Shown here: in pieces, positions 1 to 64,000 of the stretch
Numbering within the stretch: the stretch's first letter is position 1
Layout: each line of letters begins with the position of its first letter
NCBI GenBank assembly: GCA_015067495.1
Contig: SVMI01000007.1
Span: forward strand, 59,377-123,376
Length of the DNA: 64,000 nt
Source of the DNA: Oscillospiraceae bacterium
GTDB taxonomy: Bacteria > Bacillota > Clostridia > Oscillospirales > Oscillospiraceae
Reading direction: 5' to 3'
Notes under the pieces: model-generated
Seen by the model: only the letters and a program-made list of their open reading frames with translations
The model's database searches: none
What the model was told of the DNA's origin: nothing
Translations under genes and position numbers: made by a program

Positions 1-2
1 AG

Positions 3-1382
3 GATCGGGATCAGGTCACCCAGATCCCCGAGGACGTCAAGGAAAAGCTGCTGCGCTTCGGCCGTGCCGCTGTTGCTGTTGCTACCATGCGTGGCAAGTC
101 CTACCTGCAGATCGGCTCTCAGTGCATGGGTATCGCCGGCTCGATCATGGATCAGAGCATGATGGAAGAGTACTTCGGCATGCGTGTTGAGTCCGTGGAC
201 GAGGTCGAGATCCTGCGCCGTATGGAAGAAGGCATCTACGACGAAGAAGCATTCCAGAAGGCTCTGGCATGGACCAAGGAGCACTGCAAGGAAGGCCGCG
301 ACGATAACCCCGAGGAAGTCGATTTCCTGGGCGAAAAGGTTCGCATCAAGTTCACCCCCGAGGAAAAGGAAAAGCAGTGGGAGTTCACTGTTAAGATGTA
401 CTGCATCATCAAGGATCTGATGGCGGGCAACCCCAACCTCTCCGACAAGTTCGAGGAAGAGAAGGTCGGTCACAATGCCATCGCCGGCGGCTTCCAGGGT
501 CAGCGTCAGTGGACTGACCATTGGCCCAACTGTGACTACCCCGAAGCTCTGCTCAGCTCCACCTTCGACTACGAAGGTGCCCGCGAGCCCTACACCCTCG
601 CCACTGAGAACGACATTCTCAACGGCATGGGCATGCTGATGATGCGTCTGCTGACCCACCGGGCACAGATCTTCGCCGATGTCCGTACTTACTGGTCCGG
701 CGAGGCTACCGAGCGCGTCACCGGCTACAAGCTCACCGGCAAGGCTGCTGAAAGCAACGGTATCATCCACCTGCTCAACTCCGGCGCTGCCTGTCTGGAT
801 GCTTCCGGCGTCTGCACCGACGAGAACGGCAACGCCATCATGAAGAAGTGGTGGGAAGTCACCGATGAGGACATCAAGAAGATGACCGACGCCACCGTAT
901 GGTGCGAAGCAGGTCAGGACAACTTCCGCGGCGGCGGTTTCTCCAGCCACTACACCACCAAGGCCGAAATGCCCTGCACCATGATCCGTCTGAACCTCGT
1001 CAAGGGTCTGGGTCCCGTGCTGCAGATCGCAGAAGGCTGGACCGTCAACCTGCCCGATGATGTTTCCGACACCCTGATGGAGCGCACCAACCCCACCTGG
1101 CCCTGCACTTGGTTCGCACCCCGCTGCGACGGCAAGGAAGGCTCCCCCTTTAAGACCGCTTACGAGGTCATGATGAACTGGGGCGCAAACCACGGTGCGA
1201 TCTCCTACGGTCACATCGGTGCTGATCTGATCACCATGTGTTCCATGCTGCGCATCCCCGTTTGCATGCACAACGTTCCCGAGGACGATATCTACCGTCC
1301 CGCCTGCTGGAACGCATTCGGCATGGACAAGGAAGGTCAGGACTACCGCGCCTGCGCCACCTACGGTCCTCTGTACAAGTAA
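3..1382 (+). CDS. fucI: L-fucose isomerase, C-terminal part (5' end outside window)
   Basis: Frame is open from base 3 (DRDQVTQIPEDVKEKLLRFGRAAVAVATMRGKSYLQIGSQCMGIAGS...), so the ORF-track ATG at 87 is internal; sequence recognisable as the L-fucose isomerase family; fucU follows. Confidence 0.93.
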   Translation, partial: DRDQVTQIPEDVKEKLLRFGRAAVAVATMRGKSYLQIGSQCMGIAGSIMDQSMMEEYFGMRVESVDEVEILRRMEEGIYDEEAFQKALAWTKEHCKEGRDDNPEEVDFLGEKVRIKFTPEEKEKQWEFTVKMYCIIKDLMAGNPNLSDKFEEEKVGHNAIAGGFQGQRQWTDHWPNCDYPEALLSSTFDYEGAREPYTLATENDILNGMGMLMMRLLTHRAQIFADVRTYWSGEATERVTGYKLTGKAAESNGIIHLLNSGAACLDASGVCTDENGNAIMKKWWEVTDEDIKKMTDATVWCEAGQDNFRGGGFSSHYTTKAEMPCTMIRLNLVKGLGPVLQIAEGWTVNLPDDVSDTLMERTNPTWPCTWFAPRCDGKEGSPFKTAYEVMMNWGANHGAISYGHIGADLITMCSMLRIPVCMHNVPEDDIYRPACWNAFGMDKEGQDYRACATYGPLYK

Positions 1383-1396
1383 TTCTCAAAGCAATT

Positions 1397-1424
1397 AAAG
1401 TGGCGGTCCTCGGACCGCCACTTT
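1397..1424 (+). terminator. Intercistronic hairpin between fucI and fucU
   Basis: Perfect 13-bp arms AAAGTGGCGGTCC/GGACCGCCACTTT; no long T-tract, so may be a partial terminator or mRNA-stability hairpin. Confidence 0.6.
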
Positions 1425-1450
1425 CACTAAAAATCAGGAGGTAATCTCTT

Positions 1451-1897
1451 ATGCTGAAAAACATCCCCTCGATCCTCTCCCCCGAGCTTTTGAAGGTTCT
1501 TGCCGAGATGGGTCACTCAGACCGCATCTGCATCAGTGACGGAAACTTCCCCGGTGCAGCCATGGCAAAGGCAAAGAATGCCGTTTTTCTCCGGGCTGAC
1601 GGTCACGGCGTTCCCGAACTGCTGGAAGCAATCTTGCAGGTGATCCCCACCGACACTTATGTAGAGAAGCCCGTCATTTTGATGGAAAAGATGGAGTGCG
1701 ACAAGGACATGGACATTCCCATCTGGGAAACCTACAAGCAGATCGTCGCCAAGTACGATGACCGCGGTGCAGCTGCTGTGGGCAACATCGACCGCTTCAA
1801 GTTCTACGAGGAAGCAAAGGACTGCTACTGCATCATTCAGACCGGTGAATCTGCCGTCTATGCCAACGTGATCGTCCAGAAGGGCGTTATCAAGTAA
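1451..1897 (+). CDS. fucU: L-fucose mutarotase (RbsD/FucU family)
   Basis: MLKNIPSILSPELLKVLAEMGHSDRICISDGNFPGA...: RbsD/FucU signature; adjacent to fucI; RBS aggaggtaatctctt. Confidence 0.92.
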   Translation: MLKNIPSILSPELLKVLAEMGHSDRICISDGNFPGAAMAKAKNAVFLRADGHGVPELLEAILQVIPTDTYVEKPVILMEKMECDKDMDIPIWETYKQIVAKYDDRGAAAVGNIDRFKFYEEAKDCYCIIQTGESAVYANVIVQKGVIK

Positions 1898-1898
1898 G

Positions 1899-2825
1899 AT
1901 GGACAAGGTAATCACCGTCATCCAAACCGTATTGCCGGTTTTTCTGGCACTGGGACTGGGCATGCTCTGCCGCAGCCGGAATTTCCTCAGCCGTGAGGGC
2001 GTGGATGCACTGAAAAAGGTGGTCATCAATCTGACGCTCCCCTTTGTGCTGTTGAACGCCTTCGCAACTGCGGAATACTCTGCCGCCGCGCTGATCCTGC
2101 CCGCACTGATGTTTGTGATCTGCACCCTTGCACTGGGACTTGGCTTCCTCGGTGTTCGGATCTTTCGAATCAAGGGGCGGCTGCCCGTCTTCCTGATGTC
2201 CGGCTTTGAAGCCGGTATGCTGGGCTACGCCCTGTTTGTACTGCTGTTTCCGAATGTCAGTGTTTCCGCCTTTGCACTGCCGGACATCGGACAGACGCTT
2301 TTCGTGTTCACGCTGTACAAAATTCTCCTCTCCGGCAAGACGGACTGGAAAGCCATCGGCAAGGACATGGCGACTACCCCCATCCTTTGGGCAGTTGCGG
2401 CAGGCGTTCTGATCGGTGCTACCGGGCTTTACGGACTTTTAGAGCAATGGGGTGTTGCCGGCATCTTAAATGCCAGCACTGACTTCCTGTCCGCTCCCAC
2501 CGGCATGATCATTCTGCTGACTGTCGGCTACGATCTGGTCATCAAAGAGATCCCATGGAAGAAGACAGCCGGCTTTATTGTCATGCGCCTTGTGATCATG
2601 GCGATCTGCTATGGGGTTGCCGTATTGCTGAACAGAGATCTGTTGGACAATGTGCTCTTCGAGGGTGCGATGCTCCTGATGCTGATTCTTCCGCCGCCCT
2701 ACGTCATCCCCGTCTTTGCAGACGAGCCGGACGAGCGGGTACAGATCTCCTCTGCTCTGTCCGCCATGACGCTTGTAACCATCGTGCTGTTTGCACTTCT
2801 TTCCGTGTTTATCGGTATGCAATAA
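1899..2825 (+). CDS. AEC (auxin efflux carrier) family transporter
   Basis: About 10 hydrophobic segments, N-terminal VIQTVLPVFLALGLGMLCRSRNFLSREGVDALKKVVINLTLPF typical of AEC permeases. Confidence 0.85.
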   Translation: MDKVITVIQTVLPVFLALGLGMLCRSRNFLSREGVDALKKVVINLTLPFVLLNAFATAEYSAAALILPALMFVICTLALGLGFLGVRIFRIKGRLPVFLMSGFEAGMLGYALFVLLFPNVSVSAFALPDIGQTLFVFTLYKILLSGKTDWKAIGKDMATTPILWAVAAGVLIGATGLYGLLEQWGVAGILNASTDFLSAPTGMIILLTVGYDLVIKEIPWKKTAGFIVMRLVIMAICYGVAVLLNRDLLDNVLFEGAMLLMLILPPPYVIPVFADEPDERVQISSALSAMTLVTIVLFALLSVFIGMQ

Positions 2826-2827
2826 CA

Positions 2828-2860
2828 AAAGAACGCAGGATGATTCCTGCGTTCTTTTTA
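2828..2860. terminator. Bidirectional intrinsic terminator
   Basis: AAAGAACGCAGGA-TGAT-TCCTGCGTTCTTT followed by T-tract, between convergent genes. Confidence 0.85.
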
Positions 2861-3433
2861 TAGCATCAGCTCATAGTTGTCCCTGATAAAGCTCCACCCA
2901 TCACAGCAGAATCGATCCCGATCCATGCCCTGCTCCAGCCGGCGGATCTCCATCACCGTATCCGTCACCGTTACAAGCAAGCGGTGCGTTTCCTTCTCCA
3001 CCAAATAGAACGCCTTGTCCGTTTGATGGGGCGCATCCAACCCCTTACCGCACTCAGGCAGATAGGCTGCGCATGCTTGCAAGCCGTTCCGATCCTGCTG
3101 TGCGAAAAGGGGATATATTTTGGCATCTGCAAATTTCTCCCGCACAAGCCGGTCCTTTTTTACTTTCTTACAACCGCGACCGTAGTTTGCAAGGCAATAT
3201 TCCTCCCGGATCACCGAATCCTGTGTCGGTTCCTCCTCATCAAGCAGATGGTCTACACTGACACCCAGCAAACGTGCCAGTATTTTCAAATTTCCCACGT
3301 CCGGCAAGCCCTTGTCCGTTTCCCATTTTGCAATCGCGGAACGGGAAACCGCAAGCTTATCTGCCAGCTGCTGTTGTGACAAGCCGCAATTTCCTCTGGC
3401 TTGTCTGATCTTTTCCCCCAGTGTCAAGCGCAC
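2858..3433 (-). CDS. XRE-family helix-turn-helix regulator
   Basis: LGEKIRQARGNCGLSQQQLADKLAVSRSAIAKWETDKGLPDVGNL HTH_3; GTG at 3433 abuts GGAGG, so TTG at 3427 is the more likely start. Confidence 0.88.
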   Translation of the reverse strand: MRLTLGEKIRQARGNCGLSQQQLADKLAVSRSAIAKWETDKGLPDVGNLKILARLLGVSVDHLLDEEEPTQDSVIREEYCLANYGRGCKKVKKDRLVREKFADAKIYPLFAQQDRNGLQACAAYLPECGKGLDAPHQTDKAFYLVEKETHRLLVTVTDTVMEIRRLEQGMDRDRFCCDGWSFIRDNYELML

Positions 3434-3509
3434 ACCTCCATCCGATAGTGGTTTTTTACCATCTTACACGAATTTCCCGCGATTATCAAGAAAGGATCTG
3501 AAGAATTCT

Positions 3510-3524
3510 GTTACGAACCGTAAC
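3510..3524. promoter_or_regulatory. Candidate operator GTTACG-AAC-CGTAAC
   Basis: Perfect 6-bp inverted repeat, 15 bp upstream of the -35 of the ABC exporter promoter, in the XRE/ABC intergenic region. Confidence 0.5.
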
Positions 3525-3539
3525 GGCACGAAAAACTGC

Positions 3540-3568
3540 TTGACAGTGTGTCTCCCCGGTGCTATGAT
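3540..3568 (+). promoter_or_regulatory. Sigma-A promoter TTGACA-17-TATGAT
   Basis: TTGACA 3540-3545 and TATGAT 3563-3568, 17-bp spacer, directly upstream of leader ORF and exporter. Confidence 0.8.
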
Positions 3569-3602
3569 ACTGGTAAATTATGAAAGAAAGGAGCAATCAG
3601 AT

Positions 3603-3662
3603 ATGTTGATGAACGTTAAGGTTATTCATAACGGAAGGTTTGCTCCTTTGCTGTCAGCTTAG
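3603..3662 (+). CDS. Putative 19-aa leader peptide MLMNVKVIHNGRFAPLLSA
   Basis: Strong RBS AAAGGAG about 10 nt upstream; lies between a sigma-A promoter and an intrinsic terminator preceding an ABC exporter operon. Confidence 0.6.
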   Translation: MLMNVKVIHNGRFAPLLSA

Positions 3663-3690
3663 GTCTACGGACTCACTCTGCTGATCTTAC

Positions 3691-3723
3691 AAGGGTGCAG
3701 GCTTCCGCCTGCGCCCTTTTTTT
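3691..3723 (+). terminator. Candidate attenuator terminator upstream of ABC exporter
   Basis: GGGTGCAGGC-TTCC-GCCTGCGCCC + TTTTTTT, between leader ORF and exporter start at 3765. Confidence 0.8.
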
Positions 3724-3764
3724 ATGCCACAGGGCGCTCTATCCCATCAGAAACGGAGAAAACT

Positions 3765-5591
3765 ATGAAAACGAAGCAATCCGAAACCAATAAAAAGCAA
3801 ACAGCCGCGCTCCTCTGGCACTTTCTGAAGGGCGCAAAGCGTTATTTCCTTGTTGCCATTCTTGCCGCCGCTGTCACAGCCTTGGCAGATATGCTGCAGC
3901 CGCAGATCATCCGCGCCGCCATTGACTGCGCCTTGGGCGGTGAAGAGGGCGATTTCCCCACTTTCGTCATGGAGCTGGTTGACCGCGTGGGTGGCTTTCC
4001 ATATCTGGGCAAGCATCTTTGGATCATGGCATTGGCAGTGCTGGCAGTGGCACTGGTGCAGGTTTTGTCTCAGTACGCCTTCCGTGTTTGCAACACCAAG
4101 GCATCGGAGACGCTTGTCAAGACCATGCGCGACCGGCTCTTCTCCCACATCCAGCACCTTCCCTTCTCGTGGCATATGAAAAACCGCACCGGCGATATCA
4201 TCCAGCGCTGCACCTCGGACATTGACACCACCAAAAACTTTCTTTCCGAGCAGCTGACCTCCATCTTTCGGATCTCTTTGCTGCTGATCTTATCGATCAC
4301 CTTCATGTGTTCGATGCATCCGATACTCACGCTGATCGCGCTGATCCCCACCCCGGTCATCATCCTCTACTCTTTCCATTTCCACAGAAAGGTTCACGAC
4401 GGCTTTGAGGAATGCGACGAAAACGAGGGCAAGCTCTCCGCGATGGCGCAGGAAAACCTCACCGGCGTCCGGGTTGTGCGCGCCTTTGGTCAGGAACGCG
4501 CCGAGATCGATAAATTTCAAAAGCAAAATCAACGCTACACCAAGCTGTGGGAGGACATGGGCAAGACGCTCTCCCGCTTCTGGAGTACCTCCGACGTCTT
4601 GTCCGGCATTCAGGTCATGCTGGTCGTGATTTTCGGTGCCTATTTTTGCATCAGCGGCAGTCTGCACAGCGGTGAATATATCGCCTTCATCTCCTACAAC
4701 TCCATGATGGTATGGCCCATCCGGCAGCTGGGACGCATGATCTCGGAGCTGAGCAAGGCGGGCGTTTCCATTGATCGCGTGGCATACATCATGCACGCCC
4801 CCACCGAGCAGGACGATCCTGAAGCGATCGATGCTCCGATGGACGGCGATATTTGCTTTGAGCATGTCAGCTTCGCTTACGAGAATGGTCCGCAGATCCT
4901 GCACGACATCCATTTCACCATGAAGGCAGGAACCACCCTTGGCATTTTGGGCGGTACCGGCAGCGGAAAATCGACTCTGATGCTGTTGCTGGACAAGCTG
5001 TACCCACTGGACGAAAGCTGCGGGCGCATCACCATCGGCGGAACAGACATCCGCAAGATCCGCACCGAGCATCTGCGCCGCAACATCGGCATGGTGCTGC
5101 AGGAGCCCTATCTGTTCTCCCGAACCATTGCGGAGAATATCGGTATCGCCGCTTCTGCGCCGGACATGCAGGCGATCCGCTCCGCAGCAGAGGCAGCGGC
5201 ACTGGACAGTGCTATCCGATCCTTTGCATTCGGGTATGATACTATGGTGGGCGAGCGTGGCGTTACGCTGTCAGGCGGTCAAAAGCAGCGAGCCGCGATC
5301 GCGCGTATGCTGGTCAATGAAACACCGATCATGATCTTTGATGACTCTCTGTCTGCCGTGGACACCGAGACCGATGCAAAGATCCGCAGTGCCATTGAAA
5401 AGCGCTTTGGGACAGCAAGTGTCATCCTGATCTCTCATCGGATCACGACACTGTCCGCAGCGGATAAGATCATCGTGCTTGACCGCGGACGCATCGTAGA
5501 AGAAGGTACCCATGATACCCTTAAGTCCGCAGGCGGCATCTATCAGAAAATTTATGAAACCCAAAGCGGTACGCAGGAGGTGACAGCCTAA
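3765..5591 (+). CDS. Heterodimeric multidrug-type ABC exporter subunit (degenerate Walker B)
   Basis: TMD + NBD; Walker A GGTGSGKST, signature LSGGQKQR, Walker B IMIFDDSLSAVD (Asp replaces catalytic Glu). Confidence 0.93.
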   Translation: MKTKQSETNKKQTAALLWHFLKGAKRYFLVAILAAAVTALADMLQPQIIRAAIDCALGGEEGDFPTFVMELVDRVGGFPYLGKHLWIMALAVLAVALVQVLSQYAFRVCNTKASETLVKTMRDRLFSHIQHLPFSWHMKNRTGDIIQRCTSDIDTTKNFLSEQLTSIFRISLLLILSITFMCSMHPILTLIALIPTPVIILYSFHFHRKVHDGFEECDENEGKLSAMAQENLTGVRVVRAFGQERAEIDKFQKQNQRYTKLWEDMGKTLSRFWSTSDVLSGIQVMLVVIFGAYFCISGSLHSGEYIAFISYNSMMVWPIRQLGRMISELSKAGVSIDRVAYIMHAPTEQDDPEAIDAPMDGDICFEHVSFAYENGPQILHDIHFTMKAGTTLGILGGTGSGKSTLMLLLDKLYPLDESCGRITIGGTDIRKIRTEHLRRNIGMVLQEPYLFSRTIAENIGIAASAPDMQAIRSAAEAAALDSAIRSFAFGYDTMVGERGVTLSGGQKQRAAIARMLVNETPIMIFDDSLSAVDTETDAKIRSAIEKRFGTASVILISHRITTLSAADKIIVLDRGRIVEEGTHDTLKSAGGIYQKIYETQSGTQEVTA

Positions 5592-7396
5592 TGCAACAGC
5601 AAAAAACGACCCATTTGAAATATTTCGGCATTCCCCGCATTCTCCCCTACCTTTCAAGCCTTAAAAAGATCATTCTTGCCATGGTGTTTTTCGGACTGCT
5701 TGGCAGTCTGACTGACATCATTTTGCCGTTGTTTCAACGCTATGCGCTGGATCACTATGTGGGGTTGGGCGTCCTTGACACCATCGTCCCCTTTGTTATT
5801 CTGTATATCCTCACCATTGTGATCGCCGCCGTTGCCAACTACATTGCCTGCGCCTTGGCGATCTCCGTAGAAATGCGCGCCAACCGGGATTTGCGGCAGC
5901 GGGGCTTTGAGCATCTGCAGACATTGTCGTTCTCCTATTTCAATCAAAACAGTGTCGGCTACATCCATGCGCGGCTTATGAGTGATACCTCCCGCATCGG
6001 CAGTCTGGTATCCTGGACGCTGGTAGACTGTGTGTGGAGATTAAGCTATCTGATCGGTGCCATTGCCGTGATGCTGGTGCTGAACGCCAAGCTGGCAGCA
6101 ATGGTTCTGTCCATTCTGCCCCTGCTTCTGTTGCTCTATTCCGTTTTTCAGAAGAAGCTGATCCGCGTCAACCGTGAGGTGCGGGAGATCAACTCCCAGA
6201 TCACCGGCAATTTCAACGAGGGTATCACCGGCGCCAAAACCATCAAATCCATGGCGATCGAAGAAAAAATGGAGGATCGCTTCAAGGACGGCACCCATTC
6301 CATGCGTAAAAAGAGCGTGCAGGCATCCCGGCTGAGAGGTTTGTTCGCAGGCACAATGAATCTTGCCTCCAGCATTGCCCTTGCCATCGTTCTGTGGAAG
6401 GGTGGCTACATCGCAACAGAAGAACTGGGAACCTTCTCCGTCTTTATGTCCTATGCCCAAGGCATGATGGAGCCGCTTCGCTGGTTGGTGGATATTTTAT
6501 CCGACCTTGTCACCACGCAGGTCAACATCGAACGCTTCACCAACCTGCTGGCGGTAAAGTCCGATGTCACCGACACGCCGGAGGTGATCGAAAAGTACGG
6601 CGATATTCTAAATCCCAAGCGGGAGAACTGGGAGGAATTGCGGGGCGATATTGAGTTTCGTGATGTTACCTTCCAATATCCCGACGGTGAGGAGACGGTG
6701 CTGGAACACTTCTCTCTGAAGATCCCCTTCGGCTCTCACCTTGCCATCGTGGGTGAAACCGGCGCCGGAAAATCCACACTGGTCAACTTGGTCTGTCGCT
6801 TTTACGAGCCGATCCAAGGTCAGGTGCTGATCGATGGGCGGGATGCCCGTGAAAGAAGTCAGCTTTGGCTGCACGATTCTATCGGCTACGTACTCCAGAC
6901 ACCCCATCTGTTTTCCGGCACGATCCGTGAAAATCTGCTGATGGGCAACCCGGATGCAACCGACGAGCAGATCTGGCATGCCATCCACGCCGTGTCCGCA
7001 GGAGATATCATCGCCCATCTGGAGCATGGTCTGGACACGGATGTTGGTGAGGGCGGTGACCTGCTCTCCACCGGCGAAAAACAGCTGATCTCCTTCGCCC
7101 GTGCCGTGCTGGCTGACCCAAAGATCCTCATACTGGACGAAGCCACCGCCTCCGTGGACACGCTGACAGAAGCCAAGATCCAAGCAGCGCTGGAATCCGT
7201 CACTGCAGGACGCACCTGCCTTATGATCGCCCACCGTCTTTCCACAGTGCGCAACGCGGATATGATTCTCGTTGTCAGGAACGGACGGATCGTCGAGCAG
7301 GGTAAGCACAGCGATCTGCTGAAGCACCGCGGATACTATTACGAACTCTACACCCGCCAGTACGAGGACGAAGCCACCGCCAAGCTCCTTACATAA
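5591..7396 (+). CDS. Heterodimeric multidrug-type ABC exporter subunit (canonical Walker B, atypical signature)
   Basis: Walker A GETGAGKST, signature LSTGEKQL (atypical), Walker B ILILDEATASVD; stop/start overlap with preceding gene. Confidence 0.93.
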   Translation: MQQQKTTHLKYFGIPRILPYLSSLKKIILAMVFFGLLGSLTDIILPLFQRYALDHYVGLGVLDTIVPFVILYILTIVIAAVANYIACALAISVEMRANRDLRQRGFEHLQTLSFSYFNQNSVGYIHARLMSDTSRIGSLVSWTLVDCVWRLSYLIGAIAVMLVLNAKLAAMVLSILPLLLLLYSVFQKKLIRVNREVREINSQITGNFNEGITGAKTIKSMAIEEKMEDRFKDGTHSMRKKSVQASRLRGLFAGTMNLASSIALAIVLWKGGYIATEELGTFSVFMSYAQGMMEPLRWLVDILSDLVTTQVNIERFTNLLAVKSDVTDTPEVIEKYGDILNPKRENWEELRGDIEFRDVTFQYPDGEETVLEHFSLKIPFGSHLAIVGETGAGKSTLVNLVCRFYEPIQGQVLIDGRDARERSQLWLHDSIGYVLQTPHLFSGTIRENLLMGNPDATDEQIWHAIHAVSAGDIIAHLEHGLDTDVGEGGDLLSTGEKQLISFARAVLADPKILILDEATASVDTLTEAKIQAALESVTAGRTCLMIAHRLSTVRNADMILVVRNGRIVEQGKHSDLLKHRGYYYELYTRQYEDEATAKLLT

Positions 7397-7400
7397 AAGC

Positions 7401-7434
7401 GATGCCCATCGGAAACACCGATGGGCATCCTTTT
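7401..7434. terminator. Intrinsic terminator between convergent genes
   Basis: GATGCCCATCGG-AAACA-CCGATGGGCATC then CTTTT. Confidence 0.8.
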
Positions 7435-7438
7435 GTTG

Positions 7439-8023
7439 TTACTTTTTCGTCAACTGTGCGCCGTTGGCGCTTGCTGTGACCGCATCGTTGCTCCATGCCT
7501 CCACAGCTTTCACCGTCGCCTGCACCGCCGTCGCCACGATCTCAACGGACAAATGGGCGTTTTCAGGCACATCGGCGTCCGGCAGCATCTGGCAGGACGT
7601 GATCAGCACATCCGTATACTCCCACGGCTCCAGTGCCTCAGAGAAGTACCACGCGCCGTCGGCGAAGAACCAATCTGTCCCCGTCGCCAGCTGCAAAGAG
7701 TAGTCTGTCCCCTCCACAGGCGTCCGGGCATGTACCGCACCGTCCTCGCCCTTCCAGTTGATGACGATGGTCGCGCGGATATAAGCCGTCACATCGCCGG
7801 TATTGCGGACACGCACATTACTTTTGGAAGTGGCTTCCGTTTGGGCATTTCCGCTTCCGATGTAGCCGTCCTCCGCAACTGTGCAGGCGACCCGGGCTGG
7901 CTTAAAGTGATTATCCACCCTGCTGCCCTCTGTAAAGAGGTAGGCGACCGTCGTGCCTACGGTGAGCGCGCCGATCAGGCACACGCAAACCAGAAGCACA
8001 AGGGGAATATTGCGTTTTCTCAC
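7439..8023 (-). CDS. SipW-dependent-type (TasA/camelysin-like) secreted protein
   Basis: N-terminus NIPLVLLVCVCLIGALTVGTTVAYLFTEGSRVDNHF; NTGDVTAYIRATI motif typical of the CalY/TasA group. Confidence 0.75.
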   Translation of the reverse strand: MRKRNIPLVLLVCVCLIGALTVGTTVAYLFTEGSRVDNHFKPARVACTVAEDGYIGSGNAQTEATSKSNVRVRNTGDVTAYIRATIVINWKGEDGAVHARTPVEGTDYSLQLATGTDWFFADGAWYFSEALEPWEYTDVLITSCQMLPDADVPENAHLSVEIVATAVQATVKAVEAWSNDAVTASANGAQLTKK

Positions 8024-8040
8024 CGTAGTTCACCGTCCTT

Positions 8041-11000
8041 TCAGTCGTTTTGGGAGCGAATCAGATTGTCCAGCCAGTTATTGCCGTCGAGCCACTGCCC
8101 GTCGGTTCTGGACTGAGTAAAGGTGACAGCATTCGCGGCAGCATCTGCACCGACTGTGATCTTCTTCTGTGCCGCATCCGGCGTGTAACGCCAAGCGTCA
8201 TTCAGCTGGGTGACAGTATACTCGTTTCCGACCGTCACACCGGTAACAGTGGCGGAAGAATTGCCATGCACGGTGACCGTCATATCCACGCCGTCTGCAC
8301 CCGTGATTCGGAACAGGAAGGTCTGGTTTTCGTCAATATCCTCACTGCCGGTCACCGAGACAGTCATAGAGGTGATGCTGCGCTTGAATTTCGCGTAGTA
8401 GGTCGTACCGTCTGCCCAAAGGGCATCCGCAGCCTTGGTAGGCGCAAAGGCTGGATCGGTGCTGACCAGATCGGAATAGCCGGGATCGGAATACCAGCCC
8501 TCAAAGGCATAGCCTGCGGCAGCCGTCGCAACGGAACCCCTGGCGGAGCCGCCGGAGATACGGACGCTCTCCGTTTGCGTACTGACAGTGCCGCCCTCAC
8601 CTGCCACATAATGGAGGTTTACGCGGTTTTCCGCATAGTAGAAGGTGATCACGTTGACAGTCGTGTTCTCCACCAGATCGTAAGCGATCTCGATAGAGAG
8701 CTCCGGCGCGCTGATCAGGGAGAAATGCTCCAGAGCGCCCGTGCCTGCAGCAGGCGCAAGCTCGGTCACAGAGCTTCCCCAATACGCCGTGCCAAACTTT
8801 GTGGGCAACAGCTCCCGGTTGGTGTACCGCTCGAAATACTGCACCTTGTAGGGGTACTGATTTCGGTCATAGTACATGTGCAGCTCCAGTACATTGTCCA
8901 CAGAGATCGTACCGCTGGTCACATTCTGAGGATGGGACGCATCAAAGACGAAGTGCTCGATGTCCTTAGCAAGAGCATCCACCTTTGTTCCCTTTTCCGC
9001 TCTTCCTTCGAACTCAGAGTGCTTTATATAGCCATCGCCATTTTCATTCTGAATCCAGTAGTGAACCAGATACATGCCATTCACATTGTCCTCGGTGTAG
9101 TTGAATACGATCTCATTTTCTCCTCCCGGAACGACGATCAGCGTATGCCGATGGGTATCCGGCAGGTAGCCGTCAATACGGACGTATTCTTCCGTAACGG
9201 CAGCCATTTTATTATCCGTAACCTCCTTCGGCGGGAGAAGATCCTCGCCGGTTGCGGCATCGCGGTAGTACACCGTATAGGGAACGCTGTTCTCCTGCGT
9301 ATAGTAGAAGGTGAAGTGGTTGTTTTCCGGGTGATCCAGATCCATCACGATGGTGTGGCTCTTGATGTTTGGGAAGTAACCCTCATAGTAGTCGCCGTAG
9401 AGGTTTGCAGCACCCTTTGCCTCGAAGGTCTTGGAGGTACCGCCGCGCGCCTTGCCGGTAACCGGCTCTGCAATCTCCACCTCCTGCCCGTTCTCATCGA
9501 TCCAGACGAAGCGAACCGAGTAGTCCACGGAAACATTGGAGTTCCACTTGGCGTAGATGTCCGTATCGCCGGTGACCTGCGTTTCGTGGAAGTCCCACAG
9601 AAGCTCCATGCCGTGATCGTTGGTGTAGAACCAGCCGACAAACAGATACTGACCCTTGGTGGGGTCACCGGGAGGTGTATAGGGATCCTGAACGTGGCTT
9701 CCGTAGGGGATGCTGTACTGATAAGTAATGGTATCCCCGTCAACGGTAGCCTGATAGATCTCGTTCGTGCCAACCAGCGTTTCGTCCAGATAGAAGCGGA
9801 CATCGCACTGCACGGGCTTCCAGATGGCATAGAGGTAGAGGTTCTTTGCCTTCATGGTATGGATGCTGGGATCAAAAGGCTCGCCGGCGCCGTGTTCTTC
9901 CAGATACCAGCCGGCAAATTCCACAGAACCCTGCGGATAGATATCCGGCGGCTCCGGTGTGAAGTTCAGATACTCGCCGATATTGGCTTCGTAGGGAATG
10001 TAGATCGGATCAAGGTTCTCCTTGCCGTCGTTGATCGTCAGGGTATACACCCGGCGGTCATAATAGAATTCCGGGAAGGATTTGCAGGAATCGCCTACAT
10101 CCGCACTCAGTGTCTTGTTGACGACATAGCCCTCAAATTCGAAGAAGTCCTCTTCTGAAACAGTGAAATTGTTGCCCGATCCGCTTTTCCACGTTGTACG
10201 GAATTTCTCTACATAATTGCCGTCTTTATCTGCAAGGAAATAAACAAGACCATTCTGCGTACTGCCCGAGAAGGTGTGCAGATAATAGGTTTTCTCCTTG
10301 ACAAGCTCCCCATCCTTCATGTACGGCTGGGGCATCACGCCAAAGTAGTTGGTATACGGACCGTCAGAAGTATTTTCTGACCACATATAGCCGCCGGCTT
10401 TTTCTGTGATCGCATTGTACTGATCCAAAATATGGGTGCCCCATTTTTCACTGATCGTGCCGGTAGTGCCGTAGCCGCTTCCATACTTAAAGTTCAGATC
10501 AAAGGTGGTACGGTCATAGTACGCATTGAGGATATTTGCCTGACCGGGCAATGCGGTATGCTCCTTATCTGATTTCTCCGCATTGAAGACCCACAGCTTT
10601 TCATCCAGACAATCCATTGCCAGATAGCAATGCTCGGTATGAATATGCTCAATGCAGGCATAGCATTCCGCATTGTGGGTATGCTCCTCGGTGGTGCAGG
10701 TCAGCTTGTAACAGCCGGCAGCAAGGGTATGGGTGTGGATGCCGTTCTTCTGACCGCAGGTGTAGCAGGAATCTGTGTGATTCTTGTGTGAGCAGTAAAT
10801 GCTGCAGAACCACTCATGGGTCGGATGGGGACAATTCCCAAGCTCACAACCCTCGCTTTCGTGATCATGACCCGTTTTGCTGCAAGTCAGCTCATAGCAG
10901 TTGTTGGACAACGAGTGGGTATGCGGTTCTGTTCCGCAGTCATATTCGCAGTTCTGACCGTGCTGATGCTCCTCCAGCTCACAGACAAACTCGCCACTGC

Positions 11001-12585
11001 CGAACTCCATCGCAGTACCCGGCTTGACTTCGAGCACATGTGACGAGATGTAGGAGTATTCATCGTCGTTTGCATTCTGACCCCAGTGGACGATCGTCAC
11101 GGTGACGGTGGGCTTCTCCAGCTTCCAGATCGCTTCCCATACAGTATGGTGCGCCGGAAGGGTCTCCGGCAGCAGATCCTGAATGCCGTCGCCCGTGCCG
11201 TCGGTAATATCGTCCCAACCCACGAACAAATGGTCTGCTCTACTGGGTGTGGGGATCTTCAGTTCCGCGCCATAGCGGGCATAAACAGGTTCAACGCCAT
11301 GACCACCGCCCAGATGGAACATCATCTTGTAGTACTCGCGGTCATAATATACATTGATAACAGTACTGCCGTCAGATGCCAGCGGGACGGATTCAATATA
11401 CGACAGATAGAAGCCGTCGTAGGAGCGGCTTTCCGGCGTGATCTCCACGCCTGTAAAGTCCATAGCTGTATAACGCTCATGCTCGGTATAGTAATCATCC
11501 TCGTTGTGCTGCCAGTAGTAGATGACTGTATAGTTGACCTTTGCGGGCCAGTAGCGGAAGGTCAGGGTATGATCTTCATCGAGGACGAAATCCGTGAAGG
11601 ACACCTCTGTCCAGATCTTCTCGACATCATTCTCCAGATAGGCACTGTAGCCTTCCTTCTCAGGAAGCTTGAAGCTATCACTCAGCTTGGAGCCCTTTTG
11701 TACCTCGTACACACGGGACTCCGCCACAGGCTCACCATTGGCACCGTATACAAAGCGGATGGTCAGAGTAACGGTTTCGTCAACGCCCGCATCCAAGGTT
11801 CTGGGCGCGCCCAGCATGAAGCCCTTCGGAAGGGACTCGGTCACCGTAACCGGGATCGGTTCGGAGATCGCCTGCAGCTCAGCAGATTTGGACACAACAC
11901 GAACATACGCCTTGCCGTTCTCGTCGGCTGCGTTTACCAGCATACCGTAGGACATGTTCAGCTCAGCAGCATTCTCACCACGGATATCGACCCAAAGATC
12001 GTTTTCTACATCGCCGCAGACCTGCCACTGATACTCCACGCCGCCCAGCAGCGTCGATTCCGCACGCAGCTCCACCTCTTCAGAGGGAATGACCACAGCA
12101 GAGGTCAGTACGTCGCCGTTGGCATCGAATACATAGCTCTCAGGCTCGGAAACGATCAGAGAATCCGGGTTATCGTCAAAGTCAGTCCAGTTCTGGAACA
12201 CCCAAATGCTGCTGTTCCAGCCCTCCGGCATGGTGCAGTTGGGCGCAGCGGAGAGCTTATACCACAGGGAGCAGCACTCCTTCTCATGGTAGACATCCGC
12301 AATAACAAAGGTCAAATCATCCGGAATGTCCGCCGCCTCGACGATTTTGTCATCGTCAACGGCAGAGCCGTCATAGGCAAAGGGCTGATCCGAAACAATA
12401 TAATTATCCCATGCTTCTTTATCGAAATGGGCAGTCTTGCCGATCTGATCGGTGTAGCTCTTTTCCGCAGCAGTGCCGGTCTCAGAGGAATATACCATTG
12501 GAAAAATGTCCGCTGGGAACACTGTCAGCAGCATCACAAATGCCAGCAAAAGCGCAACGCCGCGCTTTCCAAAGCTCATTTTCAT
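8041..12585 (-). CDS. Large secreted InlB B-repeat/MucBP-like protein with internal His/Cys-rich block
   Basis: Start at MKMSFGKRGVALLLAFVMLLTVFPADIF with RBS agaaaggag; multiple 'FAGWYLEEHGAGEPFDPSIH..LYAIWK' and 'VYYRDAATGEDLLPPKEVTDNK' repeats; ORF-track start at 12669 is too far upstream. Confidence 0.8.
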   Translation of the reverse strand: MKMSFGKRGVALLLAFVMLLTVFPADIFPMVYSSETGTAAEKSYTDQIGKTAHFDKEAWDNYIVSDQPFAYDGSAVDDDKIVEAADIPDDLTFVIADVYHEKECCSLWYKLSAAPNCTMPEGWNSSIWVFQNWTDFDDNPDSLIVSEPESYVFDANGDVLTSAVVIPSEEVELRAESTLLGGVEYQWQVCGDVENDLWVDIRGENAAELNMSYGMLVNAADENGKAYVRVVSKSAELQAISEPIPVTVTESLPKGFMLGAPRTLDAGVDETVTLTIRFVYGANGEPVAESRVYEVQKGSKLSDSFKLPEKEGYSAYLENDVEKIWTEVSFTDFVLDEDHTLTFRYWPAKVNYTVIYYWQHNEDDYYTEHERYTAMDFTGVEITPESRSYDGFYLSYIESVPLASDGSTVINVYYDREYYKMMFHLGGGHGVEPVYARYGAELKIPTPSRADHLFVGWDDITDGTGDGIQDLLPETLPAHHTVWEAIWKLEKPTVTVTIVHWGQNANDDEYSYISSHVLEVKPGTAMEFGSGEFVCELEEHQHGQNCEYDCGTEPHTHSLSNNCYELTCSKTGHDHESEGCELGNCPHPTHEWFCSIYCSHKNHTDSCYTCGQKNGIHTHTLAAGCYKLTCTTEEHTHNAECYACIEHIHTEHCYLAMDCLDEKLWVFNAEKSDKEHTALPGQANILNAYYDRTTFDLNFKYGSGYGTTGTISEKWGTHILDQYNAITEKAGGYMWSENTSDGPYTNYFGVMPQPYMKDGELVKEKTYYLHTFSGSTQNGLVYFLADKDGNYVEKFRTTWKSGSGNNFTVSEEDFFEFEGYVVNKTLSADVGDSCKSFPEFYYDRRVYTLTINDGKENLDPIYIPYEANIGEYLNFTPEPPDIYPQGSVEFAGWYLEEHGAGEPFDPSIHTMKAKNLYLYAIWKPVQCDVRFYLDETLVGTNEIYQATVDGDTITYQYSIPYGSHVQDPYTPPGDPTKGQYLFVGWFYTNDHGMELLWDFHETQVTGDTDIYAKWNSNVSVDYSVRFVWIDENGQEVEIAEPVTGKARGGTSKTFEAKGAANLYGDYYEGYFPNIKSHTIVMDLDHPENNHFTFYYTQENSVPYTVYYRDAATGEDLLPPKEVTDNKMAAVTEEYVRIDGYLPDTHRHTLIVVPGGENEIVFNYTEDNVNGMYLVHYWIQNENGDGYIKHSEFEGRAEKGTKVDALAKDIEHFVFDASHPQNVTSGTISVDNVLELHMYYDRNQYPYKVQYFERYTNRELLPTKFGTAYWGSSVTELAPAAGTGALEHFSLISAPELSIEIAYDLVENTTVNVITFYYAENRVNLHYVAGEGGTVSTQTESVRISGGSARGSVATAAAGYAFEGWYSDPGYSDLVSTDPAFAPTKAADALWADGTTYYAKFKRSITSMTVSVTGSEDIDENQTFLFRITGADGVDMTVTVHGNSSATVTGVTVGNEYTVTQLNDAWRYTPDAAQKKITVGADAAANAVTFTQSRTDGQWLDGNNWLDNLIRSQND

Positions 12586-12664
12586 AGATCCGGCACTCCT
12601 TTCTATATGATTTTGCAGGGCATATATCGATGTCCTCCGGGAGGGCACCCAGATATACGCTGCA

Positions 12665-12693
12665 CCCAACCCTGCCCTCGGGGCAGGGTTGGG
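12665..12693. repeat. Intergenic hairpin CCCAACCCTGCCC-TCG-GGGCAGGGTTGGG
   Basis: Perfect 13-bp arms; shares CCCAACC/GGTTGGG ends with hairpins at 18223, 23422 and 25527. Confidence 0.75.
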
Positions 12694-12703
12694 ATATTAT
12701 TGA

Positions 12704-13399
12704 TCAAATTGCGGTAACCGTCATGGTGCAGCCGCCGGGCAAATAGCCGGGGGTGTTCTTCAGAACGTACTCGAACCAAACGGCACACTTTTCGGCGGTG
12801 ATCTCCGCAAAGGCAGTATTCAGAGCATCTGCAGGGGCATCTGGCAGGCCGGTGGTCTGGGAAGCCTGGGACAGAACGATCAGCTCATACTTCTCGCCTA
12901 CCTTGTCCATCCACGCGCTGTCCGCCTCCGGGCGCACCGTGATGGAATTCAGGCATTGATAGGAGTCACCGACTGCCAACTGACCGTCGTAGATGTAGTA
13001 ACCCACGGTAAAGCAGGTTTCCGACACCGTCTGACCGTATTCGTCAGCGATGGTGACCTTGAAGCGCACCGGCTCAGCAGGAAACGTGACGGTCACGGGT
13101 GAATCATGCCCGACCATCCCAAGAACACTGCCATCGGCTGCATCTTCAAACGCAAACAGCGTGCGCACATAAGCGCTCTGATTGCCGTCGTTGGTCACGG
13201 TGACTTTCTTGGGGATCGTCACATTCGGGAGGATCACGGTGTTCTGCTCAAAGACCTCATCCTGACGGATGCTGATCTTACCGGCGACCATCGTGTTGAC
13301 GCTGGATGCCGTGTCCGTAAACCACGCGACGGTACTGCCAATGAACATGACCACCAGCAGCGCAAAGCAGAGCAGGCTGGAAATCAGTTGCTTCTTCAT
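12704..13399 (-). CDS. SipW-dependent TasA/camelysin-like secreted protein
   Basis: MKKQLISSLLCFALLVVMFIGSTVAWFTDTASSVNTMVAGKISI; NDGNQSAYVRTLFAFE. Confidence 0.8.
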   Translation of the reverse strand: MKKQLISSLLCFALLVVMFIGSTVAWFTDTASSVNTMVAGKISIRQDEVFEQNTVILPNVTIPKKVTVTNDGNQSAYVRTLFAFEDAADGSVLGMVGHDSPVTVTFPAEPVRFKVTIADEYGQTVSETCFTVGYYIYDGQLAVGDSYQCLNSITVRPEADSAWMDKVGEKYELIVLSQASQTTGLPDAPADALNTAFAEITAEKCAVWFEYVLKNTPGYLPGGCTMTVTAI

Positions 13400-14109
13400 G
13401 CGCTCGTGCCTCCAAACCATGTCGCTGCATTGACTGTGGTAACTTCACCAAAGGCATCGTTCAGAGCGGCTGCCGCGCCGTTTGTAAAGCCTGCCGCCTG
13501 CACAGCCTGCGACAGCACATGGATCTCATAGCTTGCGCCGACACTGGCAAAGAACTCGCCCTTCTCTTCCGCTGCAAGGTATACCTGCAGCAGGCTGGGT
13601 GCGGAGGTGGCACCGGCTGCCAGCTCTGCGTCGTAAACGTAAGTACCAACAATATAGTGAACTCCGTCCTTGACGAAGGTGATGTCCGTCATGGTGATGC
13701 CATTGTCCACCTTCTTCAGGCTTGCGTCAAAGGGGCTTGTCCAAGTGCCGTCATTATTGATCATCTCGAAAGCGATCAGGGTGCGGACATAGGCAGCTTC
13801 TGTACCCTCGTTCTTCACGGTGACGATCTTGTCCACCGCGTTGTTTGCGGTGTTCAGAAGCGCGTAATTTGTGCCGTTGATCGCAACATCAGCGGTCGCG
13901 TTGTTGGTGATCGGCAGCAGCTTGACATTATCGACAAAATCGACCAGCGCGCCATCCTGACGCTTCTGCTCCAGCTGGGTGATCTTCACGTTGCCGACGA
14001 CCATGGTGTTCACGTCCGCATCGGTGAAGGTCAGGTAGGACATGGTGCTGCCAACTGCCAGAATGCAAGCCAGCGACAGTGCCAGCAGGATCATCATTGT
14101 CTTTTTCAT
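13396..14109 (-). CDS. SipW-dependent TasA/camelysin-like secreted protein
   Basis: MKKTMMILLALSLACILAVGSTMSYLTFTDADVNTMVVGNVKI; NEGTEAAYVRTLIAFE; overlaps next gene start. Confidence 0.8.
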   Translation of the reverse strand: MKKTMMILLALSLACILAVGSTMSYLTFTDADVNTMVVGNVKITQLEQKRQDGALVDFVDNVKLLPITNNATADVAINGTNYALLNTANNAVDKIVTVKNEGTEAAYVRTLIAFEMINNDGTWTSPFDASLKKVDNGITMTDITFVKDGVHYIVGTYVYDAELAAGATSAPSLLQVYLAAEEKGEFFASVGASYEIHVLSQAVQAAGFTNGAAAALNDAFGEVTTVNAATWFGGTSA

Positions 14110-14121
14110 ATCCGTTCCTCC

Positions 14122-14694
14122 TTAGGGATTGATGGCAGCCCATGCAGCCTCAACAGTCAGCCCGGACTGCTGTGCAGCATAGGCGGTGAAGGTCAGCTTG
14201 GGATACAGCTCCAGCGAGGTCAGGGTAGCCATTTCCGCCTTTCCGACGGATTCCCTGACCGTTACGGTGTTGTTCTTGACGACGTAGAAGCTCTTGACCG
14301 CTGAATCTGCTGCAACGGTGCGATAGTAAACGCCTTCTTCCAGCTGTGTCCAGCCGTCAGCGATGTTCCACTCAATAAAGGTGTCCAGATTGGCGGATTT
14401 CTCTACCTTGACGAACACATAGCAATCGATGTCATTGTCAACAGTGACAGTTGCCTTCTTATCGAGGGTAGTTCCGGGGATGAGCTTACCCTCCCACTTA
14501 TCGGGGATCGCATCCTCATTGGAGTCGGTGTTGAAGTCTTCGGTCAGCTCCACTTTGATGTTGCTGGGGGTGAAGGTGTTGGTAATCGGGGTGGTGTCAT
14601 CGGTCAACCATGCCAATGTGCCGGTAACCAGCGCGCACAGAACCGTTGTCAGGCACAAAATTGTGATCAGCAATTTCTTTCTGGTGGTCATCAC
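14122..14694 (-). CDS. SipW-dependent TasA/camelysin-like secreted protein
   Basis: LLITILCLTTVLCALVTGTLAWLTDDTTPITNTFTPSNIKVELTED. Confidence 0.82.
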   Translation of the reverse strand: MMTTRKKLLITILCLTTVLCALVTGTLAWLTDDTTPITNTFTPSNIKVELTEDFNTDSNEDAIPDKWEGKLIPGTTLDKKATVTVDNDIDCYVFVKVEKSANLDTFIEWNIADGWTQLEEGVYYRTVAADSAVKSFYVVKNNTVTVRESVGKAEMATLTSLELYPKLTFTAYAAQQSGLTVEAAWAAINP

Positions 14695-14721
14695 GATCTT
14701 CCTTTCTTCTCGGCGAGAGCT

Positions 14722-15312
14722 TTACGGATTAGCTCCAAAGGTTGCGTTCCAAGCCGCTTCAGCAGTAGCAAAGCCTTCAGCCTGCACGGCATAAGCCTTC
14801 ACGGTGATGGTCTTGCCATCATACGGCTGCAGATCATCCACATTCTCGCTGATGGTGAAGCTGTCGAAAACAGGAACATCATTGCCTGCTTCCGCAACAG
14901 TACCGTGGTAATAAACATTCGTATCACCGATCTTGGTCCAGCCCTTGGCTGCCATCTGTTCAGCGATGGTTGTTGCGCCGGATTTCTCGATTGCAGCGAT
15001 CTCGTTTACAACTTCCACAAACAGATAGCAGTTTTCGCTGCCCGCAGCTACATGCACCTTGGGATCCTTGGTGTAGGTCTGTCCGGGAAGCAGCTTATAC
15101 GCATTTTGGGTCACACGGTCAGCATCCACAACAGCGACTCCATCGGTGGTCACCTTTGCTTCATCCAGCGTGATCGCCACCTTACCAACGGTCATGGTAT
15201 TGGTGATCGGATCGGTTTCTGCCTGCAGGTACGCCATCGTACCCATGATGCTGGCGACGACCAGCGCTACAGCGCAAACAGACATGAGCAGTGCTTTCTT
15301 AAATGTTTTCAT
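14722..15312 (-). CDS. SipW-dependent TasA/camelysin-like secreted protein
   Basis: MKTFKKALLMSVCAVALVVASIMGTMAYLQAETDPITNTMTVGKVAITLDE; start overlaps end of upstream signal peptidase gene by about 14 bp. Confidence 0.82.
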   Translation of the reverse strand: MKTFKKALLMSVCAVALVVASIMGTMAYLQAETDPITNTMTVGKVAITLDEAKVTTDGVAVVDADRVTQNAYKLLPGQTYTKDPKVHVAAGSENCYLFVEVVNEIAAIEKSGATTIAEQMAAKGWTKIGDTNVYYHGTVAEAGNDVPVFDSFTISENVDDLQPYDGKTITVKAYAVQAEGFATAEAAWNATFGANP

Positions 15313-15964
15313 GATCATTACCTCCATTATCTTCCGTTGGGGAAGTGTCTTCTGTTTCCTGAATCTTTGCTCTTAAGCTTTCAATTTCTGCTTTCAGTTT
15401 TTCGTTTTCGTCGGAGGTCTCCCCGACAGAGGGTTCTTCCTCCCCGTCGCTTTTTGCCGATTTGATTAGATCCGGCAGGAAAACTGCCACGATCATCACC
15501 GCCGCGACAGCCATGGTGATGTAAGAACCCGGCGGATGCTGCACAAAGTCGGACACATATCCCAGATACGGGATCATGCCCACCACCTTACCCAGCACGT
15601 TTTTGCTGTGGACAAGAGAAGTGTCAACGATGTCATTGTTGTCGCCCTTGGTGCGGAAGCGCACGTACTCAGGGTTTTTCTCATCCGGGATCACTTCCAC
15701 GATACGGTGGGTGGCGATGGTGTTTTCGCTGAGCATGAAGGTGATAACATCCTTCTCCTTCAGCGTGGTCGGATCCACTTCCTTGACATAGATGATCGAT
15801 CCAACGGGATAGTTGGGTTCCATCGAGCCGGTGATCACTGTATACACCTGCATTCCCAGCAGACGTGCGCCTGCCAGCAGGGTTGCAAGGAGTACCATGA
15901 TGACCACCACAGTCGTGGTCACGATACTCCAGATTTTCTTAACCAAAAGGGTCACCTCTTTCAA
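15299..15964 (-). CDS. sipW: Signal peptidase I, ER/SipW type (SipW-C), with C-terminal coiled coil
   Basis: TGSMEPNYPVGSIIYV (Ser), ENTIATHRIVEV (His), RTKGDNNDIVD; two TM segments; tail ENEKLKAEIESLRAKIQE. Exact start uncertain (TTG 15964 or a downstream start). Confidence 0.88.
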   Translation of the reverse strand: MKEVTLLVKKIWSIVTTTVVVIMVLLATLLAGARLLGMQVYTVITGSMEPNYPVGSIIYVKEVDPTTLKEKDVITFMLSENTIATHRIVEVIPDEKNPEYVRFRTKGDNNDIVDTSLVHSKNVLGKVVGMIPYLGYVSDFVQHPPGSYITMAVAAVMIVAVFLPDLIKSAKSDGEEEPSVGETSDENEKLKAEIESLRAKIQETEDTSPTEDNGGNDHENI

Positions 15965-16143
15965 ACGGGGAGCTGACTTGCAAACGTCAGGTCATATTGA
16001 AACAGCGCATAGGCAGCGTAAGCCATGCAAGCCAAATAAAACACGATCAGGCAAATATCCAGAGTCAAACGCGCAATGAGTACACGGTCGCTGATCGGAC
16101 CGTCGGAGGGGATATGAAAATATTTCCTCCATAGTGCCTTCAT
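15961..16143 (-). CDS. Small (60 aa) single-TM membrane protein, overlaps signal peptidase start
   Basis: MKALWRKYFHIPSDGPISDRVLIARLTLDICLIVFYLACMAYAAYALFQYDLTFASQLPV; RBS gagaggagaaagcaca; stop overlaps next gene. Confidence 0.65.
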   Translation of the reverse strand: MKALWRKYFHIPSDGPISDRVLIARLTLDICLIVFYLACMAYAAYALFQYDLTFASQLPV

Positions 16144-16157
16144 TGTGCTTTCTCCTC

Positions 16158-16793
16158 TCAGTTTGTCTGCTGCGTGGCAGTGATGATCACACCCAGCTCC
16201 ACCCGGGGGATCACGTCACCGCGGTAGTTGGCAACGTTGTCCACTTCCTTGGGCATCCGCACGATCAGTGCCATGTAAGACACGCCGTTTTCGCCCAGAG
16301 ATGCGGTATTTACAGCGTAATTGCTCAGGGGCATGTTGGCAACAGCTTCCGCATCCACGCGGGTCGCCACCGCCTCAACCAGTTCCGCTTCTGTATCGGC
16401 AGTGATCAAACCGAATTTCAGATGATCCTGCAGATGGAAGGTCTGACCGAACATGTTCGTCGCGACGGTGTAGTCCGTAACCGAGACCGCTGTCTTCACA
16501 TCAAAGGGCATCTGACCCAGATTTTCCACCTTCAGGTATACCACCTGCACGTATCCGGGTTCATAAAGTGCCTTATCGTCGAAGATCTTGGTGGTCTGAT
16601 CCACCTGCTCCCACGTGCCGTCCTCCAGAAGATGGGAGACCTTCCAATCAAATTCCGCGAAATGGAATACATTCCTGACATCCTCATCCGTGTCCGTAAA
16701 CCACGCAAGGGACGTTCCTGTACCCAGTGCCGCCCAGAAGACGATCATGGCAAGGCTCAGCGTCAGCGCAAGTTTTTTGTAGAATTTACTCAT
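16158..16793 (-). CDS. SipW-dependent TasA/camelysin-like secreted protein
   Basis: MSKFYKKLALTLSLAMIVFWAALGTGTSLAWFTDTDEDVRNVFHFAEFD...YEPGYVQVVYLKVENLGQMPF; overlaps upstream stop. Confidence 0.82.
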   Translation of the reverse strand: MSKFYKKLALTLSLAMIVFWAALGTGTSLAWFTDTDEDVRNVFHFAEFDWKVSHLLEDGTWEQVDQTTKIFDDKALYEPGYVQVVYLKVENLGQMPFDVKTAVSVTDYTVATNMFGQTFHLQDHLKFGLITADTEAELVEAVATRVDAEAVANMPLSNYAVNTASLGENGVSYMALIVRMPKEVDNVANYRGDVIPRVELGVIITATQQTN

Positions 16794-17443
16794 GCCGTCT
16801 CCCCCTTTCTTTTCTTCCACAGCAGGAAGAGCAGGCAGAAGATGGCAACCACGCTGACTGCCATCAGCGATGCCGGTCTCGAGACGCCCATATCGCCGGT
16901 TGGCGGCGGTGTGGGATCGTCGGGATCGACGGGATATTCTTCGATGAGGAACTCCCAATCCAGAAGACCGATTGCATCCTGATACTCGTTGCCCAGCTCG
17001 GCAGGTACATCCAAAATGACCTCAAGGTCGACCTCGCCGCCGGAATAGAGCGTGCCGAGGTAGGTCCATTCGGTCAGCTGAGCGGTCTCATCCGCGGCAG
17101 CATCGAACATGTAGTCCATCGCGCCGTTCTCCAGAACCCGGACCTTCAGATCAAGCATGGAGAGGAAGTCCTCCGAGCCTTCGTGGGCGCCGCGGGAGCG
17201 GATGTAGATCTTGACCTTGACCTGATTGTCTGCCCGATTGCGGACAGTAACAAGCTGGGTCAGATGATCGCCGGGCATGACGCCCTTGAAGTTGGTAAAG
17301 AGATCCGTGAGGGAATACTCTGTGCCGGGTTCAAAGATGAACTTGCCGGCATTCTCGGTGTAGGTGACAGTGCCTGCGCTTGCAGGAACAGCAAGCATCA
17401 ATATCAGGCTGAGTACGGTCAGAGCAGAGATCAATTTCTTCAT
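16790..17443 (-). CDS. Secreted protein with ordinary signal peptide and C-terminal PPPTGD...TM...KKRKGE anchor
   Basis: MKKLISALTVLSLILMLAVPASAGTVTYTENAGKFIFEPG; C-term PTPPPTGDMGVSRPASLMAVSVVAIFCLLFLLWKKRKGETA. Confidence 0.72.
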   Translation of the reverse strand: MKKLISALTVLSLILMLAVPASAGTVTYTENAGKFIFEPGTEYSLTDLFTNFKGVMPGDHLTQLVTVRNRADNQVKVKIYIRSRGAHEGSEDFLSMLDLKVRVLENGAMDYMFDAAADETAQLTEWTYLGTLYSGGEVDLEVILDVPAELGNEYQDAIGLLDWEFLIEEYPVDPDDPTPPPTGDMGVSRPASLMAVSVVAIFCLLFLLWKKRKGETA

Positions 17444-17455
17444 AGCCGCACCCCC

Positions 17456-18025
17456 TTACTCATCCGCGGGCCAGCCGAAGGCCTGCGAAGCGTCTCCGTC
17501 CGGGACGGGGTTGTTTTCGGACTGGACAGCCTGGGCGACGACAGTCAGATTCAGTACAGAACCCACATGGGTCTGATCCAGCTGGGAGCCGACGATCTCC
17601 ACCTCGGAAAGGAACCATGGGGAGAATGTGTGGGGATCAACGATGCCGTTGTAGTAGAACCAGCCGTCCTTGTAGGTCCAGTGCTGGGAATTGATGTTCA
17701 GCTTGAGGCACTCGTCAGCGATGAGTGCCTGATTGGTGGAGCCATAGACCACCTTCACCCGGAGGTAGAATGGGTGATCGCAGTCGTTTTCGATGGTCAC
17801 GACCTTGCTGACGATGTCGCCGGGGATGACGTAGATGCCTTCCTCGGGGAAAGGCGTACCCTGATCAGTGGTCTCGTGGATCACGAGGCGGATATTGCCG
17901 GAGGTAACGACGTTGGTGGCAGTGCCGAAGGTGGTGTAGTATGCAAGAGAGCCTTGGGTCAGCAGAGAGATCAGGATCGCAGCCAGACCGATGGCGAGAA
18001 AGCGCAACTTGATTTTTGCGAACAT
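17456..18025 (-). CDS. SipW-dependent TasA/camelysin-like secreted protein
   Basis: FLAIGLAAILISLLTQGSLAYYTTFGTATNVVTSGNIRLVIHETT. Confidence 0.8.
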   Translation of the reverse strand: MFAKIKLRFLAIGLAAILISLLTQGSLAYYTTFGTATNVVTSGNIRLVIHETTDQGTPFPEEGIYVIPGDIVSKVVTIENDCDHPFYLRVKVVYGSTNQALIADECLKLNINSQHWTYKDGWFYYNGIVDPHTFSPWFLSEVEIVGSQLDQTHVGSVLNLTVVAQAVQSENNPVPDGDASQAFGWPADE

Positions 18026-18222
18026 GCGTGTTACCTCCTTTCTGAGTGTTTTATGTCATTGCCAAGTCCATGCCTTGCCCTTTGGGGAAGGTGGCAGTCC
18101 AACGGGCTGACGGATGAGGTCGTTACCTCACTTCGCCCTTGCAAAGCCCAAAGAGCTGTGGCAATTTCGTGTTTTGCGCACGGCAGTCAAAAGGCACTGT
18201 TTCCAATACCCTTTGACCACCG

Positions 18223-18244
18223 CCCAACCCCTTTCGGGGTTGGG
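18223..18244. repeat. Intergenic hairpin CCCAACCCC-TTTC-GGGGTTGGG
   Basis: 9-bp perfect arms, preceded by CTTTGACCACCG; related to copies at 23422 and 25527. Confidence 0.75.
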
Positions 18245-18260
18245 GTGGGTAATGAATTGT

Positions 18261-21200
18261 TTAGCCAACAATCTGAACGCTATCGTCCAAAACATACTTG
18301 TTAATCAATCCAATGATGTACTCCTTGGTGTACAGTCCCTTGGAGATACCGACCTTCATAACGGGAATATTGTACTGCTCAAATACAGAGATGTCGCAGT
18401 ATTCATCCCACTCGTTGTAGTTGTACAGACCATACTTCTCGATATCGGACTGCATCTTCGTCGTACTATACTTCAGGTCTTCGCCAAAATCGAAGGTATT
18501 GATAACATCGACAAGAACGTGTGTCACACTCAAAGTATCTTCAGCCACATAATTCAGCGTCTGATTGGTAACGATATCGTACTTGTAACCCGTAGTCCAT
18601 TCTACAGTCACATCAATCAGTTTCTTCACACCAACCTTACCCGTGGTACCAATGGCTACAAATCTGTGACCGATGAACTGCTTGTAGTTGACAGCATCGA
18701 TATTTACATACTTGTTAAGATCAAGGTCAAAAATGCCATGCTCGTTGATCGTTACAAGTTCGCTACCATCGTCGAAAATGAAGGTATTCTTGTAGAAGTC
18801 ACTCTGTGTCTTAACAACAATGATTATATCATTATTGGTCACCTTGCCCGTAAGATGGTCAAACGCCATCACTGAATCGCCCTTGCGAAGATCTTCAATT
18901 GCTTTCTTGGTGCCATCTGCGAGAGTGATCAACGTACCCTCGGCAAGACAAGTGGTATTACCACCCCCGCTGCTACTTTCAGCACTAAATGTAATAGTCA
19001 CTGTTGTGCTATTCGCTACCACTTTTTGACTAGTTCCCTTAAACCTCCAAGATGTAATCGGCCATGTGCCATTACACTTATTTGCAATTTTACCATCGGA
19101 AACAATCTTAATGCCGTGATTGCTATCTATAGAAGCACTCAGCGTTTTACCGCCGTTTGAGGCACCGGGACTGCTACAACCAGACGGCACTCCGAGAACC
19201 AACTCCAAGACTTGACCATTATTATAAGTAATCGTTACCGTGGTAGCTGCACTAAAAGCATTGTTGCTCGCAGGGTCCAAAACCACTGATTCAATATTGG
19301 TCTTATGGTCAAAGGGTTCCGCTACGCCATCCTTGTTTGCATCGTCCATAATCTGCTCGATTGCATCAAGGGGATACATCGTGTATTTCCAGTTGCCACT
19401 GTATCCTCCCCATTCGCCGGTTAAACCAGCGCTATCGATCGAGATTGTAGCATCTGCGATTGACTTTTCATAAACGTCCAACACTAGCGGTACTTCGTAG
19501 GTCCTTGTTACACTCTTATTGATCTTTTGGCCATTCTGATTATAGAAGATGTCATCCTTCACAGTAAAGACTAGCGTATAGGTTCCCTTTGTGTCCAAAG
19601 TGACTGTACCAGTTCTTTCTTCGCCGCTGGGAGTAATACATTTAGCTGTTACAGTGTAGGATATGCCAGTATACTTGCTCCACTTTGCCAATGTATTGAG
19701 GTTCAGTAACAATGCACTCTCGCCCTTCGGATACATCGCGCTCAAGCCGTTCTTATCGCCAATCAAGAAGCGGGTATCGTCATCATTGTCCTTTGCCTGC
19801 ATCTGGTCGCCCAAATCAAACTCAAACGTGGGCAGGTAGTCACCTTGTGAATAGGCAACCTTTTCATAATTGTTATCCACGCTATTGTTCGCTGCAGGGA
19901 CAGACGCGACAGCCGCTCCAACGTTTTTTTCAAAACCCTGTGCATAGAAGGTAACTGTTACATCATTCGAAACAAGATATCCGGTATTGGCAGAATCAAC
20001 AAGCACGGCATCATCGAGGTTAATAGACTCATTAATAGAAATAATGCCCGTATTTACAGCCTTCGGATTTGACCCAATGTGATAAGCGGAGAACTGATTG
20101 TCAAACATTGAATTAAAAACCGTCTGTGCTTCTGTAACTTTAATTGCGCTTATATCGGTTTCATAAACAAAGTTATACTGTTTCAAGTAACCATTTAAGA
20201 TAAGCTTTGTTGAATCAGCACTTGCGCCATCTGTAATGACGATGCCCATACCCACAACACCACGTCCATCATTATAATTGACCGTTGTCACATTTGTAAG
20301 GGTATTTGAACCACCAGAAATCAGGAGATTGGCGATCGTGCCGCCATAAAGTGTGGTGTCAATAATAGTGTTACCATTGGAACGAACTGGTGCTGCACAA
20401 TTAGCTATGTAACAATTCTGAATGATACAATGCTCCGCGTCAACCGCAGCAGTATAGTCATTCTGAGCAGCACCAGTCAAAGTGGTTGTATACATGCCGT
20501 ATTCGTCATAAATATCACCAACTATGCTCAGATGATCCAAAGTAGCATTCTTTGCGATAATAATACCATGACCCTGTTTGGAGTTGTACTGATTCATGCC
20601 GCCACGAACATCAATTTCAAAGCCGTTGCCATATACTGTACAGCTCTGATAATTGATTGTACCGTTTGCGGAAACCTTGATGTTCTGGAGCAGAACCACA
20701 TTAATACCATTCGAGCCGTTCGCAGAAGTAATGTTCTTCGCATCCACGACTTCAAGGTACAGCTCGGTCGGCTTACAGAAGTTGTAGTCCTGAATGGTCA
20801 CCTTGACAACACCAGTACCCTCAAGCTGGATTGTACCCTTAGTCCAATCGGTGGTATTAGCCGTAAAGCTGCCGGAAACGTTCATGTTTTCGTCTACCTT
20901 GTCAATGGTAACATAGACACCAGAAGCATTGATCTCCATATTATCCTTAGCAGCAAACAGGCTGTCAATGGAAACTGCATTCTGATTACCCACGCGGTAC
21001 AGGAAATTGCCGGTAAACTTAGTTTCAAATTTATCCTGTGCGTTGGTATAATCGCTAATCTCAATGTTCTCATACTCGTCCACGCCATCGACACCCCAGC
21101 CATAGCCGCCAAAGAGCTGACGGAAGGGAATGTAAACTGCCTGCTTATCTTCATTAGCAGTGTGGACATGCTTACAAGTAACAGGATTTGCATCTATATT

Positions 21201-23333
21201 CAGTTCCGAATGGTCAACACGGCTGAATTGGAAGTCATCCGTATAAGAAGCTATACTGTTCTTCTCAAATTCACAGTAGTAATACTCGTGACGATCGCCG
21301 AAATTAACCGTACATTTTTTTGCAGTGACATTCGAAAGATCCAACGCGCCCTTTCCGTTGTCGAGGCGCTTGTCAACAGTGCCGATATATGCGCCGCAGT
21401 AGCGATACCAGTAATACTGATAATTACCGCAAACGTCGTTATATACATCAATCGTAGCCGCAACGTTACAGTTCTCAAACAGCACCTTGCTGTCAGATCC
21501 CAAATAACCCAGCAGACCTGCAGCACCAACGTCCCAGCTTCCCCAAAGGGCAGAAACCGTGTTTGTATCGTCTACTGTGATGTTTTTGAAAATCAGGTTG
21601 TATCCGCCATTATTATTTGCGCCATTACTGCCATCTCTGCCAACAACTGCAGCAACACTGGTATTATAGGTCTGGGGATGGCTGCTGGTAATCGCAATAT
21701 TCTCAAAAGTTGCATTTGCTGCATAAGCCGCAACGCAACCAGTGGGAGTAAATTCACCCTCAGAATAGAAGTTGTCGATGGTCAAGTTTTTGACGGTACC
21801 GCCATAAACGTAGCCAAACAGACCCATAGCCGCATTATAATAGGTACCGTCATATGTACCGAGCAGCATCCATGTATTTTGGAAAATGTTGCTGATTATA
21901 TGACCCGTACCATCGAAGGTGCCGGAAAATGCACCCTTATAACCATCAGATGTATAGCCAATGGGATAGAACTTCAGCATGCCGTTCTCATCAAGAACCC
22001 CTGCGCCACCCATATCAACATTGTTGATCAGCTTATAGTGCTTGCTGCCGTAGCTATCAGGTTCATTTGCGATTACGTTGCCTAAATATGCCAGCTGATC
22101 AGCGTTGGCAATGATGTATGGATCATCCTCTGTGCCGGTACCATCAGCGAAGCTCTCCGCAAGATTACCTTCCCAAGCAGCAGTGGTATCCGCAACAACT
22201 GCAATCTCGGAGAAGGATGCCATGCTCAGCTTGACATCGCCGGTCACGGGGTCGTACTCGAAGCCGTTGTGGGCGCTCAGCGTGCCGGCAGTCATCTCAT
22301 TGGTCGCGCCGTTCTCAACGTGATACAGCGCATAGTTGCCCATGTTCAGACCGGGCATCATGGCTTCCTTCACGTAGATCTGAACGGGGGTTGTGTTGCC
22401 GGCGGCTACGCCTTCCACATGCACATCCAGAGAACGCATGATCTCATTTTCCTGCAGCACAACATTGCTCTGGGTCGCGCTCAGATTGGAAACGGAGAAG
22501 GTCAGCTGAGTTGTGCCGGACTCCAGCAGCGTGCCGGCAGGCACAACTGCGGAAATATGTCCGCTCTCGCTGGTGATGGTGACATCGCCGGTCAGGCGGT
22601 TGTCAGTACCGGGGGTGACATTCACAGTCACGCTGCCGGGCTTCAGAGCCGGGAAGGTGGCTTCCGTGTCATAATCAGGGCCAAAGGAGTCAGATTCCGC
22701 GGTCATCTGGGTCGCCAGCAGGGTGATGCCCAGATTGATGCTGGGAGGTGTGGTGCCGGTCTTATAGTTGGCTTCGTTGCCAACGGTTTCGGGCATGTAG
22801 ACCACCAGCGCGAAGTACTCGTCTGCCTCGTCCTTCAGCATCTCGCCATTGACGGTCTTGCCGGATGTGAGGGTGTTGGTGGTAGTCAGCTCCGCACGGG
22901 CATCATCGCGGCTTGCGAAGAAGGTGGTCTCGTTGGTCTTGTCCTTAACGATACCCATATGGATATAGTTGGACAGGATCAGAGGCTCGTCATAGACGTT
23001 TGTGCCGACGCTCTGGCTGGCAACGCGGATGCCCAGCTGGTACTTCAGTGCCAGATTGCCTGCGTTGCGGACGCGCAGATAGACAACATCCGTGTAGCCG
23101 GGTTCCCAAAGCGCGCCCTCGTCAAAGACGTTGGTGCTCTGGTCGACGGGCTTCCACGCGCTTGCGGACTCGTCGTACCAATCCAGCTCCACATCCAGAA
23201 TGCCGGTCTGGATGATGTTGTTCATGCTGACGACCTCGTCAGTGAACCATGCGAAGGTAGTGCCCACGAACATGGATACGCACAACACAAGTGCGATCAT
23301 GCTGCGCAGGAACGCCTGCTTGCTGTTTTTCAT
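18261..23333 (-). CDS. Giant (about 1690 aa) TasA/camelysin-headed secreted protein with beta-helix/GLUG-like region and C-terminal Hint domain
   Basis: Start MKNSKQAFLRSMIALVLCVSMFVGTTFAWFTDEVVSMNNII with RBS gggagga; GTFDGTGHIISNIF...GLFGYVYGGTVKNLTID repeats; C-term CLAEGTLITLADGTKKAIEDLRKGDSVMAFD...LVTINEHGIFDLD Hint hallmark. Confidence 0.85.
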   Translation of the reverse strand: MKNSKQAFLRSMIALVLCVSMFVGTTFAWFTDEVVSMNNIIQTGILDVELDWYDESASAWKPVDQSTNVFDEGALWEPGYTDVVYLRVRNAGNLALKYQLGIRVASQSVGTNVYDEPLILSNYIHMGIVKDKTNETTFFASRDDARAELTTTNTLTSGKTVNGEMLKDEADEYFALVVYMPETVGNEANYKTGTTPPSINLGITLLATQMTAESDSFGPDYDTEATFPALKPGSVTVNVTPGTDNRLTGDVTITSESGHISAVVPAGTLLESGTTQLTFSVSNLSATQSNVVLQENEIMRSLDVHVEGVAAGNTTPVQIYVKEAMMPGLNMGNYALYHVENGATNEMTAGTLSAHNGFEYDPVTGDVKLSMASFSEIAVVADTTAAWEGNLAESFADGTGTEDDPYIIANADQLAYLGNVIANEPDSYGSKHYKLINNVDMGGAGVLDENGMLKFYPIGYTSDGYKGAFSGTFDGTGHIISNIFQNTWMLLGTYDGTYYNAAMGLFGYVYGGTVKNLTIDNFYSEGEFTPTGCVAAYAANATFENIAITSSHPQTYNTSVAAVVGRDGSNGANNNGGYNLIFKNITVDDTNTVSALWGSWDVGAAGLLGYLGSDSKVLFENCNVAATIDVYNDVCGNYQYYWYRYCGAYIGTVDKRLDNGKGALDLSNVTAKKCTVNFGDRHEYYYCEFEKNSIASYTDDFQFSRVDHSELNIDANPVTCKHVHTANEDKQAVYIPFRQLFGGYGWGVDGVDEYENIEISDYTNAQDKFETKFTGNFLYRVGNQNAVSIDSLFAAKDNMEINASGVYVTIDKVDENMNVSGSFTANTTDWTKGTIQLEGTGVVKVTIQDYNFCKPTELYLEVVDAKNITSANGSNGINVVLLQNIKVSANGTINYQSCTVYGNGFEIDVRGGMNQYNSKQGHGIIIAKNATLDHLSIVGDIYDEYGMYTTTLTGAAQNDYTAAVDAEHCIIQNCYIANCAAPVRSNGNTIIDTTLYGGTIANLLISGGSNTLTNVTTVNYNDGRGVVGMGIVITDGASADSTKLILNGYLKQYNFVYETDISAIKVTEAQTVFNSMFDNQFSAYHIGSNPKAVNTGIISINESINLDDAVLVDSANTGYLVSNDVTVTFYAQGFEKNVGAAVASVPAANNSVDNNYEKVAYSQGDYLPTFEFDLGDQMQAKDNDDDTRFLIGDKNGLSAMYPKGESALLLNLNTLAKWSKYTGISYTVTAKCITPSGEERTGTVTLDTKGTYTLVFTVKDDIFYNQNGQKINKSVTRTYEVPLVLDVYEKSIADATISIDSAGLTGEWGGYSGNWKYTMYPLDAIEQIMDDANKDGVAEPFDHKTNIESVVLDPASNNAFSAATTVTITYNNGQVLELVLGVPSGCSSPGASNGGKTLSASIDSNHGIKIVSDGKIANKCNGTWPITSWRFKGTSQKVVANSTTVTITFSAESSSGGGNTTCLAEGTLITLADGTKKAIEDLRKGDSVMAFDHLTGKVTNNDIIIVVKTQSDFYKNTFIFDDGSELVTINEHGIFDLDLNKYVNIDAVNYKQFIGHRFVAIGTTGKVGVKKLIDVTVEWTTGYKYDIVTNQTLNYVAEDTLSVTHVLVDVINTFDFGEDLKYSTTKMQSDIEKYGLYNYNEWDEYCDISVFEQYNIPVMKVGISKGLYTKEYIIGLINKYVLDDSVQIVG

Positions 23334-23421
23334 ATGTATCTTCCTCCCAAAATCAGTTGGAATTATTAATGGATTTATGCGGTGAGCAAAAGGCGCAATC
23401 CCTTGTGCCCTTTGATCGCCG

Positions 23422-23443
23422 CCCAACCCCCGGAGGGGTTGGG
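23422..23443. repeat. Intergenic hairpin CCCAACCCC-CGGA-GGGGTTGGG within a longer conserved block
   Basis: Block 'gagcaaaaggc..c..tgccctttgatcgccgcccaacccccggaggggttgggtaggctgga' recurs at about 25489-25556. Confidence 0.8.
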
Positions 23444-23462
23444 TAGGCTGGAAAAACGTAAA

Positions 23463-25367
23463 TCAGACCGCCTGCAGACGGAAGGTCTGGGTCGCTGCAT
23501 CCCAATAGGTTTCGTAGCCCGGGTTCATGCAGATCAGCTTTGCCTCATCGCCTGCGGTGTAGGTATAGCCTGCTGCGGGCTTGAAGTTGAAGTTTGCAAA
23601 GTGCTCGTCAGACTCATTAACAGAGAACTTCAACGTATTGAACTCTGCCGCAAGATACGCAGTGTTGTGGTTAGTGGAGAGGTCGTATGCGATAACCCCG
23701 TCAACCTCAGCTTCGCCCCATGTGAGGTTCAAGCCACCGCTGTATCCAAAGCTATCGATGATCTTACCGCCGGTGATGGATGCGGAGTTATTCAGCAGGA
23801 ACAGCGAATTCTCACCATTGTCGTAGATCTCGCCGCCGGTCATAACAAAGCTGGCATGGTTGTGGAAGCGGATCGCACCGACGCCAGAAGCAGCCGCGTT
23901 GTCATGCAGCTTAAAGGTGCCGCCGATCTTGACAGTTTCATAATAACCGGCGTACATCGCGCCGCCGACCTGCTCGGAGTAGTTATAGGCCATCTCGCCG
24001 CCGTTGAACACGTAAACGTTGTTGCTGCTGGAGGAACCTGCCCAAATTGCACCACCCTGGCTGGTGGAGTAGTTGTGGTTCATTTCGCCGCCATTCATGG
24101 TCAGAACGGTACCGACGTTCGTTACCACGCGGATCGCGCCACCCAGGCTGCCGGAGTTGTAGCTGATCTTACCGGCATTCATGATGATCTCGCCGCCGCC
24201 CCAGATCGCGCCTGCGGCCGCAGTGTTGTTGATGATCTCACCGCCGTTGATAATGAGCTTGCTGCCGGTACGGGTGTCGAGGAACACTGCATTGGCACCA
24301 TCGTTATTCTGCAAAACCGCGCCCTGATTCAACTCAACCACGCCGTTACCCTCGGTAGTAACGATAGCGCCGGTTGCGGTCACACCCGTGTTTACGGTGC
24401 CACGCTGCAGAACATCGTTGATGGGACCTGTCCACACAGCACCGCCGTCGACGGTGATGTTTTCAAGTGCCAGAGCAGCATTCGCCTTAACGGTGAACAT
24501 TCCGCCGGTGTAACCGGCAGCACGGGAAACAGTGAAGCCTGCGCCATTGATGTTGGCTTCGTAATCCACAACAAATGCCTCATTTGTTGTGATATCCTTG
24601 GTCAGGACGATGTTTTCCGCATTTCTCTCCAGTGCCAGCTTCAGCTCATTCGCGCTGGCAACGGGTGTCCAGTCCAGTTTTGCATCTGCATCATACTGAT
24701 CGTCAAAGGTATCCTCTTCCCAAGTATACTGGGTAGCCAGCAGCTGGACGGAGAAGCCCTCGCCGACAGACAGATTCTGATAGTTATTGTCAGCGGACTC
24801 GCGCATCTTCAATGCAATGCAGTAAGCGATCTCGCCCTTAGGTGCATCAATGCCGTTGTTGCGGTCAGAGCCGACACCCTCTGCGGGAAGCAGATAGCCA
24901 TGGGCAGCACCGTCAATATCCGCCATCAGCTCCGCCAGCGTGCCAACGGGTGTTGCAGCGTCAATATCAGCGCGGTCAGCTTCCTCTGCAGGCAGCATGT
25001 ACACATCAATGACATCCGCCAGATTGTACTGACCGGCAATGGGCAGTACATTGGGGATAATGCTCAGCTTGAACTTGAATGCCAGATCGCCCACATTCTT
25101 GATCTTGATATATTTGACCTCGGTGTAGCCGGGTTCCCAGTACTGGTAGTTGAAGATCGCGCCCTGAGAAGCGTCCGCGTAAGTACCGTCAACTGCGTCA
25201 GACCACAGCAGCTCAACATCCAGAGAGCCGGACTTGATGATGTTGCCCGTGCTGGTCACTTCGTCGGTAAACCAAGCAAAGGTCGTACCCACAAACATGG
25301 AAACGCACAGCAGCAGAGACAGAACGCTAAGCACCAGAGAGCGTTTTGTCGGGTTTTTGTTTGTCAT
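23463..25367 (-). CDS. TasA/camelysin-headed secreted protein with right-handed beta-helix-like C-terminal region
   Basis: Start MTNKNPTKRSLVLSVLSLLLCVSMFVGTTFAWFTDEVTSTGNIIKSG; repeated GGEIINNTAAAGAIWGGGEIIMNAGKISYNSGSLGGAIR. Confidence 0.82.
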   Translation of the reverse strand: MTNKNPTKRSLVLSVLSLLLCVSMFVGTTFAWFTDEVTSTGNIIKSGSLDVELLWSDAVDGTYADASQGAIFNYQYWEPGYTEVKYIKIKNVGDLAFKFKLSIIPNVLPIAGQYNLADVIDVYMLPAEEADRADIDAATPVGTLAELMADIDGAAHGYLLPAEGVGSDRNNGIDAPKGEIAYCIALKMRESADNNYQNLSVGEGFSVQLLATQYTWEEDTFDDQYDADAKLDWTPVASANELKLALERNAENIVLTKDITTNEAFVVDYEANINGAGFTVSRAAGYTGGMFTVKANAALALENITVDGGAVWTGPINDVLQRGTVNTGVTATGAIVTTEGNGVVELNQGAVLQNNDGANAVFLDTRTGSKLIINGGEIINNTAAAGAIWGGGEIIMNAGKISYNSGSLGGAIRVVTNVGTVLTMNGGEMNHNYSTSQGGAIWAGSSSSNNVYVFNGGEMAYNYSEQVGGAMYAGYYETVKIGGTFKLHDNAAASGVGAIRFHNHASFVMTGGEIYDNGENSLFLLNNSASITGGKIIDSFGYSGGLNLTWGEAEVDGVIAYDLSTNHNTAYLAAEFNTLKFSVNESDEHFANFNFKPAAGYTYTAGDEAKLICMNPGYETYWDAATQTFRLQAV

Positions 25368-25526
25368 TTCAAATGACCTCCTTTCCATTTGTCAACGTTG
25401 GGAAGTGTGAAAGCCGTTCTCTCGCTGACCGTTGACCCAACGCGGGAGGCGGCTTATGCAGTTTCTGCCAAGGGGAGTCTCCTCAGCGAGCAAAAGGCAC
25501 GATTTTGTCATGCCCTTTGATCGCCG

Positions 25527-25548
25527 CCCAACCCCCGGAGGGGTTGGG
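25527..25548. repeat. Intergenic hairpin CCCAACCCC-CGGA-GGGGTTGGG
   Basis: Near-identical to the 23422 copy including flanks. Confidence 0.8.
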
Positions 25549-25567
25549 TAGGCTGGAAAATGCGAAA

Positions 25568-27496
25568 TTAGTTCAGACCGTTAACGGTAACATTAGCAGC
25601 ACCGTTCTTGATCTGCCACAGACCGTTGAAATCGCTGTCAACAACGTTGTTGCCTTCAAAGTTCACGGTGTAAGTACCACCCTGAGAGCCATCGTAGGAA
25701 ACAGCAGCAACATGGATGCCGTTCCAAGTCTGGGCAGCGGCGGTAGCGTTGAAGGTGCAGTTCTTAACGGTGACAGTCTGTGCAACATTGGTGCCATCCT
25801 GGAAGACCAGAATTGCACGACCATCGGTGTTAAAGGTGCAGCCATCGAAGGTAGCAACGGATGCGCCACCAACACGCAGATACTCGTTAGTAATATTGAA
25901 GGTACAGTTGTTGAACTCGCTGGTGCCATTGCCCAGGTTATAAGTGTTCTGAATGACGCAGTCATTGTAGACAGCACTCAGGCGGGCATAACCTGCGTAA
26001 AGCTGGCTGTTGGTCTTGATGGTTACGCCGTTGAAGGTAACGTTGGAGCCATCCAGACTGTAGTCCAGCTGACCATTGGCTTCGCCCTGACCGGCGGGAA
26101 CGACTTCAATGATGGAGTCGTGAGTGCCGTTGATAGTCAGAGTCTTGCCCTGAGCAACGTGGGGCATGTGATAAGTGCCGGGTGCCAGTGTAATATTCGT
26201 AGCACCTGCAGTGATGGCACCTGCCAGCTGAGCGTCGTTGGCAACCAGAGTCTCTGCGCCGAAGGTGTACTTGTAAGTACCGATGGTGACATACTTGCCG
26301 GTCTCTTCATTTGCGGTGCCGGAGGTAGCATCGGGATCCTTGGTGGTCTCGTAGAGACGCAGCTCAACAGTCAGAGTCACACCATCGAGAGCACCCTTGG
26401 ACTGGTCAATAACGCCGCACTTGAAGCCTTCATCATCGCTCCACTTGCAGATCTCTTCGTAGTTGACGAAAATCTGACCACCCAGCATATCGCCCAAAAC
26501 GTCGATCAGACGGATCTCCGTGCCGGCAGCGATAGGCTGATCGCTGGACATGCCGATCCAGTCGCCGTTAACACCACAGTATGCAGTATAGAAGCCGACC
26601 AGAGTGACTGCATTTGCAGGGATGTCTCCATCCGCGGAAACCACAAAGTCAGCATGGTAGTATCTGTAGGAACTCTGCTGTGCCTCGGTATAGTTCTGGG
26701 TAGGCAGGAACTGCAAGGTAGTGTTTGCAGCAACCTTACCGCCATCATAGGGAATCAGAGTAGCGCCTGTCCACTTCACGTTAGCCTTGGGGGGGAACAT
26801 GGCATTGTCGTCATAGATATGATCGAAGGAGTCGTTCTCCCAAGTGTACTGAGTAGCCAGCAGCTGGACGGAGAATCCGTCACCAACAGACAGGTTCTGG
26901 TACTCATTGCCTGCGGACTTCTGCATGTGCAGAACGATGCAGTACGCCAGCTCGCCACGGGGGGTGTCAACAGCGACATTGTAGTCGTTGGAGCCAACGC
27001 CCTCTGCGGGCAGCAGAACGCCGTGTGCAGCACCGTCGCGGTCAGCGATCAGGTCGGACAGGGTGCCGACAGCGGGAACAGCCAGCAGCTCTTCGCGGGT
27101 CTTGCCTGCTGCGTCAGCAGCGGGGACCAGACGAACTTCAATAACATCAGCCAAATTGACTTCGCCCACAGCAGGCAGCTGATCCGGGATGATGTTCAGC
27201 TGGAACTGGAATGCCAGATTGCCGGCATTGACAATCTTGACATACTTGACTTCGGTGTAGCCGGGCTCCCAGTACTGGTAGTTGAAGATTGCACCTGCAG
27301 CTGCATCATTCCAGTTGGTGTTATCATCAGACCACTTCATCTCAGCGTCCAGATTACCGGACTGGATGATGTTGTTGGAGCTGACAACCTCGTCGGTAAA
27401 CCAAGCGAAGGTCGTGCCGATGAACATGCTGATGCACAGGATCAGGCTCAGCACGCTCATCAGGAACGCACGCTTGGTGCCGTTCTTGTTAAACAT
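25568..27496 (-). CDS. TasA/camelysin-headed secreted protein with beta-helix-like C-terminal region
   Basis: MFNKNGTKRAFLMSVLSLILCISMFIGTTFAWFTDEVVSSNNIIQSG; C-term repeats FNNCTFNITNEYLRVGGASVATFDGCTFNTDGRAILVFQDG. Confidence 0.82.
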   Translation of the reverse strand: MFNKNGTKRAFLMSVLSLILCISMFIGTTFAWFTDEVVSSNNIIQSGNLDAEMKWSDDNTNWNDAAAGAIFNYQYWEPGYTEVKYVKIVNAGNLAFQFQLNIIPDQLPAVGEVNLADVIEVRLVPAADAAGKTREELLAVPAVGTLSDLIADRDGAAHGVLLPAEGVGSNDYNVAVDTPRGELAYCIVLHMQKSAGNEYQNLSVGDGFSVQLLATQYTWENDSFDHIYDDNAMFPPKANVKWTGATLIPYDGGKVAANTTLQFLPTQNYTEAQQSSYRYYHADFVVSADGDIPANAVTLVGFYTAYCGVNGDWIGMSSDQPIAAGTEIRLIDVLGDMLGGQIFVNYEEICKWSDDEGFKCGVIDQSKGALDGVTLTVELRLYETTKDPDATSGTANEETGKYVTIGTYKYTFGAETLVANDAQLAGAITAGATNITLAPGTYHMPHVAQGKTLTINGTHDSIIEVVPAGQGEANGQLDYSLDGSNVTFNGVTIKTNSQLYAGYARLSAVYNDCVIQNTYNLGNGTSEFNNCTFNITNEYLRVGGASVATFDGCTFNTDGRAILVFQDGTNVAQTVTVKNCTFNATAAAQTWNGIHVAAVSYDGSQGGTYTVNFEGNNVVDSDFNGLWQIKNGAANVTVNGLN

Positions 27497-27576
27497 AATT
27501 CAAATCTCCTTTTTTGGCATTACATGTGTTGGACAGAGGTTGAATGCCATAACTGCCTCTGTCGCTTTGCGTTTTT

Positions 27577-28278
27577 TTAGGCTTCAACAACGGCGAATGC
27601 CTGATAGGCATCACAGATGCCGTCGGTCAGGTCGATGCCCAGATTCTCGGTCTGGACTGCATCGGCAGTAACCAGGATGGAGAAGCCGTTTGCGCCCATG
27701 TAGGCAGCCTGCTCGCGGGTCAGCTCGCTGGGAATGTTGACGGTGTCAAACACAACGATGTCGCCGCCGACAGCCAGAATATCGTTGTAGTACATGGTAA
27801 CAACGATCTGGTTGTTCTCTACCTTGGTGGTGATTTCGCTCCAGGAAGCAATATCAAAGCCGCCAAAGATAGCCTGCAGGGTCGCGTCGTTAAAGTCGCT
27901 ACCCAGGCATGCAGCCCAAACAGCAGCCTGATCGATCTTGACAGTCACGCGGATGTACTGGTCATAAGAACCGGTATTGGAAACGTGAGCGATCTTGCTC
28001 AGAGCATCACCGGGCAGCACGGCATTGAAGGTCAGGCCGTTTTCAGCGTATTCAACGTCCTCAGCCTCATTGAAGTCGCCATCACCGTTGGTATCTCTCT
28101 GCTCCCAAACATTGACGGAGAAGATATCATCGGGATCACTGTCCTCAGAGCCTGCGAACAGGAAATCGTTCTTGACCTCATCAGAGTCATTGAACCATGC
28201 CAGAGAGCCCATGGACAGGACGGCGATCAGGCAAACTGCCAGAGCCAGGGTAAAAACCTTAGTCTTGTTCATTTTCAT
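27577..28278 (-). CDS. TasA/camelysin-like secreted protein, SipW-type signal
   Basis: MKMNKTKVFTLALAVCLIAVLSMGSLAWFNDSDEVKNDFLFAGSED; RBS gaaaggaggacacac; located just downstream of two signal peptidases. Confidence 0.83.
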   Translation of the reverse strand: MKMNKTKVFTLALAVCLIAVLSMGSLAWFNDSDEVKNDFLFAGSEDSDPDDIFSVNVWEQRDTNGDGDFNEAEDVEYAENGLTFNAVLPGDALSKIAHVSNTGSYDQYIRVTVKIDQAAVWAACLGSDFNDATLQAIFGGFDIASWSEITTKVENNQIVVTMYYNDILAVGGDIVVFDTVNIPSELTREQAAYMGANGFSILVTADAVQTENLGIDLTDGICDAYQAFAVVEA

Positions 28279-28384
28279 AATGTGTGTCCTCCTTTCTTCA
28301 AAGATCATATTTCAAAATCATGGTCATGGGAATTCCTTACACGACCACCATTTCAAAACCGAATTTGGTATTCAATAGCTCATT

Positions 28385-28432
28385 GTAGCTCTTTACCGCA
28401 TTCTGCGGTAAAGAGCTACCCCGGGGTAGCTC
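28385..28432. repeat. Two overlapping, mutually exclusive palindromes between SipW-B and TasA-like gene
   Basis: GTAGCTCTTTACCGCA-TTC-TGCGGTAAAGAGCTAC (28385-28419) overlapped by perfect 20-bp palindrome GAGCTACCCCGGGGTAGCTC (28413-28432). Confidence 0.85.
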
Positions 28433-28453
28433 GGTCGAGATATTGCATTTTTC

Positions 28454-29086
28454 TTATTCCGCCTCTTGCTCCTGCGCCAGCTGGGCCTTGAGCTTCTCCA
28501 ATTCTTCCTTCAGGCGGGCATTTTCATCGATTGCGGACTGCTCCTCAGCAGTTGGCACCCTCTCCCCTGCTTCCGCAGGCTCGGGTACAGCGGGCTTTTT
28601 CACAAAGTCCGGCGCAAAAGCAAATATGATCAGGATCACAACCACAGCGATCGTAATGTACATACCGGGCGGGTTCTGGACAAAATCAGACACATACCCC
28701 AGCTTCGGGATCTTGAAGGTCGGTATGCCCACCAGATTATTGAAATGCACCGGATTGGCGTCTTCCGTGTCGTTGACGTCGCCCTTGGTGTAGAAATGCT
28801 GCTTTTCGGCATCGATGCGAACCACACGGTGGGTCGCGATGACAATATCCTCATTGAGGATAAAGGTAATCACATCGTTCACCTTGACTGTTGCGGGATC
28901 CACTTCCTGAACGTAGATCAGATCGCCGATGTTGTACTCAGGTGCCATAGAGCCGGAAACGATATTGAACACACGGTAGCCCATCAGACGGGACCCCAGC
29001 AAAAAGACTGCCGCAATGACAACGATGGAAACCAGCACCGTGGAAACGATGCCCCAGATTTTCTTAGCCTTCTGCATCCGCGCCAT
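28454..29086 (-). CDS. sipW: Signal peptidase I, ER/SipW type (SipW-B), with C-terminal coiled coil
   Basis: VSGSMAPEYNIGDLIYV (Ser), DIVIATHRVVRI (His), YTKGDVNDTED; tail ENARLKEELEKLKAQLAQE. Confidence 0.88.
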   Translation of the reverse strand: MARMQKAKKIWGIVSTVLVSIVVIAAVFLLGSRLMGYRVFNIVSGSMAPEYNIGDLIYVQEVDPATVKVNDVITFILNEDIVIATHRVVRIDAEKQHFYTKGDVNDTEDANPVHFNNLVGIPTFKIPKLGYVSDFVQNPPGMYITIAVVVILIIFAFAPDFVKKPAVPEPAEAGERVPTAEEQSAIDENARLKEELEKLKAQLAQEQEAE

Positions 29087-29792
29087 CTCCTTCCGGATTC
29101 GGTGTGGGTGTCTGCTCTTCGGCCTGCTTCTGCAGCTGCGCCTTCAGTGCCAGCAGCTCTTCCATCATTCTGGCGTTCTCCGCGCGCTCCTCCAGCAGCT
29201 GCTCCTTCTCCTGCTTCATCTGCTCCATCTGCTCGCCCTTGTAGCGGCGGAAGGTTTTGACAGAGTTGATGCCCTGATGGATGATCAGCAGCATAAAGGG
29301 GATGAAAATGCAGATGATGTAGCCCTGCGGGGTCTTCAGGAAGTTGAAGAACGTACCCAGCTTCGGAACATGACCCTCATACTTGCCGAGGATGTACAGA
29401 TACGTGACGACCGTCTCGTCATCGACATCCGTGGTAGTACCGTAGGTGATGAAGCCGGCGTTGCCGTTGGCATCTGTTGTTTTGGCGCGGATCATATGGG
29501 TGACGATCTCGCCAAAGCTTTCGGTGTCCTGGGACAGGAAGGTGATGATGTCGCCCGGCTTCAGGGTATTGGGATCGACCTCCTTGGACAGGATCAGGTC
29601 GCCTGCCTGAATGCCGCTGGCGGACATGGAGTCCGTCTTGACAATGTAGGCCTTGTAGCCGAACAGATCCCGGTCGTTGCGGTTAAAGGTGGTAACCGAA
29701 ATAACCGTAAAGATCATCATGAATACTGCCAGCACAACAACCATCCAGATCAGGACTGTTTTGATTGTTTTCAGTACATTTTTTGCTTGCAT
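29064..29792 (-). CDS. Signal peptidase I-like (SipW-A), divergent, with C-terminal coiled coil
   Basis: VKTDSMSASGIQAGDLILS (Ser), GEIVTHMIRAK (His); expected KGD.ND box reads TYGTTTDVDDE; tail ENARMMEELLALKAQLQKQ. Confidence 0.8.
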   Translation of the reverse strand: MQAKNVLKTIKTVLIWMVVVLAVFMMIFTVISVTTFNRNDRDLFGYKAYIVKTDSMSASGIQAGDLILSKEVDPNTLKPGDIITFLSQDTESFGEIVTHMIRAKTTDANGNAGFITYGTTTDVDDETVVTYLYILGKYEGHVPKLGTFFNFLKTPQGYIICIFIPFMLLIIHQGINSVKTFRRYKGEQMEQMKQEKEQLLEERAENARMMEELLALKAQLQKQAEEQTPTPNPEGDGADAEG

Positions 29793-29987
29793 GCTGTTAA
29801 ACCTCTCTTTTGGCACTGCCGCCTCAGCGGTGCTGCCGTCTCAGAATAGCCATTCCGGCTCTGGGAATATGGGGGTCGCGTTTTTTGCAATGCTCACAGC
29901 CCGTCGGCGATCACCTGATTTCCAAGCAGTCTGCGGTAAAAATCTGCCATCCCAATATTTGGGTATAATAACAGTTATACAGCTTAT

Positions 29988-30016
29988 ATTATACTGTCCC
30001 CTTTTTCAGATTGCAA
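29988..30016 (-). promoter_or_regulatory. Sigma-A promoter for sipW/tasA-like operon
   Basis: Minus strand TTGCAA (30016-30011)-17 bp-TATAAT (29993-29988); about 190 nt upstream of SipW-A start. Confidence 0.65.
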
Positions 30017-30163
30017 GTAAAAAACGCAAAAAGGCGTAAAAATGCAATACAAAAAACGTTTCGCGCGAAGGTGCTTTTGTGGGCATTTTGTATAAGCATC
30101 TCAGACATAACGCCCAATGTCAGTTTCCTATTTTACTCAAATAATCTCACAAATGCAAAGAAA

Positions 30164-30195
30164 CTGCCCGGTATTTTTCAGTAAATACCGGGCAG
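30164..30195. terminator. Intrinsic terminator of ion-channel-like gene
   Basis: CTGCCCGGTATTT-TTCAGT-AAATACCGGGCAG. Confidence 0.8.
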
Positions 30196-30215
30196 ATAAT
30201 GGAAAAATGCAATTT

Positions 30216-32324
30216 TTAGTGTGTGCTGAAGACGATGATCTTATCCTTTTCGGTCAGCGCAACAGGGATCTGTTCCTGATTGCCGCCGAACAGAGTGACC
30301 TTGCCGTCGGCGGAAACATAACCGAGCACAAGGGTCGGATCCTGTTCCTCCTCGGGAAGCTGCTCGTCGATGGTAGCAGACAGCACCCCGCGGATCAGCT
30401 CTGCCGCATTACACGGATCCGGCAGTGTATTGAAGTAACGCTGCACCTTCTTGACGTATATCTCTTTGCTTTCATAGCGATCGCCGACCTTGCCGTCGTC
30501 ATAGCTGAGGATATCCACATAGAAATCGAAGAGCGCGTCCACCTCGCCGATCTGGGCGATCATCTTACTGATGTAGCGGTTGCTGATGACCACGTTGTTG
30601 ACACTGTAGCTATTGACGATGTCATGGTGCTTGGGATCGATGATCTCGACCACCACATCGATCTTGCCGGGATCGTAATCCGGCTCCAGCTTTTTACGGT
30701 TGATGATCTCCTGCACGTAAATGAGATGTGCCAACGCATTGGAATCGATATCCTCATTCAGTACCGAATCATCCGAAAGGATGAGGATACTGGTGTCCTC
30801 ATCGTTCTGCGACACAAACTCCTCTATGGTAGAACAGATCAGTTCTTCGTCGAAAATATCCGCCGCCACCGTCTTTTTAACAAAGGGATAGTCCGCGTAA
30901 TACTTCATCTTCTCCAGATTCTGGGGATCGTCGATCACAACGATGTTCAAAATCGATTCATCTCCGCGGTTCCACTCATTGCAGAAGGAAACGAAGCCGC
31001 GCATAATATCTCTGCTCTTGCTGTTGTGACCCAGAATGATCACATTTTTATGCTCGATCCAGTAACCGCGGTTCAGATCTACAGCATAATCGCTTTCCGC
31101 AGGCACTCCCGGCGCGGTGAGATCCTCCGGCTCATCCGCCAGATAGAAGCAATGCTCGACACCCTTATGCTTCATATAGGACAGCGGAATGGCAGAAAGA
31201 TGGGTAGAAAGATACTGCTTCGCAAAAGCTGCGATAGGCTGATACGCCTGCTCGACCGTATAGATCTCGACACCCCTGTTGGAGAACACTTCCTCGTAGA
31301 CCTTGTTCAGCTCTGGCATCAGGGAGAATTGGGACAAAATCTGACCCAGCACCTGATTCACGCGCACCGGGACGATGTCGCATTTTCCGGCAACCTCTTT
31401 ATTTTTGATGATCTTGTCGATCAGTTCCCATGTGGCATCGTCCGTGACCTCAACGATGATCTTCTGATTATCCGCTGAGCTGGCAGCCGATGTAATATCC
31501 GCAACCTGCATCAGTGTCTTAATGGTCTGAGGATTGCCGCGGCTCTTCTTATCCAGCCAGTCTTGATGCTCGAATTTGCAGATCGTATTGTTGATGTCGT
31601 TGCCGAGAATAATAATGGAACGGGCTTTTTCCAGAGAAATATCCTGCAGCTGCTTGGTGGAGAATACGTCGCCCTCACGGACAATCACCGTTACATTCCT
31701 GCGGAATTTATGCTTTCGGATCGCAATGATTCTCTTAATGTAAGGCAAGCCCGCAAACTCTGCGCTCAGCTTTCTGTTTTCGCGAGCGATCGTGTCTGCG
31801 ATCCTCTCGTCGATCTCCTTTTGAACCTCATCCTTGCGGGCACTGACCAGAACAACAATTTTCTGCCCCTTGCCGCTGTAAAGATAGTCATTGATGATCT
31901 CTGTAGCGCGGCTGTTCCAGTTCAGGATCACAATGTGATTAGACAGGAAGATCTTATGCTTGCCGGCATTGGCATTCTCAATAAAATGAGAGATGTAGTT
32001 TGTAACATAACCGATCACAGCGCCGGTAAAGGAGATCATTCCGATCAAGACAACACACAGACAAAAGACCGAAATAAACACGCCGGACTCGCCGATGTCC
32101 GCAATGACGAACTGGATGCAGCCCGCATCCAGAATCATGGTCAGGGTGCAGAACGCAGCCTCCAGAAAGCCCATGTGTTCCGTTCCGTCCAGCGACAGCG
32201 CGCTGATCACGGCTGCCGACAGCAGAAAGAATGCAATGTTGAAAAGCAGGATCACTCCCAGAACAATTTTACCGGGATTTTTTGCCCGCTCTGTACTCCA
32301 CCATTCGTTGAATTTATTTTTCAT
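30216..32324 (-). CDS. CASTOR/POLLUX-like putative ion channel with RCK/TrkA-N-type domains
   Basis: N-terminal TM pore region with LDAGCIQ filter-like motif, then IFLSNHIVILNWNSRATEIINDY and ...IEHKNVIILGHNSKSRDIMRGF Rossmann-like domains. Confidence 0.8.
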   Translation of the reverse strand: MKNKFNEWWSTERAKNPGKIVLGVILLFNIAFFLLSAAVISALSLDGTEHMGFLEAAFCTLTMILDAGCIQFVIADIGESGVFISVFCLCVVLIGMISFTGAVIGYVTNYISHFIENANAGKHKIFLSNHIVILNWNSRATEIINDYLYSGKGQKIVVLVSARKDEVQKEIDERIADTIARENRKLSAEFAGLPYIKRIIAIRKHKFRRNVTVIVREGDVFSTKQLQDISLEKARSIIILGNDINNTICKFEHQDWLDKKSRGNPQTIKTLMQVADITSAASSADNQKIIVEVTDDATWELIDKIIKNKEVAGKCDIVPVRVNQVLGQILSQFSLMPELNKVYEEVFSNRGVEIYTVEQAYQPIAAFAKQYLSTHLSAIPLSYMKHKGVEHCFYLADEPEDLTAPGVPAESDYAVDLNRGYWIEHKNVIILGHNSKSRDIMRGFVSFCNEWNRGDESILNIVVIDDPQNLEKMKYYADYPFVKKTVAADIFDEELICSTIEEFVSQNDEDTSILILSDDSVLNEDIDSNALAHLIYVQEIINRKKLEPDYDPGKIDVVVEIIDPKHHDIVNSYSVNNVVISNRYISKMIAQIGEVDALFDFYVDILSYDDGKVGDRYESKEIYVKKVQRYFNTLPDPCNAAELIRGVLSATIDEQLPEEEQDPTLVLGYVSADGKVTLFGGNQEQIPVALTEKDKIIVFSTH

Positions 32325-32353
32325 ATCTTTCTCTCCAAATCTTCAAATTGTAA

Positions 32354-33358
32354 TTACATCTTCTGTACGGCGTCCCAGATCTCTTCCACCACCGGGATGC
32401 CGTTTTCCATATTATCCTTCATGCTTCGCAGTGACCGCTCGCCGGGATAGCAGACCTCGCCGCCCTCCTCGGCAGGCTCAGCTGCTTTCACATCCTGCAG
32501 TATCCGCTCCGCGATGGCATCGGTTTCCCCGACGGTATTGAACTTGGTAGGGTCAATGGCGATCATGATCTGGGTCATGCCCACCTCTTCACCGAATGCA
32601 CCCACATCCGCAACGCTGTGACCGCCGGAGAGGATGGTCGCCATCAGATCCATCAGGATGGAAAGACCGCTTCCCTTCCAGTAGCCCATAGGCAGCACCC
32701 GCCATGTCTGCTCGATCTCTGCCGGATCGGTGGTCAGCTCGCCGTCTTTGTTGTAGCCGCCATACACCGGCAGCTGCTGTCCCGCCAAGCGGTGACTTTC
32801 GATCTTTCCGTAGCTGAACTGGCTGACCGCGCAGTCCACCACCACATGCTCTCCATTGGAACGGGGGATCGCCATGACGATGGGATTGTTGCCGATACGG
32901 CAGTCCTTGCCGCCCCACGGGGGCATATTGGGCATTGTGTTGGTCCAGCAAATGCCGATGCAGCCTTCCTCCGCCGCCTGCCAGCCGTAGGTGCCGCCAC
33001 GCATCCAGTGATTATTGTTGCCGAGGGCAACCAGACCGATGCCCTGCGCCTTGGCGATCTTGCAGGCGCGCGCCATGGCTTTTCTTGCGTTCAGAGGTCC
33101 GAAGCCGCGGTGACCGTCCCAACGCTCCATATTACCGAAGGACATGACACAGCTCGCCTGCACCGCAGGATCAATCACTCCTTTTTCAAGATAGCTGACC
33201 AGCCGCGGAAAGCGGTTCAAGCCGTGACTGTAGACACCGGCAAGGGAATTTTGCGCAAAGATTTCCGCAGCCTCCCGACCGTCCGCGGCAGAGAAGCCCC
33301 GGGCGCAAAGCACCCTCGCAAATTCATCCACCATTTCCTCATATGCAACTCGCTTCAT
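32354..33358 (-). CDS. Malate/L-lactate dehydrogenase-family oxidoreductase (2,3-diketo-L-gulonate reductase-like)
   Basis: NSLAGVYSHGLNRFPRLVSYLEKG...LVALGNNNHWMRGGTYGWQAAEEGCIGICWTNTMPNMPPWGG typical of Ldh_2 family. Confidence 0.88.
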   Translation of the reverse strand: MKRVAYEEMVDEFARVLCARGFSAADGREAAEIFAQNSLAGVYSHGLNRFPRLVSYLEKGVIDPAVQASCVMSFGNMERWDGHRGFGPLNARKAMARACKIAKAQGIGLVALGNNNHWMRGGTYGWQAAEEGCIGICWTNTMPNMPPWGGKDCRIGNNPIVMAIPRSNGEHVVVDCAVSQFSYGKIESHRLAGQQLPVYGGYNKDGELTTDPAEIEQTWRVLPMGYWKGSGLSILMDLMATILSGGHSVADVGAFGEEVGMTQIMIAIDPTKFNTVGETDAIAERILQDVKAAEPAEEGGEVCYPGERSLRSMKDNMENGIPVVEEIWDAVQKM

Positions 33359-33448
33359 ACCGTCACCTCATCTATCATTATATATTGTAAGCATATTCCA
33401 GCAGCTCCTTTTTGTCAAGAAAAAATAGCTGCAGCCGTCCTATCCGTC

Positions 33449-33478
33449 TTGACACTTCACCGCCTTCTGGGGTATACT
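33449..33478 (+). promoter_or_regulatory. Sigma-A promoter for uridine kinase
   Basis: TTGACA 33449-33454, TATACT 33473-33478, 18-bp spacer. Confidence 0.65.
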
Positions 33479-33522
33479 GATTACAGCGTACCCAGAGAAA
33501 TACACGAATAGGAGCGCCAACT

Positions 33523-34137
33523 ATGAAGTCATACATCATCGGCATTGCCGGCGGCAGCGGTTCGGGTAAATCCACCTTTGCCGGACGCCTGAAGGAAGCC
33601 TTCCCGGACAGCATTTCCCTGATCAGCTGCGATAACTACTACCTCCCCCACGACGATCTTCCGCTGGAGCAGCGGGCACTGCTGAATTACGACGCTCCCG
33701 AGGCATTGGAATTTGACCTGATGGTGCAGCATCTGATGCAGCTGCAAGCGGGTCAGCCGGCACTTTGTCCCGTGTATGATTTCACGCAGCATACACGAAG
33801 CAACCGGGTAACGGAGATCCTGCCCCGCCCGATCATCCTGATCGATGGTATCCTGATCTTCCATGATCCCGCCCTGCGTGCATGCATGGATCTGAAGATC
33901 TATGTGGAAACAGATGCCGACGAGCGCATCCTGCGCCGCGCCCGCCGGGACATGAAGGAGCGCGGACGGGATCTGGACAGTGTCATCCATCAGTACCTGT
34001 CCACCGTCAAGCCCATGCACAACACCTACGTAAATCCCACCAAGGTATTCGCGGATGTGATCCTGAACGGCGGCAAAAACGAGCAGGCATTTCTGCTGGT
34101 AAAAGCCCAGATCGAGCAGATCCTGAACAGAACATAA
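33523..34137 (+). CDS. udk: Uridine kinase
   Basis: IGIAGGSGSGKSTFAGRL...LISCDNYY...YDFTQHTR...ILIDGILIF uridine kinase/PRK motifs. Confidence 0.9.
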   Translation: MKSYIIGIAGGSGSGKSTFAGRLKEAFPDSISLISCDNYYLPHDDLPLEQRALLNYDAPEALEFDLMVQHLMQLQAGQPALCPVYDFTQHTRSNRVTEILPRPIILIDGILIFHDPALRACMDLKIYVETDADERILRRARRDMKERGRDLDSVIHQYLSTVKPMHNTYVNPTKVFADVILNGGKNEQAFLLVKAQIEQILNRT

Positions 34138-34142
34138 AAGCG

Positions 34143-34173
34143 CCCCACCTGCTGTGATGGCAGGTGGGGTTTT
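34143..34173 (+). terminator. Intrinsic terminator after udk
   Basis: CCCCACCTGC-TGTGATG-GCAGGTGGGG-TTTT. Confidence 0.75.
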
Positions 34174-34175
34174 CC

Positions 34176-35648
34176 TTATAATCTTCCGTATCGTTTTGTG
34201 GTTTCGTAGATCCGCTTTGTCAGCAGTTCCTGAATAAAGCCCCGGGGCGCGCGCCACGACCAGTTTGCACTGGACAGCATACCGGGAACGTTCATTCTGG
34301 CGGAGCCATCCAGCTCCAGATAGTCCTGCATCTGAATGACGCACAGCCGGCTGACCGAACCCATCACGCCGCGGATCATACCCCAGACGTACCCTTCGCC
34401 CCCATTGAGACCAAGGTAGCTCTTTGCCGTGGCAACATCCTCATCGTCCGCTTCCTGCAGCCATTGGGCAGCAGTCATATTATCGTGTGTGCCGATGTAG
34501 CATACGGAATTGATCGGATAGGTATGGGGAAGATAATCAGACTCTTCCCGGGAGTCAAACGCAAACTGCAATACCTTCATACCGGGATAGCCGGATTCCT
34601 GCTGCAGCTGACGCACCTCCGGTGTAACAAAACCCAGATCCTCCGCGATAAAGTCCAAATTTGGGAGTGCCTTCCGGACGGCATGGATATAATCCGCCCC
34701 GGGTCCTCTTTGCCATGTGCCGCCGACAGCGGTCTTGTCGCCGGCAGGAACTGCCCAGTAGCTTTCAAAGCCTCTGAAATGGTCCAACCGAACCACATCA
34801 TACATCTTTGCCGCGGCGGACAGCCGACGGATCCACCAAGCAAAGCCCGTTTCCTTCATCAGCTCCCAGTTGTACAGAGGATTGCCCCAAAGCTGACCGT
34901 CAGCGGTAAAGGAATCCGGCGGGCAGCCCGCAACAGCAGTGGGATAACCGTTACCATTCAGCCGGAACAGCGTGGGATTGGACCACACGTCCACCGAATC
35001 CAGCGGCACATAGATCGGCACATCGCCGATGATCCTGATGCCCCGGTCGTTTGCGTACCGGCGCAGTGCCGTCCACTGACGGAAAAACTGAAATTGAAGG
35101 AAATACTGAAATTGGATCGCATCCTTCAATTCTTCACGATAACTGCGCAGGATCTCAGGGATCCGCTTCATCAGGCTTACTGACCAGCTCTGCCACGATG
35201 CGCCGTGATATTTTTCCTTCATGGTCATAAACAGCGCATAATCTTCCAGCCAATCGGCATTCTCTTCCACGAACGCCCAAAAGCTCTGATCCGGCACAAA
35301 CCTCTCATACGCCAGACGCAGAATCCTGCAGCGGTTTTCATACAGGCAGCCGTAGTCCACCCGTCCCTCGTCCTGACTCCACACAACCGCATTCACTTCT
35401 TCCTGTGTAAGCAGCTTTTCCGCGATCAACTGATCCGGGTCGATCAGGTAGTGATTGCCCGCGAAGGTTGAAAAGGACTGGTACGGAGAGTCGCCGTATC
35501 CCGTGGGATTGAGGGGAAGCACCTGCCAGTAGGACTGTCCCGCTTCCCGGAGAAAATCCACAAATTCATATGCAGCTTTACCCATGTTGCCGATTCCGTA
35601 GGGACTGGGCAGGGACGTGATGTGCATCAGAATTCCACTTTTTCTCAT
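34176..35648 (-). CDS. malQ: 4-alpha-glucanotransferase
   Basis: Start MRKSGILMHITSLPSPYGIGNMG; GH77 motifs IIGDVPIYV, VRLDHFRGFESYW, IAEDLGFVTPEV, GTHDN; ORF-track start at 35726 lies in the LacI gene. Confidence 0.95.
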   Translation of the reverse strand: MRKSGILMHITSLPSPYGIGNMGKAAYEFVDFLREAGQSYWQVLPLNPTGYGDSPYQSFSTFAGNHYLIDPDQLIAEKLLTQEEVNAVVWSQDEGRVDYGCLYENRCRILRLAYERFVPDQSFWAFVEENADWLEDYALFMTMKEKYHGASWQSWSVSLMKRIPEILRSYREELKDAIQFQYFLQFQFFRQWTALRRYANDRGIRIIGDVPIYVPLDSVDVWSNPTLFRLNGNGYPTAVAGCPPDSFTADGQLWGNPLYNWELMKETGFAWWIRRLSAAAKMYDVVRLDHFRGFESYWAVPAGDKTAVGGTWQRGPGADYIHAVRKALPNLDFIAEDLGFVTPEVRQLQQESGYPGMKVLQFAFDSREESDYLPHTYPINSVCYIGTHDNMTAAQWLQEADDEDVATAKSYLGLNGGEGYVWGMIRGVMGSVSRLCVIQMQDYLELDGSARMNVPGMLSSANWSWRAPRGFIQELLTKRIYETTKRYGRL

Positions 35649-35658
35649 AAATTGCTCC

Positions 35659-36666
35659 TTAATTGTCGATACGCCGTGTGCTTTCGCAGTGATGCAGCGA
35701 ATATGTAACGGACTCATGGCAAGCACCGCCGCCGTTTTCGATGCGATCGATCAAAATCTCCACGCTTCTTTGTGCCATGCATTGGGCGGATTGGATCACA
35801 CTGGACAGCTGGGGTACCAGATAGGAACCCAGCACCAAGCCGTCAAAGCCCATCACGGAAACATCCTTGGGAACCCGCAAGCCGTTATTGTGCAGCGCGC
35901 GGATGGCTCCGATCGCCATCACATCCGCGATGGCAAACAGTGCCGTAAACTGCCGCCCGTTGGCGATCAGCTGCTGGGTCGCCTTGTAGCCGTCCTGATA
36001 GGAAAAGCGGACGCCCTGATAATCCAGCTCCTCGTCAAATTCGATCCCGTGGTTGCGGAAGGATTGCATGCACCCCTCATAACGCAGCCGGCTGGTATCA
36101 GAACCTGTCCGATCACCGCCAACGATCACAAAGCGCCGATGTCCCATGGCGATCAGCGAATCGATGGCACAGCGTGCTGCCTGACGGTCGTCCGTAGAAA
36201 CACTTGACAAATTATCAAAGGGCAGCGAGGACGCGTCATTGGACACCAGAACGCAGGGGATTTTGATTTTTCCGAAATCCCTTGCAAAATTCAGACTGTT
36301 GCCGCCCAAAAACAGAATGCCTAAGGGCTTCTTTTCCCGGCACAGCCGGATCGCACGCAAAACCTCGTTGCTGTCCTCGTCCATGTAGTCCACATGGAGG
36401 GGGTAGTGGGTTTTATCCAACAGCGCTTGGATCGTTTCGATCATTTCACCGAACATTTCGTTGGCAGTACCCTTGACAACCACAAGGATGGAATTTGCAT
36501 GCTGCTTCAGCTGCTGGGCATTGGCATTGATCTGAAAGTTGTACTGCTGTACAAGCCGTTCGATCTCTGCCTTTGCCTTTGCGCTGACATTGGGGTGATT
36601 GTTCAGTACTCTGGATACTGTTGCTACACTGTACCCGGATTTTTTAGCCAGATCTTTAATGGTCAT
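35659..36666 (-). CDS. LacI-family transcriptional regulator
   Basis: MTIKDLAKKSGYSVATVSRVLNNHPNVSAKAKAEIERLV LacI HTH plus periplasmic-binding-like domain. Confidence 0.93.
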   Translation of the reverse strand: MTIKDLAKKSGYSVATVSRVLNNHPNVSAKAKAEIERLVQQYNFQINANAQQLKQHANSILVVVKGTANEMFGEMIETIQALLDKTHYPLHVDYMDEDSNEVLRAIRLCREKKPLGILFLGGNSLNFARDFGKIKIPCVLVSNDASSLPFDNLSSVSTDDRQAARCAIDSLIAMGHRRFVIVGGDRTGSDTSRLRYEGCMQSFRNHGIEFDEELDYQGVRFSYQDGYKATQQLIANGRQFTALFAIADVMAIGAIRALHNNGLRVPKDVSVMGFDGLVLGSYLVPQLSSVIQSAQCMAQRSVEILIDRIENGGGACHESVTYSLHHCESTRRIDN

Positions 36667-36696
36667 GGCTTTTCACCTAATTTCTTTCTAAAGATA

Positions 36697-37560
36697 TTAA
36701 CCCTTCACCGCACCGGCAGCCACGCCCTTGATGATGTGCTTCTGGCAAATCAGATAGAATACGATCACAGGAACAATGCTCAGGAAGATCAGTGCCATGG
36801 TAGCACCGAGGTCCACAGTACCGTAGCTGCCCTTCAGGTACTGGATGTGGATGGGGATGGTCATATACTTGGTGCGATCCAGCACCAGATAAGGCAGCAG
36901 GTAGTCATTCCACACCCACATGATCTCGAGGATTGCAACAGAGATCATGGTAGGCTTCATCATAGGCAGCACCACGCTGAAGTAGGTACGCAGGGGGCTG
37001 CAGCCGTCGATGGCGGCAGCTTCCTCAATTTCCAGAGGAATGCTCTTGACAAAGCCTACGAACATAAATACCGCAAGACCCGCGCCGAAGCCGAGATAGA
37101 TCACCGGGATGGTCCAAGGAGTGTTCAGCTTCAAGGTGTCCGCCGTTTTGGATAGCGTGAACATGACCATCTGGAACGGCACGACCATAGAAAAGACGCA
37201 GGTATAATAGACCGCCCGGCAGAATTTGGAGTCAACGCGGGAGATAAACCATGCAGCCATAGAGGTGCACAGCAGGATCAGCGCGGTGGAAAGCAGCGTA
37301 ATGACCGTGCTGTAAAGTACGGACTTCCAAAAAGCATAGCCACCAAAGGTCATGCCCTTGATAAAGTTGTCAAAGCCAACGAAGCTCTCCTCCGTGAGCC
37401 AGCCGAAGGTATCGGTCTTGACGAAGGTATTCGCCTTAAAGGAGTTGAGCAGCACCATAAAAACGGGGAACACGTAGATGATGCTGATCACAGCAAACAG
37501 CGCGCTCAGTGCCGCCCTGCCCCGCTTTTGGGAGCGAAGATCACTGGTTCTTCTTTTCAT
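36697..37560 (-). CDS. Carbohydrate ABC transporter permease (MalG-like)
   Basis: EEAAAIDGCSPLRTYFSVVLPMMKP EAA loop; six TM segments. Confidence 0.92.
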   Translation of the reverse strand: MKRRTSDLRSQKRGRAALSALFAVISIIYVFPVFMVLLNSFKANTFVKTDTFGWLTEESFVGFDNFIKGMTFGGYAFWKSVLYSTVITLLSTALILLCTSMAAWFISRVDSKFCRAVYYTCVFSMVVPFQMVMFTLSKTADTLKLNTPWTIPVIYLGFGAGLAVFMFVGFVKSIPLEIEEAAAIDGCSPLRTYFSVVLPMMKPTMISVAILEIMWVWNDYLLPYLVLDRTKYMTIPIHIQYLKGSYGTVDLGATMALIFLSIVPVIVFYLICQKHIIKGVAAGAVKG

Positions 37561-38465
37561 TACTGCTGTACCTCCTTTTTACGGGTATAACCAAGCTGGA
37601 TCAAGCCGATGGTGGCGACCAGAATGAAGAACAGCACAGCCTTTGCCTGCGCGACACCGCGGGAGTTGACATTCTGACCGTAGAAGGTGTTGTAGATGTT
37701 CAGTGCCAGCATTTCGGTGGTGTGAACGGAAGTGCCGTCCGGGTTGATGATAAAGGGCAGACCGCCGGTCAGAGCAAGGTTCTGGTCAAAGAGCTTGAAG
37801 CCGTTGGTCAAGGACAGGAACATGCAGATGGTGATGGACGGCATCACATTGGGAATGATGACCTTGAACAGCGTCTTTGTGTTGCTGGCGCCGTCGATCT
37901 GGGCAGCCTCCAGCATATCGCCGGGTACTGCCTGCAAGCCCGCGATATAGATGATCATCATGTAGCCGATCTGCTGCCAGCACATCAAAATGATCAGGCC
38001 CCAGAAGCCCCATGTGCTGTTGGTCAGGATGGATTCACCATACGCGCCCAGCACGCCGTCAAAGATCATGCTCCAGATATAGCCAAGCACGATACCGCCG
38101 ATCAGGTTGGGCATAAAGAAGACCGTGCGGAACAGATTGGCGCCCCGGATCTTCTGAGTCAGTGCGTAGGCGATGGCAAATGCCAGCACGTTGATCAGAA
38201 TCAGGGATACGATGGCATACAGCGCGGTATAACCGAAGGAATAGCGGAAGCTCTCATCCTGAAACGCCTTGATATAGTTGTCAATACCGATAAATGTCCA
38301 CTTACTGGTGGTCTTGAACTGGGTAAAGGACAGGAACAGACCCTGCAGGAACGGCCAAACGAAACCGATCACAAAAGCAACCAGCATGGGCCACAGGAAA
38401 ACCGGCGCCCATTTTTGCGTGGATTCCTGAATCATCGTTCTGTTTGTAACTTTTTTCTTTTTCAT
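37560..38465 (-). CDS. Carbohydrate ABC transporter permease (MalF-like)
   Basis: LEAAQIDGASNTKTLFKVIIPNVMPSI EAA loop; overlaps next permease gene by 1 bp. Confidence 0.92.
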   Translation of the reverse strand: MKKKKVTNRTMIQESTQKWAPVFLWPMLVAFVIGFVWPFLQGLFLSFTQFKTTSKWTFIGIDNYIKAFQDESFRYSFGYTALYAIVSLILINVLAFAIAYALTQKIRGANLFRTVFFMPNLIGGIVLGYIWSMIFDGVLGAYGESILTNSTWGFWGLIILMCWQQIGYMMIIYIAGLQAVPGDMLEAAQIDGASNTKTLFKVIIPNVMPSITICMFLSLTNGFKLFDQNLALTGGLPFIINPDGTSVHTTEMLALNIYNTFYGQNVNSRGVAQAKAVLFFILVATIGLIQLGYTRKKEVQQ

Positions 38466-38539
38466 ATGACATCAACTCCCGGAAAGAAGATAAGGGGGGC
38501 ACAGCATCAGCCTCACGCAGCCTCAGCCGTGATAGGAAG

Positions 38540-38566
38540 GCGGGGCGAGCGTATCGCTCGCCCCGC
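38540..38566. repeat. Intercistronic hairpin between binding-protein and permease genes
   Basis: Perfect 12-bp arms GCGGGGCGAGCG-TAT-CGCTCGCCCCGC. Confidence 0.85.
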
Positions 38567-38589
38567 GCATAGGGTTCATTGATTTCTAA

Positions 38590-39879
38590 TTAGCCTTTGG
38601 CAGCGTTATACTGCACAGCCCAGCCATCGATGAAAGCGGTAACGACCTGCTCCCAGTTCGCGTCGGTGGGATCAGCGTTATAAGCATTCAGAGCGGAGAC
38701 AACAGCGGCGCGGTAAGCGTCAACGTTGGGCTGATAGTTGGTTGCCCACCACATGTTGTAGCAGCCGTCAGCCAGGTACTTGTTTGCCTGAGCCAGGAAG
38801 GGGTTGGTGGAAGCAACAGCACTCTTGTAGGGCATAACACCGAAGGTAGCGACTGCCTTGGCAGAAGCTTCGGGATCGGTGACCAGCCACTTCATGAAAG
38901 CGATGGTAGCTTCGATGTCTTCCTTGGAAGCATTGGCATTGATTGCCCAGTAGTTTTCAGTACCGCAGTTCAGACCTGCCTTCTCTTCGCCCTCAACACC
39001 GCAGTAGTAGGGGATCATGGTCAGGTCGGCAGCGTTCATGCCCTTGCCTTCCAGTCCGCCCCACTCCCAGTTGCCGTTGAAGTAGAACAGAGCCTTCTCA
39101 TCAGCGAACTCAGCAGCAGCGTCGAAGCCGCCGTTTGCCAGATCAGCACGGGGGGTAGCAGAGTTGACGACCATCAGGTCGTACAGAGCCTTGTAGTTAT
39201 CCATGTACTTGCCGGTCAGCTCAGCGGGGCAAGAGGTCCACTTGTCGGGAGCATCAACGGACTCGTAGTAGTACTCCAGGTTGATCAGGTGGCCGGTGAA
39301 ACGCCAAGAGGAAGAGCCATCCATACCTGCAGAGGTAAATGCATCGAAGCCCAGCTCAGCAGCGCGAGCATGAACGTCCTCAGCAACTTCCTTCAGGGTA
39401 GCGAAGTTCTTGATGTAGTCAGCAGCGTAGCCGGCTTCCTGCAGCAGCTTGGTGTTGACAATGATGCCGTAGCACTCGTAGCAGTAGCCGATGGAGCACA
39501 GCTTGCCATCCTTGTCGAACAGCTGATAAGCGTCAGTGCTCAGCTCCTTGGCGATGTCGGTGTCCTTCAGATCGTAGCAGAATTCGCCCCAGGTATCAAC
39601 AGCAGCCTGATTGCCGACGACGAACAGAGTAGGAGCATTGTCCTTGTCCATCTCAGCGGTCAGGGTCTCGTTGTAGGTGCCGGATGCGGCGGTGACGATG
39701 GTCACGGGAACACCGGTCTCCTGGGTGTACATTGCAGCCAGTTCCTTCAGAGCTTCGTCAGATTCGGGCTTGAAGTTCAGCCAGTAAACAGAAGGCTCGT
39801 CCTTGGAACAGCCGGTCATGCTGACAGCCATAGCAAAAACCATAACGATGGCAAGCAGCATAGCGATAAGCTTTTTCAT
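38590..39879 (-). CDS. Carbohydrate ABC transporter solute-binding lipoprotein
   Basis: Lipobox MAVSMTGC; SBP family 1 features (AELGFDAF..., YFNGNWEWGGLEG). Confidence 0.92.
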   Translation of the reverse strand: MKKLIAMLLAIVMVFAMAVSMTGCSKDEPSVYWLNFKPESDEALKELAAMYTQETGVPVTIVTAASGTYNETLTAEMDKDNAPTLFVVGNQAAVDTWGEFCYDLKDTDIAKELSTDAYQLFDKDGKLCSIGYCYECYGIIVNTKLLQEAGYAADYIKNFATLKEVAEDVHARAAELGFDAFTSAGMDGSSSWRFTGHLINLEYYYESVDAPDKWTSCPAELTGKYMDNYKALYDLMVVNSATPRADLANGGFDAAAEFADEKALFYFNGNWEWGGLEGKGMNAADLTMIPYYCGVEGEEKAGLNCGTENYWAINANASKEDIEATIAFMKWLVTDPEASAKAVATFGVMPYKSAVASTNPFLAQANKYLADGCYNMWWATNYQPNVDAYRAAVVSALNAYNADPTDANWEQVVTAFIDGWAVQYNAAKG

Positions 39880-39989
39880 TTCTTTTCCTCCTAAAAATTT
39901 TTGAATATATGCTCACACGGCATTTTGCCGGGGAAGCCAGATGTACAGGGATTTTTAGTATAGGAATATTATATCCCGCTTATACGTTT

Positions 39990-40003
39990 TGGAAACGTTT
40001 TCA
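39990..40003. promoter_or_regulatory. LacI/CcpA-type operator-like TGGAAACGTTTTCA
   Basis: Near-palindrome centred on CG upstream of the sugar ABC operon whose cluster encodes a LacI regulator. Confidence 0.6.
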
Positions 40004-40152
40004 TTCCCTCGATGCACATTATACCGCAATCGAACCGACAATTCAATACAAAGATTGCATCTTCCGTCAAAATCAGTAAATTGTCCAAGTCAAGTTGGTT
40101 GTTTTTGTATAATTTGCCAATGTCGAATTTTGTAAACGATTTCTAAAGGATC

Positions 40153-40185
40153 AAAAAACAGCACCATCCGTGCAGGATGGTGCTG
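40153..40185 (-). terminator. Intrinsic terminator of LRR protein gene
   Basis: Minus strand CAGCACCATCC-TGCAC-GGATGGTGCTG-TTTTTTG. Confidence 0.85.
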
Positions 40186-40220
40186 TTGCCGCACTTTGAG
40201 GATCTTATTGCCGGCTTTTC

Positions 40221-43200
40221 TCAGTTGGGGACAATGTCGCCCTTATTGAGGATGCTTGCCTTGATCTGGATAAAGTCTGTAATGGAAATGCCGCCGTCGT
40301 TACTGGTGTCTGCTGCCTGTGCATACGCGCCCGCAAGCGTACTCTTCTTCAGGATGTGCGCCTTGACTGCGAGCATATCCGTGATCGTGATCTTGCCGTC
40401 GCCGTTGACGTCGCCGGTGACAACCGCCGTATAGGAAGCCTTGACCGCATTGCCGTCCATCAGCTTCACTGTCATGCCGGTGGCGATTATTTCCTTGGCA
40501 GCCGCTTCCGTATTTCCATTGTAGACCCGGCAATAGATCTCTTCATTCAAGCCGGAGAGCAACGTCCGCACTGCCGTACCGGCTGCGATCTTACGAATCG
40601 TCGTGCCGCGGACGGTATACTTGGAGGAAGTGATCGCAGAAGGAACTCTGGACTTAACGGTAACCATAAAGGTCGCAGTCTTTCCCCCATAGGTCACGGT
40701 GATCGTCTTCGTGCCGGCTGTTGCCGTATAACCGCTGACGGTATAATCCTTCACGACGGCGCTGGTCTGATTGTTATAATACACCGTAACGACCATGCCG
40801 GTCTTGTCAAAGGCATCGCCTTCCAGATAGGTCAGCTTGTTGGGCTTTGTTGTAACAGAAATCGATGCCACCGTCTTTGCCTCAACCGTAACGGTAAAGC
40901 TCGCGGTTTTCCCCTCATACGTAATGGTGATGGTCTTTGTGCCGGGCGTTATACTATAACCACTGATGCTATAGCCGCCAACCACTCTGCCGGTGCCGTT
41001 GTTGTAGTTTGCGGTGATCACCATGCCGGTCAGATCAAGTGCTTCTCCCTCCAGATAGATCTGCTTGCTGGGCTTGGAGGTAACAGAGATGGATACCACC
41101 GTTTTTTCCGTTACCTCGATCTCAAGGGTTGTCGTTGTACCATTGTAGTAAACCGTCAGGCTTTGTACACCGACCATATAAGAATTATACGACCAAACCA
41201 TATCCTCGGTCAGATCAATGATGCTGAACGATCCGTCATTATAATACGCCGTCACCTTGCCGCCGGCAGCCGAAAATGCGTCGCCCGCATAGTAAACCGT
41301 CTTGTCCGGCTTTGTTGTCAGCGCGATGCTCACCAGCGTTCGGACAGCACCGCAAACGGTGCAGGTATCGCCGTCATAGCTGTGGTCATGGGGGATATAG
41401 ACCAGCGGCTTGCTCATTTCACTGGTCAGTATTTCATCCGTCTGCCCGTAGCGCTGATAGAAGGTATAGGTCTTTCCTGCCACCAGATTTTCAAACACCG
41501 GGCTATCCTGCCAATGGATGCCGTCCAGGCTGTATTCACCGTTTTCGAGGGTTTTCAGGACAACCGTATGGGCATCTGCGCGCTGCACCTCAGGCGCAGC
41601 GGGGGCAGAACTGTACGCACGCTCCATCACGCCGGAGCCCCAGCAGACTGCACATTCCCACGTATTTTTGCCCGTTCCCGCGCAGCGGTAGCAAACGCGA
41701 CCATCCGCCATGCTGCCGCTTCCGCTGCAAAGCAAGCAGTCGTAAATTCCTCTGCAGCTGCCCTCGCATTCCGGGCAGAGCTTCTCCCACAGGGCATAGA
41801 ACGTTGTGCTTTGGGGGACATAGTATGTACCCATCGCCCACAGCTCCGTCGCGCCGCCCTCAATGGGCGACCATCCCACCAGCCGGTATCCGTCGCGGTC
41901 CGGGATGCTGCCCGGCATATTGATGGGTTTATTTCCTGCGTTTCTTGTTGTGACGACAGTTTCGGCATCGATCACAAAGGTGACGACAATAAACTCCTTC
42001 AGGCAGACATTGCAAACCGAATCATCCGCATCCGTAAAGGTATGATCGTCTGTGGCAGGAATGGCAACGTTGTCATACATGACCGTGTGGCAGACCGTAC
42101 ATTCGCATCTTTTCACGCCTGCCATGCAGCCGTTGGCATCCTTTATGATGATCCATTCGTAATTGTGCTGCAAAACTGCCGGAACAACTGTATTTTCATT
42201 GCGTACCGCATGACAAACCGTACATTCCTCGTGCTGCTTGCCGCCGGATGTGCAGAAAAACTCGTCGATCACCCACTGATAAGCATGGGTTTCCTCCCGG
42301 ACATTGCCGCAGACATTGCACGCGGTATCGCTGCAGTCGTCATAGGTGTGGAGCTTGGTTGTCGTGCAGCTGCCGTAAGACCATGCAGCATCTGTCAGAA
42401 GATCGTTCCAGTAATCGATGACCATTCCCTTCTTCTGTTGGACAGAGCCTGCGTAAAGGACTTGCTCCAGTCCATTGCAATCCGAAAAAGCACCGGCACT
42501 GATTTTGCTCACGCTGGCAGGAAGAACAATGCTTTCCAGCGCGGTACAACCGCAAAAAGCATCCTCGCCGATGGTTGTAACGCCCGCGGGGATCTCGATC
42601 TGTCTCAGACCGCTGCAGCCGAAAAAGGCAGAGGGCGCGATCTCAGTCACGCCCGCAGGAATGACGATGTCCGTCAGCGCGGTGCAGTAGCTGAACGCGT
42701 CATTTCCGATGGAGGTGAGTCCTTCAGGGAGCGTCACATTGTACAAATAAGAGCAGGAAACGAACGTACCGGCAGGCAGTGCCGTCAAACCGGAGGGCAG
42801 CGTAACATCCGTCAGGCTGCTGCAGCCCATGAAGGCAAAGTCTCCAAGACTTTTCACGCTGTCCGGCAGAACGATGCTCGTCAAAGCGGTACAGAACTGG
42901 AAGCCGTCGATGGCGGTTGCGCTGTCCGGGATCCGAACGGTCGTCAAGCTCTTCATCGTGCTGAACACACCGCCGCTGACGGACGTAATGCCGGGCATGA
43001 TGGTGATCGATTTGATCTGATCTGCATAAGAACTCCAGCCCCGCGTCACCACTTCGCCGTTGCCGTAGATCACCAGCTCATCATCCGGCGTTATATACCA
43101 GAAGGTGGTCAGTGCATTGTTGCAAATGCCGTCGTTCCCCTCCAGTGCTTCGCTGTAATGGATGGTGGCATTGGTCAGTTTCCCATTCTGCGAGCCGATG

Positions 43201-45683
43201 TTCAGCTGCTGCCATTGCGCAACTGTTCCGCCGTAGCACACATCGGTAAGACCGCACCCTTGGAAGGTATAGCTTTCAATGGTCGTAACGCCGGCAGGAA
43301 TCGAAATCCGCTTCAGCTTCGAACAGTAGCTAAAGGCGCTTCTGCCGATTTCCGTTACAGTAGTGGGTATCTCAACATAGGAAAGGCTGCCGCACTGTCC
43401 GAAGGCATTGACTCCAATGCTGACAACGCCCTCTTTCAGGATCACCGTCTCCAGCTCACTGCAGCCCGCAAACGCGCCGTCGCCCAAATTTTTGATGCCG
43501 CCCGGAACTGTGATGCTTTTGATCACCGTGCCGTAAAACACGCCGTCGCCCAGCTTCGTAAGATTCGCAGGCAGATCAATCTTCTCCAGCACCCGACAGT
43601 TTTCAAAGGCATATGTGCCGATGGAGGTGATGCTGTCCGGCAGTATGAGTGTCTTCAAATCCGTGCAATAGCTGAAGGCACTTTCTCCAATGGAGAGAAG
43701 CCCTTCTTCCAACGTCACAGAGGTCAAATTGTGGCACTTTTGAAATGCCCGGTCGCCGATGGTCTTGACACTTCCCGCAATGGTGACCGTCTCCAGATCC
43801 CGGCAGCTTGTAAAGGCATCCGCACCGATGGAAACAACGCTGTCAGGAATTTCAATTTCTTCCAAAATCGGACAGCTCATGAAGCAGCCGTCCCCAATGG
43901 ACGTCACGCCTTTGAGGTCGATCGTCGTGAGCATATCGCAGCCGCTGAAGGCATTGGTTCCCAGCGCGATCGGTGTTCCGGGGAACACCAGCGTGGTAAT
44001 CTCATCACAACCCGTGAAGGCACTTTCACCGATGCCGGTAATATAGTCGGGAATTTCCAGCTGCTTGATGTATTGGCAGCCGTAGTAAGTACCTGCCGCA
44101 ATTTCGGTTATGTTGGGAGATGTAATGATCTCGGACATATGACAGTACGCGAAGGCATACGCGCCGATTTTTGTAAGGCTTTCCGGCAGCTCCATCGAAT
44201 AGATGGCACTGTTATAGAAGCAGTAATCGCCAATGGCTTCCACGCCCGCGGGAAGCGCGACCTGATACAGCAGCTCGCAGTTATAGAACAGCTTGTCGGG
44301 CAGCTTTTTGATGCCGACGGGCAATGTTACCTTCTGCAGTTTGCTGCAGCCGTAAAAAACGCCCTTGCCCACAGAAGACACCGTGTCCGGGATCACAAAA
44401 GAGCGCAAGCCGGTGCAGTTTGTAAAGGCATAATCCCCAAGTGCTTTGACGCTCGCAGGAACGGTGACGCCAAGCACACGGCTGCATCCGTCAAAGGCAT
44501 ACGCGCCGATGCCGGTCACACCCTCTTCGATGACGATGTCAAAAATACCATCCGCATAAGCATGCCAAGGTGCTTCGCCTGCGCCGTAATCATACATATC
44601 ACCGTTGCCGTCGATGCGCAGCACTTTGTCGGCAGCCAAAGTCCATGTCAAATCCTCACCGCAGGTGCCGGAGAGCGTCTCCCCTTCTTCCGAGGCAACC
44701 GCAAAATGGATGCGTGCGTTGAGCAGATCCTCGTTGCCGGACAGCACCTCGATCTGCTTCCACTGTGCCTCAGAGCCGGCATAATACACATCCGTCAAAT
44801 GATTGCAGTCCAAAAAGCAATCCGTGCCGATGTAAGTCAGGCTGACAGGCAGGGAGATCTGCGTCATGCCGTCGCAGTAGCGGAAGCCGGGCGCGCTGTC
44901 GGAATATTTGCCGCCGATGGTCGTAATGCCCTCGGAAAGCACCGCGCTTGTAAAGGGGTACACATTCATGTAACCCTCCGTGATCTTTTCGCCGTCACCG
45001 TAGCACGTCAGAACCTTATCCTCAGAAATGACCCAGTACAGATCCTCGCCGAAATTACCGCAATAGAAGTCCTGCGGTGCGATCGTCAGACCGTCATAGC
45101 CGTCATATTCCCGATCATCCAGCTGTCCTCTGCCATGTCCGAAGCTTTTGTCGCATTGAAGGAAATTATCGTAACCATAGGTGCCATCTGTGTTATCATC
45201 CCATGTGGTGTCCATGTTGTACCACTGTCCGTACAAATTTACAACATTCCATGCGTGATCCAATGCTTGGCAGGAAATCGTCTTGCAATCCACGCCGGCT
45301 TCCTGCAGCAGATAGGAAGCAAACTGCGAATAGCCGGAACACATGGTCTTTCCGGTGGTCAAAGTCAGGTAAAAGGTTTGCTCTAAATTGCCGATCGCCA
45401 GATTGTCGTAATCATATTCGATAAACTGACATGTAAAATCGTGGATGCGTAAGACCTTGATCCAATCCGGGCTGTCGCCCAGATCCAAATATTCCATGAT
45501 TTTCTTGATGGATGCATCCTCAAAATCCCATTCACTGCTGAAATCAGCGGGATCATCCAGAATCAAGCCCTCCACATTGGTCACAATGCCGCCTTCCGCC
45601 TGCACTTCCTGCGCGTTATCCGCCGCAAACAGGCTGAGCGCAACGCATAAGCAGAAAAAGCCCAACAGTAATCGTTTCCGCAT
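40221..45683 (-). CDS. Large secreted BspA-type leucine-rich-repeat protein with transglutaminase-like N-domain, DnaJ-like Cys motif, Ig-like repeats and C-terminal dockerin-like module
   Basis: Start MRKRLLLGFFCLCVALSLFA; TMCSGYSQFASYLLQEAGVDCKT..DHAWNVV transglutaminase-like; many 'IPDSVTSIGTYAFENCxxL' repeats; CPECEGSCRG..CLLCSGSGSM..CYRCAGTGKN..CAVCWGSG; VNGDGKITITDMLAVKAHIL...DTSNDGGISITDFIQIKASIL. Confidence 0.9.
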   Translation of the reverse strand: MRKRLLLGFFCLCVALSLFAADNAQEVQAEGGIVTNVEGLILDDPADFSSEWDFEDASIKKIMEYLDLGDSPDWIKVLRIHDFTCQFIEYDYDNLAIGNLEQTFYLTLTTGKTMCSGYSQFASYLLQEAGVDCKTISCQALDHAWNVVNLYGQWYNMDTTWDDNTDGTYGYDNFLQCDKSFGHGRGQLDDREYDGYDGLTIAPQDFYCGNFGEDLYWVISEDKVLTCYGDGEKITEGYMNVYPFTSAVLSEGITTIGGKYSDSAPGFRYCDGMTQISLPVSLTYIGTDCFLDCNHLTDVYYAGSEAQWKQIEVLSGNEDLLNARIHFAVASEEGETLSGTCGEDLTWTLAADKVLRIDGNGDMYDYGAGEAPWHAYADGIFDIVIEEGVTGIGAYAFDGCSRVLGVTVPASVKALGDYAFTNCTGLRSFVIPDTVSSVGKGVFYGCSKLQKVTLPVGIKKLPDKLFYNCELLYQVALPAGVEAIGDYCFYNSAIYSMELPESLTKIGAYAFAYCHMSEIITSPNITEIAAGTYYGCQYIKQLEIPDYITGIGESAFTGCDEITTLVFPGTPIALGTNAFSGCDMLTTIDLKGVTSIGDGCFMSCPILEEIEIPDSVVSIGADAFTSCRDLETVTIAGSVKTIGDRAFQKCHNLTSVTLEEGLLSIGESAFSYCTDLKTLILPDSITSIGTYAFENCRVLEKIDLPANLTKLGDGVFYGTVIKSITVPGGIKNLGDGAFAGCSELETVILKEGVVSIGVNAFGQCGSLSYVEIPTTVTEIGRSAFSYCSKLKRISIPAGVTTIESYTFQGCGLTDVCYGGTVAQWQQLNIGSQNGKLTNATIHYSEALEGNDGICNNALTTFWYITPDDELVIYGNGEVVTRGWSSYADQIKSITIMPGITSVSGGVFSTMKSLTTVRIPDSATAIDGFQFCTALTSIVLPDSVKSLGDFAFMGCSSLTDVTLPSGLTALPAGTFVSCSYLYNVTLPEGLTSIGNDAFSYCTALTDIVIPAGVTEIAPSAFFGCSGLRQIEIPAGVTTIGEDAFCGCTALESIVLPASVSKISAGAFSDCNGLEQVLYAGSVQQKKGMVIDYWNDLLTDAAWSYGSCTTTKLHTYDDCSDTACNVCGNVREETHAYQWVIDEFFCTSGGKQHEECTVCHAVRNENTVVPAVLQHNYEWIIIKDANGCMAGVKRCECTVCHTVMYDNVAIPATDDHTFTDADDSVCNVCLKEFIVVTFVIDAETVVTTRNAGNKPINMPGSIPDRDGYRLVGWSPIEGGATELWAMGTYYVPQSTTFYALWEKLCPECEGSCRGIYDCLLCSGSGSMADGRVCYRCAGTGKNTWECAVCWGSGVMERAYSSAPAAPEVQRADAHTVVLKTLENGEYSLDGIHWQDSPVFENLVAGKTYTFYQRYGQTDEILTSEMSKPLVYIPHDHSYDGDTCTVCGAVRTLVSIALTTKPDKTVYYAGDAFSAAGGKVTAYYNDGSFSIIDLTEDMVWSYNSYMVGVQSLTVYYNGTTTTLEIEVTEKTVVSISVTSKPSKQIYLEGEALDLTGMVITANYNNGTGRVVGGYSISGYSITPGTKTITITYEGKTASFTVTVEAKTVASISVTTKPNKLTYLEGDAFDKTGMVVTVYYNNQTSAVVKDYTVSGYTATAGTKTITVTYGGKTATFMVTVKSRVPSAITSSKYTVRGTTIRKIAAGTAVRTLLSGLNEEIYCRVYNGNTEAAAKEIIATGMTVKLMDGNAVKASYTAVVTGDVNGDGKITITDMLAVKAHILKKSTLAGAYAQAADTSNDGGISITDFIQIKASILNKGDIVPN

Positions 45684-45771
45684 TTCAATTCCTCCCGGCA
45701 ATACACATCGTGTATGCAGATCATAGTATGACTATTATAGCACGTCATTTTTTCTTTTCAAGGAAAACGAA

Positions 45772-45801
45772 GAAAAACCACGGCAAAAGCCGTGGTTTTT
45801 C
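45772..45801 (-). terminator. Intrinsic terminator
   Basis: GAAAAACCACGG-CAAAAG-CCGTGGTTTTTC. Confidence 0.8.
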
Positions 45802-45835
45802 TGTCTATCCTTTGGGTAGTCTGTCTTTTTCGTAA

Positions 45836-46777
45836 TTACGCTTTTTTCTTCACCAACAGAACTGCCACGCCAACGCCTGCACCTGCAGCCGCCAGACCCA
45901 CCAGCACCAGGCTCCACCAGGGGGCGCCATTGTCTTTCTGGGGCTTATCCTGTTCGTTGCCCGCCGGCTTGGTTTCATCAGTGGGCTGCTTCTGTTCGGT
46001 ACTTTCCGTAGGCTGAGAATTGTCGGGCTCCGTGTCGTCAGGATTTTCTGTCGGGAGATCGGGTGTCTTTTCCGTAACCGTCACCGGCACGATGCTGCTA
46101 TAGGCGATGCCACCGTCGGAGGTGGATACCTGACATACATAATTCCGGGTGCCTACCACAGAGGTATCCAATTTCAAAGAATCGCTCTGCTGCGCATCAG
46201 TTACAGCACTGATGTCATTCATAGAACCCGTCGTGGTCTCAAACCACCGGTAAGTCAGCTGGACATCCTCTGCCGGAGATGTAGCCACGCAGCGGATTTC
46301 CGCCTCTGCGCCCTGCTCCACCGTCACCTGAGCAGGGATCTCCAGAATGCTGGGGGGCGCACCGAAATCCTTCACGGAGACCCTGACCTTCTGACTGGTA
46401 ACAGTATTATGACCGTCTTCAATCACGCACCAGATGTGGGCGCCGTCCATATCGTACTCGATGCCACCGAAGGTATAGGTGAAGGTGTTTGCATCCGGTT
46501 GCTGAGGACCGTAGGTTTCACCTGCATAAGGTTCCCAATCCTGCATGGCACCGCTGGTATCCGAAATATTATAGGTCTGGCCCAACCAGTCCAGATACCA
46601 TGTCGCCGTCAGATTTGTACCCTCTGCCTTCACGATGTAAAGCGCCACATCATACTGGGTGTAGGTGGGACTTTGAGGCTGCAGCGTAATCACAGGACCA
46701 TCAGAAGCTGCCATAGCAGACACAGCCAAAGCACACAGCAGCAGACAGCATAATGCTATAGATAGAATTTTTTTCAT
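45836..46777 (-). CDS. Secreted Ig-like domain protein with C-terminal TM anchor
   Basis: MKKILSIALCCLLLCALAVSAMAASDGPVITLQPQSPTYTQYD; C-term WWSLVLVGLAAAGAGVGVAVLLVKKKA. Confidence 0.82.
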   Translation of the reverse strand: MKKILSIALCCLLLCALAVSAMAASDGPVITLQPQSPTYTQYDVALYIVKAEGTNLTATWYLDWLGQTYNISDTSGAMQDWEPYAGETYGPQQPDANTFTYTFGGIEYDMDGAHIWCVIEDGHNTVTSQKVRVSVKDFGAPPSILEIPAQVTVEQGAEAEIRCVATSPAEDVQLTYRWFETTTGSMNDISAVTDAQQSDSLKLDTSVVGTRNYVCQVSTSDGGIAYSSIVPVTVTEKTPDLPTENPDDTEPDNSQPTESTEQKQPTDETKPAGNEQDKPQKDNGAPWWSLVLVGLAAAGAGVGVAVLLVKKKA

Positions 46778-46824
46778 ATTATATTTCCTCGCATAAATTC
46801 TTATTTTACGTTCGCAAAACGAAA

Positions 46825-48606
46825 TCAATGCTTCTTTTTCTTCAAAATCAGCACTGTTGCCACGATGGCTGCGCAGAAGCAGAGGACACCCACCACAAGG
46901 ACGATGACCCATGTATCGATGCCGGAAGGCTCTTCCTGGTCGTCAGGCTGGACGGGAGTGGTTTCCGTGGGGGCGGGGTCTTCCTTGATGGTGTGGTTGC
47001 AGGTGGAACACTTGCCATCGGTGAACTCATGGAGCATCCGGGTCTCGGTCAGCACCTCCTGGCAGTTGCTGCAGGTGCGCCAGTGGTATTCGTCATCAAC
47101 GCTCCAGTTATCGGAAGTGACATGACCCACAGGCGGAACGAAGACACTCGTATCGGCAGGCAGCTGTTCTTTGCCTTCCGCATCCAAGAACAGAGCAGTA
47201 CAACCGGTGCAGGCATAATGGGCGATGGTACCGGAGGCCAGACAGGTCGGCTTCACTTCGGGCAGGAATTTCAGCTCGTGGGTGTGGTTCTTGACCGGCT
47301 CGATCACGTAGTCGCACTCGGTACACTTCTGAGGTGTGGTTTCGGTGGCTGCGGGGCCGGGCTTATGAGCCTCGATCTCGCTGTGGATTCTGCAATCGGC
47401 ACAGATCCATGCATGTCCCTCGGAATCCTTATAAAGGTAAGTGGGACTCCATTTGTGTTCGGCGCTCACATCGCCATAGGCAAAGTCGCAGGTGGTACAG
47501 ACAGCCTTCTTGATGCAGGTGGCGGTGCCGCCGGAGTGGGCAGCAGTGGTGCCGGGGATCACTTCTTTACAAGTGGTGCACTTCTTGTAGTGATGGGTAC
47601 CGTTGTAGCTCCATGCACCTTCCTTATGACCGTCTGCGGGAATAATACCATAGCCGTCCAGGTCGGTGATTTCTTTTTGAGCGGCGGCATCCTCATAGCA
47701 CTTACCGCAGCTGCACTCGTAATAAGCCTTGAAGCCGGGCATCACGCAGGTCGGCTTTTGCAACTGTACCAGCTGGGGAGCGCAGGTGTGAGACGCCTCA
47801 CATGCGGGGAACGTGTAGAGGACCTCAATGACCTCACGGCCTTCCTGCTCATAAGCTTTGTTCACCTTATCTGCAGCCCAGCTGTTGATGGTGGCATCGA
47901 CCTGGGGCTTACCGTACTCGTCTGTCTTAAAGGTAAAGCCGCCTTCCCGGTTGGCACAAAGCCAAATGCACAGCTGATATACGTGGCCCTCGATGAAGGT
48001 ATCGGAGCTGTCCAGCGTTTTGTTGCTGGTCTTATCGATCCAAACCACAGGCTGCGTATGGTAGAAGCCGTAGGAGCTGCTGCCCAGAGAGAAGGAATAA
48101 CCGGGCATATTGCCCGCCACCGGGGTGGGAACGCCCTTGATCAGCACGCTGCTGATCTTCGCGCCGGGCAGAGGATCGTATTCGCAGGTGACCGTCACTT
48201 CCTTGATTCGGTTCTGGCTGTCTCTGTCGTGTATTTCCAGAAAAGAAATCGCTTTGCCGTTGACCGTAAGCGCTGCAGCCAGATCGCCATTGGCATCTGT
48301 CGCAAGATAGGTTCCTTCGTTCAGTCTGACCCGGACCACAACTTTATAGGCAATGCCTGCCATAAATTCATCATGTTGATTGAGTTTCATGTTAAAGCCG
48401 GGAGAATTTTCCTGCCAGGTCACGATCTCATACCCGATCTCATCTGTGGGGAACTCCGGAGTAAAATCCGGAGTGAAGCTGGCAACCGGTTCATCCAGAC
48501 GGATATTAAAATGGGTCAGACCCTCTGCGGAAGCAGTTTGGAAAAGGGCAGGCAGGAGCATCAATGCCAAAGCCACACACAACAGCGCGCTTAAAAAACG
48601 TTTCAT
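46825..48606 (-). CDS. Secreted repeat protein with CxxC/His motifs and C-terminal TM anchor (paralogue of 59741-62359)
   Basis: MKRFLSALLCVALALMLLPALFQTASA; HSGGTATCIKKAVCTTCDFAYG, HKPGPAATETTPQKCTECDYVIEP; C-term TWVIVLVVGVLCFCAAIVATVLILKKKKH. Confidence 0.82.
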   Translation of the reverse strand: MKRFLSALLCVALALMLLPALFQTASAEGLTHFNIRLDEPVASFTPDFTPEFPTDEIGYEIVTWQENSPGFNMKLNQHDEFMAGIAYKVVVRVRLNEGTYLATDANGDLAAALTVNGKAISFLEIHDRDSQNRIKEVTVTCEYDPLPGAKISSVLIKGVPTPVAGNMPGYSFSLGSSSYGFYHTQPVVWIDKTSNKTLDSSDTFIEGHVYQLCIWLCANREGGFTFKTDEYGKPQVDATINSWAADKVNKAYEQEGREVIEVLYTFPACEASHTCAPQLVQLQKPTCVMPGFKAYYECSCGKCYEDAAAQKEITDLDGYGIIPADGHKEGAWSYNGTHHYKKCTTCKEVIPGTTAAHSGGTATCIKKAVCTTCDFAYGDVSAEHKWSPTYLYKDSEGHAWICADCRIHSEIEAHKPGPAATETTPQKCTECDYVIEPVKNHTHELKFLPEVKPTCLASGTIAHYACTGCTALFLDAEGKEQLPADTSVFVPPVGHVTSDNWSVDDEYHWRTCSNCQEVLTETRMLHEFTDGKCSTCNHTIKEDPAPTETTPVQPDDQEEPSGIDTWVIVLVVGVLCFCAAIVATVLILKKKKH

Positions 48607-48628
48607 AATGTACCTCCGAATTCTTTTT

Positions 48629-49399
48629 TTAGAACTTGCCGCCTCCGCCTCCATGGGTATTGCCGGAGGAGGAAGTATGGGTAGATGAACCGCTGGACTT
48701 GGGCCGCTCGGTCTTGATCACCTTGGTGTACAGGAACAGATCCTGAGCGTTGGTCAGCTTCAGGCTGCCGGAGTTTACGTAGGCATCTGCCTTCAGCTGC
48801 TTCCGAACAGATTTCAGCTCCCGTTTCATAGGGCCGGTGACGATCAGCGCCGCCACCAGACCGATGCCCAAAGAAATGATGAGCGTCAGCACCACATTAA
48901 AGGGCTCTTTGGGGAGGTTGTGGGTGTCATAGGGATCACCGGTATTTGCCTGCGCGATAAACTCGTCACACAGATCCGCAAATGTATGGAAGGCATCGGC
49001 ATACTCGCCGTCGGAAAGCATCGGCAGGAAGTGTTCAGACATATACTCCAGACCCGCATCGGTAACCACTTTGATGCCGTAGCCGGTGGTGGAAATATGC
49101 CAGTCACTGTACTCCATGCTCACCAGCAGGAGAATGCCGTCTTTTCCGTAGTCGTTATAATCGAACCAATCGTCTGCAAAAGTCTCCGGGGTCTTCCCCC
49201 CGGTGGAGTCTACGGTGACAACGACGATGTCCAAACCATGGCGGGTGCTGATCTCGTCCAGCTTTTTCTCCAGCTGCGCCGCTTCAGCATCGGTCAGCAG
49301 TTCGCCATTGTCAACCAGACGAGGGGCTGTGGCATGGACCGTAAGGCACAGGGTCATCAGCAGGCAGAGGATGATCGCAATACTTAGAATTTTTCTCAT
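48629..49399 (-). CDS. TPM-domain (YdjH/YgcG-like) membrane protein
   Basis: PRLVDNGELLTDAEAAQLEKKLDEISTRHGLDIVVVTVDSTGGKTPETFADDWFDYNDYGKDGILLLVS; Ser/Gly-rich tail SSSGNTHGGGGGKF. Confidence 0.88.
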   Translation of the reverse strand: MRKILSIAIILCLLMTLCLTVHATAPRLVDNGELLTDAEAAQLEKKLDEISTRHGLDIVVVTVDSTGGKTPETFADDWFDYNDYGKDGILLLVSMEYSDWHISTTGYGIKVVTDAGLEYMSEHFLPMLSDGEYADAFHTFADLCDEFIAQANTGDPYDTHNLPKEPFNVVLTLIISLGIGLVAALIVTGPMKRELKSVRKQLKADAYVNSGSLKLTNAQDLFLYTKVIKTERPKSSGSSTHTSSSGNTHGGGGGKF

Positions 49400-49412
49400 A
49401 GCACGCTCCTCC

Positions 49413-50486
49413 TCAGATCAACCAGAGCAGATAGCTCAGGGCATAGGCGACAGCCGTAGCTGCGGCAGTAACGCCAAAGAACCACCTCTTATAGATTCCC
49501 TTGTCTATGGGCAGATCACCCACAAACTTGCCGGTCTGTCCGTTCATGGCAAAGGTGTAGGTTTTGTCCTTCCACTTGGTATTCAAAATCCACACGGGGT
49601 ACAGAGCATATCGGGTCTTGCCCTGAGTCAGTTGCACACTGGTATGCTCCGGGATCAGGCTGGTGTAGCCGCTGACCGTTTTGGCGATTGACTCCTCGGT
49701 GCTGCGCTTGATCCGCGCATTTGCCCGTTCGATGCAGCTGTCGGCATCGGCATCATACTTGTCAGCCAGGTAGCCGGCAAGATAAGCCGTCTGGAAATCC
49801 ACAGCCTTGGAGCTGTCAAATGGCTCTATAGACTCCATCAGAGTGTTATCCATTTTGGAAGAGCCATCCACGGGGATCCGGGCAAACTGCAGAGATCCGC
49901 TGCGTCTGACCGCATAGTAGCTGGTCTTGGTGTAGTTGTACCGGCTGTCGCTCCAGGTTTGAACGATGGTGCCCTTGTAGCGCACATCTGCCTGAGCGCC
50001 GGCATCAAACAGCCAAACCGGCACATAGATGCCCTGAATTTCTTTCAGGTGGTTTTCGTTCTTGAAGACCTTGGGCAGCAGGCGCTTGCCCATATAGTGC
50101 TTTTTCAGGCCGGCAATGGCAGTTTTCTTATCCACCCTAAAGGGGATCACAAGATCCGGCTTCAATACGCCGGCAAACTGCTGCATCATCACCACCGGGT
50201 TTCCACAGTAGGGGCAGGCAGTGGCAGCCGTCTGGTCATCGCCCAGAATTTCGCCACCGCAGGTGTTGCACACATAGGCCCGTATGCCTTCCACCAGCTG
50301 CTCCGATGTGGAGGATTCCCAGACCATAGCATCGTCCCGGTCTTCGTGGAGGGCATCGTCGTAAGCGGCCAGAGTTTTCATTTCAAACTCTGTGTCGCAA
50401 TAGGGGCATTTCATTTTCTGCAGCCTTGCGTCGAAGGCAATCGCGCCATCACAGCAAGGGCATTTATATTCTTGTAATACAGCCAT
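49413..50486 (-). CDS. TFIIB-type zinc-ribbon protein (YdjG-like)
   Basis: YKCPCCDGAIAFDARLQKMKCPYCDTEFE...YVCNTCGGEILGDDQTAATACPYCGNPVV; C-terminal TM. Confidence 0.87.
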   Translation of the reverse strand: MAVLQEYKCPCCDGAIAFDARLQKMKCPYCDTEFEMKTLAAYDDALHEDRDDAMVWESSTSEQLVEGIRAYVCNTCGGEILGDDQTAATACPYCGNPVVMMQQFAGVLKPDLVIPFRVDKKTAIAGLKKHYMGKRLLPKVFKNENHLKEIQGIYVPVWLFDAGAQADVRYKGTIVQTWSDSRYNYTKTSYYAVRRSGSLQFARIPVDGSSKMDNTLMESIEPFDSSKAVDFQTAYLAGYLADKYDADADSCIERANARIKRSTEESIAKTVSGYTSLIPEHTSVQLTQGKTRYALYPVWILNTKWKDKTYTFAMNGQTGKFVGDLPIDKGIYKRWFFGVTAAATAVAYALSYLLWLI

Positions 50487-50499
50487 TGGCTTTCCCTCC

Positions 50500-51906
50500 T
50501 CAGATCACGTCACCGTTATCGAAGGGGTCACCGCACTCAGGGCAGAATTTGGGAGCCTTGGTAGGATCCTCGGGCTGCCAGCCGCACTTATCGCACTTAT
50601 ACTGGGGAATGCCGACAGGCTTCTTCGCACCGCAGTTCTGGCAGAACTTGCCGGTGTTTGTCGCACCGCAGGAACAAGTCCAGCCTTCTGCCACAGCAGG
50701 CTTGGGGCTGCCGCACTCAGGGCAGAACTTGCCGATAGCGGTAGTACCACACTTGCAGGTCCAGCTGCCGGTCGCCTGCGGTTCAGGCTTCTTGGCACCG
50801 CATTCGGGGCAAAACTTGCCGGTAGCGGTTGCGCCGCAGGCGCACCGCCAGCCATCAGCGGCAGAAGCTGCCTGCTGCTGTGCTTGTTGCTGCTGACCCG
50901 CAGCGTAAAACTGCTGAGCTGCATTGAAGCCACCGCCCATAGCACCGCCTGCCATGCCCATACCCATAAAGCCGGTCATGGCGCCGGCAGAGTTACCGGC
51001 TGCGGTCTCCATAGCATTTGCGGTAGCGGTAGCCATACGGCCGGCCATCATCGCGGCATTGGAGCCATAGGACATGCTGTCTTCCATCTCCTGAATCTTC
51101 TTCATATCCTCAGGGTTCAGGGTGATGGGATTCAGGGCAATCTTTTCAACAGAAATACCACGGTCCAGCCAGTCGCTGCGCAGGGCCTCATTCATGGCAT
51201 TTTTCAGTTCGTTGACCTTTGCGGGCAACTGAGCCGGACGCAGTTCCAGCTCTGCCAGTGCGCCCAAAGCGGGCTGCAACGCGGAAATAAACTCGGTCTT
51301 CAGCTGAGCGTCGATCTTGTCACGGGTGAAATCGTATTCCACGTTGCCGCAGACCTTCGCGTAGAACAGCACGGGGTCGGAAATGATATAAGAATACACG
51401 CCGTTGCAGCGAACATTGACCGTACGGCTGAAGCCGACACGCTTATTCATAACCTCAAAGATGATAGGGCTGGGGGTACCGAATTTGTTGCCCATGATCT
51501 CCTTGGTGTTGAAGTAGTAGACACGCTGATCCTTGCCGGTGTCGCCACCATAGGTGAAACGCTTGCCGATCGCCTTGAAGGTATTCTTCAGGCTCTCGCC
51601 AAAAGAGCCAGCAAAGATGGAGGGCTCCGTAGAAGTATCGTATGTATATTCACCGGGCTCAGCGCAGACCTCCACGACCTTGCCCTGCTCCACAATGATC
51701 ATACACTGACCATCGGCAACAGCGATGCCGGAGCCGTTGGAAATGATGTTATCGCTGGCCTTGGTGTTGGAACTACGGCCGCTGATGCGCTTTTGACCCT
51801 TGATCACAAGGGTGTCCATATCCATTGCTTCGCAGTAGAAATATTCTTTCCACTGATCGGCCAAAACACCGCCCAGTGCGCCAACACCTGCTTTAATAAG
51901 TCCCAT
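50500..51906 (-). CDS. SPFH-domain protein with C-terminal zinc ribbons (YdjI / virion-core-like)
   Basis: MGLIKAGVGALGGVLADQWKEYFYCEAMDMDTLVIKGQKRISG; four CxCGxxxxGKFCxxCG C-terminal ribbons. Confidence 0.9.
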   Translation of the reverse strand: MGLIKAGVGALGGVLADQWKEYFYCEAMDMDTLVIKGQKRISGRSSNTKASDNIISNGSGIAVADGQCMIIVEQGKVVEVCAEPGEYTYDTSTEPSIFAGSFGESLKNTFKAIGKRFTYGGDTGKDQRVYYFNTKEIMGNKFGTPSPIIFEVMNKRVGFSRTVNVRCNGVYSYIISDPVLFYAKVCGNVEYDFTRDKIDAQLKTEFISALQPALGALAELELRPAQLPAKVNELKNAMNEALRSDWLDRGISVEKIALNPITLNPEDMKKIQEMEDSMSYGSNAAMMAGRMATATANAMETAAGNSAGAMTGFMGMGMAGGAMGGGFNAAQQFYAAGQQQQAQQQAASAADGWRCACGATATGKFCPECGAKKPEPQATGSWTCKCGTTAIGKFCPECGSPKPAVAEGWTCSCGATNTGKFCQNCGAKKPVGIPQYKCDKCGWQPEDPTKAPKFCPECGDPFDNGDVI

Positions 51907-51980
51907 ATTACGTTCTCCTTTTCACTTTATTTAGGGAATAGGGTTTTTTATTCTTTTGGTGGATCTTTGAACGAGCCGCA

Positions 51981-52547
51981 TCAAGCCCAGGGGTCATCGG
52001 ACTTGGGCTGACGGATGCTCACCAGCAGAAACTGATCCCACAGAAGCCACTGCCCGTCGCCCTTTTGACGCAGAATGATTTCACGGGGCGAATCTGCGCC
52101 GCCGCTGCGGATGTGCAGCTTCTTGTAACCGGGGTTGGCATCCGCGTAGGGACCGGCCTCAAACGTCAGGGTGTAGGGCTGCGTCGGGGTGTAATTATTG
52201 GCAGGTACTGCACCTGCAAAGTAGGAAAACGGTACGTGATGACCATCCATGAAACGGTCATTGAGGAAAGAAATGTCAAGGGGGCTCAGGGGGCGGGGAC
52301 CGCGAAGCCAGTTGAGCATATCCGTACCAACGGTCTTATCGGCTGCGTAGGCGCACAGCGCGCACACGGTTAAGGCAGCGGTCTGGAAGGGGTCGGTCAG
52401 AGCCGCCTCAGGCAACGCCTGCATTTGGGTCAGACTTTCGGGCAGAGCATAGAAGGTGAATGTCTGACTGGTCTTGCCAGCAGCGGACGGAGCTGCGACG
52501 GGGGCAGCATTGTTGTTTCCGAGTTTGTCAAAAATAGACATGATCAT
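51981..52547 (-). CDS. Conserved hypothetical protein associated with SPFH cassette
   Basis: RBS aggagg; ORF in operon with SPFH gene (MIMSIFDKLGNNNAAP...). Confidence 0.7.
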   Translation of the reverse strand: MIMSIFDKLGNNNAAPVAAPSAAGKTSQTFTFYALPESLTQMQALPEAALTDPFQTAALTVCALCAYAADKTVGTDMLNWLRGPRPLSPLDISFLNDRFMDGHHVPFSYFAGAVPANNYTPTQPYTLTFEAGPYADANPGYKKLHIRSGGADSPREIILRQKGDGQWLLWDQFLLVSIRQPKSDDPWA

Positions 52548-53098
52548 ATTCCTCCTGATTTGTAAATTGCGTTCTTAAATAGGGCTACAAGATCCTCCAT
52601 GGCTTCGATTGGCAGGAAGGCGCTTTGATTGTTGGCTGCGCTGATGGATTCTTTTGATGCATAGCAAATCTGCAACTGCATCCCCAAATCGGGCGGCAAA
52701 CCGCTGACAGTGTAAAACTGTCCGTTGTATTGAGCCAGATGATGCCGGGTAACGATCTCCTGCAACTGCCGAAAGAAGGTTTCATCCGGGCAAAAGGACT
52801 GCTTCCCGGCAATCGCATCCCGTCCGCAAATTTCGAAATGCCCTTTTTCCTTGTTGGCATAGAGGGTGAAGATACCTCCTGCGATGGGTGTATCCTCTAT
52901 GCAACGGTCTGTGGTGGAAAATTTGCAGGAAAATTCAATAATTTCCTTCGAGATAATCACCTTGGGTGCATGGGTATCCACCCGATGCCGGACACCACCG
53001 TCCTCCAGCGGATCTTCCGATGCTTTTTTGCGCTTCAGCAGCACGATTGCTCCGGCTGCCAGCACCAGCAAAGCAGCACCGACGTACCAGTATTTCAT
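52544..53098 (-). CDS. Membrane-anchored hypothetical protein
   Basis: Start MKYWYVGAALLVLAAGAIVLLKRKKASEDP with RBS ggaggtgac; overlaps neighbours. Confidence 0.7.
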   Translation of the reverse strand: MKYWYVGAALLVLAAGAIVLLKRKKASEDPLEDGGVRHRVDTHAPKVIISKEIIEFSCKFSTTDRCIEDTPIAGGIFTLYANKEKGHFEICGRDAIAGKQSFCPDETFFRQLQEIVTRHHLAQYNGQFYTVSGLPPDLGMQLQICYASKESISAANNQSAFLPIEAMEDLVALFKNAIYKSGGI

Positions 53099-53538
53099 CC
53101 GGTCACCTCCCTCACCAGCTGTTCCAGCAGCGATTCCAGAGCCTGACCGTTTTTCGGCCATCTGCAGGTCACCGTTTCCGAACCGCAGGTAATTGTGAGC
53201 CGCCGGAAGTCGCCTCCATCCTGCTTGCCGAAGAGTTTACCGATCGGGTTGGTTCTCTCCTTTTCCAAGGTCAGCTGCTCCAGCTGCGCAAGAACAGCCT
53301 GCCACTGCTGCTGCGTAATGGGCAGGTTCTCTCGCTCCACCTGCTCGCCGGAACCGTCCGGTATGTAGCGCAAGGTTGTGATCTTGCGCTGCGTGATGCT
53401 GATGTAGAGCTGATCGCCCCAAACGGAACCGTTGCCCCGTTCAAAGGTCAGCCCGGTAATCGGCTCCCGTCCTCTGCTGCAGCCGGTCAGCCACAGCATC
53501 ACGATCGGAAAGAGCAGAAAAGGCCAGATCCTTCGCAT
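53095..53538 (-). CDS. Putative lipoprotein
   Basis: MRRIWPFLLFPIVMLWLTGCSRGREPITG lipobox. Confidence 0.75.
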   Translation of the reverse strand: MRRIWPFLLFPIVMLWLTGCSRGREPITGLTFERGNGSVWGDQLYISITQRKITTLRYIPDGSGEQVERENLPITQQQWQAVLAQLEQLTLEKERTNPIGKLFGKQDGGDFRRLTITCGSETVTCRWPKNGQALESLLEQLVREVTG

Positions 53539-53634
53539 CCCCGCATCCTCCTTCGGTTCCTTGACTATTTTTTCCGGGTGTGATAAAATAAAAAAGGGGT
53601 GGGCTGTGTGTTCGTTGGCGCGTCGACACAGCGC

Positions 53635-53653
53635 ATGATACCATAGGTATCAT
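53635..53653. promoter_or_regulatory. Palindrome ATGATACC-ATA-GGTATCAT in divergent promoter region (copy 1)
   Basis: Perfect 8-bp arms; copy 2 at 62519-62543. Confidence 0.7.
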
Positions 53654-53830
53654 AGGGCACCCCTTTGTTCCAGGCAGGCTCTATGCCCTCCTTCAAACCT
53701 TGCAAGTTTATTTTATCCTGATGCCCCGTTCGTGTCGCCACACTTATCGCAGCAAAAAAGTGTGGGGTTCCCCCTTTTTTTCAAAAAAGGGGTGGGAAAA
53801 GTGTGGGATGATTACAAGGAGGACTGTATT

Positions 53831-54895
53831 ATGCGCAGGACAGTTGTGCGCTTTGCACCTTTTTCTCTGTTTCTGCTATCTCTGAGTGGGTGTAATGCCA
53901 TCGGAGATAAATCCGGCAGCTTATCTATGATCTATGGCATCATGGCTCTGCTGTCTCTGCTGTTGCTCATCGGCTATTGCTGCATCGGCAAGAAGAGAGA
54001 CCCTTGGTTCGTGCTTCTGTTTTCATCGGTATTGGTGGTCAATATCGGCTACTATGTTCTGGCAGTTTCCCAAAATCTGGAGCAAGCTCTGATTGCCAAC
54101 CGCATCGCCTATCTGGGCTCTGTTTTTCTGCCTTTGTCCATGCTGATGATCATTTTGAACATCTCCGGCATGCATCCGCCCAAATGGCTTTCCTTCACAT
54201 TGCTGGGACTGGGTGCCGTAGTCTTCTTGATTGCTGCCAGCCCCGGATATTTCGACATCTACTATAAAGAAGTATATTTCCAGAAATTCAACGGGATCAC
54301 CATTCTGAACAAGGTCTACGGTCCGCTGCACGGCATCTACCTGATTTATCTGTTGGGATACTTTGCCGCCATGGTAGGCTCCATTGTCCATGCCACCTTG
54401 AAGGATAAGGTGGAGTCCATTGCCTATGCCGCGATTTTAGCTGTTGCGGTGTTTGTCAACATCGGTGTTTGGCTCATTGAGCAGCTGGTACGCATTGATT
54501 TTGAGATCCTCTCCGTTTCCTACATCATCAGCGAGTGTTTCTTGCTGGGCCTGCACTTGTTTATTGATGAAAACAACCGCAAGAAGCTCCGGGAACCCCA
54601 ACCCACCTCGCCGGAGGTATCCCCGCCTCAGCCCGCAATTGTAACGGATCCTACCGATCAGGCGCAGCTGGAGCTGTTTGTGGCAGGTTTATCCCGTCTG
54701 ACTGCCAAAGAGCAAATGCTCTACGATTGCTATACCGCAGGTATGTCCACCGCCCAGATTATGGAACAGCTGAGCATCAAGGAGAACACCCTGAAATTCC
54801 ATAACAAGAACCTCTACAGCAAGTTGGGGGTTTCCTCCCGGAAACAGCTGCTGCACTTTGCAGCCTTGAAAAAGCACCGGGATGCCAAAAACTGA
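53831..54895 (+). CDS. Membrane (7TM) LuxR-type HTH regulator
   Basis: Start MRRTVVRFAPFSLFLLSLSGCNAIG after ggagga; about 7 TM segments; C-term LTAKEQMLYDCYTAGMSTAQIMEQLSIKENTLKFHNKNLYSKLGVSSRKQLL LuxR HTH. Confidence 0.87.
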   Translation: MRRTVVRFAPFSLFLLSLSGCNAIGDKSGSLSMIYGIMALLSLLLLIGYCCIGKKRDPWFVLLFSSVLVVNIGYYVLAVSQNLEQALIANRIAYLGSVFLPLSMLMIILNISGMHPPKWLSFTLLGLGAVVFLIAASPGYFDIYYKEVYFQKFNGITILNKVYGPLHGIYLIYLLGYFAAMVGSIVHATLKDKVESIAYAAILAVAVFVNIGVWLIEQLVRIDFEILSVSYIISECFLLGLHLFIDENNRKKLREPQPTSPEVSPPQPAIVTDPTDQAQLELFVAGLSRLTAKEQMLYDCYTAGMSTAQIMEQLSIKENTLKFHNKNLYSKLGVSSRKQLLHFAALKKHRDAKN

Positions 54896-54900
54896 CAAAA

Positions 54901-54935
54901 CGCCTCACCGGGATCAGAGCCGGTGAGGCGCTTTT
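54901..54935 (+). terminator. Intrinsic terminator after LuxR gene
   Basis: CGCCTCACCG-GGATCAGAGC-CGGTGAGGCG-CTTTT. Confidence 0.8.
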
Positions 54936-55003
54936 GGTTTGCCGATAAAGGAAGTCCCGCTATTGCTTGGATCGGGAGGACGCGTTTTTTCTACACGGAT
55001 AAA

Positions 55004-55033
55004 AAAGACAGTCACCTTGCGGTGACTGTCTTT
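55004..55033 (-). terminator. Intrinsic terminator of Cys-rich protein gene
   Basis: AAAGACAGTCACC-TTGC-GGTGACTGTCTTT. Confidence 0.8.
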
Positions 55034-55043
55034 AAATTGCTGC

Positions 55044-58000
55044 TTATTGCTTCTTTTTCTTCAGAACGATTACCAGTACAACGCCGCCTGCCGCAAGCGC
55101 GACACCCAAGCAAGAAAGAAGAACGATCAACCATGTCTGAACGCCGTCATCTTCCTTCGGCAGATCATCGCCCTTCTGTTCGTCGTCTGTTGTGGGTTCT
55201 GTCGCATCCTCAGGTTCGGAAGGCTTCTGGAGAACATAGCCGCAATCATCACAGATGTTATTTTCATCTGCATCCGTATGATTGTTCTCGCCGCAGTCCA
55301 TCCATACCGGCTCAATTTCAATGTTTTCCGTAAGTATATCGCCCTTTTTGATCAGCTCACCCGTTGCTTTGTTTGCCCATCCGGCGAAGAAGTTTCCGTC
55401 CTCCTTCGGAGGAAGTATCGGAAGCGCAGGGATTCTGCTCTCTTTGCCCTTGGTCAGAAGCTCTTTCATAGACGGGATCGCTTCGCTGCCGCCCGGAGTA
55501 GAGGTGGGATCATCAGGATTGATGTCCGGCGTGACGTGCTTGTCAAAATCCGGGATGACGACCACGAATTTACCGTCGGGAATACTGAGCATCGGGACTG
55601 CCTCTTTGATCTTATATTCACATATTGTGCATCCACGCTCTTTTTCACCCTGGAAGGTGTAGCCCGGTTTCACAATCGTTGTCCAGCCTCCAAGCTTATG
55701 GGCAGCCTTTTCGGTGGTAATGTGACAGTATTCACATTCCTGCCAATGCTCGGATTCGGTATGCTTGTGGATATACAAATGCTTTACCACAGGTGTCTGC
55801 ATATCTGTATATGTATGTCCGCACTCGCAGGTATGGGTAGTGTATCCGCCCGCCGTGCAGGTCGCCTTCGTTACAGTATCGGTATATTTATGGGTATGGT
55901 TGTCGGAGAGCGCAGGAATATCCTCTTCCTTTGTGAAGTCACAGAATGTGCAGGTGAATTCCATCACACCCGTTTCATCCTTTGTTGCCTCTTTCGTAAC
56001 CTCGCCCTTGCCGAAGGTGTGAAGCGCGGAATTCAGTCTGATATTGCATTCGTCGCCGCACAGCGTCCAATGCTCATCCGCATCGTATTGGATCTCGCTG
56101 GATTCGCCTGCGCAGTGACCGCCCTCGCTGCAGTAGTGGCTTTTCCACTCTGCGCTTTCGGTACAAATTTCGTGTTCGCATCCCATATCAGATGTTATTG
56201 CTGCACAGCATTCCTCGCACAGCTCGCAATCGTCACAGATGTCAACACAGTTCTCACATTTGCCGCACTCGGAGCAGACGGCTGCGCAATCCTCGCAGTA
56301 TTCGCCGCAGTCGATGCAGATACTATCCTCGCAGTCACCGCAATAGTAACAGTCACGGCACATGACATCGGCACAGTCGATGCAGATGCCGCAATCGGGA
56401 CAGAACTCATCCATACAGCCGGAGCACTTGCCGCAGCCTTCGCAGCGGTTTTCCGCACAATCGGCGCAAACGATGCCACAGTCCTCACAGATCTCCGCGC
56501 AGTCGCCACACAGAGAGCAATTCTCACAGAAGACATCGTTCGCGCATTCGCGGCAGATATCGCAGGAGGCACAGAATTCGTCCATACAGCTGGAGCATTT
56601 TTCTTCGCAATCCGGACAGAGGTCCGCGCAGTTTTCACAGCCCTCGCCGCAGGGACATACCAATGCGCAGTCCGAACACAAGCCACAGTTTACGCAGAAG
56701 TTGTCCGAGCCGGCACAATCCACGCACTTGCCGCATTCCATGCACACCTCATCAAACGCGCATTTGCTGCACTTTTCGCCGCAGTCTTCACAGATCAGCG
56801 CACAGTTGGAGCAGCCCTGACTGCAGCCAAAGCAGATGTAATCCACGCAGTTTTTACAAAGCGCGCAGGTGTCGCAGAATTCGCCGTCACCGCCGATGCA
56901 ATCGCGGCAGATGCTGCAGCCAACACACATTTCATCCTCTGCGCAGTTGGAGCATTTTTCACCGCAGTCCGTGCAGATATCCGCACAGTTGGAGCAGCCT
57001 TCACTGCAGCTCACGCAGATATAATCGACACAGAATTTACAAAGAGAACAAGTATCACAGAAATTGCCGTCACCGCCGACACAGTCGCGGCAGATGCCGC
57101 AATCGGAGCAGAGCTCATCCGGCGCACAGTTGGAGCACTTTTCGTTGCACTCCTCACAGATCGCCTCTGCACATTGATTGCAGCCTTCGCCGCAAGCACA
57201 AAGGGTCTCCACGCAATCGGCGCATTCGCCGCACTGGGCACAGAATTCGCCGCCGGCACAGTCAAAGCAGCGCTCACATTCACCGCAAAGCTCATCATCG
57301 GCACAGTTCTCACACTTTTCACCGCAAGCTACACAGATGACCGAGCATTCCGAGCAGCCGTTGCCGCAGTAGCAGACCTGTTCCACGCAGTTTTTGCAAT
57401 ACCCGCAATCGGAGCAGTAATTGCCCTCGCCGCCAACGCAGCTAAAGCAGGTTCCGCACTCGATGCAGATCTCGTCCTCGGCGCAGTTTGAACACTTTTC
57501 GCTGCATTCCGCGCAAATGTAGGCGCATTCCGAACAGCCGTTGCCGCAGGCGCAGACATACTCTACGCACATTTTGCACACGCCGCACTCAGAGCAGTAG
57601 TTGCCCTCGCCGCCGCGGCAGGTAAAGCACACTTCACAATCGCCGCACAGCTCATCGTCGGCACAGTTTTCACACTTCTCGCCGCACTCAGGACATATGG
57701 TGGCACATTCCGAGCAGCCCTCACTGCAGCCGACGCAGATATAATCCACGCAGTATTTGCAAAGATTACAGTTCTGACAAAAGTTGCCGTCACCGCCGAC
57801 GCAGTCATAGCAGACGCCGCAGTCCTCGCAAATACCGCCATCGGCACAGTTTTCGCATTTTTCACCGCACTGCTCGCAGATCAAGACGCACGAAGAACAG
57901 CCACTGCCACATTCGGTACACAGATATTCCGTGCAGAACTTGCACAGCTTGCATTCGGGACAGTAGTTTCCCTCACCGCCAACGCAGTTAAAGCAGATAT

Positions 58001-58715
58001 TGCAGTCTTCGCACAGGTCGTCGCTGCATTTATAGCAGGCTTCGTGACATTCTTCGCAGCCGTAGGTGCATTCCGAGCAGCCCTCGCCGCAGTAGCATAT
58101 CCAGTCTGCACATCCGATGCACAGCATACACTCGGAACAGTACAGCTCGTTGCCCGCACATTCCAGGCAGATGCCGCAGTCATCGCAGATGAAATCAGCG
58201 CACTCAGAGCATTTTTCGCCGCACACATCGCAGACATCACCGCTGGTCTCATAGCAGCCGCGACATTTTTCGTCACATTCGCAGTGATCCTCAAGGCAGT
58301 TGCCGCAGTCGTCACACATTTCGTGATCGTCATCACAGGCACCGCAATAGCCGCAGTGGTGCTCCTCGTAGCAGGAGGTGCCGGAGCCTTCACCGCAGTG
58401 GTCGCCATTTTCGCACAACCAATCGCCGTAACGGTATGAGCCGCAGTGCTCACATTCTACGCCTTCTTCCGCACGTACAGGAACGGCAATTGCGGAAAGC
58501 ACAAAATCAAGCGCATCCGCCAAAACAGCAAGCAGATCGACCTGCACTTCCTCCTGTTTGTGGGTTTCCTCCTGTTCGTATGTTGCCGCATTCTCTTCGT
58601 GGAGATGATCCTCTCCGAAGTGGACATGCTCATTGATATTTACACTGAGCACTCCGTTAATCAGAAGTATAGCACACAATACGACGCTAAGGATTCTTCT
58701 AAGTTGTTCTTTCAT
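55044..58715 (-). CDS. Giant Cys-rich tandem-repeat secreted protein with C-terminal TM anchor
   Basis: Start MKEQLRRILSVVLCAILLINGVLS; about 50-55-aa repeats CxxCGEKCxNCAxDELCxxCxxCxxCxGGxGxxCxxCxxCKxCVxYxCxxCSxGCSxCAxIC; C-term TWLIVLLSCLGVALAAGGVVLVIVLKKKKQ. Confidence 0.87.
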   Translation of the reverse strand: MKEQLRRILSVVLCAILLINGVLSVNINEHVHFGEDHLHEENAATYEQEETHKQEEVQVDLLAVLADALDFVLSAIAVPVRAEEGVECEHCGSYRYGDWLCENGDHCGEGSGTSCYEEHHCGYCGACDDDHEMCDDCGNCLEDHCECDEKCRGCYETSGDVCDVCGEKCSECADFICDDCGICLECAGNELYCSECMLCIGCADWICYCGEGCSECTYGCEECHEACYKCSDDLCEDCNICFNCVGGEGNYCPECKLCKFCTEYLCTECGSGCSSCVLICEQCGEKCENCADGGICEDCGVCYDCVGGDGNFCQNCNLCKYCVDYICVGCSEGCSECATICPECGEKCENCADDELCGDCEVCFTCRGGEGNYCSECGVCKMCVEYVCACGNGCSECAYICAECSEKCSNCAEDEICIECGTCFSCVGGEGNYCSDCGYCKNCVEQVCYCGNGCSECSVICVACGEKCENCADDELCGECERCFDCAGGEFCAQCGECADCVETLCACGEGCNQCAEAICEECNEKCSNCAPDELCSDCGICRDCVGGDGNFCDTCSLCKFCVDYICVSCSEGCSNCADICTDCGEKCSNCAEDEMCVGCSICRDCIGGDGEFCDTCALCKNCVDYICFGCSQGCSNCALICEDCGEKCSKCAFDEVCMECGKCVDCAGSDNFCVNCGLCSDCALVCPCGEGCENCADLCPDCEEKCSSCMDEFCASCDICRECANDVFCENCSLCGDCAEICEDCGIVCADCAENRCEGCGKCSGCMDEFCPDCGICIDCADVMCRDCYYCGDCEDSICIDCGEYCEDCAAVCSECGKCENCVDICDDCELCEECCAAITSDMGCEHEICTESAEWKSHYCSEGGHCAGESSEIQYDADEHWTLCGDECNIRLNSALHTFGKGEVTKEATKDETGVMEFTCTFCDFTKEEDIPALSDNHTHKYTDTVTKATCTAGGYTTHTCECGHTYTDMQTPVVKHLYIHKHTESEHWQECEYCHITTEKAAHKLGGWTTIVKPGYTFQGEKERGCTICEYKIKEAVPMLSIPDGKFVVVIPDFDKHVTPDINPDDPTSTPGGSEAIPSMKELLTKGKESRIPALPILPPKEDGNFFAGWANKATGELIKKGDILTENIEIEPVWMDCGENNHTDADENNICDDCGYVLQKPSEPEDATEPTTDDEQKGDDLPKEDDGVQTWLIVLLSCLGVALAAGGVVLVIVLKKKKQ

Positions 58716-58832
58716 AGTTTCCCTCTTTCCGTATGGGCAGATTTTTCCGCCACTACCGACATTTATTGCATTATCGGTTCGTCTGTTTTTCCATTTCGAC
58801 AAACTGATTGGTGAAAGAGTCCGTCCTCTTTT

Positions 58833-59249
58833 TTATGTCGCCGCAAGGCTTTCGAGGATGAGCCTCACATCCGGGTCCTCCAGAGAAATTTCATGCTCCC
58901 CGTTTTTCATAAGTATCATCACCTGAAAGATACATCCGTCCCACCGGGTATCAAGCATGGTATAGGGGTATCCAAGGCTCGTGCAGGTGTAGCCGTTCCA
59001 GGTGTAAGCACCAAGTGTGAAGGGCTCTTTGTCTGCAACGTCATCGTAGAAATGCCTTGGACACAGATAGTAATCCCTTCTGTCAAAGAAGCAGACTGTC
59101 ATGCCGACGTGGGTGAACATTTCCGTTTCGCATGATATTCCCTTATAGATATGTACTTTCTTCGCTGTGACGTTTCCGCCGCTGTCTGTGCCGCAGAATG
59201 CCATCCAGCCGTCCGGCACACGCACACACAGTCTTCCGCTTTCAAACAT
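58833..59249 (-). CDS. Hypothetical protein, no signal peptide apparent
   Basis: MFESGRLCVRVPDGWMAFCGTDSGGNVTAKKVHIYKG...; tandem with next ORF. Confidence 0.65.
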   Translation of the reverse strand: MFESGRLCVRVPDGWMAFCGTDSGGNVTAKKVHIYKGISCETEMFTHVGMTVCFFDRRDYYLCPRHFYDDVADKEPFTLGAYTWNGYTCTSLGYPYTMLDTRWDGCIFQVMILMKNGEHEISLEDPDVRLILESLAAT

Positions 59250-59262
59250 ACGCCGTTCGTTC

Positions 59263-59700
59263 TTACTCAGCCTTCGCGAAGCGTACGGTCATGAAAAAGA
59301 CGAAGCCATTCTCATCCGAACCTCTTGTCCAGCCGTCCTCGCTGAGGTCGGTTTCGTACCACAGCACGCCATCACGCACTTCCCATGCTCCGGCGCTGCC
59401 GATTATCATACCGTCGCGCAGGCTGACCTCACCGGAGGCAACCGCCTCATCGACCTCTTCCTGCGTTGTACCCTGCGGAATGGGCATCAGTATATACAGC
59501 TTACCGTCCCCGCAGATCTCGATTCGGGTGCCGATCATCGTCGTTCTCTCCCGAAGCTCCTCCGCAACGGCTTCTTCGTCCGTTTCGTCAATGTACGGCA
59601 TCGGCGATTTCAGATAATCCTCGGCAGAAAGATATGCCACCCGTTCATCATCCGTTGCGATACCAATCGAGTGAAAGATCCATTTACCAACAAAGCTCAT
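59263..59700 (-). CDS. Hypothetical protein, no signal peptide apparent
   Basis: MSFVGKWIFHSIGIATDDERVAYLSAEDYLKSPMPYIDETDEEA...; RBS aggaggtattt upstream. Confidence 0.7.
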   Translation of the reverse strand: MSFVGKWIFHSIGIATDDERVAYLSAEDYLKSPMPYIDETDEEAVAEELRERTTMIGTRIEICGDGKLYILMPIPQGTTQEEVDEAVASGEVSLRDGMIIGSAGAWEVRDGVLWYETDLSEDGWTRGSDENGFVFFMTVRFAKAE

Positions 59701-59740
59701 TACAAATACCTCCTGTTCCGTTTCCGATTGGGTGCAGCGC

Positions 59741-62359
59741 TTACTCCGCTGCCTCTTCCGGTTTTTTATGCTTCTTAATAAGCACTACCGCAGCGGCTGC
59801 GATGCCGCCCGCCACAAGAACACCGACAACGATCAACGTGATCCACAACCCCGCAGGATCCGCACCGCCGTCTGACGGATCGGTTTCATCCGTAGTACCG
59901 GGCGCAGTGGTGGCAGTGCTGCCTCCGTCGTCATCCGGATCTGTTGCTTCCATACCCTCTGTGGGATCCGTTTCTTCGGTTGCTTCGGTTTCGCCATCGG
60001 GACTGAATTTGCAGATCTGGCATCTGCCGGCCTTATTAAATTCGTGCGCTTCTTTTTCAACCGTTACGACGCCGCAGCCCTCGACGGTACATTCCTTCCA
60101 GTGTACATTCCCGTCGGACTTCCATCTGGAATCCTTATGACCGGTTGCGGGAATGATCAGCTCGTCGGTATCCATGATCTCTTCGCTGCCCTTGATGTTG
60201 CCGAAGATACCGTCGCAGGAATCGCAGTAGTAGTAAGCCTTTTTACCGTTTGCAGTGCAGGTCGCGTCTACCTTTTCCATCTTGGTAAGATTATGCTTGT
60301 GGGAAAGCTTCGGCTTGATGATATAGTTGCAGACGGTGCACACCTGATCTGAAGTCTCTGTTGCTTCCGGGCCGGGTGTATGCTTCTCTATGGTGTCATG
60401 GGCATCACAACCCGTTACTGTGCAGGCGTGGGCGTGACCGCGGGATGCCGTGTAGCCCCATTCGGTGCCATAGATGTGACTTCCGACTTTACCGTAGGGG
60501 GCACCGCAGAGGGAACATTTCGCCGGCTCCATGCAGGTGGCTGTGCCGCCGGTGTGGGCGAGCTTTGCGATGGTTCCCCAGGTGTTGATATTGGTGATCC
60601 GATTGGTGCCCTGGAAGTCCTCAAAGCATTTGCCGCACTCCTCGCAGGAATAATAGGCTTTCTTGCCGGGCTCACTGCAGGTCGCCTTGACTTCAGCCAC
60701 CTTCACGGGATTGCACACATGCTCCGGTATGTCGCAGGTGAAGTCGTAGCGCAGATCGATCTGGTCCTCGGTGCATGCGTCAAGGACTGCCGTCTTACCG
60801 TTGATTTTTGCCGATACAGAATATTCGCCCGTGTCAGGATCACACTTGAATGTGTAGCCCCCCGTTGTTTTCAGGTAGATAAACACGGCGTACTCATGTC
60901 CACCGATGAATTTGTCGACCCCGACCTTCATATACTTATTGGTCGTTAGGTCAAACCACTGGATACTGTTTTTGGTGACGTCATCGTCACTTGTATAGAA
61001 AGGAGCATAGGTCGTATCGCCGAGCGTCATGGTATAGTCAGGAAACGCTCCGTCCTTCGGCGGGTCTATATCCTGCACTTCGACCTTGCTGAGTTCAAGA
61101 GATTCTGTCTTTCGGAATTTATAGGTCACCGTAATGCAGCCATCCGCGAGCGTCGACTTTTGCACCTCGGCTTCCTTTCCGTTTACGGTTGCCGTAACGA
61201 GGGGTCTGTCATATTCGTCCGCGGCAAAAATATAGTCACCCGTGGGCTTCAGGGTAATGGAGACGGTATACGAAGTGGACGGCTGGAAGATATGCTCGTT
61301 TTGCTTGATGATGTTATCCTGACTGTCCAGCCATGCCACACCGTAGGCATAAAAATAACTCGAGAAATCAAGACGATCGTAGGATTCGTCCGCGCAGGAA
61401 ATATAGTATTTCGGTTCTTCTCCGGTCTTCGGCGCGGTCACATCCTTGATGTCCACATGGGTGATCTGCCGGGAGGGTTTGCAGACAAACTGAGCGGCAA
61501 CCACGATATGGGAATCGGCAGTGCCGCGGGTGTAGTCCGGAATAACCGTGGCGGTCTTTCCGTTGATGGTGGCACAGACCGCTGTAAAGGGCTTCCCGGG
61601 AGAGGCGAGAATATGGTTCGGATCCACAGCAAACTCGTATCCGACATTGTGTGCGAGAACAAGCTGTACCGTGTAGGTCTTTCCTTCCACAAAGGTGTCG
61701 TTGCTCGACATTTGCCTGCCGCCGTCATACCAGTAAAGATACTGCCCTATCGTTGCATCGCCGTAACCGTAATAGGTAGACACAGAGGTGATGGTAGATG
61801 CGTAGTATTCTTTGGAGACCTTATCTCCGGCATAGGGCTCCAGGATATCCGTAATCGTCACCGTATTGATCACCTGCGGTTTCGCTGCGGAGAAGGTGCA
61901 TCTGACGGTCAGATACTTGGTATTGGTCTTGCCGGCAACGTTGTACACGTTTGCGGAGTATTCGCCGTTTCCTGCGCCGGTTCCCACATTCGCAGTGACG
62001 GTAGTATAGCCGTTGGAATCGGTGGTGAAGGTATCGTCGTCCTTCGCCCAAACCTCAAATTCCACGATGTATACCATTCCACGTTCAAAAATACTGGTTT
62101 CACTCATGCGGTTTTGGGTCGCAACCGAACCCTCATACCAGTTCACGCTTTTGATTTCGTATTGCCCGGGAGAATAGGGTGTCACATCAAAGTCCGGGTG
62201 TTCCCCGACGACAGGGACTGCACAGTTGCGAATGCCGATACTGTCGCAGGTTTGGAAGTTTTCCTTTGCCGCGCTTGCTGTTATCGAGATAACGGCAAGC
62301 AGCATGACAATCGAGATCATTGCAACGATCAGTCGCTTGAAACAGGATGCCTTTTTCAC
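59741..62359 (-). CDS. Secreted repeat protein with CxxC/His motifs and C-terminal TM anchor (paralogue of 46825-48606)
   Basis: MKKASCFKRLIVAMISIVMLLAVISITASAA; HTGGTATCMEPAKCSLCGAPYG, HTPGPEATETSDQVCTVCNYIIKP; C-term LWITLIVVGVLVAGGIAAAAVVLIKKHKK. Confidence 0.85.
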   Translation of the reverse strand: MKKASCFKRLIVAMISIVMLLAVISITASAAKENFQTCDSIGIRNCAVPVVGEHPDFDVTPYSPGQYEIKSVNWYEGSVATQNRMSETSIFERGMVYIVEFEVWAKDDDTFTTDSNGYTTVTANVGTGAGNGEYSANVYNVAGKTNTKYLTVRCTFSAAKPQVINTVTITDILEPYAGDKVSKEYYASTITSVSTYYGYGDATIGQYLYWYDGGRQMSSNDTFVEGKTYTVQLVLAHNVGYEFAVDPNHILASPGKPFTAVCATINGKTATVIPDYTRGTADSHIVVAAQFVCKPSRQITHVDIKDVTAPKTGEEPKYYISCADESYDRLDFSSYFYAYGVAWLDSQDNIIKQNEHIFQPSTSYTVSITLKPTGDYIFAADEYDRPLVTATVNGKEAEVQKSTLADGCITVTYKFRKTESLELSKVEVQDIDPPKDGAFPDYTMTLGDTTYAPFYTSDDDVTKNSIQWFDLTTNKYMKVGVDKFIGGHEYAVFIYLKTTGGYTFKCDPDTGEYSVSAKINGKTAVLDACTEDQIDLRYDFTCDIPEHVCNPVKVAEVKATCSEPGKKAYYSCEECGKCFEDFQGTNRITNINTWGTIAKLAHTGGTATCMEPAKCSLCGAPYGKVGSHIYGTEWGYTASRGHAHACTVTGCDAHDTIEKHTPGPEATETSDQVCTVCNYIIKPKLSHKHNLTKMEKVDATCTANGKKAYYYCDSCDGIFGNIKGSEEIMDTDELIIPATGHKDSRWKSDGNVHWKECTVEGCGVVTVEKEAHEFNKAGRCQICKFSPDGETEATEETDPTEGMEATDPDDDGGSTATTAPGTTDETDPSDGGADPAGLWITLIVVGVLVAGGIAAAAVVLIKKHKKPEEAAE

Positions 62360-62518
62360 AGTTTCTTCCTCCTTGATATAGAAGTTTTATATGTTCGCAC
62401 GAACATCAGCCCCTCTTCCGCAGTGTGGGCAGCACTGCGTGTCCCCGGTCTGGGAACGTCACGGGACGAATAGCGAAAAAGCATACTTTCGTACGCTTCA
62501 AAAGGGTTTGTGGCGCGG

Positions 62519-62543
62519 CGCATGATACCATAGGTATCATGCG
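62519..62543. promoter_or_regulatory. Palindrome CGCATGATACC-ATA-GGTATCATGCG in divergent promoter region (copy 2)
   Basis: Perfect 11-bp arms. Confidence 0.7.
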
Positions 62544-62707
62544 GAACCTTTTTATTCCACATGCCCTTCGTTAAACCTTGCAACTCTATTTTATCTCGAT
62601 ATCCCGTTCGTGTCGCCACACTTACCACACCAAAAAGTGTGGGTCCCACCCATTATTTCAAAAAAAGGGTAGGAAAAGTGTGGGATAATTTCAAAGAGGA
62701 CTGTATT

Positions 62708-62785
62708 ATGCGCCGAACGGTTGTGCGCTTGGCATCTTTCTCTCTGTTTCTGCTGTCTCAGCTGTTGCTCATCAGCTTTTCTTAT
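62708..62785 (+). pseudogene. Truncated relic of the 7TM-LuxR regulator 5' end
   Basis: MRRTVVRLASFSLFLLSQLLLISF versus MRRTVVRFAPFSLFLLS...(25 aa missing)...LLLLIGY at 53831; upstream DNA also homologous. Confidence 0.75.
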
Positions 62786-62831
62786 GATACAATATACGCG
62801 CTCGATCAGACCAACACAAAGGGAGTTACCT

Positions 62832-63752
62832 ATGAAAAAGTATGCCATCAGTCGGGAATTCTTCCCATGGAATCTTTTCGCACCGCCGATCAGCGAAAAA
62901 TTTCTGGCTTTGTCTGTTCCCCACATGAAACCGCCGAAGCGACTCTGGCGGGATAAGGAGCTGGATGTGATTACCTACAGCATTGTCAGCTACGACACAG
63001 AGAAGTTCCCATGTTTCGTGTTGTCTCCGAAAGGCATTCCTCAAAAAGCGCCTTGTCTGATTTATCTGCACGGCGGCGGCTTTGTGCTGGAGGCGGCGGG
63101 TTACCACTATGATAACGTCATGCGGTACGCCAAGGAAGTGGGCTGCAGAGTAGTCTTCCCTCTGTATCGGCTGGCACCGAAGCATCCGTTTCCTACGTTC
63201 TTTGAGGACTGCTACGCCGCTTTTTGCTGGGCTTACGACCATGCGGACGAATTGGGCGTTGATATTGAACACATCGGCATCGGCGGTGACAGCGCCGGCT
63301 CTTCCCTTGCTGTAGGCGTATGCCTGATGGCAAGGGAGCGGGAGCATCCGATCAAGTTCCGTTTCCAGATGCTCCCCTACCCCTTCCTGGACGCCCGGAA
63401 TGAAAGCGGTTCCTGCAAGCGCTTTACCGACACACCCATGTGGAATTCCACCCTGTCAGAACGAATCGGTCCTATGACCAAGGTAGACAAGCACGATCCC
63501 AACTACGTCTGGTATTCTCCCGTGGAAGCAGAAAGCTTCGAAGGGCTTCCGCCTGCCTATATCGAAACGGCGGAATTCGACTGCCTCCACGACGACGGCA
63601 TTCTCTATGCCGACTTGCTGCAAAAGGCCGGCATAGAAGTGACCCTGAATGAGACCAAAGGCACTATGCACGGTTTTGATATTGCCACCAAGGCACGCAT
63701 AACTCTGTATGCCTTGGAGCAGCGGATTCATTTTATGAAGCGGATGATATAA
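62832..63752 (+). CDS. Alpha/beta hydrolase (HSL/acetyl-esterase family)
   Basis: LIYLHGGGFV oxyanion HGGG, GIGGDSAGSSLAV nucleophile elbow, C-terminal GTMHGFD His; start MKKYAISREFFPWN. Confidence 0.9.
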   Translation: MKKYAISREFFPWNLFAPPISEKFLALSVPHMKPPKRLWRDKELDVITYSIVSYDTEKFPCFVLSPKGIPQKAPCLIYLHGGGFVLEAAGYHYDNVMRYAKEVGCRVVFPLYRLAPKHPFPTFFEDCYAAFCWAYDHADELGVDIEHIGIGGDSAGSSLAVGVCLMAREREHPIKFRFQMLPYPFLDARNESGSCKRFTDTPMWNSTLSERIGPMTKVDKHDPNYVWYSPVEAESFEGLPPAYIETAEFDCLHDDGILYADLLQKAGIEVTLNETKGTMHGFDIATKARITLYALEQRIHFMKRMI

Positions 63753-63756
63753 CAAG

Positions 63757-63800
63757 CACACCCCAAGGAGCAGGCGTTCCCTTGGGGTGTGTTGCTTTTT
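63757..63800 (+). terminator. Intrinsic terminator
   Basis: CACACCCCAAGG...CCTTGGGGTGTG then TTGCTTTTTC. Confidence 0.8.
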
Positions 63801-63881
63801 CACATAATACAGCGGTTCATTTCACGCTGTAGCGCCACCCGCCAAAGCGAAGCAGGGCGCAATTCGAAAAAAGAGTCAAAA

Positions 63882-63951
63882 CCTCCGGCTAAGCCGGAGG
63901 CTTGATTAAGCCCTAGAAGGGCATTTTACAGACTATTGCCCCTAAAGGGGC
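63882..63951. repeat. Cluster of three short hairpins at window end
   Basis: CCTCCGGCTAAGCCGGAGG, GCCCTAGAAGGGC, GCCCCTAAAGGGGC within 70 bp. Confidence 0.6.
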
Positions 63952-64000
63952 CCCGAAAGGTTTGCCGACCGCATTTCTTTCTCGGACCGCCCCTTAAGGG

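Follow-up and report, generated by a model that had tools for sequence, protein, structure and literature searches.

The last 229 residues of a giant SipW/TasA-headed protein (18264-18950, minus strand) form a module in which a Hint domain is followed by a conserved helical tail. The protein is encoded in a stretch of 64,000 nucleotides from an uncultured, gut-type Oscillospiraceae bacterium, which we call the window. This bacterial, tail-coupled Hint module has a Hog-like anatomy, and roughly a hundred exported proteins that are unrelated in other respects have it in common. The analysis directly shows the predicted Hint fold, the existence of the module, how well it is conserved, where in the proteins it lies, and that it has reassorted among exported heads. 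From the sequences and the structural model, we put the chances as about even that this is a bacterial Hog-like autoprocessing module, i.e., a non-splicing Hint domain with a helical recognition tail that would cleave its host protein and leave behind either an adduct or a carboxylate. The features of the protein and of its gene cluster are as follows.

12704-13420, minus strand: TasA/M73-like protein with SipW signal, same cluster (PF12389; TIGR04088 over cut-off)
15299-15964, minus strand: SipW-type signal peptidase, same cluster (TIGR02228 over cut-off; NF046067 E 1e-36)
17456-18025, minus strand: SipW-dependent matrix-protein-like gene, 189 aa, directly downstream (TIGR04090 E 2e-9, below cut-off)
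18261-23333, minus strand: gene for the giant SipW/TasA-headed protein, 1,690 aa (stop included in the coordinates)
18264-18521, minus strand: conserved helical C-terminal tail domain (A6 family), strongly acidic family-wide
18339-18341, minus strand: codon of the invariant tail Lys (82/82)
18432-18434, minus strand: codon of the invariant tail Tyr (82/82)
18498-18500, minus strand: codon of the invariant tail Asn (82/82)
18525-18950, minus strand: Hint domain, residues 1462-1603, beta fold (Pfam, AlphaFold2, Foldseek)
18738-18740, minus strand: codon of the block-B His (His in 81/82 aligned)
18948-18950, minus strand: codon of Cys1462, predicted nucleophile of the N-S acyl shift (Cys in 82/82 aligned)
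18951-18980, minus strand: Ser/Gly linker (SSSGGGNTT) directly before the Hint Cys
22628-23333, minus strand: TasA/camelysin (M73)-like head, signal included (approximate extent; PF12389 E 0.0028)
23232-23333, minus strand: SipW-type signal peptide MKNSKQAFLRSMIALVLCVSMFVGTTFAWFTDE (approximate boundary; TIGR04088 E 0.033, below cut-off)
23463-25388, minus strand: TasA/M73-headed protein, 641 aa, upstream neighbor (PF12389 and TIGR04088 over cut-off)
25568-27496, minus strand: TasA/M73-headed protein, 642 aa (PF12389 and TIGR04088 over cut-off)

The mechanical open reading frame for the giant protein extends to 23426 (18261-23426, minus strand), and its most likely start is the ATG at 23333, with GGGAGG upstream. 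Numbered from this ATG, with the stop codon at 18261-18263 (minus strand), the Hint Cys is residue 1462 of 1,690. Judged by sequence, the TasA/SipW head assigned in the original prediction is real, though sub-threshold alone, since it is 34% identical to the neighbor at 25571-27496, which itself lies over the M73 and SipW-signal cut-offs. The SipW-type signal, the M73-like head, and the clustering with a SipW peptidase are those of a TasA/SipW matrix protein. A full-length homolog exists at locus L100 (48% identity over 747 aa and 30% over most of the remainder), in which the head and the middle part are also present.

Several other genes of the window deserve mention. A 217-residue protein of the same cluster (16790-17443, minus strand) ends in PPTGD, a hydrophobic stretch, and KKRKGE, which resembles a sortase sorting signal, and proteins akin to it occur in the L100, L115, and L130 clusters. 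Within the ORF 8041-12669, at about 10600-10950 (minus strand), an InlB-repeat protein of the same cluster has a very Cys/His-rich stretch with repeated C..H and H.H motifs, which is possibly a metal site. The window also encodes a second SipW-like signal peptidase (28454-29086, minus strand) and a 1,826-aa protein with transglutaminase-like, BspA leucine-rich, Ig-like, and dockerin domains (40221-45701, minus strand).

The Hint assignment is no chance resemblance and draws on several lines of evidence, of which the Pfam matches are weak but agree with one another. The segment CLAEGTLITLADGTKKAIEDL begins at the Cys codon at 18948-18950 (minus strand), and LVTINEHGIFDLD is present as described, with block B reading I-N-E-H, so that the Thr of TxxH lies one position too far upstream; Ile takes the place of this Thr in 70 of the 82 aligned copies, including that of the window. 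PF01079 matches with E 3e-5, and the Pfam Hint models as a group range from E 3e-5 to 3e-3, all below their curated cut-offs; an NCBIfam search of the giant protein gave no fitting Hint-tail model. Using the 82-sequence alignment (A4), in which the module of the window is 27-38% identical to its 81 homologs, AlphaFold2 predicts a Hint fold with a compact helical tail at a pLDDT of 93.9 and a pTM of 0.90; the single-sequence model (pLDDT 30.9) was discarded as meaningless, and only the 82-sequence model was used. Foldseek searches of the PDB matched the Hint part alone, to inteins, bacterial intein-like domains, and Hedgehog-C (1at0) with E-values of 1e-9 to 1e-7, and found no fold match that covers the tail. 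Altogether, the beta fold (predicted), the N-terminal Cys, and the block-B His bear out the Hint domain that the original prediction had proposed from the Cys onward. Its observation that the terminal His-Asn is absent also stands: the expected block G of the window copy reads TLSVTH, with LSVT where an intein has His-Asn followed by a +1 nucleophile. In most aligned copies, the Hint domain ends in LSMP or similar, and none has His-Asn.

The extra residues that had been noted after the Hint core do exist, but they number about 86 rather than 75, and about 78 of these make up an ordered helical domain in the AlphaFold2 model. In the 234-residue construct, strands extend to residue 147 and are followed by helices at 149-155, 168-178, 192-197, 200-208, and 214-226; since the pTM is high, the model suggests that the Hint domain and the tail are packed together. 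The tail has a mean net charge of -10 across the family and three invariant residues, Asn156, Tyr178, and Lys209 in construct numbering. Since mean pairwise identity is about equal for the Hint domain (54%) and the tail (50%), both are under selection. The tail gave 54 matches in 38 genomes, each of them inside a long open frame and most at coordinates already known for a Hint domain. One additional copy came from this search, and its Hint domain was confirmed to be present; orphan tails were looked for in the same 38 genomes and none was found. Hint domain and tail are a single conserved module.

The 1.98-Mb genome of the window has the module once. Of 200 other genomes from its family, one carries it, and a class-wide draw gave matches in 15 of 392 genomes (its own included). 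One of these 15 matches, L017 in class genome G255, is a BIL-like protein of another kind; this Hint protein resembles a type A BIL in ending with VHN and a few more residues. A scan of 85,462 species genomes yielded 404 pattern matches, and relatives are encoded in 248, of which 80 were kept; the copies come mostly from uncultured gut Clostridia. Placement is nearly always terminal: in 95 of the 108 examined copies, no more than 12 residues separate the end of the module from the stop codon, about a dozen carry a further 23-65 C-terminal residues that are mostly low-complexity, and one contig from a viral collection has 273 residues beyond the module. The residue before the Cys is most often Ser (49 of 108), Gly (22), or Thr (9). 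Several giant genes with the module lie within about 10-18 kb on one contig in G628 (L072, L192), G278/G651, G331, and G650. A metagenome-assembled genome (MAG) titled Acholeplasmatales (G655; L128, L193) encodes a 4,168-aa lipobox protein with the module at its C terminus.

No Pfam or NCBIfam model above cut-off covers the module, and a literature search, in which most subscription journals fell outside coverage, found no description of it. It is not named in the family libraries searched and is wider than first reported, being common to unrelated exported proteins. The heads that carry it are of TasA, subtilase, InlB-repeat, leucine-rich-repeat, and type IV pilin type. Among 59 passenger regions, we found InlB-type repeats in 24, BspA leucine-rich repeats in 15, subtilases in 12, alpha/beta hydrolases in 4, and type IV pilin signals in 2, and a simple hydropathy rule detects an export-type hydrophobic N terminus in at least 54 of the 68 proteins whose 5' side is intact. 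The head label, assigned by regular expression, changes 37 times on the module tree, where 5 changes would be the minimum; on well-supported branches, at least seven changes involve subtilase heads, likewise labeled. Since the heads are exported and reassort on the tree in this way, the module is a C-terminal cassette that moves among exported proteins.

Relatives also occur in viral collections. Three IMG/VR contigs (L131, L132, and L133) of a phage type with terminase and portal genes encode the full Hint-tail module on an 822-aa protein directly after the portal gene. More distant phage cousins from IMG/VR (L025-L032 and L135-L148) have a Hint domain without His-Asn that ends in ILTS near the C terminus of proteins of about 300-1,200 aa, followed by a tail of another kind, about 55-70 residues long. 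Scanning IMG/VR with a single query gave no match, nor did tblastn against annotated phages and plasmids. In a viral structure library, the top match was the predicted structure of a Gaeavirus protein annotated as Hint (BFVD A0A3G5A239; 223 columns, TM 0.74); since this match covers both Hint domain and tail, the two-part fold also exists outside these bacteria.

In eukaryotes, Hog domains are known to mediate covalent attachment. We compared the family with a Drosophila Hedgehog-C reference sequence that matches PDB 6td6 and 1at0 letter for letter. The profile alignment is gapless for about 45 positions from the Cys and places the family's ILFID over the ILFMD of Hedgehog, in which D is Asp303. 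Asp occupies the Drosophila Asp303 position in 68 of the 82 copies, and all 68 also have Pro in a block-F motif of the xPxT type (APLT in Hedgehog); the phage cousins mostly have Lys at this position and are without the block-F Pro. When Asp303 of Hedgehog is replaced by Ala, the N-S shift still takes place but transfer is blocked (PMC4695875). Given this role, the linkage of an Asp303-like residue with xPxT makes a Hog-like second step plausible by analogy for most of the family. The last ~70 residues of Hedgehog are also required for transfer (PMC4695875), and its sterol region has been modeled as a helix-loop-helix near the active site, with no homolog of known structure for the recognition region (PMC7906309). 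Aligned to Hedgehog with hhalign, only the first ~88 residues of the module match, and neither sequence nor fold comparison detects a relation between the tail and the sterol region. At the Drosophila Cys400 position, before which the profile alignment ends, manual alignment gives Met-Pro or Val-Thr in the family. The conserved block-F Cys of the family was considered as an equivalent of Cys400 and rejected, as manual alignment of the strand ends puts it about eight residues earlier.

In the mechanism that we propose, the Hint domain that begins at Cys1462 would be unable to splice and would always come together with a helical recognition tail. Once the protein has been exported, Cys1462 would attack the peptide bond in front of it, creating a thioester through an N-S acyl shift. 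A nucleophile positioned by the tail would then resolve this thioester and thereby remove the 229-residue module, so that the fibre protein would end in a covalent adduct, or in a plain carboxylate should water win. Homology makes cleavage by the module probable. Transfer to a nucleophile could, by analogy, go either way for the family as a whole and is less likely for the window copy; what the nucleophile might be, and whether it serves attachment to envelope or matrix, is speculative. Counting against the Hog-like reading are the Ile that mostly replaces the block-B Thr, the absence of any detectable relation between the tail and the Hedgehog sterol region, a Hint sequence nearer to a BIL domain than to Hedgehog, and the divergence of the window copy. 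That copy sits on a long branch of the module tree, its Asp303 position is a gap or a residue other than Asp, the Pro of xPxT is absent, and its module is more diverged from the L100 counterpart than its head is, so that its activity may be changed or reduced. Manual alignment places an Asp of the window copy at the intein block-F Asp position (YDIVT).

The strongest competitor of this Hog-like reading is a release by hydrolysis, in which water alone would resolve the thioester and the module would be a removable pro-domain, acting as a folding or export aid or as a timer, with no attachment. BILs, which have no +1 nucleophile, mostly yield cleavage products (PMC7664689), and type B BILs, which are without block G, cleave without splicing (PMC4031507). 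By sequence, the Hint domain of the module is closest to a BIL domain, namely, Tetrahymena BUBL1 BIL2, its best sequence match in the PDB (E 6e-8, compared with E 0.02 for Hedgehog), and one relative already has an N-terminal lipobox. However, a pro-domain does not obviously explain a constant tail in which Asn, Tyr, and Lys never vary, nor why the Asp303-like residue and xPxT go together, and we regard hydrolytic release as unlikely, though to be taken seriously.

A second competitor is that the Hint-tail domain is structural and no longer catalytic, binding a partner and remaining on the protein. The replacement of the block-B Thr by Ile would fit this, as would the long branch of the window copy on the module tree and its lost Asp303-like residue. 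Across heads and families, however, the Cys is exactly at position 1 in all 82 copies and the His is kept in 81. Since a purely structural domain would need no first-residue Cys, we consider this reading improbable.

Other functions of Hint domains fare worse. In polymorphic toxins, a Hint domain precedes the toxin domain (PMC3482391), and the original prediction had offered release of the tail as one outcome. Here, the same conserved tail follows unrelated heads instead of a variable payload, and clustering of the flanking ORFs gave no recurrent small immunity-type neighbor, the gene downstream in the window being that of a SipW-type matrix protein. Cleavage on the C-terminal side of a Hint domain normally requires a terminal Asn, which is missing, and we regard the release of a toxin as very improbable. 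The only neighbors that the clustering found to recur were those of the TasA/SipW clusters and a handful of small lipoprotein-like genes; its largest cluster was rejected as a conserved neighbor, as it looks like an antisense frame of the host gene. The module shares the Hint fold with inteins, but the chance that it is an intein, or a mobile element that landed at the C terminus fortuitously and transiently, is next to negligible, given that it has no His-Asn, C-extein, or endonuclease and is nearly always C-terminal on exported heads.

If the Hog-like reading holds, the question arises whether the module anchors proteins at the surface. Among 151 genomes in the order of G538, the module occurs in 22, sortase in 60, and both in one (Fisher p 1e-4 by genome and 0.002 by family, with relatedness partly controlled), and 42 of the 48 module-bearing genomes from the species scan have no sortase. 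This pattern fits the module as a sortase substitute in some lineages, short of proof. The genome of the window has two sortases, and those of two relatives have 6 and 11. Anchoring is weaker for the window protein, since its genome has these sortases and its copy is without an Asp303 equivalent. Nor can anchoring be the sole role of the module, because some relatives have a lipobox (at least one), pilin, or possibly uncleaved hydrophobic N termini. Peptidoglycan as the only acceptor is unlikely as a general rule, since the module is present in the MAG titled Acholeplasmatales, which has no MraY match and one weak Mur-ligase match, a result that may reflect incompleteness or misbinning. Surface anchoring is possible but rather doubtful. 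More tentative still is the fullest version, in which the module would be a bacterial counterpart of Hedgehog processing, conjugating its host protein by self-catalysis to a nucleophile of lipid, wall, or matrix that the tail selects. It would stand in for sortase in lineages without that enzyme and would be present even in an apparently wall-less bacterium.

Were it Hog-like, this widespread module would provide small bacterial systems in which to study the chemistry of a Hint domain coupled to a recognition domain, and it would bear on where Hog domains originated. It could also account for the processing or attachment of some exported proteins in gut bacteria without sortase.

Among known systems, the module resembles in anatomy the Hog domain of Hedgehog, as had been proposed: in both, a secreted protein ends in a Hint domain that starts with Cys, lacks His-Asn, and is followed by ~70-80 further helical residues, and most members of the family also share the Asp303 equivalent and the block-F xPxT. 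However, the module is bacterial, its helical tail is unrelated by sequence to the recognition region and, in contrast to that of Hedgehog, strongly acidic, the block-B Thr is mostly Ile, manual alignment shows no Cys at the end of the Hint domain, and the window copy has neither the Asp303 equivalent nor the Pro. Type B BILs are likewise bacterial Hint domains without intein block G in secreted hosts, but the module adds a dedicated conserved tail, an extreme C-terminal position, and, in most members, Hog-like residues. The poorly characterized bacterial C-terminal Hint subgroup of Dassa/Pietrokovski and Buerglin, from Myxococcus, Photorhabdus, and others (PMC2362128), also places a Hint-like domain at the end of secreted bacterial proteins; compared by description, that group differs in its weakly conserved N-terminal region with two Cys and in its phyla, whereas the heads of the module are unrelated to each other. 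PT-HINT (PF07591) similarly lies near the C terminus of large exported proteins, but its match to the module is weak and sub-threshold, and the module has a single conserved tail, no variable toxin, and no immunity-type neighbor. Finally, like LPxTG and other C-terminal sorting signals of sortase, the module is a modular C-terminal cassette on many unrelated exported proteins, with the difference that it would be self-catalyzed, and it coexists with sortase in the genome of the window.
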